Positions 1 to 42,983 of a stretch of 42,983 nt of DNA are shown here, in pieces. The position numbers were made by a program, and so were the translations under genes. Source of the DNA: Phascolarctobacterium sp. (GTDB lineage Bacteria > Bacillota > Negativicutes > Acidaminococcales > Acidaminococcaceae); the NCBI GenBank assembly GCA_017452325.1, contig JAFTMR010000015.1, positions 1 through 42,983 of the forward strand. The letters run 5' to 3'. The first letter of the stretch is position 1. The number at the start of each line of letters is the position of its first letter. The notes beneath the pieces were generated by a model. The model searched no databases. It was given only the letters and a program-made list of their open reading frames with translations, and was not told where the DNA came from.

Positions 1-1022
1 AGAGCTGCGGATGCAGTGTTGGACATAAATTGGGTCAAGCCTGCAGACAGTACGAACAGAACTGCGGTTACAACCAACGGAGACGGGGAGCCGCCCATCA
101 GACCTACGGTCCATTCAGCGATGAGTTTACCAGCGCCAGTTTTGTCGATTGCGGTGGATACAGGCATCATACCTGCGAACAGGAAGATGGTTACCCAGTC
201 GATGGATGCATAAGCTTGTTTTTCAGTCAAGCAGCCGGTCAGTACGCATACCAATGCGCCGATTACTGCTGCCATTTCCAGGGATACGCCTTTAACGCCG
301 ATAGCCATTACGAAAATAACTACTGCCAGGATAACGCCGGAAATGATTTGTTTGGTGCTGTCTTGAGAAGTTGCTTCAATTTCTTGTTCAATTTCTTGGT
401 CAGCATCAAGTTCTGCTTTCGGAAGCAGGTATTTGCCGATGAACATCATGTAGAGCATACCAGCTACAGAGATAGGAATACCAATCCAAGCGAATTCGAA
501 GAAGCCGAAGGATTCCAGACCAGCAGCATTCATAGCGCCTACCGCGATGATGTTAGGCGGAGTACCTACCATGGTGATGATACCACCCCAACCGCAAGCC
601 AATGCCAAAGGCATCAATTGACGGGAAGCGGGGATTTTAGCAGCGGAGCAGATGCCCAGTGCTACAGGCAACAAGCATGCGCAAGTACCGGTGTTGGACA
701 AGCAGGAAGACAACAGAGTACCTACTGTCATCAAGCCGAACATCAAACCAGTTTCGGAAGTGCCGCACATTTTAACAACGGAGTTACCAATTTTTTGAGC
801 AAGACCGGTGTAGAACATGGAAGCACCTACAACGAACATACCACCAAATAATACTACGGTGGAGTTGGACAAGCCAGTGAATACTTGCTTAGCCGGAATG
901 AAGCCTAACAGACCGCACGCAATTGCGCCGCCCATTGCAGTAATTGCCAAAGGAATAAGTTCGGTTACGAATAAAATTGCAACTACTGCCAACAGAATTA
1001 AACATTTAATTGCCGGGGACAT
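1..1022 (-). CDS. SLC13/DASS family dicarboxylate-type permease, copy 1 (3' end cut by window edge)
   Basis: Reading the minus strand from an ATG at 1022 gives an uninterrupted frame of about 340 codons running off the left edge, so the C-terminus is missing. It closely parallels the complete paralogue at 1374-2648: a polytopic membrane protein with the first SLC13 signature SNTGT, a GTPPN motif, and a second SNT motif near the cut end. The family imports di- or tricarboxylates or sulfate with Na+; a succinate-type substrate is inference. The start is set by AAAGGAGG at 1030-1037. Codon use is shifted towards C-ending codons (TCC, AAC, ATC, TTC) compared with copy 2, which suggests strong expression. 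A 13-bp perfect inverted repeat lies directly upstream of the ribosome binding site. Confidence 0.9.
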   Translation of the reverse strand, partial: MSPAIKCLILLAVVAILFVTELIPLAITAMGGAIACGLLGFIPAKQVFTGLSNSTVVLFGGMFVVGASMFYTGLAQKIGNSVVKMCGTSETGLMFGLMTVGTLLSSCLSNTGTCACLLPVALGICSAAKIPASRQLMPLALACGWGGIITMVGTPPNIIAVGAMNAAGLESFGFFEFAWIGIPISVAGMLYMMFIGKYLLPKAELDADQEIEQEIEATSQDSTKQIISGVILAVVIFVMAIGVKGVSLEMAAVIGALVCVLTGCLTEKQAYASIDWVTIFLFAGMMPVSTAIDKTGAGKLIAEWTVGLMGGSPSPLVVTAVLFVLSAGLTQFMSNTASAA

Positions 1023-1037
1023 ATTTGTTCCTCCTTT

Positions 1038-1072
1038 ATAAAATTTCATAAACAGCCTGTATGAAATTTTAT
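1038..1072 (-). promoter_or_regulatory. Perfect 13-bp inverted repeat in the 5' leader of SLC13 copy 1
   Basis: ATAAAATTTCATA at 1038-1050 and its exact reverse complement at 1060-1072 are separated by a 9-base loop. The repeat abuts the AAAGGAGG ribosome binding site at 1030-1037. In the minus-strand transcript it would form an AU-rich stem just before the Shine-Dalgarno sequence. It could stabilise the mRNA, gate translation, or act as a DNA operator. Confidence 0.6.
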
Positions 1073-1098
1073 TTCACACAACCATTTACGTTACTGAA

Positions 1099-1143
1099 AT
1101 TCTATCATGGCAAATATGTGGCTTACGTTGCTTTCGCTACAAC
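1099..1143 (-). promoter_or_regulatory. Putative promoter and activator site for SLC13 copy 1
   Basis: On the minus strand a TAGAAT -10 hexamer lies at 1099-1104 with no good -35 box. An imperfect inverted repeat of the form GTTG(TA)GC-N4-GCAAC at 1127-1143 is centred about 43 bases upstream of the inferred start. That is where a class II Crp/Fnr activator would bind. Similar GTTGC-N4-GCAAC repeats occur upstream of the Crp/Fnr gene. Confidence 0.35.
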
Positions 1144-1282
1144 TATCCCTACTGTTCTGCTTCCAATACTTTATTTTTCTCAATCCTTTAATTATCTTTC
1201 TGTAAATTAACATCTTTAAGTATCTAAAATTTTAAAAACAGTAATACTATATTTTAAAAAATTAATACTATGTTAATAAAGT

Positions 1283-1327
1283 AAAGGCTGTTGCAAATCG
1301 GCGACCTTACGATTCACAACAGCCTTT
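1283..1327 (-). terminator. Rho-independent terminator after SLC13 copy 2
   Basis: AAAGGCTGTTG at 1317-1327 (minus sense) pairs with CAACAGCCTTT at 1283-1293, followed by ACTTTATT on the minus strand. It lies 46 bases past the copy 2 stop. Copy 1 therefore probably has its own promoter in the remaining non-coding stretch 1023-1282, which is AT-rich and otherwise unremarkable. Confidence 0.75.
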
Positions 1328-1373
1328 ATAAATTATCTGAAGGAGAATTTATTATAGCTAACATTTAAAAGCC

Positions 1374-2648
1374 TCATTGACCCGGGAAGAACGGCCAAAC
1401 CATCGGAATAACAATGATTGACACGATAAAGGAAACTATTACCAAGGGGATACCACATTTTACATAATCCATAAATTTATAGCTGCCAGGACCAAGAACT
1501 AAGGTATTAGGAGGAGTGCCTACCGGAGTTGCAAAGGCACAAGAAGCAGCAACTGCAATTGCCATTACTACTGCTTTGGGGTCGGCACCGAGTTGTTTAG
1601 CGATCGCCAACCCTATGGGACAAAGAAGCGCTGCAGCAGCAGTATTAGACATGAACTGGGTTAAAGTGCAAGAAAGCATGAAGAGTACTGCAGTTACAAC
1701 CATCGGAGAAGGAGTACCGCCCATCAAACCAACCGTCCAATTAGCAATCAGAGCTCCGGCACCAGTTTTATCCATAGATGTAGCAATAGGCATCATACCT
1801 GCAAACAAGAAGATAGTTACCCAGTCGATAGAACCATAAGCTTGCTTTTCAGTCAAGCAACCACTAAGTACGCACACGATAGCGCCAATTACAGCTGCCA
1901 TTTCCAAAGAGATGCCCGGAATGCCAACTGCCATAGTAATTACTACTAATAATAAGATAACACCAGAAATCATTTGTTTAGAAGTAGATGTAGATCTAGC
2001 TTCAATTTCCTGCTCAATTTCTTGGTCAGCATCAAGTTCTGCTTTCGGCAATAGATATTTACCAATAAACATCATATAAAGCATACCAGCAATAGAAAGA
2101 GGAATACCAATCCAAGCAAATTCAAAGAATCCAAAGGTAGGTAATCCGGCAGCCTTCAAAGCACCAGTAGCAATGATATTGGGAGGAGTCCCCACCATAG
2201 TGATAACACCACCCCACCCGCAAGCAAACGCCAAAGGCATCAGCTGACGAGAAGCAGGAATCTTAGCTGCTGCACAAATACCTAATGCTACAGGTAACAA
2301 GCATGCACAAGTACCAGTATTAGACAAACAAGATGAAAGTAGAGTAGCAACCAACATCAATCCAAACATCAGACTAAGTTCACCTGTGCCACAAAATCTT
2401 ACTACGGCAGTGCCCACCTTTTGTGCCAGTCCCGTGTAAAACATAGAGGCACCAACTACAAACATACCAGCAAACAAAACAACTGTGGAATCACTGAGAC
2501 CGGAAAATACTGCTTTCGCGGGAATAAAGCCTAGTAACCCACAAGCAACTGCTCCACCCATAGCAGTTATAGCTAAAGGTATAAGTTCAGTAACAAAAAG
2601 AAGTGCAACAATTGCTAAAAGAATGAGACATTTTACAGCTTGGGACAT
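1374..2648 (-). CDS. SLC13/DASS family dicarboxylate-type permease, copy 2
   Basis: 424 residues, complete, highly hydrophobic, in the normal range for bacterial DASS transporters of the DcuX/CitT/SdcS type. Both SLC13 signatures are present: SNTGT near residue 109 with a following GTPPN motif, and SNTAA near residue 335 with a second GTPPNT motif near 380. These form the paired re-entrant hairpins that bind Na+ and the carboxylate. A charged insert rich in Asp and Glu near residues 203-218 is a cytoplasmic loop shared with copy 1. The start is supported by GGGAGG seven bases upstream. This is an adjacent duplication of copy 1, with the same loop structure but more A/T-ending codons. Substrate is not determinable from sequence; succinate or another C4 dicarboxylate is plausible. 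Confidence 0.92.
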   Translation of the reverse strand: MSQAVKCLILLAIVALLFVTELIPLAITAMGGAVACGLLGFIPAKAVFSGLSDSTVVLFAGMFVVGASMFYTGLAQKVGTAVVRFCGTGELSLMFGLMLVATLLSSCLSNTGTCACLLPVALGICAAAKIPASRQLMPLAFACGWGGVITMVGTPPNIIATGALKAAGLPTFGFFEFAWIGIPLSIAGMLYMMFIGKYLLPKAELDADQEIEQEIEARSTSTSKQMISGVILLLVVITMAVGIPGISLEMAAVIGAIVCVLSGCLTEKQAYGSIDWVTIFLFAGMMPIATSMDKTGAGALIANWTVGLMGGTPSPMVVTAVLFMLSCTLTQFMSNTAAAALLCPIGLAIAKQLGADPKAVVMAIAVAASCAFATPVGTPPNTLVLGPGSYKFMDYVKCGIPLVIVSFIVSIIVIPMVWPFFPGQ

Positions 2649-2885
2649 AACGATACCTCCCTTATTAAATATAGAGCAGTATTTTAAACTTCACAAATTC
2701 TTCATTTTTGAGGTTTATCTCCTGCTGAGTTTATTCTAGCAAAAGTATTATTATACATTCGTTGCTAAAATCACATATTATTTAATGTTCACTCACTATT
2801 CAACAGCTAGCTACAGTCCTGACATTCTTCACTTTTACGTCACTTATTAAGTCATCATATCGACATAATTTTATGCATAAAAAAA

Positions 2886-2903
2886 GACCACACAATCGTG
2901 GTC
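2886..2903 (-). terminator. Rho-independent terminator after the Crp/Fnr gene
   Basis: GACCAC-N6-GTGGTC with a T-run following on the minus strand (about 2878-2885) and an A-run on the other side. It sits 14 bases past the stop of the Crp/Fnr-type gene. Flanking A and T runs could let it work in both directions. Confidence 0.8.
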
Positions 2904-2917
2904 CTTTTTGTAATAAT

Positions 2918-3583
2918 TCAATCTAAAATTTCAAAGGTATTTTTCTCAAAAGCAATCATACCTTCATCACGCATTCTAGCAAGTTCCCTGGTAAGTGCAC
3001 TACGATCAGCATCAAGATAATTGGCTAGATCAGTACGACTAAAAGGAATAATAAATCTTTTGGCACCTGCGTTAGCAGCTTCCTGCTCCAAATAAGCATA
3101 AATCTTTCCTCGCAAGGTTTTCTTGCACAGAATTTCTGTCTTCTCAATAAGCTTAGAGTTATTGTCAGCCAAAATAGAAACTATATTACACATCAACTTA
3201 GTATGTGCTTTAGAATTACTAGGAGTCTCTAAAATTCTACCGAAAGGAAGCATCAACACTTCACTATCACTAGCAGCAAAGTAACTCACAATACTACGAT
3301 CATGACGACGCCCCAAATAACTCTCCGCAAAAACAGAACCTGAACCCAGATTAGCGATAATGGACTTATCACCCCAAATGTCTTCTTTTATCATCTGCAC
3401 AGTACCATTGATAACAATGCACAAATTATCTACGCAATCACCTGCTAGCAGAATATAGTCAGACTTACGGAAACGCTTTACAAGCACATTAACTCTGCTT
3501 AAAACTTCACCTATCTCTTCAGTGTCAAGTCCCTCGAACAACGGCATACCAGTTAAGTTTTGCACAGAAATCCTTACATCCAT
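2918..3583 (-). CDS. Crp/Fnr-family transcriptional regulator
   Basis: About 221 residues from the ATG at 3583. The frame extends to a GTG at 3592, but AGGTG six bases before the ATG favours the shorter start. The N-terminal half is a cyclic-nucleotide-binding-type beta-roll: the LxGMPLFEGL opening, a DYILLAGD turn, and a GSVFAES segment where cAMP-binding proteins carry GE. The C-terminus is a winged helix: FSRTDLANYLDADRSALTRE near residues 184-203 is the helix-turn-helix, with recognition helix RSALTREL. The N-terminal cysteine cluster of oxygen-sensing Fnr is absent, so the signal is unknown. It sits next to the SLC13 pair and is a plausible regulator of them. Two GTTGC-N4-GCAAC repeats upstream suggest autoregulation. 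Confidence 0.88.
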   Translation of the reverse strand: MDVRISVQNLTGMPLFEGLDTEEIGEVLSRVNVLVKRFRKSDYILLAGDCVDNLCIVINGTVQMIKEDIWGDKSIIANLGSGSVFAESYLGRRHDRSIVSYFAASDSEVLMLPFGRILETPSNSKAHTKLMCNIVSILADNNSKLIEKTEILCKKTLRGKIYAYLEQEAANAGAKRFIIPFSRTDLANYLDADRSALTRELARMRDEGMIAFEKNTFEILD

Positions 3584-3696
3584 ATAATTCACCTACAATA
3601 AAAATTTTCATAGCCTTGCTATCTCTTGTACTTATTATTGCCCATAAAAATTTTCTTGTAAATATTTTGTAATTAAAGTAACCGTTAAGTAACTTT

Positions 3697-3710
3697 GTTG
3701 CGTAAGCAAC
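3697..3710. promoter_or_regulatory. Palindrome GTTGC-N4-GCAAC, site 1 (candidate Crp/Fnr-family box)
   Basis: GTTGCGTAAGCAAC is a perfect 5-4-5 inverted repeat, the spacing of Fnr boxes, flanked by a symmetric T and A. It lies about 115 bases upstream of the Crp/Fnr start codon. Confidence 0.4.
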
Positions 3711-3840
3711 ATTTTATTCACTGCTTACAAAACTTTTTTAATTCTCTTCAATGAATTTTCTGCGTACTCTTCACTAAATCGCTAAATTAATTATTTATGA
3801 AGCTTTTGTAAATAAAATAAGCAGTTATTTTAAACTCGCC

Positions 3841-3854
3841 GTTGCTTTTGCAAC
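3841..3854. promoter_or_regulatory. Palindrome GTTGC-N4-GCAAC, site 2 (candidate Crp/Fnr-family box)
   Basis: GTTGCTTTTGCAAC repeats the half-site and spacing of site 1 in the same gene-free stretch. The stretch 3584-4066 has no credible coding sequence and is AT-rich apart from these repeats and the two hairpins listed next. Confidence 0.4.
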
Positions 3855-3946
3855 ACCTAAGTATTTTTATACAAGTTACAATTACGTTTAATAGCAAACG
3901 AGACATTTGCTTGGGGCATTAGTTAACCTCTAATGCAAAACTTTAG

Positions 3947-3982
3947 CCGGATATATGAAGTTCAGCATATATCCGGTATTTT
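3947..3982 (+). terminator. Plus-strand terminator-like hairpin 1
   Basis: CCGGATATAT-N10-ATATATCCGG followed directly by TATTTTTTTAT on the plus strand. On the minus strand there is no comparable T-run after the stem, so the orientation is plus. There is no plus-strand gene upstream, so the transcript it would end is unannotated. A second stem, GCATTAG-N7-CTAATGC at 3917-3937, precedes it. Confidence 0.55.
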
Positions 3983-4017
3983 TTTATAAAAACAAATTAA
4001 ATTCGCCCCTATTTCTC

Positions 4018-4068
4018 CCCTCCTACTTATTGTTCAAGCGATTGACTTTAGTAGGAGGATTTTTCTTT
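4018..4068 (+). terminator. Plus-strand terminator-like hairpin 2, abutting the end of pgeF
   Basis: CCTCCTAC at the left and GTAGGAGG at the right are separated by about 24 bases and followed by ATTTTTCTTT on the plus strand. It could stop plus-strand transcripts before they run antisense into pgeF. As a pgeF terminator on minus it would lack a T-run directly after the stem. Confidence 0.5.
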
Positions 4069-4876
4069 ATCTGGTAGCGGCACACAAGCACACACCCATA
4101 CGCCCTGTTTTTCCTTGTTCCGCACGATAAGAACAGAATAGCCTGTAATTATCATTAGTACAAACCCCTGAAACCACTATGTTTTCAGCAGATACTCCGG
4201 CCTCTTTAAGCTGTTTGGAGTTCATTCCCCACAGGTCAAGCTGGTACTTACCATCACCCTTATCTAAGAAGAACTCTTCATAGCCTTTTGCCTGTTCTCG
4301 CACAACATCATCTACCTCGTAGCAACAGCTACCAATAGATGGTCCTATAGCTGCCAAAAGATGTTGTGGATTAGTACCAAAGGCTTCCACCATGGCAGCA
4401 ACAGTTTTAAAAGTAATGTGCGCCACCGTACCACGCCATCCAGCATGTACCAGTCCTATAGCTCCAGTCTCAGTATCTGCCAATAACACAGGTACACAGT
4501 CAGCGTAAAAGAGTAATAAGGGAACATTAGGAATATTGGTAATCAGTGCATCGGTCTCCGAAACAGTAGTAGCAAAATCAAAGGCACCACTACCAATTAA
4601 ATCTTCAGTAACCTGCACTACCTTGCTACCATGTATCTGTTGACAGGTAGTAAAGCAACTTGCCTCCACCCCTACAGCCTCTGCGAAGGCTTTGCGATTA
4701 TGCAATACCATTTCCATATCATCGCCAACATGGAGAGCCAAATTCAGAGTGCCAGGAACAATTGCACTATCACCATGCAAGCGACAACTACAGGCGTGTA
4801 TAAAGCCTGCCCTTTCTAGCGCAGGGAATATGCCGTACCATATATTATTTTTGTTTCTTATAACAAAGTCTTTCAT
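4067..4876 (-). CDS. pgeF: PgeF/YfiH-type purine nucleoside phosphorylase / peptidoglycan-editing factor (laccase-domain, DUF152)
   Basis: 269 residues from the ATG at 4876, chosen because AAGG lies eight bases upstream. The longer frame to 4933 would overlap the preceding gene. The family's metal and catalytic residues are all present: H49 in NLALHVGD, H82 in QQIHGS, C127 in FYADCVPVL and H144 in VHAGWRGT. Members are cytosolic zinc enzymes acting on purine nucleosides, and in E. coli on misincorporated cell-wall precursors. It is the last gene of the floA-to-pgeF run. Its start lies within the 3' end of the radical SAM frame only if the longer start is used. Exact substrate is not decided by sequence. 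Confidence 0.88.
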   Translation of the reverse strand: MKDFVIRNKNNIWYGIFPALERAGFIHACSCRLHGDSAIVPGTLNLALHVGDDMEMVLHNRKAFAEAVGVEASCFTTCQQIHGSKVVQVTEDLIGSGAFDFATTVSETDALITNIPNVPLLLFYADCVPVLLADTETGAIGLVHAGWRGTVAHITFKTVAAMVEAFGTNPQHLLAAIGPSIGSCCYEVDDVVREQAKGYEEFFLDKGDGKYQLDLWGMNSKQLKEAGVSAENIVVSGVCTNDNYRLFCSYRAEQGKTGRMGVCLCAATR

Positions 4877-4905
4877 ACCTATAACCTTCAAAATACAGCT
4901 AGTAC

Positions 4906-6618
4906 TTATTTGCAAACCCCACAACGCTTGCAATTATCAAAACACATGGGAGTAAACTTACCGCTCGTACTTTTTTCCAGCTCAGACGCAAGATACTGCT
5001 CTGTAAAGCCCATATCAAGATGGTTCCAAGGCAAAGCCTGTCCTACTTCCAATTCACGGCAAGCATAGTCCTCAATATTCACACCACGTTGCTTCAAAAC
5101 AAACTTCAACGGGTCACCACTAACATGCGCTTCCAAAAGTGCTTCGCCAATTTGTCTATCACCACGGGCAAGCACTGCTTGCACAACGCTTTCCTTTAAA
5201 GATTCCGTAATAAGTTTAATGCGTTTTTCTTTCTTCAAACCGTCATTAAGCATTTTAAAACGACGTTTTAAAGTAGAAGGATTACACAAGGGAGACCATT
5301 GGTAAGGAGTAAAAGGTTTGGGCACAAATCCGTTGACGGAAATTACTAACTCACCTTTATTGCCAGCTCCATCCATTTTGGTACGAATGCGCTTAATCAT
5401 CGCTAACATTTCTTCAATGTCAACGCCTTCTTCGCCAGGCAACCCTATCATATAATAAAGCTTAATATTTTTCATACCAGCAGCAGCCGCTAGCTCCATG
5501 GCATTATAAACATGTTCTTCCGTAATACCCTTGTTAATACTGTCACGCATACGCTTGCTGCCAGCTTCGGGAGCAACAGTCATAGTGCGCTGCCCACTTG
5601 CTGCAAGAGCCTGAGTCATCTGCTCATCCAAAGTATCTGCCCGCAAAGATGCTACAGAAAAGCTAACACCTTGGCTCACCAGCTCCGCAGTGAGCTCTTT
5701 AATTTGCGGATGATCGGACACAGCAGCACCCATCAAGCCAACCTTCTTGGTACGTTCCGGGCGCTTGGCAATATCCGCCAAAATATTTTCCAAGGCGCGA
5801 GGACGAGGCTTTCTAAAGCAATATCCTGCCATACAAAAACGACAATGACGACCACAACCACGCGCCACTTCTACAATGTACATATCTTCAAACTCCGTAC
5901 CACTGGTTACGATGGCAGAAGTATGAGGATATGCATCAATATTTTTTACCCACTGACGAGTAATCTGAGCAGGTACACGCTCATCATGCACCATACCAAC
6001 AAACTCATTTTCTTCATTATATTGGGGAGTATAATACTTAGGCACATACACCCCGGGAATATTTGCCAAATTCAGCAACTTTTCTTCCTTAGTAGTATCG
6101 GTGTAAATGGTATCCAAAATTTTTTGTACGGTTTCCTCGCCCTCGCCAATTACAAAAGCATCTGCTACCATTGCCAAAGGCTCCGGATTAAAGGTTGCAC
6201 AAGGACCACCAATAATTACTAACGGTTCTTTCTCGTTACGCAACTCAGCACGCAATTTGATATTGCCCAACTCCATTACTGTCAGTAAATTATCATAATC
6301 CATTTCAAAAGAAAGCATAACAAAAATAACACTAAAGTCGGAAAGCTGACGCTGTGTTTCCACACTTAGCAAAGCAGTTCTAGTTTTTTGATGCTCCTTT
6401 AGCAAACTACTTTCAGGCAGGAAGAAGCGCTCGCAGGCACTATCGCCGCGAGCGTTAATCATTTGATAAAGAATGTGCATACCCAAATTAGACATACCCA
6501 AATGATAAACATTGGGATATACAAAGGCAACGGGATGACGCAACCCCGGTTGATAAACCTGGACGCCCCATTCATCAGCAATTTTTTGTTTTAAATCATC
6601 TTTAATTTTCCAGGACAA
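4906..6618 (-). CDS. Radical SAM protein, TIGR03960-type (B12-binding-like N-terminal region)
   Basis: 570 residues. The iron-sulfur motif CxxxCxxC is C255, C259 and C262 within VARGCGRHCRFC. The N-terminal 160 residues have the HLGMSNLGMHILY and IIGGPC segments of B12-binding-like domains that precede many radical SAM cores. The C-terminus ends in a second cysteine cluster, CFDNCKRCGVC, which could hold another iron-sulfur cluster. This architecture matches the widespread but uncharacterised TIGR03960 family. In many genomes that family lies beside rng/rne and ribosomal genes, often with a TIGR03936 protein, which is absent here. The start codon is TTG at 6618, supported by AGAGGGAAAG just upstream, and no ATG start fits better. 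Confidence 0.85.
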   Translation of the reverse strand: MSWKIKDDLKQKIADEWGVQVYQPGLRHPVAFVYPNVYHLGMSNLGMHILYQMINARGDSACERFFLPESSLLKEHQKTRTALLSVETQRQLSDFSVIFVMLSFEMDYDNLLTVMELGNIKLRAELRNEKEPLVIIGGPCATFNPEPLAMVADAFVIGEGEETVQKILDTIYTDTTKEEKLLNLANIPGVYVPKYYTPQYNEENEFVGMVHDERVPAQITRQWVKNIDAYPHTSAIVTSGTEFEDMYIVEVARGCGRHCRFCMAGYCFRKPRPRALENILADIAKRPERTKKVGLMGAAVSDHPQIKELTAELVSQGVSFSVASLRADTLDEQMTQALAASGQRTMTVAPEAGSKRMRDSINKGITEEHVYNAMELAAAAGMKNIKLYYMIGLPGEEGVDIEEMLAMIKRIRTKMDGAGNKGELVISVNGFVPKPFTPYQWSPLCNPSTLKRRFKMLNDGLKKEKRIKLITESLKESVVQAVLARGDRQIGEALLEAHVSGDPLKFVLKQRGVNIEDYACRELEVGQALPWNHLDMGFTEQYLASELEKSTSGKFTPMCFDNCKRCGVCK

Positions 6619-6628
6619 GGCTTTCCCT

Positions 6629-8101
6629 CTAATCTTTTCCTAATTTTTTCTCAAACAAATCTATAACTGTCTTTAAAATCTTCAGACGTGCGTAGTATTT
6701 ATTATTACCTTCAACAATCGTCCAAGGAGCGTGTTCCGTATTAGTACGTACTAACATTTCATTTACTGCACCTTCGTAAGCATCCCATTTTTCTCGGTTC
6801 CGCCAATCCTCATCAGTAATCTTCCACGTTTTGTACGGATTTTCCTCACGCTCTTTAAAACGCCTATACTGCTCATCCTTGTCTATTTGTAGCCAGAACT
6901 TGGCAATAGCAATGCCATGCTCTGCCCATTGAGCTTCCATATCGTTAATTTCCTCATAGGCACGTCGCCATTCCCTTGCCGTAGCAAAGCCTTCCAGGCG
7001 CTCCACCATTACGCGCCCATACCAAGTTCTATCGAAAATAGCAACCGTACCCGGTCTAGGCAAACGAGTCCAAAAGCGCCATAAATAATGAAACTGCCTT
7101 TCTACCACATTGGGAGCAGCAATTGGATTTACATTAAACCCCAGAGGATCCAGCGCTGCCGTCAGGCGACGGATAGCACCGCCCTTTCCAGCAGCATCCC
7201 ACCCCTCAAAACCAATGACAACCGGAATCTTGGCACGGAACATTTCAATTTGCAAGGTTGTTAGACGCTCCTGATACTTATCCAGCTTTTCCTTATACTC
7301 TTCCTTAGTAATATCCTTATCTAAAGCAAGCGTACTTAGAACATCATAGCTATTATTAGGATACACAGGTAATGCTTCTTCCACATTCTTGGTTTTTAAT
7401 GCAGCTTCAATACCTTCTACGATGGCAGTAAAGATATCTATTTGCGCCTGACGACTATCGTTAGCACTAATTAAATGCCATGGTGCATTCACAGTATCAG
7501 TAGCAGCAAGCATCTTTTCATAACGTTCAAGAAACTCCTCATACCGACCTGTTTCGTCATAAGCAGGTGAAACTTCTCGCCATGCCTTACCCAAAGTTTT
7601 ATAGTTCTTTGCTAAATTTTCCTTCTGCTTTTTTTCAGAGACGTGCAAGAAGAATTTTAACAAGATGTAATTATCATCAGTTAATTCTTTCTCAAAGGTG
7701 TTGATATGCTCAAAGGTAGTAGCATTCCATTTATGGGTTGCGTCCCTCAAAGACACTTCACACTCATTCTTCTGATAGTACCAGCTACGATGATAAACAG
7801 AAATATTCCCCTTAGCAGGCAAATGCTTCCAAAAATAATGGAAGAAAGGCATCTGACGTTCTTCCTCGGTTAAATGCACCACAGAATAAACATTAAAGCC
7901 ACGCGCATCCATCTGCTGCATCATCTTATTGATGATTAAGCTACGGCGCGCTCCTCGCCAGCCTTCAAATACTAAAATCACCGGACGTTTTGCTTCGCGC
8001 GCCTTGCGTTGCACTAAGCCTAGGTGCACACCTAGATTTTCCATAATTCTATTGTATTCTTCCTTGGGTAATTTACCACTCAGCTTTAGGTTCTCTAACA
8101 T
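6629..8101 (-). CDS. Two-domain PPK2: polyphosphate:AMP phosphotransferase
   Basis: 490 residues with two tandem PPK2 domains, the layout of class II PPK2 (polyphosphate:AMP phosphotransferases, usually 475-500 residues). The C-terminal domain keeps the full Walker A GWDAAGKGG near residue 300 and the catalytic DRTWYGR lid motif near 350. The N-terminal domain is degenerate: GWRGARRSL replaces the P-loop, and HRSWYYQ replaces the lid, as is usual in this class. The predicted reaction makes ADP from AMP using polyphosphate. AAGGTGTAAAG precedes the ATG. It follows the small membrane protein at 8129-8566 by 27 bases and is probably in the floA transcript. Confidence 0.9.
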   Translation of the reverse strand: MLENLKLSGKLPKEEYNRIMENLGVHLGLVQRKAREAKRPVILVFEGWRGARRSLIINKMMQQMDARGFNVYSVVHLTEEERQMPFFHYFWKHLPAKGNISVYHRSWYYQKNECEVSLRDATHKWNATTFEHINTFEKELTDDNYILLKFFLHVSEKKQKENLAKNYKTLGKAWREVSPAYDETGRYEEFLERYEKMLAATDTVNAPWHLISANDSRQAQIDIFTAIVEGIEAALKTKNVEEALPVYPNNSYDVLSTLALDKDITKEEYKEKLDKYQERLTTLQIEMFRAKIPVVIGFEGWDAAGKGGAIRRLTAALDPLGFNVNPIAAPNVVERQFHYLWRFWTRLPRPGTVAIFDRTWYGRVMVERLEGFATAREWRRAYEEINDMEAQWAEHGIAIAKFWLQIDKDEQYRRFKEREENPYKTWKITDEDWRNREKWDAYEGAVNEMLVRTNTEHAPWTIVEGNNKYYARLKILKTVIDLFEKKLGKD

Positions 8102-8128
8102 CTTTACACCTTACTTTACTAGTACCAT

Positions 8129-8566
8129 TCAGAAATCTTCACCATAAGGCTTTAAACTACGAGGCTTTTCTAAAATTTGTTCCATAATTAATCCCTGTAC
8201 CAGCTTGGGATGAGTAAATCTTTTCTTGGGAGCATCATTATGTAAGGTTAAAGGCTTGGCAATAACCACAGGTTCTTCTGCCATAAATTGAGGCTCCGTA
8301 TAAATTTTTCCCCTGTCATGTTGAAGTTCACAGTTATCAGTATGGATTTTATTTTGCTTTTTGCCTAGAACACGCTCAAACTCCTCTGCTAAATCGCGGT
8401 CACCTTTAACCTCGGAAGGATATTCATATCCTTCCGGTTCCTGCGGTTCAGGACCAGGCTGTCTACGCTTACCATTACTCATAAAAATTGTCAGCAGAAA
8501 GTTAAGAATAACAAAGGCAAAGATAATCCAAAAGAAACTGCTATTATCGCTTGTATAAAAGAACAT
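8129..8566 (-). CDS. Small membrane protein of unknown function
   Basis: 145 residues that I do not assign to a family. One strongly hydrophobic N-terminal segment (about residues 10-29, FFWIIFAFVILNFLLTIF) is followed by a basic stretch GKRRQPG and a charged, proline-rich, probably disordered cytosolic tail. Late in the tail is KKRFTHPKLVQGLIMEQIL, which looks like a short helix or docking segment. TAGGAGG seven bases before the ATG and tight spacing between floA (20 bases) and the PPK2 gene argue that it is real. Being co-encoded with FloA suggests a membrane-associated partner, but this is inference. Confidence 0.7.
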   Translation of the reverse strand: MFFYTSDNSSFFWIIFAFVILNFLLTIFMSNGKRRQPGPEPQEPEGYEYPSEVKGDRDLAEEFERVLGKKQNKIHTDNCELQHDRGKIYTEPQFMAEEPVVIAKPLTLHNDAPKKRFTHPKLVQGLIMEQILEKPRSLKPYGEDF

Positions 8567-8586
8567 AGCTGCCTCCTACTTAACCA

Positions 8587-9579
8587 TTACTCCTTTTCGT
8601 TTACAGGACTAACCTCTGCAATAGTCTTGCGCATTTCAGTATCAGCATTGATGTTGTTCATACGATAGTAATCTATTACGCCCAAACGACCATTTTCCAA
8701 AGCATCTGCCAAAGCGGCGGGCACCTTCGCTTGTGCTTCTACAACTTTTGCCTGCATTTCTTGAGTGTAAGCTTTCATTTCTTGTTCTTTAGCAACTGCC
8801 ATAGCACGACGTTCTTCTGCGCGAGCTTGAGCAATACGTTTATCTGCTTCCGCTTGGTCCGTCATCAAAGCAGCGCCAATGTTACGACCAACGTCCACGT
8901 CCGCAATGTCAATGGACAAAATTTCGAAGGCAGTACCTGCATCCAAACCTTTTTCCAAAACAGTCTTGGAAATGTAATCAGGATTTTCCAAAACATCAGT
9001 ATGTTCTTTGGAAGAACCTACATTAGTAACAATACCTTCACCAACACGAGCTATAATAGTTGCTTCGCCCGCACCACCAACAAGTCTGTCTATATTAGCA
9101 CGAACGGTTACACGAGCTTTAACCTTCAGCTCGATACCGTCTTTAGCAACTGCGGAAACTACAGGAGTTTCGATAACCTCTGGGTTAACGCTCATTTGCA
9201 CTGCTTCTAATACATTACGACCTGCCAGATCGATTGCGCAGCCACGCTCAAAGCTTAAATCAATCTGCGCACGATGAGCTGCGATTAAGGCATCAATAAC
9301 CCGGTCAACATTACCACCTGCCAAATAATGTGCTTCCAATTGGTCAACATTCACATCCAGGCCAGCCTTATTAGCCTTGATAAGGGGCAATACGATTTGT
9401 GCAGCAGGAACGCGACGCAGACGCATACCAATCAAATCCACGATACTCACGCTTACACCTGCAGCAATTGCCGAAATCCACAAACCTACGGGCACAAAAT
9501 TCAAGAACACCATAACGCCAATGATGGTGGCTATCAAGGAGAAGCCACTACCAAAAACAAAATTTACTAACTCAAACAT
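8587..9579 (-). CDS. floA: Flotillin-like protein FloA (YqfA/SigW-induced type)
   Basis: 330 residues, the usual length for FloA. A hydrophobic N-terminal region with two close membrane segments (about residues 10-50) is followed by the [19 protein letters not shown] region and a long SPFH/PHB-like domain. A C-terminal helical stretch rich in Ala, Glu, Lys and Gln runs to about residue 290. FloA scaffolds functional membrane microdomains. GGAGTG upstream of the ATG supports the start. It heads a minus-strand group that continues through the small membrane protein and PPK2 genes. A GTATAAA-N3-TTTATAC inverted repeat lies in the leader at 9602-9618. Confidence 0.93.
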
Positions 9580-9658
9580 TTTCTTTCACTCCAATCTGTT
9601 TGTATAAAATTTTTATACCATTAGTATATCAAATATTAACCTCCGAAACAAAATAAAA

Positions 9659-9688
9659 ATAACCGTGTCGGTAATCCAACACGGTTAT
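9659..9688 (-). terminator. Rho-independent terminator after yqeY
   Basis: ATAACCGTGT and ACACGGTTAT form a 10-bp stem with a 10-base loop, followed on the minus strand by TTTTATTTTG. It lies 11 bases past the yqeY stop and closes the prmA-to-yqeY unit. Confidence 0.85.
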
Positions 9689-9699
9689 AATTATTATTG

Positions 9700-10149
9700 C
9701 TACTTGAGTAGTTCACGAACCATGGCATTAATACGTTTGCCATCAGCACGACCTTTAGTCTTTGCCATCACCGCCGGCATTACCTTTCCCATATCCTTGG
9801 GACTAGTAGCACCAACTTCAGCTACAACCTCAGCAACGATAGCTTTAAGCTCGTCGTCACCAAGAGCTTCCGGAAGATATTTTTTGAGAATCTCAATCTC
9901 TTCCTTAGCTTGGGCAACCAACTCATCACGTCCAGCCTTTTGGAATTCTTCCAAAGAGTCTTGACGCATTTTAACCTCTTTCATCAAGACAGCAAGAACT
10001 TCATCATCGTTCAGTTCTTTTCTGTCATTGATTTCTACGTTCTTGATATTTGCACGAACCATACGAATTACATTGAGACGAAGTTTTCCGTTCTCTCTGT
10101 CCTTCATTGCTTCTTTCATATCAACAGTTAATTGGTCTTTTATAGACAT
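9700..10149 (-). CDS. yqeY: GatB/YqeY domain-containing protein
   Basis: 149 residues from the ATG at 10149, preceded by GGAGGTGGACTTT. The frame to 10164 would swallow that ribosome binding site. The sequence has the typical helical YqeY opening (SIKDQLTVDMKEAMKDRENG), the LNVIRMVRANIKN core, and the C-terminal GKVMPAVMAKTKGRADGKRI segment. That segment resembles the tRNA-binding tail of GatB. The fold suggests a role near tRNA amidation or translation, but the molecular function is not established. It directly follows rpsU, a pairing common in Firmicutes, and ends at a clear terminator. Confidence 0.93.
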   Translation of the reverse strand: MSIKDQLTVDMKEAMKDRENGKLRLNVIRMVRANIKNVEINDRKELNDDEVLAVLMKEVKMRQDSLEEFQKAGRDELVAQAKEEIEILKKYLPEALGDDELKAIVAEVVAEVGATSPKDMGKVMPAVMAKTKGRADGKRINAMVRELLK

Positions 10150-10164
10150 AAAGTCCACCTCCAA

Positions 10165-10341
10165 TTATCTGGTTTTACGTTTTCTAGCTGCTTCGGATTT
10201 TTTCTTACGGGCAACGCTCGGTTTTTCATAATGTTCGCGTTTTCTAACCTCAGAAAGAATACCAGCCTTTTGGGTTGCTCTTTTGAATCTGCGCAGTGCG
10301 CTGTCTAAAGTTTCGTTCTTGCCAACTTTAATTTCTGCCAT
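10165..10341 (-). CDS. rpsU: 30S ribosomal protein S21
   Basis: 58 residues from the ATG at 10341, the normal S21 length. The sequence starts [19 protein letters not shown] and ends in a strongly basic tail [12 protein letters not shown], both diagnostic. GGAGGGAGGGAGAACAG is the ribosome binding site, so the in-frame upstream extension to 10362 is not the start. A small inverted repeat, ACACTT-AGGG-AAGTGT at 10361-10376, lies just before that site. S21 is a late-binding 30S protein. It is 15 bases upstream of yqeY and in the same unit. Confidence 0.97.
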
Positions 10342-10465
10342 CTGTTCTCCCTCCCTCCACACACTTAGGGAAGTGTATCTGCAATTTATTGTTATTTAGG
10401 CGCAATACACCTAAAAACACTTACTGAACAATTATACAAGAAATTTCAAGTTATGTCAACGAAAT

Positions 10466-10804
10466 TTAGCATGGAGGCCAACCCAAAGCTTTGCCGCCAA
10501 TTACATGGATATGAAGATGATTTACGGTTTGTCCTCCATCTTCACCAGTATTCATCACAACTCGGAAGCCTTTATCTGCAACACCTGTTTTTTCTGCAAT
10601 CTCCTTAACTTTGCCAAGCATATAAGCCACCAAAGCAGGGTCAGCAGTAGTAACATTGGCAGTGTGTTCCTTGGGAAGCAGCAGTACATGTACGGGTGCA
10701 GCCGGAGCCACGTCATGAATGGCGATCATTTTATCGTCTTCATATACTTTATTGGAAGGAATGTCGCCTTTGATAATCTTGCAAAAAATACAATTCTCAG
10801 ACAT
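10466..10804 (-). CDS. HIT-family (HINT-type) nucleotide-binding protein
   Basis: 112 residues from the ATG at 10804, which has GGGGGTAAT upstream. The longer frame to 10870 adds an unconserved leader. The histidine triad HLHIHVI has H96, H98 and H100 near the C-terminus. CIFC near residues 5-8 is the start of the usual zinc site. FCKIIKGDIPSNKVYEDD is the standard opening of the HINT branch, which hydrolyses nucleoside phosphoramidates. It sits between mtaB and rpsU in the translation-related unit. Bases 10342-10465 hold the rpsU leader and a small stem TTTAGG-N9-CCTAAA at 10393-10413. Confidence 0.93.
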   Translation of the reverse strand: MSENCIFCKIIKGDIPSNKVYEDDKMIAIHDVAPAAPVHVLLLPKEHTANVTTADPALVAYMLGKVKEIAEKTGVADKGFRVVMNTGEDGGQTVNHLHIHVIGGKALGWPPC

Positions 10805-10878
10805 TGGTATTACCCCCTTAATATTCTTTATGAAAAAATTATTCTGCATGGTCTCTACAAATCCTGCCATACGTTAAA

Positions 10879-12186
10879 TTATTTTACCAACTCGCCTACT
10901 AGGAAGTCCTCCTGCACGCCAACAATTTTCACTTTGGCAATTTCACCACACAAGCTTGCAGGAGCTTTGACGATTACACGCTGATAGCTACCTACCAAGC
11001 CTTCAATATGTTCATTATCTACAGGCTGCTCAAAAAGAACTTCACTTTCAGTCCCTACTTCCTTTTCCAAGCAGGCATGGAATAATATTTCGTCCAATTC
11101 TCCTAATTTAGCAGCACGTTCTTCTTTAACAGCTTCAATGATTTGATTGGGCATCTTTTCTGCCGGAGTCCCCTTGCGTTTAGAAAAGGGGAAGATGTGC
11201 ATCTTAGCAAAGCCACAGCTTTCAGCAAAGCGCATGGTCTCAGCAAAATCTTCTTCCGTTTCTCCCGGGAAACCTACAATCACGTCAGTAGTAATGGCGA
11301 TATCAGGCAGCTGCTCCTTGATATTGCGTAACAGTTCCGCATAACGGGCAGTATCGTAGGGGCGGTGCATTGCCTTTAAAATTTTGTCGCAACCGGATTG
11401 CAAAGGCAAATGCAAATGACGACACAGACGTTTATCTCTAGCCATCAACTCTACAATACGAGGGTCAACCTCTACAGATTCCAAGCTGCCCAAACGTAAA
11501 CGCTTCAAACCATCTACACTCAAAGCCGCTTGTACTGCATCATACAAGGTTACAGCACCACCTTGCTCTTTGCCATAGCACCCCAAGTGAATACCAATGA
11601 GTACTACTTCCTTATAGCCTGCCGCTACCAGCTTGGTAACTTCTTCCTTAATATTATCAAGACTTCTACTACGCAAAGGTCCACGAGCATAGGGAATGAT
11701 ACAGTAAGTACAATATTGGTTGCAACCCTCTTGAATTTTCAGGAAGGCTCTGGTTTTATCAGTTTCAGTTCCCGCACCCAGCTCTTCAAATTTTGTATCA
11801 ACGGTCATCTTCTGTACATTGTCCAAAATTTCCGTACGCTTTTCATTAAGTGCTAACTCTACCAATTCTACAATGCGTCCACGCTCTTGGTTGCCAATGA
11901 TTACGTCCACCCCTTCGATAGCCTTTACCTCTTCAGGCGAAGTTTGAGGATAGCAGCCTGTAACCACAGTTAAGGACAGTGGATTGTGACGTACTGCACG
12001 ATTAATTATTTGTCTGGATCTGCGTTGACCATTATTAGTAACAACACAAGTATTTATCAAATATACATCAGCAGCTTCGTTAAAAGGAACTACCTTATAG
12101 CCTGCTTGACGGAAAATTTCTTCCATACTGGCAGTATCTGCCTGATTAACCTTACAGCCCAAGGTATAAAATGCAATTTTCTTCAT
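10879..12186 (-). CDS. mtaB: tRNA t6A37 methylthiotransferase MtaB
   Basis: 435 residues, the usual size. The N-terminal methylthiotransferase domain has its three cluster cysteines: C11 in LGCKVN, C47 in NTCVVTN and C78 in TGCYPQ. The radical SAM motif is C155, C159 and C162 in EGCNQYCTYCIIPYARG. A C-terminal TRAM-like RNA-binding domain occupies about the last 65 residues. The enzyme converts t6A37 to ms2t6A37 in tRNAs reading ANN codons. The LGCKVN opening and the neighbourhood of rsmE and prmA, seen in many Firmicutes, favour MtaB over MiaB or RimO. It follows rsmE after six bases. Confidence 0.94.
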   Translation of the reverse strand: MKKIAFYTLGCKVNQADTASMEEIFRQAGYKVVPFNEAADVYLINTCVVTNNGQRRSRQIINRAVRHNPLSLTVVTGCYPQTSPEEVKAIEGVDVIIGNQERGRIVELVELALNEKRTEILDNVQKMTVDTKFEELGAGTETDKTRAFLKIQEGCNQYCTYCIIPYARGPLRSRSLDNIKEEVTKLVAAGYKEVVLIGIHLGCYGKEQGGAVTLYDAVQAALSVDGLKRLRLGSLESVEVDPRIVELMARDKRLCRHLHLPLQSGCDKILKAMHRPYDTARYAELLRNIKEQLPDIAITTDVIVGFPGETEEDFAETMRFAESCGFAKMHIFPFSKRKGTPAEKMPNQIIEAVKEERAAKLGELDEILFHACLEKEVGTESEVLFEQPVDNEHIEGLVGSYQRVIVKAPASLCGEIAKVKIVGVQEDFLVGELVK

Positions 12187-12192
12187 ATAACT

Positions 12193-12927
12193 TTAGTCTC
12201 CTAAATCCCCTGTTTCATAAAAAATAGCAGACATTGCTACAAGCCCAGCGGTTTCTGCACGCAGAATACGACGTCCAAGGCTGACGGGTATTACCCCCGC
12301 CTCACGCGCCTTTGCCAATTCTGCTTCACTAATACCGCCTTCCGGACCAATAATGAGAAGCAAATCCTCCAACTGACCCGCTTCTCGCAGGGCAGTTTTC
12401 AAACTCATTCTATCTTCACATTCATAAGCGATAATCTTGGTTTTACAGTTATTGTTGGCAAGCATTTGGCTAACGGTTTGCACCTCTTGCACTTGCGGAA
12501 TGATATCGCGCTTACTTTGCTTCGCCGCAGCTTCTGCAATTTTTTGCCAACGTCCTACTTTTTTATCTGCTTTAGCACCGTCAAGACGCACTACGGAATG
12601 TTCCATCGCCACAGGAACAACGCTATAAGCCCCAAGCTCCACCGCTTTTTGGATAATGAAGTCCATCTTCTCACCCTTTGCCAAACCTTGGGCAAGAGTA
12701 ATCTTCACCGCAGGCTCATGACTTTCTGCAAGTTTTTCCAGACAACGAACGGCAACAGTACCTTCTGTAATGAAAGCAATCTCTGCTAAAGCACTTACTC
12801 CGTCGTCACTGACAATTTGCAGTTTATCACCTGGCTGCATTCGTAGTACCTTGCTAATATGCTTGGCATCCACGCCTGTAATAGTCATTTCTTCATTATA
12901 TAATTGCGGTATAAAAAACCTATGCAT
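12193..12927 (-). CDS. rsmE: 16S rRNA m3U1498 methyltransferase RsmE
   Basis: 244 residues, the standard length. It has the N-terminal PUA-like region (MHRFFIPQLYNEEMTITG, HISKVLRMQPGD) and the C-terminal SPOUT knot. The knot motifs are LIIGPEGGISEAEL near residue 195 and SLGRRILRAETAGLVAMS near 220, which form the SAM-binding trefoil. It methylates U1498 of 16S rRNA in the assembled 30S subunit. It begins immediately after the prmA stop, so the two are translationally coupled, an arrangement common across bacteria. Confidence 0.95.
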   Translation of the reverse strand: MHRFFIPQLYNEEMTITGVDAKHISKVLRMQPGDKLQIVSDDGVSALAEIAFITEGTVAVRCLEKLAESHEPAVKITLAQGLAKGEKMDFIIQKAVELGAYSVVPVAMEHSVVRLDGAKADKKVGRWQKIAEAAAKQSKRDIIPQVQEVQTVSQMLANNNCKTKIIAYECEDRMSLKTALREAGQLEDLLLIIGPEGGISEAELAKAREAGVIPVSLGRRILRAETAGLVAMSAIFYETGDLGD

Positions 12928-13863
12928 CTATTTCACCTTACTCATCTGCATTACTACCCAGCCACCCTTTTCATCAACATGGTCCACCTGCATTCCAACC
13001 TCTTGAGCTGCTGCTTCAATATCACTACGTCTTTCGCTAATGATACCGCTTGCAAGGAAAATACCATCGTCTTCTAACTTGCCAGGAATATCCTTCAACA
13101 ACATAATGATAATATCTGCAATGATATTAGCAATGATAATATCAGCCTTACCTTCAGTACCGTGAAGCAGATCGCCCTCCTGAACATCAATTTTATCGGT
13201 CAAGCCATTATCAGCAATATTTTCTTTAGCTACTCGTACAGCAACAGCGTCGATATCTACAGCCTTTACGGACTTAGCCCCCAACAGAGCTGCCGCAATA
13301 GCAAGAATACCGCTACCAGTACCAACATCAAAAACATGGTCATTCTTTGTTAAAATTTTCTCCAGACGTGCCATGCACATATTGGTAGTGTGATGGGTAC
13401 CAGTGCCAAAAGCCATTCCCGGATCAATTTTTATTACATATTCCCCTTCTTTAGCCTCGTACTCTTCCCAGCTAGGCTTAATCACAAGGCTTTCTCCCAC
13501 ATGGGTAACGTGGAAGTACTGCTTCCATTCATTTGCCCAATCCACCTCCGACACAGTACGGAAGCAGGTGTTACCAAAGCGGAATTTTCCAATACGTTCT
13601 TCAATAACATTCAACCCGTCTTCAATTTGCGCCAAACGAGCTTGCAGTTTTTCATCGTCCGCGTAATAGGCACTAACGGTAACAATCTCCGTATTTTCTT
13701 GCTCAGGAATGTCGCACAGCTCCCAAGTCCCGCTATTACGCAAATCATTAATCAGCTGCGGGTCTTCAATGGCAACACCATGAGCTCCAACGCTTACTAA
13801 AATATCAGAAACTGCTTCTACAGCTTCGTGTGTTACTTGTACGTTTACTTCTATCCAATTCAT
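12928..13863 (-). CDS. prmA: Ribosomal protein L11 methyltransferase PrmA
   Basis: 311 residues, normal for PrmA. An N-terminal L11-binding ferredoxin-like domain (MNWIEVNVQVTHEAVEAV) precedes the class I methyltransferase core. DPGMAFGTGTHHTT at about 147-160 is diagnostic of PrmA. VFDVGTGSGILAIAA at about 177-191 is the SAM-binding motif I. The IIANIIADII strand follows near 225. It heads the prmA-rsmE-mtaB-HIT-rpsU-yqeY unit and is divergent from ilvA. Confidence 0.95.
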   Translation of the reverse strand: MNWIEVNVQVTHEAVEAVSDILVSVGAHGVAIEDPQLINDLRNSGTWELCDIPEQENTEIVTVSAYYADDEKLQARLAQIEDGLNVIEERIGKFRFGNTCFRTVSEVDWANEWKQYFHVTHVGESLVIKPSWEEYEAKEGEYVIKIDPGMAFGTGTHHTTNMCMARLEKILTKNDHVFDVGTGSGILAIAAALLGAKSVKAVDIDAVAVRVAKENIADNGLTDKIDVQEGDLLHGTEGKADIIIANIIADIIIMLLKDIPGKLEDDGIFLASGIISERRSDIEAAAQEVGMQVDHVDEKGGWVVMQMSKVK

Positions 13864-14012
13864 TTGTTATTACTCCTATCCTACAAAACCGTTATAAGCA
13901 CTGTCTTACTGTGTTAGAACTTCTCTTGCTTGCTCGAAGTACTACAACTGCACAAGCTTGTTCTTCGTTATACAGTACCTCTAATGCTTTTTTCAATACA
14001 TTTACTTTTATA

Positions 14013-14042
14013 AGTATAGCACACGCACTTATGAAACGGCAA
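14013..14042 (-). promoter_or_regulatory. Promoter of the prmA operon
   Basis: On the minus strand, TTGCCG (14037-14042) and TATACT (14013-14018) are separated by 18 bases. The leader to prmA is about 145 bases long and has no riboswitch I recognise. Confidence 0.6.
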
Positions 14043-14051
14043 AAGAATTTA

Positions 14052-14080
14052 TTGACTGTACTCTGATTTTAACATAGAAT
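14052..14080 (+). promoter_or_regulatory. Promoter of ilvA
   Basis: TTGACT at 14052-14057 and TAGAAT at 14075-14080 with a 17-base spacer, a near-consensus housekeeping promoter. It is back-to-back with the prmA promoter and starts transcription about 45 bases before the ilvA start. That leaves no room for a T-box or attenuator. Confidence 0.8.
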
Positions 14081-14131
14081 AATATTTGTATATATATGAA
14101 GCTTTTAAAAGAAAAGCTAAGGAGGAAAGTC

Positions 14132-15337
14132 ATGCTTACCTTGGATAAAATCTACCACGCAGCCTTTGTTTTGAAGGATATCGCCCGCAAGACAGATTTA
14201 ATCGCTGCTCCCCAACTTTGTGACGGCACACAATTATATTTAAAAACAGAAAACCTACAAGTAACCGGCAGCTTCAAAGTACGTGGAGCTTATTATAAAA
14301 TTAGCCAACTCACCGAAGAAGAACGTGCTAAAGGAGTAATCGCCTGCAGTGCAGGCAACCATGCTCAAGGCGTCGCTCTTGCAGCAACTAAAATGGGTAT
14401 TAAAAGCATCATCTGTATGCCTGATGGTGCCCCTATTATGAAAGTAGAAAATACTAAACGTCTTGGCGCAGAAGTACGTCTTGCCAAAGGCACATATGAT
14501 GATGCCCACGATCTTGCAGTACAACTGCAGGAAGAAACTGGTATGACTTTCATCCATCCCTATGATGATGACTTGGTAATCGCCGGTCAAGGCAGCATTG
14601 GCTTGGAAATTTTAGAACAGCTCCCAGATGTAGAAGCAGTGATTGTTCCCATCGGCGGTGGCGGTCTCATCTCTGGTGTTGCCATTGCCATGAAAAGCTT
14701 ACGTCCCGACATCAAAATTTACGGCGTACAGGCTGCAGGTGCTGCCAGCATGTTCAACGCCTTCAAAGCAAAATGCTACCAAACCTTAAACTGCGTTAGC
14801 ACCTTTGCCGATGGCATCGCAGTTAAGACTCCTGGCGAAAACACCTTCAACATCATTGAAAAATATGTAGATGAAATCATCACTGTTAGCGAAGATGAGA
14901 TTGCAGCGGCGATTCTTGCTCTTATTGAAAAACAAAAACTTATATCTGAGGGAGCAGGTGCAACACCGGTAGCAGCAGCTCTCTTCAACAAACTACCAAT
15001 CCAAGGGAAAAAGGTAGTGTGCCTTGTTTCCGGCGGCAATATTGACGTTAATATTCTTTCCCGCGTCATCACCCGCGGTCAAGTTATGAGTGGTCGTAAG
15101 ACTAACCTGATGATTGCATTGGAAGATAAACCTGGTCAGTTACTTCATGTAAGTGATATCGTTTCCAGCTGTGGCGCTAATGTAATCAGCGTTCACCATG
15201 ACCGCAGTGATGCTAACATGGCAATTACCAGCTGTTTCTTGAAGTTGGGCTTGGAAACTCGTGACTTAGCACAAATCGAGCAAATCAAAAAGCGCCTTAC
15301 CGAAGAAGGCTTTAACCTTGTAAGCGAAAGAGTATAA
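14132..15337 (+). CDS. ilvA: Threonine ammonia-lyase (threonine dehydratase)
   Basis: 401 residues from the ATG at 14132, with AAGGAGG eight bases upstream. The frame to 14096 would contain that ribosome binding site. The N-terminal PLP domain has K49 in GSFKVRGAYYK as the Schiff-base lysine, and IPIGGGGLISG near residue 180 is the PLP phosphate loop. A single C-terminal ACT domain starts near residue 327 (TNLMIALEDKPGQLLHV). This matches the roughly 400-residue class (TIGR01127), which deaminates threonine to 2-oxobutanoate. It could feed isoleucine synthesis or threonine fermentation. It is the only plus-strand gene in the window. Confidence 0.93.
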   Translation: MLTLDKIYHAAFVLKDIARKTDLIAAPQLCDGTQLYLKTENLQVTGSFKVRGAYYKISQLTEEERAKGVIACSAGNHAQGVALAATKMGIKSIICMPDGAPIMKVENTKRLGAEVRLAKGTYDDAHDLAVQLQEETGMTFIHPYDDDLVIAGQGSIGLEILEQLPDVEAVIVPIGGGGLISGVAIAMKSLRPDIKIYGVQAAGAASMFNAFKAKCYQTLNCVSTFADGIAVKTPGENTFNIIEKYVDEIITVSEDEIAAAILALIEKQKLISEGAGATPVAAALFNKLPIQGKKVVCLVSGGNIDVNILSRVITRGQVMSGRKTNLMIALEDKPGQLLHVSDIVSSCGANVISVHHDRSDANMAITSCFLKLGLETRDLAQIEQIKKRLTEEGFNLVSERV

Positions 15338-15485
15338 GAATAATTCTCTTTGTCTCTTATTGGGTAGTATTGTTATTATATTCATGTCATCCTCATCATA
15401 AGTCGCTCATGTAAATTGTTATGACAACATTCGTGACCATATGTTATTTTTCCTGTCCAGATAATAATTAGTTACATAGTAAAAA

Positions 15486-15516
15486 ACAAGTCCTGTTCTG
15501 CATGAACAGGACTTGT
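15486..15516. terminator. Bidirectional terminator between ilvA and the cbi operon
   Basis: ACAAGTCCTGTTC and GAACAGGACTTGT form a perfect 13-bp stem with a 5-base loop. An A-run lies on the left and a T-run on the right, so it can end ilvA on plus and the long cbi operon on minus. The rest of 15338-15647 is non-coding and AT-rich, apart from the palindrome at 15569-15590. Confidence 0.9.
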
Positions 15517-15568
15517 TTTTTCTAAGACAATTTAATTTTTGTATATACTCATGGTCAGGACTCGTATA

Positions 15569-15590
15569 TTTCCATTCTATAGAATGGAAA
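15569..15590. repeat. Perfect 22-bp palindrome
   Basis: TTTCCATTCTATAGAATGGA is its first 20 bases, and the full 22 bases read the same on both strands with no spacer. It lies between the cbiC stop and the bidirectional terminator. No function is assigned; a dimeric protein site or a processing hairpin are both possible. Confidence 0.5.
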
Positions 15591-15647
15591 AGCTCTCATC
15601 TTCACCTGATTAAAATAAGAAAATGAGAAAGAGTAAGAAAAAACGTC

Positions 15648-16286
15648 CTATCTTTCTACCAATTTATAAATCAATGCGTTGCAGATGGCAGCAGCAACAT
15701 TGCTACCGCCCTTACGACCGCGAGCTACGATGTAGGGCACGCCAGTCTGCATAATAATTTCCTTAGATTCAACAACATTGACAAAGCCAACAGGCACACC
15801 AATAACAAGCTCCGGTTTAATTTTTCCTTCCTTTACCAACTCGTCCAGACGCACAAGAGCAGTGGGAGCATTACCTACGGCAACGATAACAGGTCCTTCA
15901 ATTTCGCAAGCTTTTTCCATACAAGCTGCTGCGCGAGTGGAGCCTGCCTCTTTAGCACGAGCAGCAACGTCAGTATCTGCCATGAAGCACACTGCCTTCG
16001 CCCCCAGCTTGTTCAAGCCCATTTTGTTAATACCCACGCAAGCCATATTAGTATCAGTAACAATGGTTGCGCCCTTCTTCAATGCTTCTAAAGCCTTTTC
16101 TACCACGCCATCGGAAAAGAGCAGAGTACGCGCATAATCAAAATCTGCAGAAGTATGAATAACACGCTTTACGATGTCAAGTTTTTCTGCATCAATCTTA
16201 ACTTGTCCCAATTCTTCGCCAATGATTTCCATACTGCGCTTTTCAATATCTGCAGGCAAAACATTTTGTAATTCCATTTTCAACAC
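15648..16286 (-). CDS. cbiC: Cobalt-precorrin-8 methylmutase (CbiC/CobH)
   Basis: 212 residues from a GTG at 16286 that shares its G with the cobO TAG stop; an ATG at 16277 is the alternative. The fold's signature VIHTSADFDYA contains H44, the histidine that moves the methyl group from C11 to C12 to give cobyrinate. DTNMACVGIN, ALVRLDELV and the glycine-rich ARGRKGGSNVAAA tail also match the family. It is the last gene of the long minus-strand operon and ends 132 bases before the terminator. Confidence 0.95.
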   Translation of the reverse strand: MLKMELQNVLPADIEKRSMEIIGEELGQVKIDAEKLDIVKRVIHTSADFDYARTLLFSDGVVEKALEALKKGATIVTDTNMACVGINKMGLNKLGAKAVCFMADTDVAARAKEAGSTRAAACMEKACEIEGPVIVAVGNAPTALVRLDELVKEGKIKPELVIGVPVGFVNVVESKEIIMQTGVPYIVARGRKGGSNVAAAICNALIYKLVER

Positions 16287-16816
16287 TACCTTTCTATTCC
16301 AGTCCGCGCCATAATCCCTTTGTCCTTAGGGTGCTTGCGCTTGCAAATCTCAGAAATATAATCAGCCAGCTCTACTAATTCAGGAAAAGGGTTACGCCCA
16401 GTCATAACCACTTCCAATTCTTGGGGCTTGTTTCGCAGAAAATCTAAGAGTGCTTCCTTATCGAACACTCCCCTATCACAGGCGCCAACTACCTCGTCCA
16501 AAATCAGCAGGTCTATTTTTTCGTCCACACATTTCTTTTTGACAGTCTCAAACAGTGCTAAATGCTCCTTGGTAACCTGCGCCTTTTCTTCCGCATTCAT
16601 CTGGAAGGTGAATTTAGGAGTTTCTTTGGCACGCATTACCTCGATGTTTGGCAGCAGAGCAAGACTGTTCAGTTCCCCTGTACGCCACGCCTTCAAAAAT
16701 TGTACAAAAAGAACTTTATTACCATGACCGCAACAGCGCACTGCCAAGCCAAGGGAAGCAGTGGTCTTCCCCTTGCCGTCACCGCAGTAAATATGAATCA
16801 AGCCGCCGTCCTTCAT
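16286..16816 (-). CDS. cobO: Cob(I)yrinic acid a,c-diamide adenosyltransferase (CobO/BtuR/CobA type)
   Basis: 176 residues, standard for the CobA/CobO branch. The N-terminal P-loop is GDGKGKTTA at residues 12-20. LLILDEVVGACDRG near 105 and VVMTGRNPFPELVELADYISE near 135 are family signatures. It adds the adenosyl group of ATP to reduced cobalt corrinoids. It starts directly at the cbiP stop and overlaps the start of cbiC by one base, so these three genes are tightly coupled. Confidence 0.95.
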   Translation of the reverse strand: MKDGGLIHIYCGDGKGKTTASLGLAVRCCGHGNKVLFVQFLKAWRTGELNSLALLPNIEVMRAKETPKFTFQMNAEEKAQVTKEHLALFETVKKKCVDEKIDLLILDEVVGACDRGVFDKEALLDFLRNKPQELEVVMTGRNPFPELVELADYISEICKRKHPKDKGIMARTGIER

Positions 16817-18340
16817 TTACACACCAGCTTCCAAGATTGCGTAGATTTTTTCCATATCAAGATTCTTGCGAATGCTGTCTGCTAAGATATCATATTGTTG
16901 CTTTTTGTAATCAGCAAAGTTGATTATCTTGATGTCTTCCATTTTCAGACCCTTCTTCGCCAGCAAAGCCTCCACAATCTTAACAGCGATACCCTCGCAG
17001 TCAAAAATGCCATGCACATAGGTGCCATAAACATTCAGCTTGCCGTTTACTGTTTGAGCGCCTTCTGCCATCACATCACCAGTTTCGTGAATGGGTTTAA
17101 TGCTAGTCAAAGAGTTTTCTTCATTAAATACATTGGTTACGCCGGAGTGAATCTCGTAACCTAACAAAGGCATACCGCTTAAATTAGCAAAGATGCCCTG
17201 TACTTCGCCAAACTTGCCTTCCATCTGGATGGTGCGTTTCTTTTCGATAAAGACGGTTTCCGCATCCAAAAGTCCCATGCCTGGCATATCGCCGCCATCT
17301 TCCACCCCCAGGGGGTCAGAAAGATTCTTACCTAAAATTTGATAACCACCGCAAATGCCAAAGACCACTGTTCCGTCGTTAGCTTTCTTCAAAATAGAAG
17401 CTTCCAAGCCGCTTTGACGTAACCATTTCAAATCGCCGATGGTGTTCTTGGTACCGGGGATAATAATCATATCCGGATTACCCAGTTCACGCACACTAGT
17501 CACATAGCGCAGGGATACACCTAGGATCAATTCAAATACGTTAAAGTCCGTATAGTTGGACATTCTAGGCAAACGTACTACAGCAATATCAATAAGCTTT
17601 ACTTCGCTATGACCGCTGATGCGCTCGGAAAGACTGTCCTCATCTTCAATATCCACATGGAGCATTGGCAACACACCTACGATGGGCACGCCAGTTTTAT
17701 CTTCAATCATCTTCAACCCAGGACGCAGAATTTCCACATCACCGCGGAACTTGTTGATGATAACCCCTTTGACCATGGCGCGTTCGTCCTCTTCCAAAAG
17801 CATTAGGGTTCCGTAAATAGAAGCAAAGACACCGCCCCTATCAATATCAGCCACCAAAAGTACGGGAGCCTTCGCCATCTTCGCCATACCCATATTGACG
17901 AAGTCATCTTTCTTGATGTTGATTTCCGCAGGACTACCTGCTCCTTCAATAACAATTACGTCAAAATCCGCATCTAATTTATTGTAGGCTTCCATTATCC
18001 TCGGGCGCAGAGTATGCTTCATTTTAAAATATTCCCCTGCACTCATAGTACCTATGGGTTCACCGTTAACAATGACTTGGGAGCCACTGTCACTGGTTGG
18101 CTTCAAAAGAATTGGGTTCATCAGCACACTGGGCTCGATCCCTGCGGCTTCTGCCTGCACCACTTGAGCACGCCCCATCTCTGCACCTTCTTTAGTTATG
18201 AAGGAATTAAGCGCCATATTTTGAGATTTAAAGGGTGCAACCTTTTTGCCATCTTGGTTAAACACACGGCACAAGCCTGCCGTTACCAAGCTTTTGCCTG
18301 CATTGGACATGGTACCCTGCACCATAATTACCTTTGCCAT
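16817..18340 (-). CDS. cbiP: Adenosylcobyric acid synthase, glutamine-hydrolysing (CbiP/CobQ)
   Basis: 507 residues from the ATG at 18340. The frame extends three codons to a GTG at 18349, inside the preceding gene. The N-terminal dethiobiotin-synthetase-like ATPase domain opens with [11 protein letters not shown]. The C-terminal class I glutamine amidotransferase domain has the nucleophile cysteine in [11 protein letters not shown] near residue 330 and its histidine in [10 protein letters not shown] near 450. The enzyme amidates the b, d, e and g carboxyls of adenosylcobyrinate diamide. The ATG follows the stop of the upstream gene by one base. Confidence 0.95.
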
Positions 18341-18341
18341 A

Positions 18342-19469
18342 CTAATCACACTCTTTCGTTAAAAATTTTATAATCTCATTATAATTTTTTATTTTAATAC
18401 TGCCAATGCTCCCATCCGTCCTAGCGGCAAGAACGGGTACTGCTCCCTCGTCATGCCTGCCTGTAACGGAACTGGTAACATGGTCGCCACAAATTACTAT
18501 TTTTAAAGGGTCCTGCATACCATTAAGCACAGTACCTAAAAACTCCCTGTCAATACGCTCAATGAAAGCAACCTTTTCCAAGGCGTCACACCTGTGAGCA
18601 GCCTCGTCCGTTCCGTTAAAATGAGCAACTACAAAATCATATTGCTGTAATAATTTTACGGTAGCTTCCGCCTTGGCAGAAAGGTTAGTATCCACATCAC
18701 CTGTAGCTCCTGCTGGCACAACCACTTCCATACCCAAAGCCTTGCCTATACCACAGACAATCTCTGCCTTACACACAGTACCGCCCCGTAATTTGTGAAG
18801 GTCATAAAATTGAGGCAAGGTTTGCCGCTCAGAAACTCCCCAGGGATAAAGGGTATAGTGCAAGCCATCGTGGGAAAACTTTTGCAGACGTAGCTCTGCT
18901 TCCTGCAAAAAATATTTTAGCACCAAGGAGCTTGCCTTTAAATCCGCAAGCAGTTCTGCCAAATGCTCCCCTACACTTTCGTGTGGGGGTTTTATTTTAC
19001 AATCCATCACCTTACTTGCTTTGTCCAAGATGAGCAGGTTGCGATACTCCGATAAATGCACGAACTCAATGTCCGTAAAAATATCATCACAAATCAGCGC
19101 CGCCTCTTCCATTTGCCCTGCTGTTAGACCTGCACCATTAAACCCTGCCAAATAGCCTGCTTCATCCACCGCCACAAGATTACAGCGCAGGACCATTTCA
19201 TACTCTGAAATATCCCTACCATTAGCCAACAGTTCCAGATAAGCGCGGTTCCTTGGCATATCCTCTTTGTCAACACCTAACAAACGCAGAATACAGCTGC
19301 AGCTTTCGGGAACCAGGTCATCCTCGCAGATGCTCAACATATTTAAGCTTCCCCGCTCTATGAGCCTGTCCATATGTAGATGTTTAGCTTTTTCAAAGGG
19401 AGTCCTTCCCTGCCAGGCGGCAAAGGAGTCATCTCCCAGTCCATCAATTATCATCAGTAAGGAGCGCAT
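18342..19469 (-). CDS. ApgM-like alkaline-phosphatase-superfamily protein in the cobalamin operon
   Basis: 375 residues of the archaeal-type cofactor-independent phosphoglycerate mutase family, which includes a branch proposed to act as homoserine kinase. Metal-site and nucleophile residues appear intact: D9 in [10 protein letters not shown]56 in the [12 protein letters not shown] segment (where ApgM has PGSDTAHLALLG), [13 protein letters not shown] near residue 284, and CGDHVTSSV near 330. Its start overlaps the end of cobD by 26 bases, and cbiP follows directly, so a cobalamin role is likely. Candidate roles are making L-threonine phosphate for CobD (replacing PduX) or dephosphorylating alpha-ribazole phosphate (replacing CobC). 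Neither PduX nor CobC is in the window. Family is confident, reaction is not. Confidence 0.8.
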
Positions 19470-20532
19470 TTTTTCTTATACCCTTCATGGTTTTAATGAG
19501 ACTACGGTTCAAGACTCGAGTCTTAACCGCAATCCGATAATAGCCTTCGCCAAGATTATGATAATTAGCGCAGGAGCGAATCAAATATCCCTGCTCCCGC
19601 ATCAGTGCCACCAATTCCTTGGGCTGATCCAGCTTAAAGAAAATATAATTAGCCTCCGAGCCGTAGACCACCGCTCCTAAAAGTTGTAACTGCCTTAATA
19701 AATACTGTCGTTCCTCCCTAATAAGAAGAGCTGTTTCGTGCAGATATTCCTTTTCCATAAGAGCAGCCTTCCCCGCTGCCTGTGCCAATACGGAAACACT
19801 CCAGTCTTGCCCACACTCGTGTAAGAGTCTTTGTAATTCTGCATCCGCAGTTAAGCAGTAGCCAAGACGTATCCCGGGCATAGCGAAGGTTTTAGTAAAA
19901 GCTTTGAGGATAATTAGATTGGGGAACCGAAGTAATAAATCACGCATACTAAAGGATTTCTCTTCGTCTACAAAGTCCATAAAGCATTCGTCAATTAAAA
20001 GCCTTGCATTTACCTCAACACATTTATTAAGAATTTCTAAAAGTAGGCGACGGTTAGTCAACTGTCCCGTAGGATTATTGGGATTGCAGATAACTACTAA
20101 ATCCGTATTAGGAGTAATGGCGCTCAAAATACTTTTACGCACCTTAAAATCATAACGTTCCTGCAGCTCATAATAATTTATTTTACAATCTACAGAGCGC
20201 AATGCCTTTTCATAATCTGCAAAGGTGGGAGCTAAAAGTAAAGCCTTGTGCGGCTTCAACGCTAATGCCAAACGAAACAGTACGTCTGCCGCACCATTAC
20301 CAAAGAAAAGACAGTCCTCCTTTACGCCCAAATATGCTGCCGTTGCAGTTCGTAGCTCTCGACAGAAGGGGTCAGGATAGTTTATACAATTTTTTAGTGC
20401 GTTTTGCACAGCACGCTTCACGCCTGGAGGCAAACCCAGAGGGTTGATATTGGCAGAGAAATCTATTGGGGCCTTGCCCCCTGCAGTTACCTGACTGCTG
20501 TAAACATCTCCACCATGTTGGTATTTATACAT
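19444..20532 (-). CDS. cobD: L-threonine-O-3-phosphate decarboxylase CobD (class I aminotransferase fold)
   Basis: 362 residues from the ATG at 20532, with AAGGG nine bases upstream; a GTG at 20541 lies inside that site. The opening HGGDVY and DFSANINPLGLP are typical of CobD. PNNPTG near 151 contacts the cofactor, and K214 in AFTKTFAMPGIRLGY is the PLP lysine, followed by the conserved arginine. It makes (R)-1-amino-2-propanol phosphate, which CbiB attaches to the corrin. HisC is a relative, but the HGG opening and the neighbours cbiB and cbiP favour CobD. It starts 15 bases after the cbiB stop. Confidence 0.9.
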   Translation of the reverse strand: MYKYQHGGDVYSSQVTAGGKAPIDFSANINPLGLPPGVKRAVQNALKNCINYPDPFCRELRTATAAYLGVKEDCLFFGNGAADVLFRLALALKPHKALLLAPTFADYEKALRSVDCKINYYELQERYDFKVRKSILSAITPNTDLVVICNPNNPTGQLTNRRLLLEILNKCVEVNARLLIDECFMDFVDEEKSFSMRDLLLRFPNLIILKAFTKTFAMPGIRLGYCLTADAELQRLLHECGQDWSVSVLAQAAGKAALMEKEYLHETALLIREERQYLLRQLQLLGAVVYGSEANYIFFKLDQPKELVALMREQGYLIRSCANYHNLGEGYYRIAVKTRVLNRSLIKTMKGIRKNALLTDDN

Positions 20533-20547
20533 AGCTTTCACCCTTCG

Positions 20548-21516
20548 TCATCCTACCGGAAAAATCCTTAATAAATAAATTAACGTAAACAAAATTAAAC
20601 TCAACACTGCCGTCATATACAGCAGGTTGTTAGTGGTAGCAATGTCCTCTGCTTTTACAGGACGAATATCATCGCCTATGGTATCCTTGTGTACCCATTT
20701 GCCAAAATAGTAATGACCGCCACCCAATTGAATATTCAGAGCTCCCGCCGCAACAGATTCCGTCATGGCAGAGTTGGGACTTAAATGGTTGTATCTATCC
20801 CGATGAAAAATTTTCCAGGCATTCTTGGCATCAAGATTTAAGAAGTAGGCTGCCGCAATCATCACCAGTCCCGTAATGCGGGCGGGAATAAAATTGGCAA
20901 CATCATCCAGCTTGGCGGCGCAACGTCCAAAATACAAATACTTATCGTTCTTATAGCCAACCATGGAATCCATAGTGTTGATACCCTTGTAAAGAAAGGC
21001 TAAGGGAGCACCACCAAGAAACATATACAGCATAGGAGCAATGATTCCGTCAGCAGTATTTTCCGCAATGGTTTCCACCGCGCCCTTGGTTACCTCTGCT
21101 TCCGAAAGGTTCTTAGTATCACGACCCACAATCCAAGACAGCATCAGACGTGCTTCATCTAAGTCTCCCTTTTGCAAAGCGTAATACACCTTCATACTTT
21201 CATCACGCAGGCATTTGGTAGCAAAGATTTGGTAGAACATTATGGTTTCTAATCCAAAGGCAAGCCAAGGATTTACCAGATTAGCAACGTACAGCAGGGC
21301 AAAGGGTATTGCAAAACAGATTGCTGTTACTAAAAGTACCAGCACACCACCGCCAACCAGTAGTCCCCTATTACTAAAACCAAAAATTTTGCGTAAGCTC
21401 CGCTCCAAAAAACTAATCAAATTACCTATGAGGCAAATAGGATGGGGCAAGCTGTGAGGGTCACCCAATATTAAATCTAAAATGAAGCCTGCACTGATAG
21501 CAGCCAAGGTTTCCAT
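20548..21516 (-). CDS. cbiB: Adenosylcobinamide-phosphate synthase CbiB
   Basis: 322 residues from the ATG at 21516, best spaced from AGG in the leader; in-frame ATG 21522 and GTG 21525 are alternatives. It is an integral membrane protein with about five hydrophobic segments. Signatures are the N-terminal DLILGDPHSLPHPI, the GRDTKNLSEAEVTKGAVETIAENTADG region near 130-156, and DDVANFIPARITG near 215. It joins aminopropanol or its phosphate to adenosylcobyric acid at the membrane. Its position directly before cobD matches substrate flow. Confidence 0.94.
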   Translation of the reverse strand: METLAAISAGFILDLILGDPHSLPHPICLIGNLISFLERSLRKIFGFSNRGLLVGGGVLVLLVTAICFAIPFALLYVANLVNPWLAFGLETIMFYQIFATKCLRDESMKVYYALQKGDLDEARLMLSWIVGRDTKNLSEAEVTKGAVETIAENTADGIIAPMLYMFLGGAPLAFLYKGINTMDSMVGYKNDKYLYFGRCAAKLDDVANFIPARITGLVMIAAAYFLNLDAKNAWKIFHRDRYNHLSPNSAMTESVAAGALNIQLGGGHYYFGKWVHKDTIGDDIRPVKAEDIATTNNLLYMTAVLSLILFTLIYLLRIFPVG

Positions 21517-21533
21517 AAACATCACCTAAAAAT

Positions 21534-22895
21534 TTATTTTCTGCCTGCGAAAGCAACGCAAGCCTTGATAAAATTGCGAGCAAAATTTACATTGCCCCAC
21601 AAATGAAGATGGGGATAGCCAGCGTAAAGAGTTGGGCTAACGTTGGCACAGCTCCATTCTCCCTTACCGGAAGCCTTACGAGCCAAGAAGCCTGCGCCAT
21701 TATTACTGCTGTCAGAATAATGGAATTCGTGTCCATTTATCTGCTCGCCAGCCTTACACAGCAGATTATCCTCCTGCGCCGTAAGCATTACATAGCCAAA
21801 ACGAGTGAGCTTCTTGGTCAGCACTGTTTCCCCCTGCAGAGCTCCCACCCAATTATAAGCAGCATCACCCGCAGCGTAACGCTCTAATAGATACATAAAG
21901 CCGCCGCATTCTGCGAAACAGGGCAAGCCTTGGGCTAAAGCCTGTTTAATCTCGCATAGCATTGTGGTATTATCCGCAAGCTGCTGTGCGTACAGCTCAG
22001 GATAACCTCCTCCAAGAAGCAAGCCGTCACATTCCGGCAGATGCTTGTCGTGAATAGGACTAAAGGGTATCAGCTCTGCTCCCAGCTCCGTCAATAAATC
22101 CAAAGCATCCTGATAGTAGAAGCAAAAGGCTTTATCCTGAGCAAGAGCAAGCTTCACTTTACTGATAGGTTCTACTTCCTGCGGAAGGTACTGCAAATCA
22201 GGAGCACCTTTAGCAATTTCCAAGATGCCTTCTAAATCCAAGGACTTCTCCGCCTGCGCCGCCAGTCTATCCACAATGGCTTGCAGGTCCCCAATTTCTT
22301 CTGCCGTTACCAAACCAAGGTGACGGCTTTCAAAATTACAGCTTTGCAAAACGGGGAAGTAGCCTAACAGCTTAACACCGCCTTCTGCTTCGATAACATC
22401 CTTATAATAAGCGTAGCTCATGGGATTAACATTATTGAGGATTGCCCCCACGATATGACTATCCTGCCGGAATTCTTTAAATCCTTTCAGCTGCGCCGCG
22501 ATGGACAGGGCAGCCCCCTTACCGTTGACTACCAAAATTACGGGTACATCACAGGTGCGCGCCAAATCGTAGGCACTTGCCTCTGCCGTTTTGCCCATAC
22601 CGTCGTAAAAGCCCATGGCTCCTTCAAAAACGGAAACGTCCACGTCGCTGGCGTTCTTCGCCGCCAGAAATTTCACTCCATCCTTGCCCAGCATGAACAG
22701 GTCAAGGTTGCGGGACTTGGCACCGATAACTTTAGAATGGAACATGGGGTCAATGTAATCAGGACCGCTTTTGAAAGCGGCAACCTTCATCCCCTCGTTC
22801 AGCAAGGCTTTTAAAATTCCACAGGTTATTGTCGTCTTACCACTACCACTGCCGGTAGCGCAAATCATCACACGAGGCATCTTCATCCTAGCCAT
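21534..22895 (-). CDS. cbiA: Cobyrinate a,c-diamide synthase CbiA
   Basis: 453 residues. The N-terminal ATPase domain opens with ICATGSGSGKTTITCG. The C-terminal glutamine amidotransferase domain has the nucleophile cysteine in CFAECGGFMYL near residue 330 and the histidine in YAGYPHLHLWGN near 430. It amidates the a and c side chains of cobyrinate using glutamine and ATP. AAGGAAG precedes the ATG, which lies one base after the cbiET stop. Confidence 0.95.
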   Translation of the reverse strand: MARMKMPRVMICATGSGSGKTTITCGILKALLNEGMKVAAFKSGPDYIDPMFHSKVIGAKSRNLDLFMLGKDGVKFLAAKNASDVDVSVFEGAMGFYDGMGKTAEASAYDLARTCDVPVILVVNGKGAALSIAAQLKGFKEFRQDSHIVGAILNNVNPMSYAYYKDVIEAEGGVKLLGYFPVLQSCNFESRHLGLVTAEEIGDLQAIVDRLAAQAEKSLDLEGILEIAKGAPDLQYLPQEVEPISKVKLALAQDKAFCFYYQDALDLLTELGAELIPFSPIHDKHLPECDGLLLGGGYPELYAQQLADNTTMLCEIKQALAQGLPCFAECGGFMYLLERYAAGDAAYNWVGALQGETVLTKKLTRFGYVMLTAQEDNLLCKAGEQINGHEFHYSDSSNNGAGFLARKASGKGEWSCANVSPTLYAGYPHLHLWGNVNFARNFIKACVAFAGRK

Positions 22896-22896
22896 G

Positions 22897-24108
22897 TTAA
22901 TCTTCCTTTTTCAGCGCAGTCATTACGTAAACAGGGTTCTGCGCCATCATCAAATTATAGCTTCCTAATTTTTTACTGCGTGCCGCAAAGACATTGACTA
23001 CTTCCAGCTCGTAGTCCTTACGAGCATTATAATAGGAAGCAACTTCTGCCAAGGTTTCAATGGTAATGGCATTGATTACCACTCTGCAAGCACTGTTCTT
23101 ACTATAAATAATATCCAGCATTTCTTGCAGGTCGCCACCACTGCCTCCCACAAAAACGCAGTCGGGGGCAGGCATAGCTTTAATATTTTCTAAAGCTTCC
23201 CCTGGCATAACCTCCAAGTTTTCCACAGCGAAAAGCTTTTTATTTTTACCTAACAGCTCTACAGCAATAGGGTTACGCTCAAAAGCATAGACCTTACCCT
23301 TTTTAGCAAGCAGGGCAAGCTCTATGGAGCAGGAGCCTGTGCCGGCACCAATGTCGTAAATTATATCTGTAGCCTTGGGCTGCAGCTTGGACATGGATAC
23401 GCTACGCACTTCCTGCTTAGTCATGGGAACCTTGCTCCGCATAAAGAGGTCGTCCGCCAAGCCATGGACTGCGTATTCAAAAGCACTTGCCTCGTCGTTC
23501 AGCACCATCATTACGGAAAGGGAGGGAAAGCTTAACTTGCTAATCTCTTCCGCCGTACCGCAGGTAATCTTCTCATTTTCGTAGGAAAGGTTTTCGCCCA
23601 CATAAACCATTACCTCACCTAAGCCATGTTCACACAGGGTTTGGCATAACCTTTGGGGAGAATTATCCCCACCTGTTAGGGAAAAGACCTTTTCATTATG
23701 AGCAACTGCTGCCTCCAGATTTTGACAGCGTCCATGCATACTAACAATCTTGGCATCGTCCCAGGACATTTCCAGCTTGGACGCAAAATATACCAAGCTA
23801 CTAATACCGCAGTAACGAGTACACTTACATTCCGGAAGCTTGCCGCTAATAGTCTTGGCAAGACTAAAGAAGCCCACATCACCGGAAACAAGGACGGCAA
23901 TCTCGTCCGTCGCCTGTGCTTTTTGGATAACCTCCACGATTTCGGAGGTCTTGATGGTATCGTAAAGGGCTTTGCCCTCGTCAGCAAAAGCAGCCAACAT
24001 CCGCTTATCACCGATTAAAATATTGCTATTTAAAATAGCCTGACGGGCAGCGGCTGTAAGCAGCTCCGGATTCCCCGGACCGATGCCCACAATATTTACT
24101 TGCAGCAT
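22897..24108 (-). CDS. cbiET: Fused CbiE-CbiT: cobalt-precorrin-7 C5-methyltransferase and cobalt-precorrin-6B C15-methyltransferase/decarboxylase
   Basis: 403 residues carrying two enzymes. Residues 1-200 are a tetrapyrrole methylase (VGIGPGNPELLTAAA opening, LVSGDVGFFSLA near 93), corresponding to CbiE. Residues from about 215 are a class I methyltransferase (RSVSMSKLQPKATDIIYDIGAGTGSCSIELA near 235), corresponding to CbiT. The fusion resembles CobL of the aerobic pathway and is common in Firmicutes. It methylates C5 and C15 and decarboxylates the acetate at C12. It follows cbiJ after 54 bases, the largest gap within this part of the operon. Confidence 0.94.
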   Translation of the reverse strand: MLQVNIVGIGPGNPELLTAAARQAILNSNILIGDKRMLAAFADEGKALYDTIKTSEIVEVIQKAQATDEIAVLVSGDVGFFSLAKTISGKLPECKCTRYCGISSLVYFASKLEMSWDDAKIVSMHGRCQNLEAAVAHNEKVFSLTGGDNSPQRLCQTLCEHGLGEVMVYVGENLSYENEKITCGTAEEISKLSFPSLSVMMVLNDEASAFEYAVHGLADDLFMRSKVPMTKQEVRSVSMSKLQPKATDIIYDIGAGTGSCSIELALLAKKGKVYAFERNPIAVELLGKNKKLFAVENLEVMPGEALENIKAMPAPDCVFVGGSGGDLQEMLDIIYSKNSACRVVINAITIETLAEVASYYNARKDYELEVVNVFAARSKKLGSYNLMMAQNPVYVMTALKKED

Positions 24109-24162
24109 AGTTTTGCTCCTTTGTTCTTCATACAGTTTTCTTCATTAATATATGTCTTATCT

Positions 24163-24921
24163 TTAGTCTGCAAAATTCGCTTGCAGATATTTTAAGATTT
24201 CTTCGTAGCCCTCGCCCTGCTCTTCTGCCTGACGACCAACTACAATAATTTTTGCCCCTGCTTCCTTGGCAGCAGCAAGCTTTTCTTCAAAGCCGCCTGC
24301 GGTACCGGAATCCTTAGTCACCATAAATTTACTGCCAAACTTTTTCAAGGTGGCAATGTTCATCTCCTTGGAGAAGGGGCCTTGCATACATACGATGTTG
24401 GCAGGCTTGTAGCCAAGGTTAATGGCGCTAGCAAGGGAGCTTTCCATGGGAAGTACTCGCAGAGAGATACGCTCCTTATAATTCCTGACAGCAGTAAAGT
24501 CACGCAAATTCTTGCTTCCCGTTGTCAAAAAGATATTGCCTTCCAAATGATTCAGCAGCTCTACCGCTTCGTCAAAGTCACTAACATAAATGCAGTCCGA
24601 CCTTATACCCGCAGGTCTTAGCAGGCGTAGATACTTAATTTCCTCTAAAGTACAGGCTTCCTGTACAGTGGCAGTAACGATGGCAGCATAGGGATGGGTG
24701 GCATCAATAACACAGGCAGGACGATGGTTCTGTAAAAAGGTACGCATCTTCTGTAAATCCATCCGCTCTGCCAGAACAGTCAAGTTTCTCTGAGGCTCAA
24801 TGAGTGTAGCTCCGTAATCCGTAGCCACAGAAACGAAAAGTTCTATCTGTAAATTTGCCATTGCCTTAATCAAGGCGCGTCCCTCACTGGTACCGCCAAT
24901 GAGCCAAACTACAGGCTTCAT
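24163..24921 (-). CDS. cbiJ: Cobalt-precorrin-6A reductase CbiJ (CobK)
   Basis: 252 residues, standard for CbiJ/CobK. The N-terminal WLIGGTSEGRAL is the family's nucleotide-binding opening. IDATHPYAAIVTATVQEAC near 75-93 and FMVTKDSGTAGGFEEKLAAA near 205 are conserved family blocks. It reduces cobalt-precorrin-6A with a pyridine nucleotide. The ATG overlaps the cbiH stop in an ATGA arrangement, so translation is coupled. Confidence 0.93.
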   Translation of the reverse strand: MKPVVWLIGGTSEGRALIKAMANLQIELFVSVATDYGATLIEPQRNLTVLAERMDLQKMRTFLQNHRPACVIDATHPYAAIVTATVQEACTLEEIKYLRLLRPAGIRSDCIYVSDFDEAVELLNHLEGNIFLTTGSKNLRDFTAVRNYKERISLRVLPMESSLASAINLGYKPANIVCMQGPFSKEMNIATLKKFGSKFMVTKDSGTAGGFEEKLAAAKEAGAKIIVVGRQAEEQGEGYEEILKYLQANFAD

Positions 24922-25649
24922 GCTAATCTGTAACCGCGAGGAGTTACCAGCTTGCCGTTAATAACTTGGGTTTGGCTGTTGCCGATAATAACGGTGGAAA
25001 ACATATCCACTTTCATCTCACGCAGCTCTTGGAGAGTGGTAATCTCGCAAGCTTCACCTTCGCGGCCAATGTTACGCACGATACCGGCAGGCACGTCACC
25101 ACGCTGGTTCTTGAGCATAATGTCACAAGCACGTTGTAAATAATCGTGACGCTTAATACTGGACGGATTGTAAAGGCAGATGCAGAAATCTGCTTGAGAA
25201 GCGCAGTCCAGACGTTTTTCAATTTTTTCCCAGGGAGTGAGCAGGTCACTGAGGGAAATAAGGCAGAAGTCGCTAATCAGCGGCGCACCCAAGACTGCTG
25301 CGCCGGAGCAGGCAGCTGTGATACCGGGTACTACTTCAATTTCCACTTCCGGGTGGTCAGCGGCAACCTGATACATAATGCCAGCCATACCGTAAACACC
25401 GGCATCACCACTGGAAATCATAGCAACGGTTTGACCTTTTAAAGCTTCCTCCAAAGTCAGCTTGCAACGGTCAACTTCCTTACGCATCCCCGTAGAAAGG
25501 AATTTTTTATCAGCAAAATCTTCTTTAATCAAATTTACATATACATGGTAACCTGCAATAACATCACAGGAATTCAGCGCATCAATGGCGCGTTTGGTCA
25601 TTTGCTCCACGCCGCCGGGGCCAAGACCTACAACAAAAATTTTAGCCAT
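24918..25649 (-). CDS. cbiH: Cobalt-precorrin-3B C17-methyltransferase CbiH (CobJ)
   Basis: 243 residues of the tetrapyrrole methylase fold. It opens with VVGLGPGGVEQMTKRAIDAL, followed by SSGDAGVYGMAGIMYQ near 80, VVPGITAACSGAAVLGAPL near 105 and CLYNPSSIKRHDYLQRAC near 155. The LYNPSS block is typical of the C17 enzyme. It methylates C17 and drives ring contraction. It starts 13 bases after the cbiG stop and overlaps cbiJ by four bases. Confidence 0.94.
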   Translation of the reverse strand: MAKIFVVGLGPGGVEQMTKRAIDALNSCDVIAGYHVYVNLIKEDFADKKFLSTGMRKEVDRCKLTLEEALKGQTVAMISSGDAGVYGMAGIMYQVAADHPEVEIEVVPGITAACSGAAVLGAPLISDFCLISLSDLLTPWEKIEKRLDCASQADFCICLYNPSSIKRHDYLQRACDIMLKNQRGDVPAGIVRNIGREGEACEITTLQELREMKVDMFSTVIIGNSQTQVINGKLVTPRGYRLA

Positions 25650-25662
25650 CTCTTTACCATCC

Positions 25663-26733
25663 TTACTCGGTTTTCAAACCGGTTTTATTTAAATCTAACG
25701 TAATATCTTCAATAGCAATAGCAAGGGTTACACCATTAAGACTCTTCTTCGGCAACAGCAGCTTACCGCCACCGCTCGCCTTAACCGCACTGCGCTCGCA
25801 CACATTGCTTACGCCCACAACACTCTTGACAAAATCCGAAGGAGTAAAATCTCCCTCAACCTTCTGTAATTCCTCAGCGCTGTAAAAATTGGTACGCCAT
25901 TTGTATTTTTGTGCGAAGTCTAGCAGACCTTGCTCATCCTGCTTCAAATCCACGGAAGCAATATCCACAACACAACGCTTGTCAATTTTCAGACGTTCCA
26001 GTTCCGGAAGCACAAGGGCTTCAATAGCTTCCAAGGGAGTGTTCCTGCGACAGCCAATGCCCAGATGCACAATCTTCGGTAAAAGACGTACCGTAGTCAA
26101 AAATGGTTGTGCCATTTTGTCCAAGGTTACTGCCATTCCCACAAGATACTTGCCCTTTTCCTTAGTCTGCTCTATTTGACGGGGCAAAGGCTCCACAATG
26201 GGGAAATCACTATACAAGCCCACCACATCATTGTGAACTAATGCACCTGCAAAATCCTTCGCCGCATTCAGAGAGCAGATAACCATTCTGTTTCGCGCCG
26301 CCCATTCATCCACTGCAAATAAACCGTTAACATCGGTGGCAGTAGTAACGCAGGCCTGACCGCCAATATGCGCCGCCAATACTCGCGCCAGTTCATTAGC
26401 ACCACCAATATGCCCTGCTACCAGAGGAATAATAAAATTACCACATTCATCCAAGGAAATTACGGCAGGGTCCACCAGCTTGCTTTTTAAATAAGGAGCA
26501 ATGGAGCGCACTGCAATACCTACGGAGCCAACATACACAATGGCCTGGCAATCCTTGAAGGCAGCTTCCGTCACTGCGTAATGGTTTCCCTCCATAGCAG
26601 GCAGCTGGGCTTCTTCCGCATATTTGGGCAGGGCTTCCACCTGTACCTCGTAACCCAGGCTTACCAGAAGCTCGCCCACCTTTTTACTTAGCTGTGCCCC
26701 ACGCAGGGAAAAGGAATATACTGCGGCACGCAT
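25663..26733 (-). CDS. cbiG: Cobalt-precorrin-5A hydrolase CbiG
   Basis: 356 residues, typical for stand-alone CbiG. It has an N-terminal domain (AIVYVGSVGIAVRSIAPYL near 70), the central HIGGANELARVLA near 113 with QACVTTATDVNGLFAVDEWA following, and the C-terminal CbiG_C domain (HLGIGCRRNTPLEAIEALV near 230). The enzyme opens the delta-lactone and releases the two-carbon fragment as acetaldehyde, the step specific to the anaerobic pathway. It lies one base after the cbiF stop. Confidence 0.95.
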   Translation of the reverse strand: MRAAVYSFSLRGAQLSKKVGELLVSLGYEVQVEALPKYAEEAQLPAMEGNHYAVTEAAFKDCQAIVYVGSVGIAVRSIAPYLKSKLVDPAVISLDECGNFIIPLVAGHIGGANELARVLAAHIGGQACVTTATDVNGLFAVDEWAARNRMVICSLNAAKDFAGALVHNDVVGLYSDFPIVEPLPRQIEQTKEKGKYLVGMAVTLDKMAQPFLTTVRLLPKIVHLGIGCRRNTPLEAIEALVLPELERLKIDKRCVVDIASVDLKQDEQGLLDFAQKYKWRTNFYSAEELQKVEGDFTPSDFVKSVVGVSNVCERSAVKASGGGKLLLPKKSLNGVTLAIAIEDITLDLNKTGLKTE

Positions 26734-26734
26734 T

Positions 26735-27520
26735 TTATTTAACCTCAGGCTTCAAGTTTAATTTAGAAGGGTCTGCTTGGCGGAACATATGGGTGTAGGT
26801 AGGATTGTAAAGCTCGCTACGCTCGTACTCACAGCCAAGGAAATCACCTACGGTAATCAAGGCAGTTTTGGTAATATTGTATTCTGCCGCACAAGCTGCA
26901 AGGGTACCTACAGTGCAACGCAACACCCTTTCATCAGGCCAAGAAGCCTTGTACACAATCGCTGCCGGTGTATCCGCCTTGTAACCGCCCCTAATGAGTT
27001 CATGTTGCAACTTATCCAGCATACCACTGGAAAGGAATATTACCATTGTAGCCTTGTGGGCTGCGTAATCAGCAATCTTTTGTTTAGGAGGAACGGGAGT
27101 TCTGCCTTCCATACGGGTAATGATTACAGATTGGCTCACATTAGGCAGGGTGTATTCAGCATCCAGGGCAGCAGCCGCCGCACAGAAGGAGCTTACGCCC
27201 GGCACAATTTCAAAATCCAAATTATAGCTACGCAGCAAATCGATTTGTTCGCGGTGAGCACCATACACACTGGGGTCACCGGTGTGCAAACGTACAACCA
27301 GCTTACCTTCTTGGGCAGCAGGCACCATTGCCGCAATAACTTCTTCCAAGGTCATGGAAGCACTGTCCATAATCACACACTCCGGTTTGGCATAATCCAA
27401 CAATCCCGGATTAACCAGAGAGCCTGCGTAAATAATCAGGTCTGCTTTTTCCAATAATTCTTTGCCTTTCACAGTAATCAAGTCAACTGCACCAGGACCA
27501 GCACCAATAAAATAAATCAT
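26735..27520 (-). CDS. cbiF: Cobalt-precorrin-4 C11-methyltransferase CbiF (CobM)
   Basis: 261 residues, tetrapyrrole methylase fold. It opens with FIGAGPGAVDLITVKGKELL; LHTGDPSVYGAHREQID near 79 and VPGVSSFCAAAAALDAEYTL near 106 are C11-enzyme signatures, and VIITRMEGRTPVP near 133 follows. It methylates C11 of cobalt-precorrin-4. Its ATG overlaps the cbiD stop by four bases. Confidence 0.95.
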   Translation of the reverse strand: MIYFIGAGPGAVDLITVKGKELLEKADLIIYAGSLVNPGLLDYAKPECVIMDSASMTLEEVIAAMVPAAQEGKLVVRLHTGDPSVYGAHREQIDLLRSYNLDFEIVPGVSSFCAAAAALDAEYTLPNVSQSVIITRMEGRTPVPPKQKIADYAAHKATMVIFLSSGMLDKLQHELIRGGYKADTPAAIVYKASWPDERVLRCTVGTLAACAAEYNITKTALITVGDFLGCEYERSELYNPTYTHMFRQADPSKLNLKPEVK

Positions 27521-28704
27521 TCTACTTCAATCTCCTTTACTTCACGTTTATGTAAGCTCACCAGCTGGTCAGCATCCTTGGTCTTGCCCAAGATGCCATA
27601 CACATTGGAGAACATCAACGCTCCTGTTTTTATTTTCCCATGCACCCTATGCTGCATATAAAAATCAATTTTTTTCGTAACCTCCTGCATCACAGGGGTA
27701 AAGATGTTTTCACGCTGCAAGATTTTTGATACCTCATCCGTAGTCAGGCAGTTGTAAATCTCCTGCCCCACTTCCTTAGAAGCACCATGGAACATTGCCT
27801 GCAAGGCAAAAACTTCCGTCCTGCAATCTGCGTATTTGGAATGAGTGTTCATTACCCCCTGGGCAAGCTTTGCCAATTTACCTGCGTGCCCAATTAAAAG
27901 CAGGGTTTCAAAACCGCAGAACACTGCATAATCCAGAAGCTCTCCCACAAAATTGCTACAGGTAACCCTGTCGGAAATATCCAGCTGCAAAACATCGCGG
28001 GTAAAATCTTCACCGTAGTTACCGAAGAACACTAAAAGGTTCTTATTGCCCTTCGCCTTTTGGGAATTAAGCTCCACATACATGGTTTCTACCAAAGCCT
28101 TTTCACTCATGGGCTCCACAATACCGCTAGTACCGAGAACGGAAAGGCCGCCCACAATTCCCAGGCGTGGGTTAAAGGTTTTCTTGGCAATCTCCACCCC
28201 TGCGGGAATGGAAATGGTTACCCGCAAAGCTCCTTGGTAATTATTCTGCTGTATTACCTTGGTCAGCTCTGATGTAATCATCTTACGGGGCGTAGGGTTG
28301 ATGGCAGGCCCTCCCATCTGGCAGGAAAGGCCCGGCTTGGTAACCTTGCCAATACCAATGCCACCGCAAATTTCTATGCAAGCTTCCTTTCCGGAAAGCT
28401 CGTCGTCATTTTGTTCAAGTCTATTTATCTTCTCAACCTTGGCGTAGACAAGGACGCCGTTAGTATCGTCAGGGTCGTCGCCAGAATCCTTGCGGATGGC
28501 ACAACTTACATAGTTACTGCCTCGCTCCACCTCCAGCGGTTCTAAATCTAAAGTAATACCCTTGGGAGTATCAATGCGGATTACCTCCACCCTTTCTCCC
28601 GTCAGCAGCATGGTTGCCGCAGCCTTGGCGGCAGCAGTAGCACAACTTCCCGTAGTATAACCACAGCGCAGGTTCTTGCCCTGCGAAAATTGATATTCCT
28701 CCAC
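27517..28704 (-). CDS. cbiD: Cobalt-precorrin-5B C1-methyltransferase CbiD
   Basis: About 395 residues. The frame reaches a GTG at 28728 inside the preceding gene, but AAAGGAG eight bases before a GTG at 28704 marks the likely start. RCGYTTGSCATAAAKAA near the N-terminus is the family hallmark. The GGLSVLGTSGIVEPMSEKAL block near 185 and LLIGHAGKLAKLAQGVMNTHS near 270 also match. CbiD methylates C1 and belongs to the anaerobic route. It is the first corrin-ring gene of the operon, directly after the ABC exporter. Confidence 0.94.
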   Translation of the reverse strand: MEEYQFSQGKNLRCGYTTGSCATAAAKAAATMLLTGERVEVIRIDTPKGITLDLEPLEVERGSNYVSCAIRKDSGDDPDDTNGVLVYAKVEKINRLEQNDDELSGKEACIEICGGIGIGKVTKPGLSCQMGGPAINPTPRKMITSELTKVIQQNNYQGALRVTISIPAGVEIAKKTFNPRLGIVGGLSVLGTSGIVEPMSEKALVETMYVELNSQKAKGNKNLLVFFGNYGEDFTRDVLQLDISDRVTCSNFVGELLDYAVFCGFETLLLIGHAGKLAKLAQGVMNTHSKYADCRTEVFALQAMFHGASKEVGQEIYNCLTTDEVSKILQRENIFTPVMQEVTKKIDFYMQHRVHGKIKTGALMFSNVYGILGKTKDADQLVSLHKREVKEIEVE

Positions 28705-28717
28705 AGCCTCAGCTCCT

Positions 28718-30430
28718 TTATTGTTCACTTAACTCATATAATTTTTTATAGATGCCATTCTTGGCAAGCAGCTCCTCATGCTTACCTATTTCTGCAATCT
28801 CTCCATCGTGAAGCACCACGATACGGTCAGCATTAATAATAGTAGAAAGACGATGAGCGATAATCAGCGTCGTTCTATTTTGGGAAAGCTTGTCCAAAGC
28901 AGCTTGAATTTGTTTTTCCGTCCTTGTGTCGAGAGCAGAGGTTGCCTCGTCCAGAATAAGTACGGGAGGATTTTTCAGGAACACCCTAGCAATGGCAAGG
29001 CGTTGCTTCTGTCCACCACTTAGCTTTACGCCCCGCTCGCCAATCCCCGTAGCGTAGCCCTCCGGCAAACGCCTGATGAATTCATCAGCGGCAGCAAGCT
29101 TGGCAGCTTCAACAATCTCCTCTTCCGTAGCTCCCATCTTGCCATAGGCAATGTTGAAGTTCACAGAATCAGAGAACAGGAACACGTCCTGCTGTACCAA
29201 ACCAATCTGTTTACGCAGGCCCTGCTGTTGGTAGCGGTTAACGTCCACACCGTCCAACAGGATTCTCCCCTGTTCAGGCTCATAAAAGCGTAGGAGCAAA
29301 TTGGCAATGGTAGTCTTGCCTGCTCCCGTAGTCCCTACAAAAGCAACCTTTTCACCGGGAGCAATGCGTAAATTTATATTTTGTAAAACTCTTTGACCAT
29401 CAAGGTAGCCAAAGGTTACGTTATCAAAAACTATCTCACCCTTAATATTGGTGCAGGCTACTGCATCCGGAGCGTCAGCAATGTCTTCCGGTTGAGAGAT
29501 GATCTCGTGAAAGCGGGCGAAGCCTACCATACCACGCTGATACATTTCCGTAAACACCGTCAAGCGTAGCAAGGGCTTCATAAACAGGTTTACATATAAT
29601 AGGAAGGCAACAAAATCGCTCAAGGTAAGTTCATCCGCAGCGATTAGCAAGCCACCACAGCCTAACAGAGCAAGATTGGTAATATTAGTAAAGAAATTGA
29701 CCGTACTATTAAAATAGGACAGTAGCTTGTAGGAAGAAATGCGTGTGTTCCGCAGCTCATCACTCTTATCCATAAAGCGTAACCGTTCCGCCTGCTCACA
29801 GGCAAAAGCCTTCACCAAGCGCACACCGCCCAAAGCTTCTTCTGCCTGCGCTGCCAGCTCACCGGATTTAGCACGATTCCTACGAAAAGCATTCTTCATC
29901 TTACGGTTGACAATTACCGTATGAATTGCCTTGACCAGTAGCAAAACTGCAATTAAAGCTCCCAAGGTTGGGTTCATCCATACCAGAATACCCAAGGTAC
30001 CCGCCATAGTAATACAGCAAATGAATAAATCATTGGGACCGCGGTAGGTAAGCTCGCTAATTTCTACAATGTCGCTGGTCAAACGGGAAAGCAGCTGCCC
30101 CGTCTTACTATTGTCGTAAAAACGGAAGGACATTTTTTGCAGATGGCTGAACAAATCCCTGCGCATATCATTTTCAATGGAAGCGCTCATAATATGCCCA
30201 AAATAGTTGATGGCAAACAGCAGGGCAAAATTAAAACAGTACAAACCAAAGAGAATGATAATCCAGTACAGGATGCCTTCCACATTTTTCTGAGGCAGCT
30301 CCACGTTCATTATATGGCGTACCAAAATGGGGAAAATAAGATCCAAAACCGCCGCCACACAGGAACCAAGCACCACACCGCTAAAATGCAGTTTGTAGGG
30401 ACGATAGTAAGCAAGAAAATCTTTCAACAT
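28718..30430 (-). CDS. ABC exporter half-transporter (membrane plus ATPase domains, MsbA/LmrA type)
   Basis: 570 residues from the ATG at 30430, which overlaps the TGA of the upstream gene; GGGAGG lies nine bases before it. The N-terminal type I exporter membrane domain has about six helices. The C-terminal ATPase has Walker A GTTGAGKTTIANLL near 363, signature LSGGQKQRLAIA near 470 and Walker B VLILDEATSALD. It would work as a homodimer, since no partner half is beside it. Substrate is unknown. Its place between the beta-propeller and cbiD, within overlapping genes, suggests a role in corrinoid or metal handling rather than general drug export. Confidence 0.85.
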   Translation of the reverse strand: MLKDFLAYYRPYKLHFSGVVLGSCVAAVLDLIFPILVRHIMNVELPQKNVEGILYWIIILFGLYCFNFALLFAINYFGHIMSASIENDMRRDLFSHLQKMSFRFYDNSKTGQLLSRLTSDIVEISELTYRGPNDLFICCITMAGTLGILVWMNPTLGALIAVLLLVKAIHTVIVNRKMKNAFRRNRAKSGELAAQAEEALGGVRLVKAFACEQAERLRFMDKSDELRNTRISSYKLLSYFNSTVNFFTNITNLALLGCGGLLIAADELTLSDFVAFLLYVNLFMKPLLRLTVFTEMYQRGMVGFARFHEIISQPEDIADAPDAVACTNIKGEIVFDNVTFGYLDGQRVLQNINLRIAPGEKVAFVGTTGAGKTTIANLLLRFYEPEQGRILLDGVDVNRYQQQGLRKQIGLVQQDVFLFSDSVNFNIAYGKMGATEEEIVEAAKLAAADEFIRRLPEGYATGIGERGVKLSGGQKQRLAIARVFLKNPPVLILDEATSALDTRTEKQIQAALDKLSQNRTTLIIAHRLSTIINADRIVVLHDGEIAEIGKHEELLAKNGIYKKLYELSEQ

Positions 30431-31845
30431 CACTTCCTACCTCCCGCTACTTGGGAAGTATCCCAAATGTGCAGCCTGTAGGCTCCCAAAATTTTTCCTT
30501 GGGAAGTTAGGGCAGGCGCTTCCACAGCGGCAACCTTCCTGCCATCAGCACTGATATCTATAGCTTGGCAAGGTCCTTCCGTCTGGAAGAAAAGTTTTTC
30601 CTTGCCGTCCTGCAAATCTACTAAGAGCATGCCATGAGCAGCGTAGTTGTGAGTACGCACGTTACGCCCTACGGCACAGGCTACTAAATTATCCGCAAAA
30701 GCAAGCTCCTCCATTGTTCCCTCTGCTTGGAACTGGTATTTAAAATTACCTTCCGTATCGAAAAGGAAGATACTGTTATTACTGGGATGCTCCAAGGGAG
30801 TGGGCAGCTGCCAGTTCTCCCGGTTAAAGGTGTTAATGGTGGTAAAGACCACGCCGTAATCAGTAACGAAGCCGTCACGTCCGGAAGCGTTAATCCAAGT
30901 GCTATCCACATAGGCAGGCTTGGAAACGAAGCGTGTCCACAGGATGTTCCCCACTTCATCAAAGAGGAGCCCCCTGCCGTCGCTACAGGACGCCGCCAAA
31001 AACCTTCCGTCCTTGGAATAGTTGGGGCTACTGCGGACAACAGTATTTTCAAAGGGCGGTACAGGCGGAACCCATACAGAATTCAGCATCTCCCCCGTCT
31101 TCTTATCCAAAAAGTACAGGGTGTCCCGATATTTCATATCCGGTCTGTAATCGTAGGCAGAGGTGGAGATTACCACCTTGCCATTGTTATCGTTAACATC
31201 ACACCAATTTATCCAGCAGTCGATATTTTCTGTAGCAGGGTATTGCCACAGCAGCTTACCTTCATTGGTGATAGCAAGCATTTTGGCGTTATAGCTTCTG
31301 GTTCCGTCCTTGGTCATCTTAAAACGGTAGGAGTTGGCGTAAACATTATCCTCCTTATCCACCGCAATATGGACAATGGAAGGATGGGAGCGTAAGGACG
31401 CCTCCGTCCCTACAAAATCCGAAGCCTTGTGCTGCCAACGGATGTCACCGCTTTTCACGTCAATGGCGAAGAGACTGCCTTCCGGACTGGTTTCGCCAAT
31501 GTAAGCCGTTTTCGTATCGTTGCTGATACAAACGGAAATCAGCTTGCCAATGCCAAGGGAGCGTTTCCACAGCTGACGTCCTTCATTGCTAAAGAGGAAC
31601 AGCTCACCCCGCTCCGTACCCACCAGCCAAGCATCCTCCGATTGGATGTAACGGACAATGGCTTTGGTAAAACCCATACGGTCGTAATTAATGGTAGGAA
31701 TATCCCCCAAATAGGCACTCACACCATTTTCATTATCGCTAATATGAAATTGATTCCACGGCGTGCGGCTGCCCGTTATCCAATACAGAGCACACCAGCT
31801 TACCGCAAGTGTAATCAGAGCCAACCAGCCCTTTACATTTTTCAT
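30430..31845 (-). CDS. Membrane-anchored beta-propeller (PQQ/WD-like repeat) protein
   Basis: 471 residues from the ATG at 31845, which overlaps the T-component stop as ATGA; a TTG at 31863 is a worse alternative. A single N-terminal hydrophobic segment (about residues 5-23) would anchor it outside the cytoplasmic membrane. The rest is beta-rich with recurring blade motifs such as GELFLFSNEGRQLWKRSLG, GSLFAIDVKSGDIRWQHKA, GLLFDEVGNILWTRF and MLLVDLQDGKEKLFF, giving about six or seven blades. No catalytic PQQ dehydrogenase residues are recognised. It lies between ECF subunits and an ABC exporter, so a substrate-capture or assembly role is possible. Confidence 0.75.
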   Translation of the reverse strand: MKNVKGWLALITLAVSWCALYWITGSRTPWNQFHISDNENGVSAYLGDIPTINYDRMGFTKAIVRYIQSEDAWLVGTERGELFLFSNEGRQLWKRSLGIGKLISVCISNDTKTAYIGETSPEGSLFAIDVKSGDIRWQHKASDFVGTEASLRSHPSIVHIAVDKEDNVYANSYRFKMTKDGTRSYNAKMLAITNEGKLLWQYPATENIDCWINWCDVNDNNGKVVISTSAYDYRPDMKYRDTLYFLDKKTGEMLNSVWVPPVPPFENTVVRSSPNYSKDGRFLAASCSDGRGLLFDEVGNILWTRFVSKPAYVDSTWINASGRDGFVTDYGVVFTTINTFNRENWQLPTPLEHPSNNSIFLFDTEGNFKYQFQAEGTMEELAFADNLVACAVGRNVRTHNYAAHGMLLVDLQDGKEKLFFQTEGPCQAIDISADGRKVAAVEAPALTSQGKILGAYRLHIWDTSQVAGGRK

Positions 31846-32717
31846 AAGTATAATTTCGTCCAATCATAAGCTTGACGAAGCACGCCAAAGTACAAGCCCT
31901 GCTCCGACAAAAGGTAGGAAATTTTGCTGCTGACAATCACAGCAACCACAAGTGTTAAAGTTATACAACAAAATTTTTCACGCCAGTCCCACATAGCGGC
32001 TTGTCTATTGGCGCTGGCAAGGAAGAATCCCCTGCTGACAACGGAAAGAGCCAAGGTCTGCGCCCGTCTTAGGCAACGCGCCAATAATGGCTTGGCGATA
32101 TATGGCAAGTGACGGATGATTGCAGTCCTGCCACTATGACTATCACTGCGCAATTGCAGCGCCGTAATAACTTCTCCGGTTTCCGCAGCCAGTACCGGCA
32201 AAAAGCGGATGGCGGTAACAAGCATAAAGGCAATTTGGGGCGAAAGCCGCCACGCCAGTAAGGCTTGTAGTAATTGGCGGGGGTCGCTGGTCCAGCACAC
32301 CAAAAGTCCCAGGCTCATCATGCTGGCAGAGCGCAAGCCCTGCACCGCTCCGTACAAAATGCCTTCCCGATAAACATACAGCCCACCGGTCAACGCACCC
32401 AAGAAGCCTGCGTTGGACTCAATGAGTACGAATAAGGGAGTGCGTGTGCTTTGGGCGAAGAACAGCGCCTGACTGAACATGCTTCCCCACAAACCAAGGA
32501 GGAGCAGTACTGCCAACACCTTCCATTTATAAATGGAAGTACCTGCCGCCACATGCAAAAGCAGTGTTAAAGAAAAAAGTACAAACAGACTGCGGGGGTT
32601 ATCAATGGTAATGGTGAGGATGGCGAATAAAAAGAGCACTATCAGCTTGGTACGACCGTTCAATTTTTGAATCCAGGGAGCGGCGTCAGTGCCTTCCCAC
32701 AGTTGACGAACTGACAT
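31842..32717 (-). CDS. ECF transporter transmembrane T component (EcfT/CbiQ family)
   Basis: 291 residues with five or six membrane helices. LNGRTKLIVLFLFAI near residue 19 is the usual EcfT opening, and TSDPRQLLQALLAWRLSPQIAFML near 143 is a family block. A SVVSRGF segment near 223 carries the Ala-Arg-Gly-type coupling-helix motif that docks on the ATPases, preceded by CLRRAQTLAL. GGAGGTG before the ATG supports the start. It overlaps the end of the fused ATPase gene by 31 bases. Confidence 0.87.
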   Translation of the reverse strand: MSVRQLWEGTDAAPWIQKLNGRTKLIVLFLFAILTITIDNPRSLFVLFSLTLLLHVAAGTSIYKWKVLAVLLLLGLWGSMFSQALFFAQSTRTPLFVLIESNAGFLGALTGGLYVYREGILYGAVQGLRSASMMSLGLLVCWTSDPRQLLQALLAWRLSPQIAFMLVTAIRFLPVLAAETGEVITALQLRSDSHSGRTAIIRHLPYIAKPLLARCLRRAQTLALSVVSRGFFLASANRQAAMWDWREKFCCITLTLVVAVIVSSKISYLLSEQGLYFGVLRQAYDWTKLYL

Positions 32718-34341
32718 AGTGCTTCACCTCCTCAGCCGTAATACAGGGTGGTACCCTAATCTCTTCACAAACATCTAGCAAGCTGGAAGCGGTCAAGCCA
32801 CCTGCGTTCAGCAGTCCGCGGTTACTGAGCACCACTTCCGTAGGAGCGTCAGCAAGAATCTCTCCTTGACTAAGGAGAATAACCCTGTCCGCAACTTCCG
32901 TCGCCAGCTCCACATCGTGAGTGCAGATGAACACGCAGCCACCGGAATTTTTATAATCTAAAAGTAATTGCTTAATTTCCGTCAGGCTTTGCTCGTCCTG
33001 ACCGGTAGTGGGCTCGTCCAAAAGTAAAAGCTGGGGTTTCTTGGCGAGCATGGCACCCAGTACAACCCGCAGGCGTTGTCCCTTACTTAAAGCCAGGGGA
33101 AAATCGCGGGCGTAGTCCTGTAAATTTAGCTTTACCAAAAGGGCTTCTGCCTCGTCACGAGTAATGCTTTTATTTTTCCAGCACAGCTCTTCCAAAACAG
33201 TATCTGCCAAAAGCATTAGGTCTGGCTCTTGGCGCAGGTAACCAATCTTACCCAAGCCTTTCTGGATGGGCTCCCCTGCCAAAAGCACTTTGCCCTCTTC
33301 TACCTTGGCAAGACCACCCAACAAATTCATCAAGGTACTTTTCCCAGCACCATTGAAGCCCATGAGAGCGGTAATCTGTTTTTGGCACAGCTCAAAATCT
33401 AAACCATGGAGCGTTTCCTTGGTAGCTCCGGGATATTTATAATGAAGATTCTTTACTTCCACCATTCTCGTTTCAGGAGCACAGCAGCTTTTGCAAACAG
33501 CCTGCGCCCTTTCCAAAAGCCTGCATTCATTTTGGATAAGCTTTACCACCTTTTGGTGCAGGGATGATAATTCCGAAAGCTCCAACACGCGACAAAGCTT
33601 GACATTTTGGGGCTCACGCAAGCCAACATCTTCCTTACCGTCCAAAATGCTCCAAGCATTTTCCGTAGCACCGTCGTAAATTATCCTGCCCGCCTGCATG
33701 ACCGCAAGACGTTGGAAATAGCCGGCAAGCTCGTTCACCCGATGCTCCACCATTAAAATTGCTATCTTCTCCTCCCGATTCAGCTTGAGGAGTAAATTCA
33801 AAAAGTCCTGCACCCCTTGGGGGTTCATCTGGCTGACGGGCTCGTCCAATATCAACAAACGAGGCTTAGTAATCAAAATAGAAGCTAGTGCCAAGCGTTG
33901 ACGCTGACCACCGCTCAGCTGGTGAATGCTGTAATTTTCAAAACCAGCCAAGCCAACCAGGCGTAGGGTTTCGCTTACCTGCTCCTTGATGTAGTCCGGC
34001 TCCAAGCCTTGGTTTTCCAAAGCGAAGCCTACTTCGTCAGCAACAGTCATAGCAAATAGCTGGTCGTCCGGCGACTGGTACACAGTGCCAACCAGAATGC
34101 CAATCTTTTCCGGAGAAAAGTTGGTAATATCTTCGTTCTCCAGATAAATTTTGCCCACCAGCTCGCCCTTGTCGTTATTATTGAGCAAGCCGCTGATGGC
34201 TTTAATCAAAGTGGATTTACCACAACCACTGCGTCCTGCCAAAAGGAGCATCTCCCCTTGGGCAAGCTGCAGGTTAATTTTCTTTAAAGTAAATTTATGA
34301 CGGCTAAGGTAACGATAGGATAAGTCTTCAATTCTTAACAT
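32686..34341 (-). CDS. Fused ECF ATPase, two ABC domains (A-A', YkoD/CbrU-like layout)
   Basis: About 551 residues from the third of three in-frame ATGs (34341; 34344 and 34347 are alternatives), best spaced from GGGGGA. Domain 1 has Walker A GRSGCGKSTLI near 36, QSPDDQLF, LSGGQRQRLALA near 142 and Walker B LLILDEPVSQ. Domain 2 has Walker A GFNGAGKSTLM near 330 and a modified signature LSKGQRLRVVLGAML, then LLLLDEPTTGQDEQS. The linker near 283-288 contains a CKSCC cluster. The QxPDxQ and fused layout are typical of group I ECF importers. It overlaps the S-component stop. Confidence 0.9.
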   Translation of the reverse strand: MLRIEDLSYRYLSRHKFTLKKINLQLAQGEMLLLAGRSGCGKSTLIKAISGLLNNNDKGELVGKIYLENEDITNFSPEKIGILVGTVYQSPDDQLFAMTVADEVGFALENQGLEPDYIKEQVSETLRLVGLAGFENYSIHQLSGGQRQRLALASILITKPRLLILDEPVSQMNPQGVQDFLNLLLKLNREEKIAILMVEHRVNELAGYFQRLAVMQAGRIIYDGATENAWSILDGKEDVGLREPQNVKLCRVLELSELSSLHQKVVKLIQNECRLLERAQAVCKSCCAPETRMVEVKNLHYKYPGATKETLHGLDFELCQKQITALMGFNGAGKSTLMNLLGGLAKVEEGKVLLAGEPIQKGLGKIGYLRQEPDLMLLADTVLEELCWKNKSITRDEAEALLVKLNLQDYARDFPLALSKGQRLRVVLGAMLAKKPQLLLLDEPTTGQDEQSLTEIKQLLLDYKNSGGCVFICTHDVELATEVADRVILLSQGEILADAPTEVVLSNRGLLNAGGLTASSLLDVCEEIRVPPCITAEEVKHYVSSSTVGRH

Positions 34342-34343
34342 CA

Positions 34344-36011
34344 TCATTCCCCCATTACCTGACGCAGCTTGAGGCCAGTCTTATTCCCCAGCCAGCTACC
34401 AATGCTGCTGTACAGCAAGCCGTTAATAACCATATACAAAGCCAAATACCAATCTGCGTAATACAGACGGTAGAAGAACATCATCTGCTCTAAATTGATG
34501 AAAGTGATAAAGGCATCCGCAAGCCCAAGCAGTACACACATCAGGAGCATAAAGTTTTCCTTGGAATGGGTATGCTTGTAGAAACCGCCAAAATAAAGGG
34601 TTGCTTCCAGCACCACCATGGAAACGCAGCAGCTTAACACACCTAACGGAGAGAAATGCCCAAACATCAAACAGGAGAGCATAAACTTTACTACAAACAT
34701 CAGGCTTAAAACGCCGGGTGTACGGTACAAAACCAAAAGGGACACTATCAAAAGGTATTGCAAGACGCCATGGAGCAAGCCTGTTACCAAACCGGAGAAA
34801 GGTCCTAAGAAAACGTGGAGCAAATCACCCAAAATAGTAGTAGGCAGGGTAATGCCACCAAAGGCTATTGCCGCAAAGAGGGCAACTGTAATGGCACCCT
34901 TGGCGCCAATAATATAAATGCAGTTTTTAATCTTATAACTAAAGGCTATAACAAGCACTAAGCAGGCAAAGGCAAAGCCTACAGCCAAAAGACCAATGCT
35001 ATGCTTCTTGGCAATGGTAACCGGAGCCTCGTACCGCTTCTCCTGTCCATTACCGGATATCGTAATGCGCAGATTGTATTCGCCTTCTAAAATCTTCAAG
35101 TGGTCTATATATAATGGAAGAATAAATCGTGGAGCCTTGTTCCCGTCCAAGGAAATCAGCGCCGTAGTTTCGCTTCCCTCTTCCTCATTACCATGCCAGC
35201 CCTGCTCCGCATCGTCATCCACCTTGCCTGCAGTACACAAGCCGGGCTTAACCTCGCCGGTAACCTTATCCACCAGCTCTGCCTTGAATTTCAAAACACG
35301 CACGTCACTTTGGGGATTGCGCAATTCCAAAAGCAAATGCGCCGCCGGATGGTTAAAGACGGAGCTCCAGCTGGTAGCACCCTCGCCGGTCATACGGTTG
35401 CGGAAGCCCTCCAAAGAAGTATCGCGAACATAAATCACGCCAGCTTCCGCCCTGTCATCCTTCAACCCCAAGCTATCTACGGGGAAGGTAATGCTTTGGA
35501 TGTACCAGTTAAACTTTTTGCGATCCACCTTGGGCTTGCCCTTACCAATGGTAGCGGCAGCAGCCTGCTCTGCCTCGTAGGTAAAGGTCAAAAGCTTACT
35601 TTCCTGCCACTCACCACTGCTCGCCTCCACCAGCACCTGCTTTTCGCCAAAGTCAACAGCCTCCTGAGATTCAATGTAAAGCAAATCAAAGGTCTGCCCG
35701 TAATCTTCCGGCAAGCTCCATCTGGTAGTAGCAATAATCTTGTCCTGCTCCTTTTGTACCTGCCATTTATCAGCAGTGCCTTCGGTTACAGGCATGAAGC
35801 CTTGGGGCAAAGTAATTTTAATCTCCGCTTCTACAGGAGTAGGATTATTAAAATTAACTATGTTCACATACAGGGGAACGGTACTTTCTTCAAAAACAGT
35901 ATGCACTCCCTGTCTCTCCAAATGGTAGGGATATTCAGCTTCCAACTTCATTCCGGCACAAGCTGCCTGCACATAACTCAAAAGCAGTAGCACCAGTATC
36001 CAAATTCGCAT
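34344..36011 (-). CDS. ECF S-component-like membrane protein with large N-terminal extracytoplasmic domain
   Basis: 555 residues from the ATG at 36011, with GGAG six bases upstream; a TTG at 36023 also opens the frame. A signal peptide (MRIWILVLLLLSYVQAACAG) precedes about 310 beta-rich extracytoplasmic residues. From about 340 come seven or so hydrophobic segments, including GAITVALFAAIAFGGI, LGPFSGLVTGLLHGV and a final LYMVINGLLYSSIGSWLG, which resemble S components. Ordinary S components have about 180-220 residues and no such domain. It lacks the MHIxEG start of CbiM, so it is not a standard cobalt permease. Gene order S, A-A, T supports the assignment. Confidence 0.7.
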   Translation of the reverse strand: MRIWILVLLLLSYVQAACAGMKLEAEYPYHLERQGVHTVFEESTVPLYVNIVNFNNPTPVEAEIKITLPQGFMPVTEGTADKWQVQKEQDKIIATTRWSLPEDYGQTFDLLYIESQEAVDFGEKQVLVEASSGEWQESKLLTFTYEAEQAAAATIGKGKPKVDRKKFNWYIQSITFPVDSLGLKDDRAEAGVIYVRDTSLEGFRNRMTGEGATSWSSVFNHPAAHLLLELRNPQSDVRVLKFKAELVDKVTGEVKPGLCTAGKVDDDAEQGWHGNEEEGSETTALISLDGNKAPRFILPLYIDHLKILEGEYNLRITISGNGQEKRYEAPVTIAKKHSIGLLAVGFAFACLVLVIAFSYKIKNCIYIIGAKGAITVALFAAIAFGGITLPTTILGDLLHVFLGPFSGLVTGLLHGVLQYLLIVSLLVLYRTPGVLSLMFVVKFMLSCLMFGHFSPLGVLSCCVSMVVLEATLYFGGFYKHTHSKENFMLLMCVLLGLADAFITFINLEQMMFFYRLYYADWYLALYMVINGLLYSSIGSWLGNKTGLKLRQVMGE

Positions 36012-36041
36012 CTTCTTCTCCAATCAAACATCTAAGCTAAA

Positions 36042-36075
36042 ATAAAAAGCCTTCCGCTTTAGTGCATAGCGGAAG
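36042..36075 (-). terminator. Terminator between the secreted-protein gene and the ECF/cbi operon
   Basis: CTTCCGCT and AGCGGAAG form a stem with a short loop (36051-36075), followed on the minus strand by GCTTTTTATTTT. The start of the ECF operon is only 30 bases further. I see no promoter between them, so read-through from upstream may feed the operon. Confidence 0.8.
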
Positions 36076-36099
36076 TCTATTTATTTTTCAGAGCTTCTA

Positions 36100-36705
36100 C
36101 TATTTCTGTTGCTTAGCTTCCTTGGCAGCCTGCTCCCTAGCAGCTTGCTCTGCCGCAGCTACGTCAGCTACAAATTTCTGGCACACCTCGTAAAGAGCTT
36201 CCGCAAAAGATTTTTCCGGAATGGGGGCAAACTTTCCCTTGTTCTTCTTCACGTCAATTTGCCTATCCGTATTGGTAAAAACCTGCATGGTCTTTACGGT
36301 ATAAGCTTTTTCCTTCATCTTATACTGCATATCCATTTTGCAGTACAACACCTTTTCCTTACCTTCAAGCTTACCAGCGTAATCCTGTTTCAATTTTTTC
36401 AATACGTCTTTATTGGTGAACACAGTCTTGACCAGAACATTGACCATGTTTCTGTCGTACTCATCATTTTTGTCCTTGGCAAAATCCAAGGAACCCATAT
36501 CGTAAGCGTACACACCCAAATCATTTTCTACTACCACGCTCCAACGGGCAGCTTCAATTTCTTCGGCAGTAGGCTTGGGCATCATGCTAATCTCCCAGTT
36601 CATAGGGTCTTGGTTCGGTTGAGGAACAGGGTTATTGGCAAAGGCAGTACCTGCACACACCAACAAACTCATACACATCCATACCATCAGGAAAAACTTT
36701 TTCAT
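36100..36705 (-). CDS. Secreted protein, possibly surface-adhesin-E-like fold
   Basis: 201 residues. A clear signal peptide (MKKFFLMVWMCMSLLVCAGT, cleavage after AFA) is followed by a small beta-rich domain. WSVVVENDLGVYAYDMGSLDF, a VNVLVKTVFTN strand and the C-terminal EALYEVCQKF resemble the Adhesin_E (PF16747) pattern of aromatic and single-cysteine positions. This is a tentative match by eye. The tail is an Ala/Glu/Lys/Gln-rich helix. It has its own promoter with the shared operator, and a terminator on each side. Its product probably acts in the periplasm; function unknown. Confidence 0.75.
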   Translation of the reverse strand: MKKFFLMVWMCMSLLVCAGTAFANNPVPQPNQDPMNWEISMMPKPTAEEIEAARWSVVVENDLGVYAYDMGSLDFAKDKNDEYDRNMVNVLVKTVFTNKDVLKKLKQDYAGKLEGKEKVLYCKMDMQYKMKEKAYTVKTMQVFTNTDRQIDVKKNKGKFAPIPEKSFAEALYEVCQKFVADVAAAEQAAREQAAKEAKQQK

Positions 36706-36757
36706 AATATCCTCCTTACCATTGCCTGTAACGATTACTTTCTCTATGTATTGGCTA

Positions 36758-36788
36758 ATTATAAACTATATAGTTGCTATACACTCAA
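36758..36788 (-). promoter_or_regulatory. Promoter with shared operator, copy B (secreted-protein gene / ECF-cbi unit)
   Basis: Minus-strand -35 TTGAGT (36783-36788) and -10 TATAAT (36758-36763), 19-base spacer. The spacer holds TATAGCAACTATATAGTT, with the 12-bp palindrome AACTATATAGTT. The same element, with two differences in 28 bases, precedes the cobalamin riboswitch at 42814-42844. Confidence 0.75.
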
Positions 36789-36821
36789 GGGCAAAATTAC
36801 GCAAAGCTCTTGTTTCTGCGA

Positions 36822-36864
36822 CAAAAAGCCCTCCATCTGCATGCTATACAACTGTAGATGGAGG
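36822..36864 (-). terminator. Rho-independent terminator after cbiK
   Basis: CCTCCATCT (minus sense, 36856-36864) pairs with AGATGGAGG (36830-36838), followed by GCTTTTTGTC on the minus strand. It closes the riboswitch-controlled unit nine bases past the cbiK stop. Confidence 0.85.
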
Positions 36865-36872
36865 ACTAGTTC

Positions 36873-37871
36873 TTATTTTGCTTGCAATGCTTCCCAAGCT
36901 TGGCTTGCCTTTTTCACGAAAAGGTTTTGTACGTCGGTGTTTTCACCCAAGCCATGGAGATACACATCAACCTTATAGCCTTCTTTAAGCAGCAGGGATT
37001 TAAAGGAATCCTCTTCATCACCAGCCATATCATTCATAGCGTGGTCGCCAGCAACCATCATCAAGGGCATCAAGGTTACATTTTTAATTTTTCTTTCCTT
37101 GAGTTCTTCTAATACATTATCAAAGGTAGGCCAGCCTTCTACAGAAAAAATGAGCGCGTTCTTATAGCCCAAATCCTCCAGTTTATCCTGCATTACTGCG
37201 TAATAAGCATTTGCCGGATGAGGAGTACCATGAGCCATTACCAAAATAGCATCCTTTTTCCCAGCTTCCGGGAATTGGGTTGCCAAAGCCGCCATGGTAT
37301 CTGCAACATCATCCTCCTTATCCTCTTGACCTTGCCAGTACATCAAAGGAGTACCAAAGGTAATCTTTTTAAAATCATTCTTGTGCAGATTGAACACTGC
37401 CTTTTTGTAATCATATTCAATACCGGGGATGATGTCCAAGGAAGTCATGGCAACGCGGGTATAGCCTTCTTCCTTGAGCTGTACCAAAGCCTCTTCCGGA
37501 GTAGGGATTACCAAGCCTTCATTAGCCTTAACCCTATCAATAATAATATGGGAGGTATAAGCAACTACAACTTTGGTCTCAGGGTACAGGGTTTTAATGG
37601 CATTGACAGTAGCATCAATATTTTTCTCGCGGGTTTCCTTAATGGTAGTACCAAAGCTCATAATAAGAATGGCATCCTTGTCTGCCAAATTTTGCAGCTC
37701 CACAGTTTCATGGGTGAGCACGCCCACTTGAGCAGCTTGCTTCAAAGCAATGGTAGGAGCCTTCACCTCTTCACTCAATTGGAAGCTGCCTGCATTACCA
37801 ACTGCGGCAAAGCCACAGCCAACTGCACATAACAAACCCATTGCCAACATCTTTTTCAAATTCATTTTCAT
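36873..37871 (-). CDS. cbiK: Periplasmic sirohydrochlorin cobaltochelatase CbiK (CbiKP-type)
   Basis: 332 residues from the ATG at 37871, with GAGGAG eight bases upstream; a GTG at 37880 is possible. The N-terminus (MKMNLKKMLAMGLLCAVGCG, then FAAVGNA) is a signal peptide, which cytosolic CbiK lacks. The catalytic framework is complete: H214 in VMAHGTPHPAN, E245 in FSVEGWPTFDN and H277 in MMVAGDHAMNDMAGD. CbiK inserts cobalt into sirohydrochlorin. A secreted form, CbiKP, is known from Desulfovibrio vulgaris, where its role is linked to metal or haem transport. It is the last gene of the TonB-receptor operon. No cytosolic CbiK or CbiX is in the window. Confidence 0.9.
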   Translation of the reverse strand: MKMNLKKMLAMGLLCAVGCGFAAVGNAGSFQLSEEVKAPTIALKQAAQVGVLTHETVELQNLADKDAILIMSFGTTIKETREKNIDATVNAIKTLYPETKVVVAYTSHIIIDRVKANEGLVIPTPEEALVQLKEEGYTRVAMTSLDIIPGIEYDYKKAVFNLHKNDFKKITFGTPLMYWQGQEDKEDDVADTMAALATQFPEAGKKDAILVMAHGTPHPANAYYAVMQDKLEDLGYKNALIFSVEGWPTFDNVLEELKERKIKNVTLMPLMMVAGDHAMNDMAGDEEDSFKSLLLKEGYKVDVYLHGLGENTDVQNLFVKKASQAWEALQAK

Positions 37872-37887
37872 ATATATCACTCCTCAC

Positions 37888-38721
37888 TTAAAACTGACAT
37901 ATTTTTTGCAGCAGGGCATTTTCCTTTGCCTTCTCCTGCCCATTGACCTTGGTTGTAATCTCCAGATTATTGTTCAGTGGATTACGAGTTACCTGAATAT
38001 CCGCGTCATAAGCGCGGCTCAAAAGTTCTTCCGTAAACGCCTGCTCCGGTGGTGCGTCAGCAAGCAGTTTGCCCTCGCCCAAAAGGAGGATGCGGGAGCA
38101 GTACTTGGCGGCAAAATTCAGCTCGTGTACCACCATCAGAATAGTCTTCCCCATTTGAGCAAGCTCCTTGGCAAAACGGAAGATTTCTTCCTGATAAACC
38201 ATGTCAAGTCCCGTAGTGGGCTCGTCCAAAAATAAAATAGGTGTCTGCTGCGCCAAAACCTTTGCCAAAAGAATACGTTGCTTCTGACCACCGCTCACCT
38301 CCGTCACAGGAGTATCAGCAAGTTCCAAGGTTCCGGTGTAATCCATACAGTCCAGGGCAAGCTGTTTATCTGCCTCGTTCTCGCTCTCCCACCATTTCAT
38401 ATAGGGATAGCGGCCTGCCAGCACTACGTCCTGACCAGTATAACCAAAGCCAACCTCCACGTGCTGTTGCAGATAGGCAACCTTGCAAGCCAGCTCCTTT
38501 TCATGATAGTCCTCCAAAGCTTTATGAAAGAACAGCACCTCACCACTATGCTTGGGTAAAATACCGCGAATAGTTTTGAGCAAGGTACTCTTGCCGGCAC
38601 CGTTCCTTCCAATGATGCCCACAATCTCTCCCGCGCAAATAGAAGCATTAACGCCGGAAAGCACATGGCGGGCACCATACCCAATGGTTAAATTTTTTAG
38701 CTCAATAATAGTTTCAGACAT
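37888..38721 (-). CDS. ABC importer ATPase (BtuD/FepC-like)
   Basis: 277 residues. Walker A is GRNGAGKSTLLKTI near 36, the signature is VSGGQKQRILLAKVL near 137, and Walker B is ILFLDEPTTGLD, followed by the H-loop MVVHELN. The overall layout matches ATPases of iron-siderophore/B12 importers. A C-terminal extension of about 35 residues beyond DAPPEQAFTEELL is slightly longer than usual. It is preceded by the binding lipoprotein after 14 bases and followed by cbiK. The matching FecCD-type permease is not in the window. Confidence 0.88.
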   Translation of the reverse strand: MSETIIELKNLTIGYGARHVLSGVNASICAGEIVGIIGRNGAGKSTLLKTIRGILPKHSGEVLFFHKALEDYHEKELACKVAYLQQHVEVGFGYTGQDVVLAGRYPYMKWWESENEADKQLALDCMDYTGTLELADTPVTEVSGGQKQRILLAKVLAQQTPILFLDEPTTGLDMVYQEEIFRFAKELAQMGKTILMVVHELNFAAKYCSRILLLGEGKLLADAPPEQAFTEELLSRAYDADIQVTRNPLNNNLEITTKVNGQEKAKENALLQKICQF

Positions 38722-38735
38722 AGGGTCAGCTCCAA

Positions 38736-39695
38736 TTAGTGTAGGTATTCCGGGTAAACAAGCTTCGCCATATGCTCCGCACCTTCTAAAATATAATGAG
38801 AGGTACAGTAGCGATAGCGCTCCGGAAATTTATAAACAGCCTTGTTCTTCACGCACTTTAAATCCTTGTAGGCAGGGTCACTTACTATCTGCTGAAAGTA
38901 GGTATCAGAATTTTGACTGCCCTTGGCATCCCAAGAGGGCAAAAACAAAACGTCAGGGTTAAGCTCCACAATCTTTTCCTTACTTACAGGCATGCTGGCG
39001 CGGACGGGCATAATCTCCATACCGTTTTGCACATGTGCCAAATCGCAGAGCATACCAAAAATATTCTGCAACATTCCGTAGGTTCCGCTATAAGTAAGCT
39101 GAATTACAAGCTTCTGCTTATCCTTGGGAATAACCGCCAGCTTTTCCGCCAAAGCCTTCTCGCCAGCCTCCATCTTTTGAATCAGGCTAGTGCCCTTCTC
39201 CTTTTGATTGACCAGCTCACTTAATTTAGCAATACTCTTTTTAATATCAGGATAGGTCTCCGCCGCATCAAGCATAAAGACACGCACCCCCATATCCTCC
39301 AATGTAGCACTCACTTCGGGATTGGTAAGCGGTGTGGTAATGAACAGGTCGGGCTTGTACTTCAAGACCTGTTCCACCGTAATGCGGGGACGATATTTAT
39401 TGGGAATCTTCTTGGAAAGCTCCGCGGTCATAGAGTAATTAGGGTCTGCCGCAGAAACCGAGGTGGCAATGAAATGCTCCACAGGTACCATTTCCAGAAG
39501 AATATCCTGAAAAGCAAGGCTTGTTGTCATCATTCTGGTAGGCGGCTCCACAAATTGGAACACCTTGCCTCTATCATCAGCGACGCTATAAGTAGCATTC
39601 GCAGTATTTTCTTTTTCAACGGGTTTGCTCTCATTTGCACAACCAAGTACAAAACAGATAAGCAAAGCGAGCAATAAAATTAAAGTTTTCTTCAT
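38736..39695 (-). CDS. Corrinoid/siderophore-type ABC substrate-binding lipoprotein (BtuF-like)
   Basis: 319 residues. A lipoprotein signal peptide ends in FVLGC with the lipidated Cys at 19, so it is anchored at the outer face of the cytoplasmic membrane. The domain layout is that of class III binding proteins with a long connecting helix: RITVEQVLKYKPDLFITT near 105 in lobe 1, a helix around 150-180, and NPDVLFLPSWDAKG near 240 in lobe 2. Substrate could be a corrinoid, haem or metal chelate. The riboswitch upstream favours a corrinoid. AAAGG nine bases before the ATG supports the start. Confidence 0.85.
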   Translation of the reverse strand: MKKTLILLLALLICFVLGCANESKPVEKENTANATYSVADDRGKVFQFVEPPTRMMTTSLAFQDILLEMVPVEHFIATSVSAADPNYSMTAELSKKIPNKYRPRITVEQVLKYKPDLFITTPLTNPEVSATLEDMGVRVFMLDAAETYPDIKKSIAKLSELVNQKEKGTSLIQKMEAGEKALAEKLAVIPKDKQKLVIQLTYSGTYGMLQNIFGMLCDLAHVQNGMEIMPVRASMPVSKEKIVELNPDVLFLPSWDAKGSQNSDTYFQQIVSDPAYKDLKCVKNKAVYKFPERYRYCTSHYILEGAEHMAKLVYPEYLH

Positions 39696-39708
39696 TAATA
39701 TATACCTT

Positions 39709-39777
39709 TCACAGGCAGCGTTTATGAATTGCTTTCAGCAGGCTACTTTCCTGAGCAACGAAGGGTGTAAGTTTCAT
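39709..39777 (-). CDS. Possible 22-codon small ORF upstream of the binding-protein gene
   Basis: ATG at 39777 to TGA at 39709 encodes MKLTPFVAQESSLLKAIHKR plus two residues. The stop overlaps the AAAGG ribosome binding site of the next gene, so it could couple translation. Its own ribosome binding site is weak. The same DNA folds: TTTATGAA and TTCATAAA enclose TTGCT/AGCAA and CAGG/CCTG stems. Coding or structural roles are both unproven. Confidence 0.25.
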   Translation of the reverse strand: MKLTPFVAQESSLLKAIHKRCL

Positions 39778-39802
39778 AAATCTTAGATAGCATTGAGAAT
39801 GA

Positions 39803-39819
39803 CGGCGCCCAAGGCGCCG
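39803..39819 (-). repeat. Very stable GC hairpin in the intergenic region of the TonB-receptor operon
   Basis: CGGCGCC-N3-GGCGCCG in an otherwise AT-rich region. It lies just past the stop of the lipoprotein gene. It has no T-run, so it is not a normal terminator, but it could protect the upstream mRNA from 3' decay. Confidence 0.5.
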
Positions 39820-39832
39820 CCATTGGATTGTG

Positions 39833-40387
39833 TTATTTCATACAAGCGTCACGAGGTAAGCCAAGCTGTTCTGCCACATCCCCCCATTTTAATTGACGAG
39901 TCTTCATATTCAGAATATCAATTAAGGGTACATCGCAATGGCGTGCAATGTAGCTGGCACGCTTCACTTGATGGGAAGCAAAGCCAAGCTTCATATATTT
40001 AATGGAAATCTTTTTATCCAAGCCCATTATCTTATACAACCTGTTAGCCTTGTAGTTAAGCTCGCCCTCGTAAAACTTTTGCGGAGTAAGACCAAGCAAA
40101 AACTTAACTCTTGTCCAACCGTACTTGTGGCGCAAGTCAACAACCTCTTGCAAGGGAACATTCGCTGCAAAAGCGTGCATACAGATATTTTTCAATTCCT
40201 TGTAGCTCATACCTTGGTCAAGATATTTGCCAAGCTCCGCTTCGCTGTAATCAAAGCCCACTTGGAGCGTTGCGATTGCTTTCGCCTTGTCCATCTCCGG
40301 GCGTTTACCGGCAGCCTGCCCACCAACGCAACCAAGCATCAGCAAACAGCCCAAGGTCAAACACAGAATAAGTTTAAGTTTTTTCAT
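39833..40387 (-). CDS. Lipoprotein with a duplicated helical module, unknown function
   Basis: 184 residues. The signal peptide ends in LMLGC with Cys 20 as lipidation site. The mature part contains two related modules of about 50 residues (about 52-100 and 129-177). Each follows the pattern YxxxGxxxxxxK, a VPLxxxxxx segment, a W(T/G) position and a closing LGL. They are predicted helical. I do not assign a family. It lies between the TonB receptor and the binding lipoprotein in a riboswitch-controlled unit, so an accessory role in corrinoid or metal-chelate passage through the periplasm is likely by context. Confidence 0.75.
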   Translation of the reverse strand: MKKLKLILCLTLGCLLMLGCVGGQAAGKRPEMDKAKAIATLQVGFDYSEAELGKYLDQGMSYKELKNICMHAFAANVPLQEVVDLRHKYGWTRVKFLLGLTPQKFYEGELNYKANRLYKIMGLDKKISIKYMKLGFASHQVKRASYIARHCDVPLIDILNMKTRQLKWGDVAEQLGLPRDACMK

Positions 40388-40419
40388 TGGAGTACCTCCG
40401 TAGGGTTAAGGGTTAGATT

Positions 40420-42453
40420 TTAGAAGGAGTATTCGTAACCAAGCATGAAGTTACGACCCATAGCATAATATGCATAAGTATCTTCGTCAGGACCATTACT
40501 AGTAGTATAATCAGCTCTATCGAACAAGTTATTTACATGTAAGAACACCTTATGATTTTTTTCTGGTTCATAAGTAAAGTGCAAATCTGTGTAAAGTGCG
40601 GGTCTTACTTTACCACCTTCGTCATGACGTTCACCAATATAGTTAGCCATCAAAGAAGCTGTGGTTTTTTCATAATGATAGTTCAATCCCAAATTAAATT
40701 GTAATTGATTATGTGTTTTAACCCATTCGCCTACATTGCCTTTATCATCAATATGTCTGGTTTTAGGATTGCTATAGGTAATACCATAATAACTATCAAA
40801 ATTATCATTATGTTTAATGTTGCAAGACAATTCAATGCCTAAATTTTCAGCATCGTTATTTTCATACACAAGATTGCCAGCTGAAGCAGAAGTACCTTCT
40901 TTAGCTTCAATTGAATCTTTGATATCATAATGGAACAAAGCTAAACGCCAAGAACGATTATTTTCATTAAATTTATAACCAACTTCGTAGTGTGTACCCT
41001 GTTCCGGCTTCAATTCAGGAGAAGCCAAAATTACGCTACCACCAAATAATTTTGTCAACTCAGGTAATCGGAAAGATTTACCAGCTTTGGCATAAAAAGT
41101 ACTATCATCATTTATTTTCTTGATATATTGCAACTCAGGAGTAAATTTATTTACATCGTCTTTCTTACTATCATTAGATACGCCTGTCTCCAAATTATCT
41201 TCAGTACCATCACAATTTCTAACTATTGTTTCTCGCAAATTCAGAATCAAATTATCTGTGTCATTCATTTGCCAATCGTAAGAAGCATACAATGAATAAA
41301 CATCTCTTACATAATCTCCAGTTCTTTCAGGTTTTGCCGGTGTACTACCCATTGCTTTGGTAGGTGAATTGTATACATCTAAATCTTCTTTTTTAAATGT
41401 GGCACCAATTAAAAATTTATCTTTTTTATTAACATCCCAAGACTTTTGTATATCGATATTAGTGTTATGCCCTTTTCGCCAACTATACTTAAAAGCTTTA
41501 TCTATAGAACCATCTTGCTTTTTAAAATTTACTTGGTCATAATTTCTTTCTTGTGTATTGTAAGAAACATTTGCAATAAATCCATTTTGGTCATCATATC
41601 TAACAATAAAATTGTTGTTATGATCTTCATACTCTTTACTTTGATATGGACTTTTCAAATATCTATTATCCATAACATCAACAGTATTGTTTGTTTTCGA
41701 GTAGTTATAAGTAAATTTAAGATTATCGTTGACATTATAATTAAACAATAATCCTTTGTTTTCACCTTTTGAATAATTATAATACTGCTGATATTTAGTT
41801 TTGCCCATAGTCTTATTTACAACAGTAGTCATCGGGCTCATTTCCCCTCTATTATCCAAGTGAGTCAATAAGCTAAATTTCTCATTACCAACATTAACAG
41901 AATATCTTTCTCTACCATAGTTGCCAGCAGAGACTTTAATGCTATTTCTTACCTTATTTTTAGTAATGATATTAACTACACCACCAGTTGCTTCAGAACC
42001 ATACAATACGGCACCGCCACCACGAACAATTTCAATCTTTTCAATAATATCAGTAGGAATATCTTCAAGGTTGTACTTGCCATCTTGGTTTAAAGGCATA
42101 CCATCAAGCATAACCAAAGTTCCTTTGTCTACGCCACGAATATCAATCTTACTAGTCATTGAACCAAGTGCAACACCATTAGGACCTTGGCTAGAAGCAA
42201 AAATACCTAAAGCACCTCTTAATACTTCAAAAGCATTGCCAGCACCACTTTTTTCAATACGTTCATTATCAATAACTTCAACCGCTGCAGCGGTATCTAA
42301 ATCCATTTTCTCCATTCTGCTTGCAGTAACAATCATCGGGTCAAGAGTAAACTCTTGTAAGGTGGTTTCACTTGCGTGTACCGCTGTACCCCCCCATTGC
42401 ACAGAGCCCAAAATGAGCGCTGTCATCAACATAGCCTTAGTCATCTTTTTCAT
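40420..42453 (-). CDS. btuB: TonB-dependent outer-membrane receptor (BtuB-like)
   Basis: 677 residues. A signal peptide ends near AVHA, followed by a TonB-box-like [12 protein letters not shown]. The plug domain spans about 45-160, with [38 protein letters not shown] and GGVVNIITK as plug signatures. The rest is a 22-strand-type beta-barrel ending FMLGYEYSF with the terminal phenylalanine needed for barrel assembly. The size, plug motifs and the cobalamin riboswitch in its leader support corrinoid uptake. Related corrinoid or metal chelates cannot be excluded, given cbiK in the same unit. AGGAGATG precedes the ATG. Barrel codons are AT-rich, as common for loops under selection. Confidence 0.87.
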
Positions 42454-42540
42454 AAATACATCTCCTAAAAATTATTTTGAAACTTTCTCGCACCCAGTCT
42501 TGCATGGTCGTGCATTACTCATTTACAAACCAACCAAAAT

Positions 42541-42577
42541 AAAAAGACCTTTTTTGCGCACAGCAAACAAAGGTCTT
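42541..42577 (-). terminator. Riboswitch expression-platform terminator
   Basis: Minus-strand AAGACCTTT and AAAGGTCTT form a 9-bp stem with a 16-base loop, followed by TTTTATTTT. It lies between the cobalamin aptamer and the TonB-receptor start, so premature termination is the likely output. AAGACCT also occurs in the 3' part of the aptamer (42642-42648), allowing a competing pairing. Confidence 0.85.
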
Positions 42578-42633
42578 AGAAAAACTAATCGTTCTTTTAC
42601 CTTGACTGTCTCGCGCAGTGTTAGTAAATCGCT

Positions 42634-42782
42634 TAACAGGCAGGTCTTCTGACTAAGGTTCATCGCAACTTCAAGCCTTCCCAGTTTTATCCAGTGACAT
42701 TTTTTGAAGCGCTCACCATCACAGCGACGGGATCGTGTGGGAATCGCACCCAGCTTCCTCTCTAAGAGTTGAGTACCTGTTA
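42634..42782 (-). promoter_or_regulatory. Cobalamin riboswitch aptamer
   Basis: On the minus strand the closing stem P1 is TAACAGG (42776-42782) with CCTGTTA (42634-42640). Between them are conserved blocks: GGTGCGATTCCCACACGATC followed by CCGTCGCTGTGATGG, then TCACTGG in the place of the GCCACTG B12 box, then GGGAAGGC, and AGTCAGAAGACCTGCC near the 3' end. These match the AdoCbl/Cbl riboswitch class. With bound corrinoid the downstream terminator should form and switch the operon off. The rest of 42454-42633 is leader with no coding sequence. Confidence 0.95.
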
Positions 42783-42813
42783 GCTAATATTTATTAATTT
42801 TATTACGTTTCTT

Positions 42814-42844
42814 ATTCTAAACTATATAGTTGCTATATACGCAA
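42814..42844 (-). promoter_or_regulatory. Promoter with shared operator, copy A (riboswitch / TonB-receptor operon)
   Basis: Minus-strand -35 TTGCGT (42839-42844) and -10 TAGAAT (42814-42819), 19-base spacer holding TATAGCAACTATATAGTT. Transcription would start about 25 bases upstream of the riboswitch. Same geometry as copy B at 36758-36788. Confidence 0.75.
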
Positions 42845-42885
42845 GCAGTTTCTGAGAATATTTCCTAAAAACTTTTAGATAATAA

Positions 42886-42927
42886 ATAAAACGCCGCACC
42901 AACACTAAGGTTGACGAGGCGTTTTAT
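42886..42927. terminator. Terminator-like hairpin upstream of the TonB-receptor operon
   Basis: ATAAAACGCC and GGCGTTTTAT form a 10-bp stem with a 22-base loop. It insulates the promoter at 42814-42844 from whatever lies to the right; it reads similarly on both strands. Confidence 0.6.
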
Positions 42928-42940
42928 AATTGACACTCAT

Positions 42941-42983
42941 AAAAACTTCGGCTAAAATGTAATCAGATTATAAATTAGCCGAA
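42941..42983 (-). terminator. Terminator of a minus-strand gene beyond the right edge
   Basis: TTCGGCTAA and TTAGCCGAA form a 9-bp stem (42947-42983), followed on the minus strand by GTTTTTATG. The gene it would end is outside the window. Confidence 0.6.

Follow-up and report, generated by a model that had tools for sequence, protein, structure and literature searches.

Why would an ECF S component carry a large exported domain, and what would a transporter built around such a protein import? This question is raised by a gene in a 42,983-nucleotide stretch of DNA from Phascolarctobacterium sp. (contig JAFTMR010000015.1), hereafter the window, which we analysed together with related loci from other genomes (designated L021, L024 and so on). 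Considering the predicted structures, the gene neighbourhoods and the distribution of the family, we think it likely that the gene belongs to a B12-regulated importer of a cobalt, corrinoid or tetrapyrrole substrate, with the whole path as proposed below.

Layout and fold of the S-fusion protein

The S-fusion protein begins with a hydrophobic signal sequence that ends in an A-C-A-like site, and a hydrophobic N-terminus was also present in the aligned relatives; an alternative in-frame TTG start lies at 36023, four codons upstream of the ATG (Table 1). A sequence-only reading of this gene had described a signal peptide followed by about 310 extracytoplasmic residues, in good agreement with the signal peptide and approximately 318 extracytoplasmic residues found here, in which strands were modelled from residue 20 to 335. 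The C-terminal domain consists of six helices in the predicted structure. No Pfam or NCBIfam model recognises the protein; the same layout was found in 23 full-length relatives, and because these align over the whole length, from end to end, a chance open reading frame or an assembly artefact can be excluded.

Table 1. Features of the window surrounding the S-fusion gene, in descending order of position.
Feature	Position	Strand	Remarks
Cobalamin riboswitch upstream of the operon	42622..42795	-	RF00174, 88.2 bits, E 1.3e-20
TonB-dependent outer-membrane receptor	40420..42453	-	
Solute-binding lipoprotein (PF01497)	38736..39695	-	without adjoining permease gene
FecE/HmuV-like ATPase	37888..38721	-	
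CbiK chelatase with signal peptide	36873..37880	-	only CbiK found in the genome
Small secreted protein, no family match	36100..36705	-	between cbiK and the S-fusion gene; 92% identical in L021
S-fusion protein	34344..36011	-	555 aa; ATG start at 36011, stop at 34344-34346
Signal peptide, residues 1-18	35958..36011	-	MRIWILVLLLLSYVQAACAG
First extracytoplasmic beta-sandwich, residues 19-148	35568..35957	-	structure model; Ig/macroglobulin-like matches
Second extracytoplasmic beta domain, residues 169-336	35004..35507	-	structure model; conservation
Tethering transmembrane helix, residues 339-357	34941..34997	-	full-length and membrane-part models
ECF S-component domain, residues 367-555	34347..34913	-	fold comparison and profile-profile comparison
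Double ECF ATPase (A-A' fused), 553 residues	32686..34347	-	two ABC_tran stretches, TIGR04520/04521
ECF T component, CbiQ family	31842..32717	-	PF02361, E 2.6e-23
Membrane-anchored periplasmic beta-propeller (PQQ/BamB-like repeats)	30430..31863	-	PF13360, E 2.2e-9; conserved partner
MsbA-type ABC exporter	28718..30433	-	downstream, same gene run
Anaerobic cobalamin biosynthesis genes	15648..28728	-	named from translated sequence; CbiD confirmed by PF01888

The claim that the C-terminal part is an ECF S component was upheld by both fold and profile comparisons. With the full-length model as query, Foldseek returned matches to the secreted half only, and the S half was folded alone instead. Modelled separately, as the sequence-only reading had proposed, on the alignment of 23 sequences (pLDDT 87, pTM 0.83), the membrane part matched the S-component fold, the top PDB match in Foldseek being 5edl (E 0.0038, probability 1.00, TM 0.60/0.65), the thiamine S component YkoE (PMC5037267). 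Realignment with VIA-align also placed YkoE first (Z 14.2, rmsd 3.0 over 173 residues). It was followed by two entries of TmRibU (Z 13.2 and 12.5) and by 3p5n (Z 11.4), an S component solved in 2010, with ThiT, FolT, PanT and CbiM further down the list (Z 10.3 for ThiT to 8.7 for CbiM) and unrelated monooxygenase subunits mixed in at Z about 11. ECF S components thus made up the top four rows and 10 of the first 15. Chance alone can take mostly helical models to a Z of about 13, and the S-fold call therefore rests on this share of 10 in 15, on alignments that cover the domain completely and on an independent sequence test. In that test, profile-profile comparison (hhalign) with 13 YkoE-type (PF09819) proteins collected from other Bacillota gave 91.9% probability (E 7e-7) along the domain. 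PF09819 itself matched one of the 23 family members (E 0.0032), the S-fusion protein of the window gave no match at its cut-off, and nothing credible came from searching PDB sequences with the complete protein or with a profile of either half. By its predicted fold, the membrane part is an ECF S component.

Conservation within the S domain was highest in the predicted extracytoplasmic loops, namely loop L5 (YRLYYADW; mean 4.09 bits of 4.39) and loop L3 (FGHFSP; 3.71), and low in the predicted cytoplasmic loop L4 (2.04 bits), the sidedness being taken from the model and from the positive charges that follow the tethering helix. Since known S components bind substrate at the outer face, the concentration of conserved residues in the outer loops suggests that the fusion has probably left substrate binding to the membrane domain, where standard S components bind theirs too. 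The invariant residues of this domain are rich in Tyr, Trp and Phe, with one Arg, Asp and Glu in addition, and look more suited to an organic-ligand pocket.

What, then, does the exported half contribute? According to the sequence-only reading, the fused domain could itself be a tethered ligand receiver, making the protein a hybrid between ECF and binding-protein-dependent import. The domain is indeed exported, kept in every member of the family and tethered beside the outer face of the S domain, yet the other properties that we observed did not bear this proposal out, and we regard it as unlikely. The fold matches listed for residues 19-148 came from many unrelated proteins and were Ig-like or macroglobulin-like sandwiches; a second beta domain, better conserved than the first, spans residues 169-336. 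Mean column identity was 46% in the fused half versus 64% in the membrane half, and the invariant residues of the fused domain were mostly Gly, Pro, Asp and Asn of a structural type, with few side chains suited to binding. Solute-binding-protein, NikK and NikL folds were absent among the listed matches of the secreted domain, an absence that does not amount to disproof, and the Pfam matches of the 23 members, taken up to E 1, included no NikK (DUF4198) or NikL family. Together, the models and the conservation pattern make the fused domain look like a scaffold or structural module, with a profile too unspecific to name a function; its placement in the full-length model (pTM 0.57) is unreliable.

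The ECF cassette and its beta-propeller partner

The S-fusion gene is followed by a series of gene overlaps, in which its stop overlaps the start of the ATPase gene, the ATPase gene overlaps the T gene and the T gene overlaps the propeller gene. Because of this arrangement, the four genes very likely form one translationally coupled unit. As in group I ECF systems, the T component and the two ATPase domains are dedicated and lie in the same operon, so that, judged from gene content, the S-A-A'-T set is a dedicated (group I) ECF transporter for which ATP-driven transport is predicted.

Across the 27 loci compared, all of which contain the S-fusion gene by selection, a T component was found in 26 and a PQQ/BamB-like propeller in 25; one of the two loci without a propeller, L066, stops at a contig edge. 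The propeller contains many invariant residues, both polar and aromatic, including the motif N-T-x-N-x-x-N-W-(Q)-x-x-x-P-x-x-H-P-x-x-N. Because it is almost always co-encoded and carries this dense invariant polar motif, the propeller appears, on conservation, to be a stronger candidate than the fused domain for the part of periplasmic receiver, and its near-constant presence as a separate protein further argues against a receiver role of the fused domain.

A TonB-dependent receptor was found in 18 of the 27 loci, TonB-type proteins in 10 and ExbB in seven. ChlI/ChlD-type chelatase subunits (nine loci), ABC-2 permeases (seven) and radical SAM proteins (five) were further neighbours, and CbiZ, a CbiS-type hydrolase and a B12-receptor-like TonB protein also occurred in the loci of relatives.

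We propose that, in Bacillota with a Gram-negative envelope, the cassette would act as a group I ECF importer that scarcity of corrinoid switches on. A TonB-dependent receptor would bring the substrate into the periplasm, where the membrane-anchored propeller, docked on the two fused beta-sandwich domains, would capture or guide it. The six-helix S domain would then take the substrate on its outer side and, driven by T component and double ATPase, topple to release it inside. Several types of exporter (MsbA, ABC-2, RND) are encoded nearby, raising the possibility that the cassette is not an importer at all and that the S-like protein serves in sensing or in the assembly of an exporter; given an S-A-A'-T gene set that is complete and overlapping and a fold of the ECF type, we consider this very unlikely.

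Two features of the neighbourhoods are recorded here as observations. In the window, a FecE-like ATPase and a solute-binding protein (37888-39695) are encoded with no permease gene beside them, FecCD permeases being present elsewhere in the genome; in L029 (9159-10004) and L024 (5176-6060), the gene immediately before the S-fusion gene encodes a FecE-like ATPase, and both a permease and a solute-binding protein are missing beside it. A xylose-isomerase-like TIM-barrel protein recurs in L061 (5431-6393), L069 (6066-7031), L058 (2345-3316) and L024 (16114-17067), for a reason that is not obvious.

Cobalamin control, distribution and candidate substrates

A riboswitch scan of the window found only the cobalamin riboswitch above the gathering score, with no THI-box control. 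On the same strand and at most 7 kb upstream of the S gene, a cobalamin riboswitch was present at 12 of the 16 subfamily-1 loci, window included, and in two of them it lies directly before the gene, at distances of 137 (L068) and 211 bases (L073); none was found in the stretch of L075, also of subfamily 1, that was read. The background in 16 cassette-bearing genomes was 196 cobalamin riboswitches in about 55 Mb, or one per 281 kb, so that approximately 0.2 of 16 loci would be expected by chance if riboswitches were evenly spread; their clustering with B12 genes is the very association that this comparison brings out. Downstream in the window, the cobalamin genes are cbiD, cbiF, cbiG, cbiH, cbiJ, cbiET, a cobB/cbiA-type gene, cbiB, cobD, cobQ, cobA and cbiC.

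The second subfamily, with proteins of about 630 residues, is homologous over almost the whole length, and its loci had no cobalamin riboswitch nearby. Subfamily-2 or distant members of 560-636 aa occur with CobN in L065, L067, L070, L071, L072 and L081, several of them also with ChlI/ChlD-type chelatase subunits. Because of this combination of CobN and ChlI/ChlD with the lack of a nearby riboswitch, the substrate may differ between subfamilies 1 and 2.

A survey of fusion homologues in Negativicutes, which the sequence-only reading had recommended, showed that the fusion is conserved there. The full architecture was found in 49 of 380 sampled genomes of the class, with identity down to 27%, and in two genomes outside it; the class search, at E up to 0.001, matched 51 of 380 genomes, two of them with weak 46-residue matches, and a phylum-wide sample matched three of 398, namely the window genome and the two outside the class. 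An earlier set of relatives contained the same architecture in 21 of 61 genomes. Named loci belong to Phascolarctobacterium, to other Acidaminococcaceae and Selenomonadales and to one MAG labelled Acholeplasmataceae, a spread that indicates Negativicutes as the class, and the cassette is present in the cultured P. faecium DSM 14760 (L029). No relative of the S-fusion protein was found on plasmids. In the family to which the window genome belongs, every cassette-bearing genome was CbiD-positive (20 of 20, versus 23 of 39 of the rest; Fisher p 4e-4, ignoring shared ancestry), a pattern more in keeping with a part in B12 synthesis than with salvage alone.

As the most likely substrate, these data suggest a molecule of B12 metabolism that contains cobalt or is of the tetrapyrrole type. 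If it were free Co2+, the cassette would be a functional substitute for CbiMNQO that supplies cobalt to the anaerobic pathway. The B12 riboswitch and B12 operon fit this possibility, as does the confinement to CbiD-positive genomes, and its own genus has CbiD and lacks both CbiM and a NicO permease; a PF01891 (CbiM) search of the whole window genome, which is about 90% complete and bears the cassette, gave no match, and the search for a NicO permease found none across the family of that genome. Known metal sites of CbiM and NikM use the protein's own N-terminus, however, and here such a site is blocked, the N-terminus being taken by the secreted domain. Among CbiD-positive members of the family, moreover, CbiM occurred in three of 20 cassette-positive and three of 23 cassette-negative genomes (p 1.0). 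The cassette was therefore rejected as a clean replacement for CbiM, the two not being mutually exclusive in the family. With the aromatic S-domain invariants also speaking against it, import of free Co2+ seems to us rather unlikely, and because the CbiM-type site cannot form and the conserved residues suit an organic ligand, a corrinoid, a tetrapyrrole or a cobalt chelate is slightly preferred. A BtuF/FecE-type system is present in several of the cassette neighbourhoods and could carry the corrinoid instead.

Chelatases raise a further possibility. Cobalt has to be inserted by a chelatase in the anaerobic B12 pathway, and CobN was found in 12 of the 27 loci and CbiK in five, with one or the other in 17. 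In the window genome, the sole CbiK found carries a signal peptide and CbiX was not found, these genome-wide checks being family searches in a genome about 90% complete. An exporter follows the cassette, which would allow a loop in which a tetrapyrrole is exported, loaded with cobalt outside the cytoplasm by CbiK and re-imported by the ECF system as cobalt-tetrapyrrole. Given the incompleteness of the genome, the CbiK proteins without signal peptide in L062, L074 and L082 and the second CbiK in many relatives, we judge this loop to be very unlikely. The broader proposal, that an S component with its own periplasmic scaffold and a propeller receptor imports a cobalt-loaded tetrapyrrole, possibly metallated by exported CbiK, is doubtful; if true, it would link TonB-dependent outer-membrane uptake directly to the ECF engine.

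A separate observation concerns L069 (2611-5993) and L074 (4928-8304), where a NifH-like protein (CfbC/NifH) and nitrogenase-component-1-like genes lie upstream of the cassette in a B12-riboswitch neighbourhood. In L074 the NifH-like protein scored just below both cut-offs and the genes adjoin CbiK. These gene sets resemble a B12-controlled reductive pathway for a tetrapyrrole.

Comparison with known systems

The sequence-only reading had allowed that the family might already be described with a known function. None was found in the literature searched, mostly non-subscription journals, and this holds for the fusion of an S component with a secreted domain, for the cassette and for the combination of a fused, exported two-domain scaffold with a constant propeller; the group I ECF principle is already known.

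The closest parallel is YkoEDC, the group I ECF thiamine transporter, which shares the S fold, the arrangement of S, double ATPase and T genes in one operon and riboswitch control. YkoE differs in having no signal peptide, fused extracytoplasmic domain or propeller, and in being controlled by a THI box instead of a cobalamin riboswitch. Because the PF09819 cut-off was not reached and no THI box was found, we would not file the cassette under YkoE. With CbiMNQO, NikMNQO and NikKMLQO, the cassette shares the B12 riboswitch and operon context, a CbiQ-type T component and accessory extracytoplasmic parts, of which the CbiN loop (PMC7689651) and NikK and NikL (PMC2667541) are the established examples among metal ECF systems. 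In the S-fusion cassette, however, the accessory domain is fused and large and the ATPase is double, and the aligned members have a signal-peptide N-terminus, which precludes a metal site of the kind that CbiM forms there. It is the absence of PF01891 together with this blocked N-terminus that keeps the cassette out of CbiM/NikM.

Corrinoids or tetrapyrroles are likewise handled by ECF-type systems in the BtuM-type B12 S components and the LhaSTA heme transporter (PMC6072759, PMC7299338), but their S proteins are short and unfused, and no sequence relation to the S-fusion protein was found. A TonB receptor, a cobalamin riboswitch and periplasmic capture before the inner membrane are common to BtuB-BtuFCD and the cassette, which differs in using an ECF module as energiser rather than BtuCD and has no solute-binding-protein fold among the listed fusion matches. 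Operon-2 of D. restrictus, which encodes transporters, CbiZ, CobN and magnesium-chelatase subunits and is up 46-fold at low corrinoid (PMC4285132), resembles the subfamily-2 neighbourhood in gene content.

In other Bacillota, L095 (838-2016), L097 (865-1899) and, by sequence, L096 encode a YkoE-type S domain (PF09819) with an extra C-terminal helix and a PF00174-like domain. We suggest that here an S component was fused independently a second time, in this case to a probable extracytoplasmic domain of the molybdopterin-oxidoreductase type.

ECF transporters are known mostly from one-membrane bacteria, and their short S proteins bind substrate without periplasmic helpers. The family described here would show the ECF principle adapted to an outer-membrane envelope, with an exported fused scaffold, a near-constant propeller, usually a TonB receptor and, in most cases, a B12 riboswitch nearby. 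The cassette is a concrete candidate for cobalt or corrinoid supply in Negativicutes that lack CbiM or NicO, and it suggests roles, open to experiment, for protein families that still lack a name in Phascolarctobacterium and other gut bacteria.
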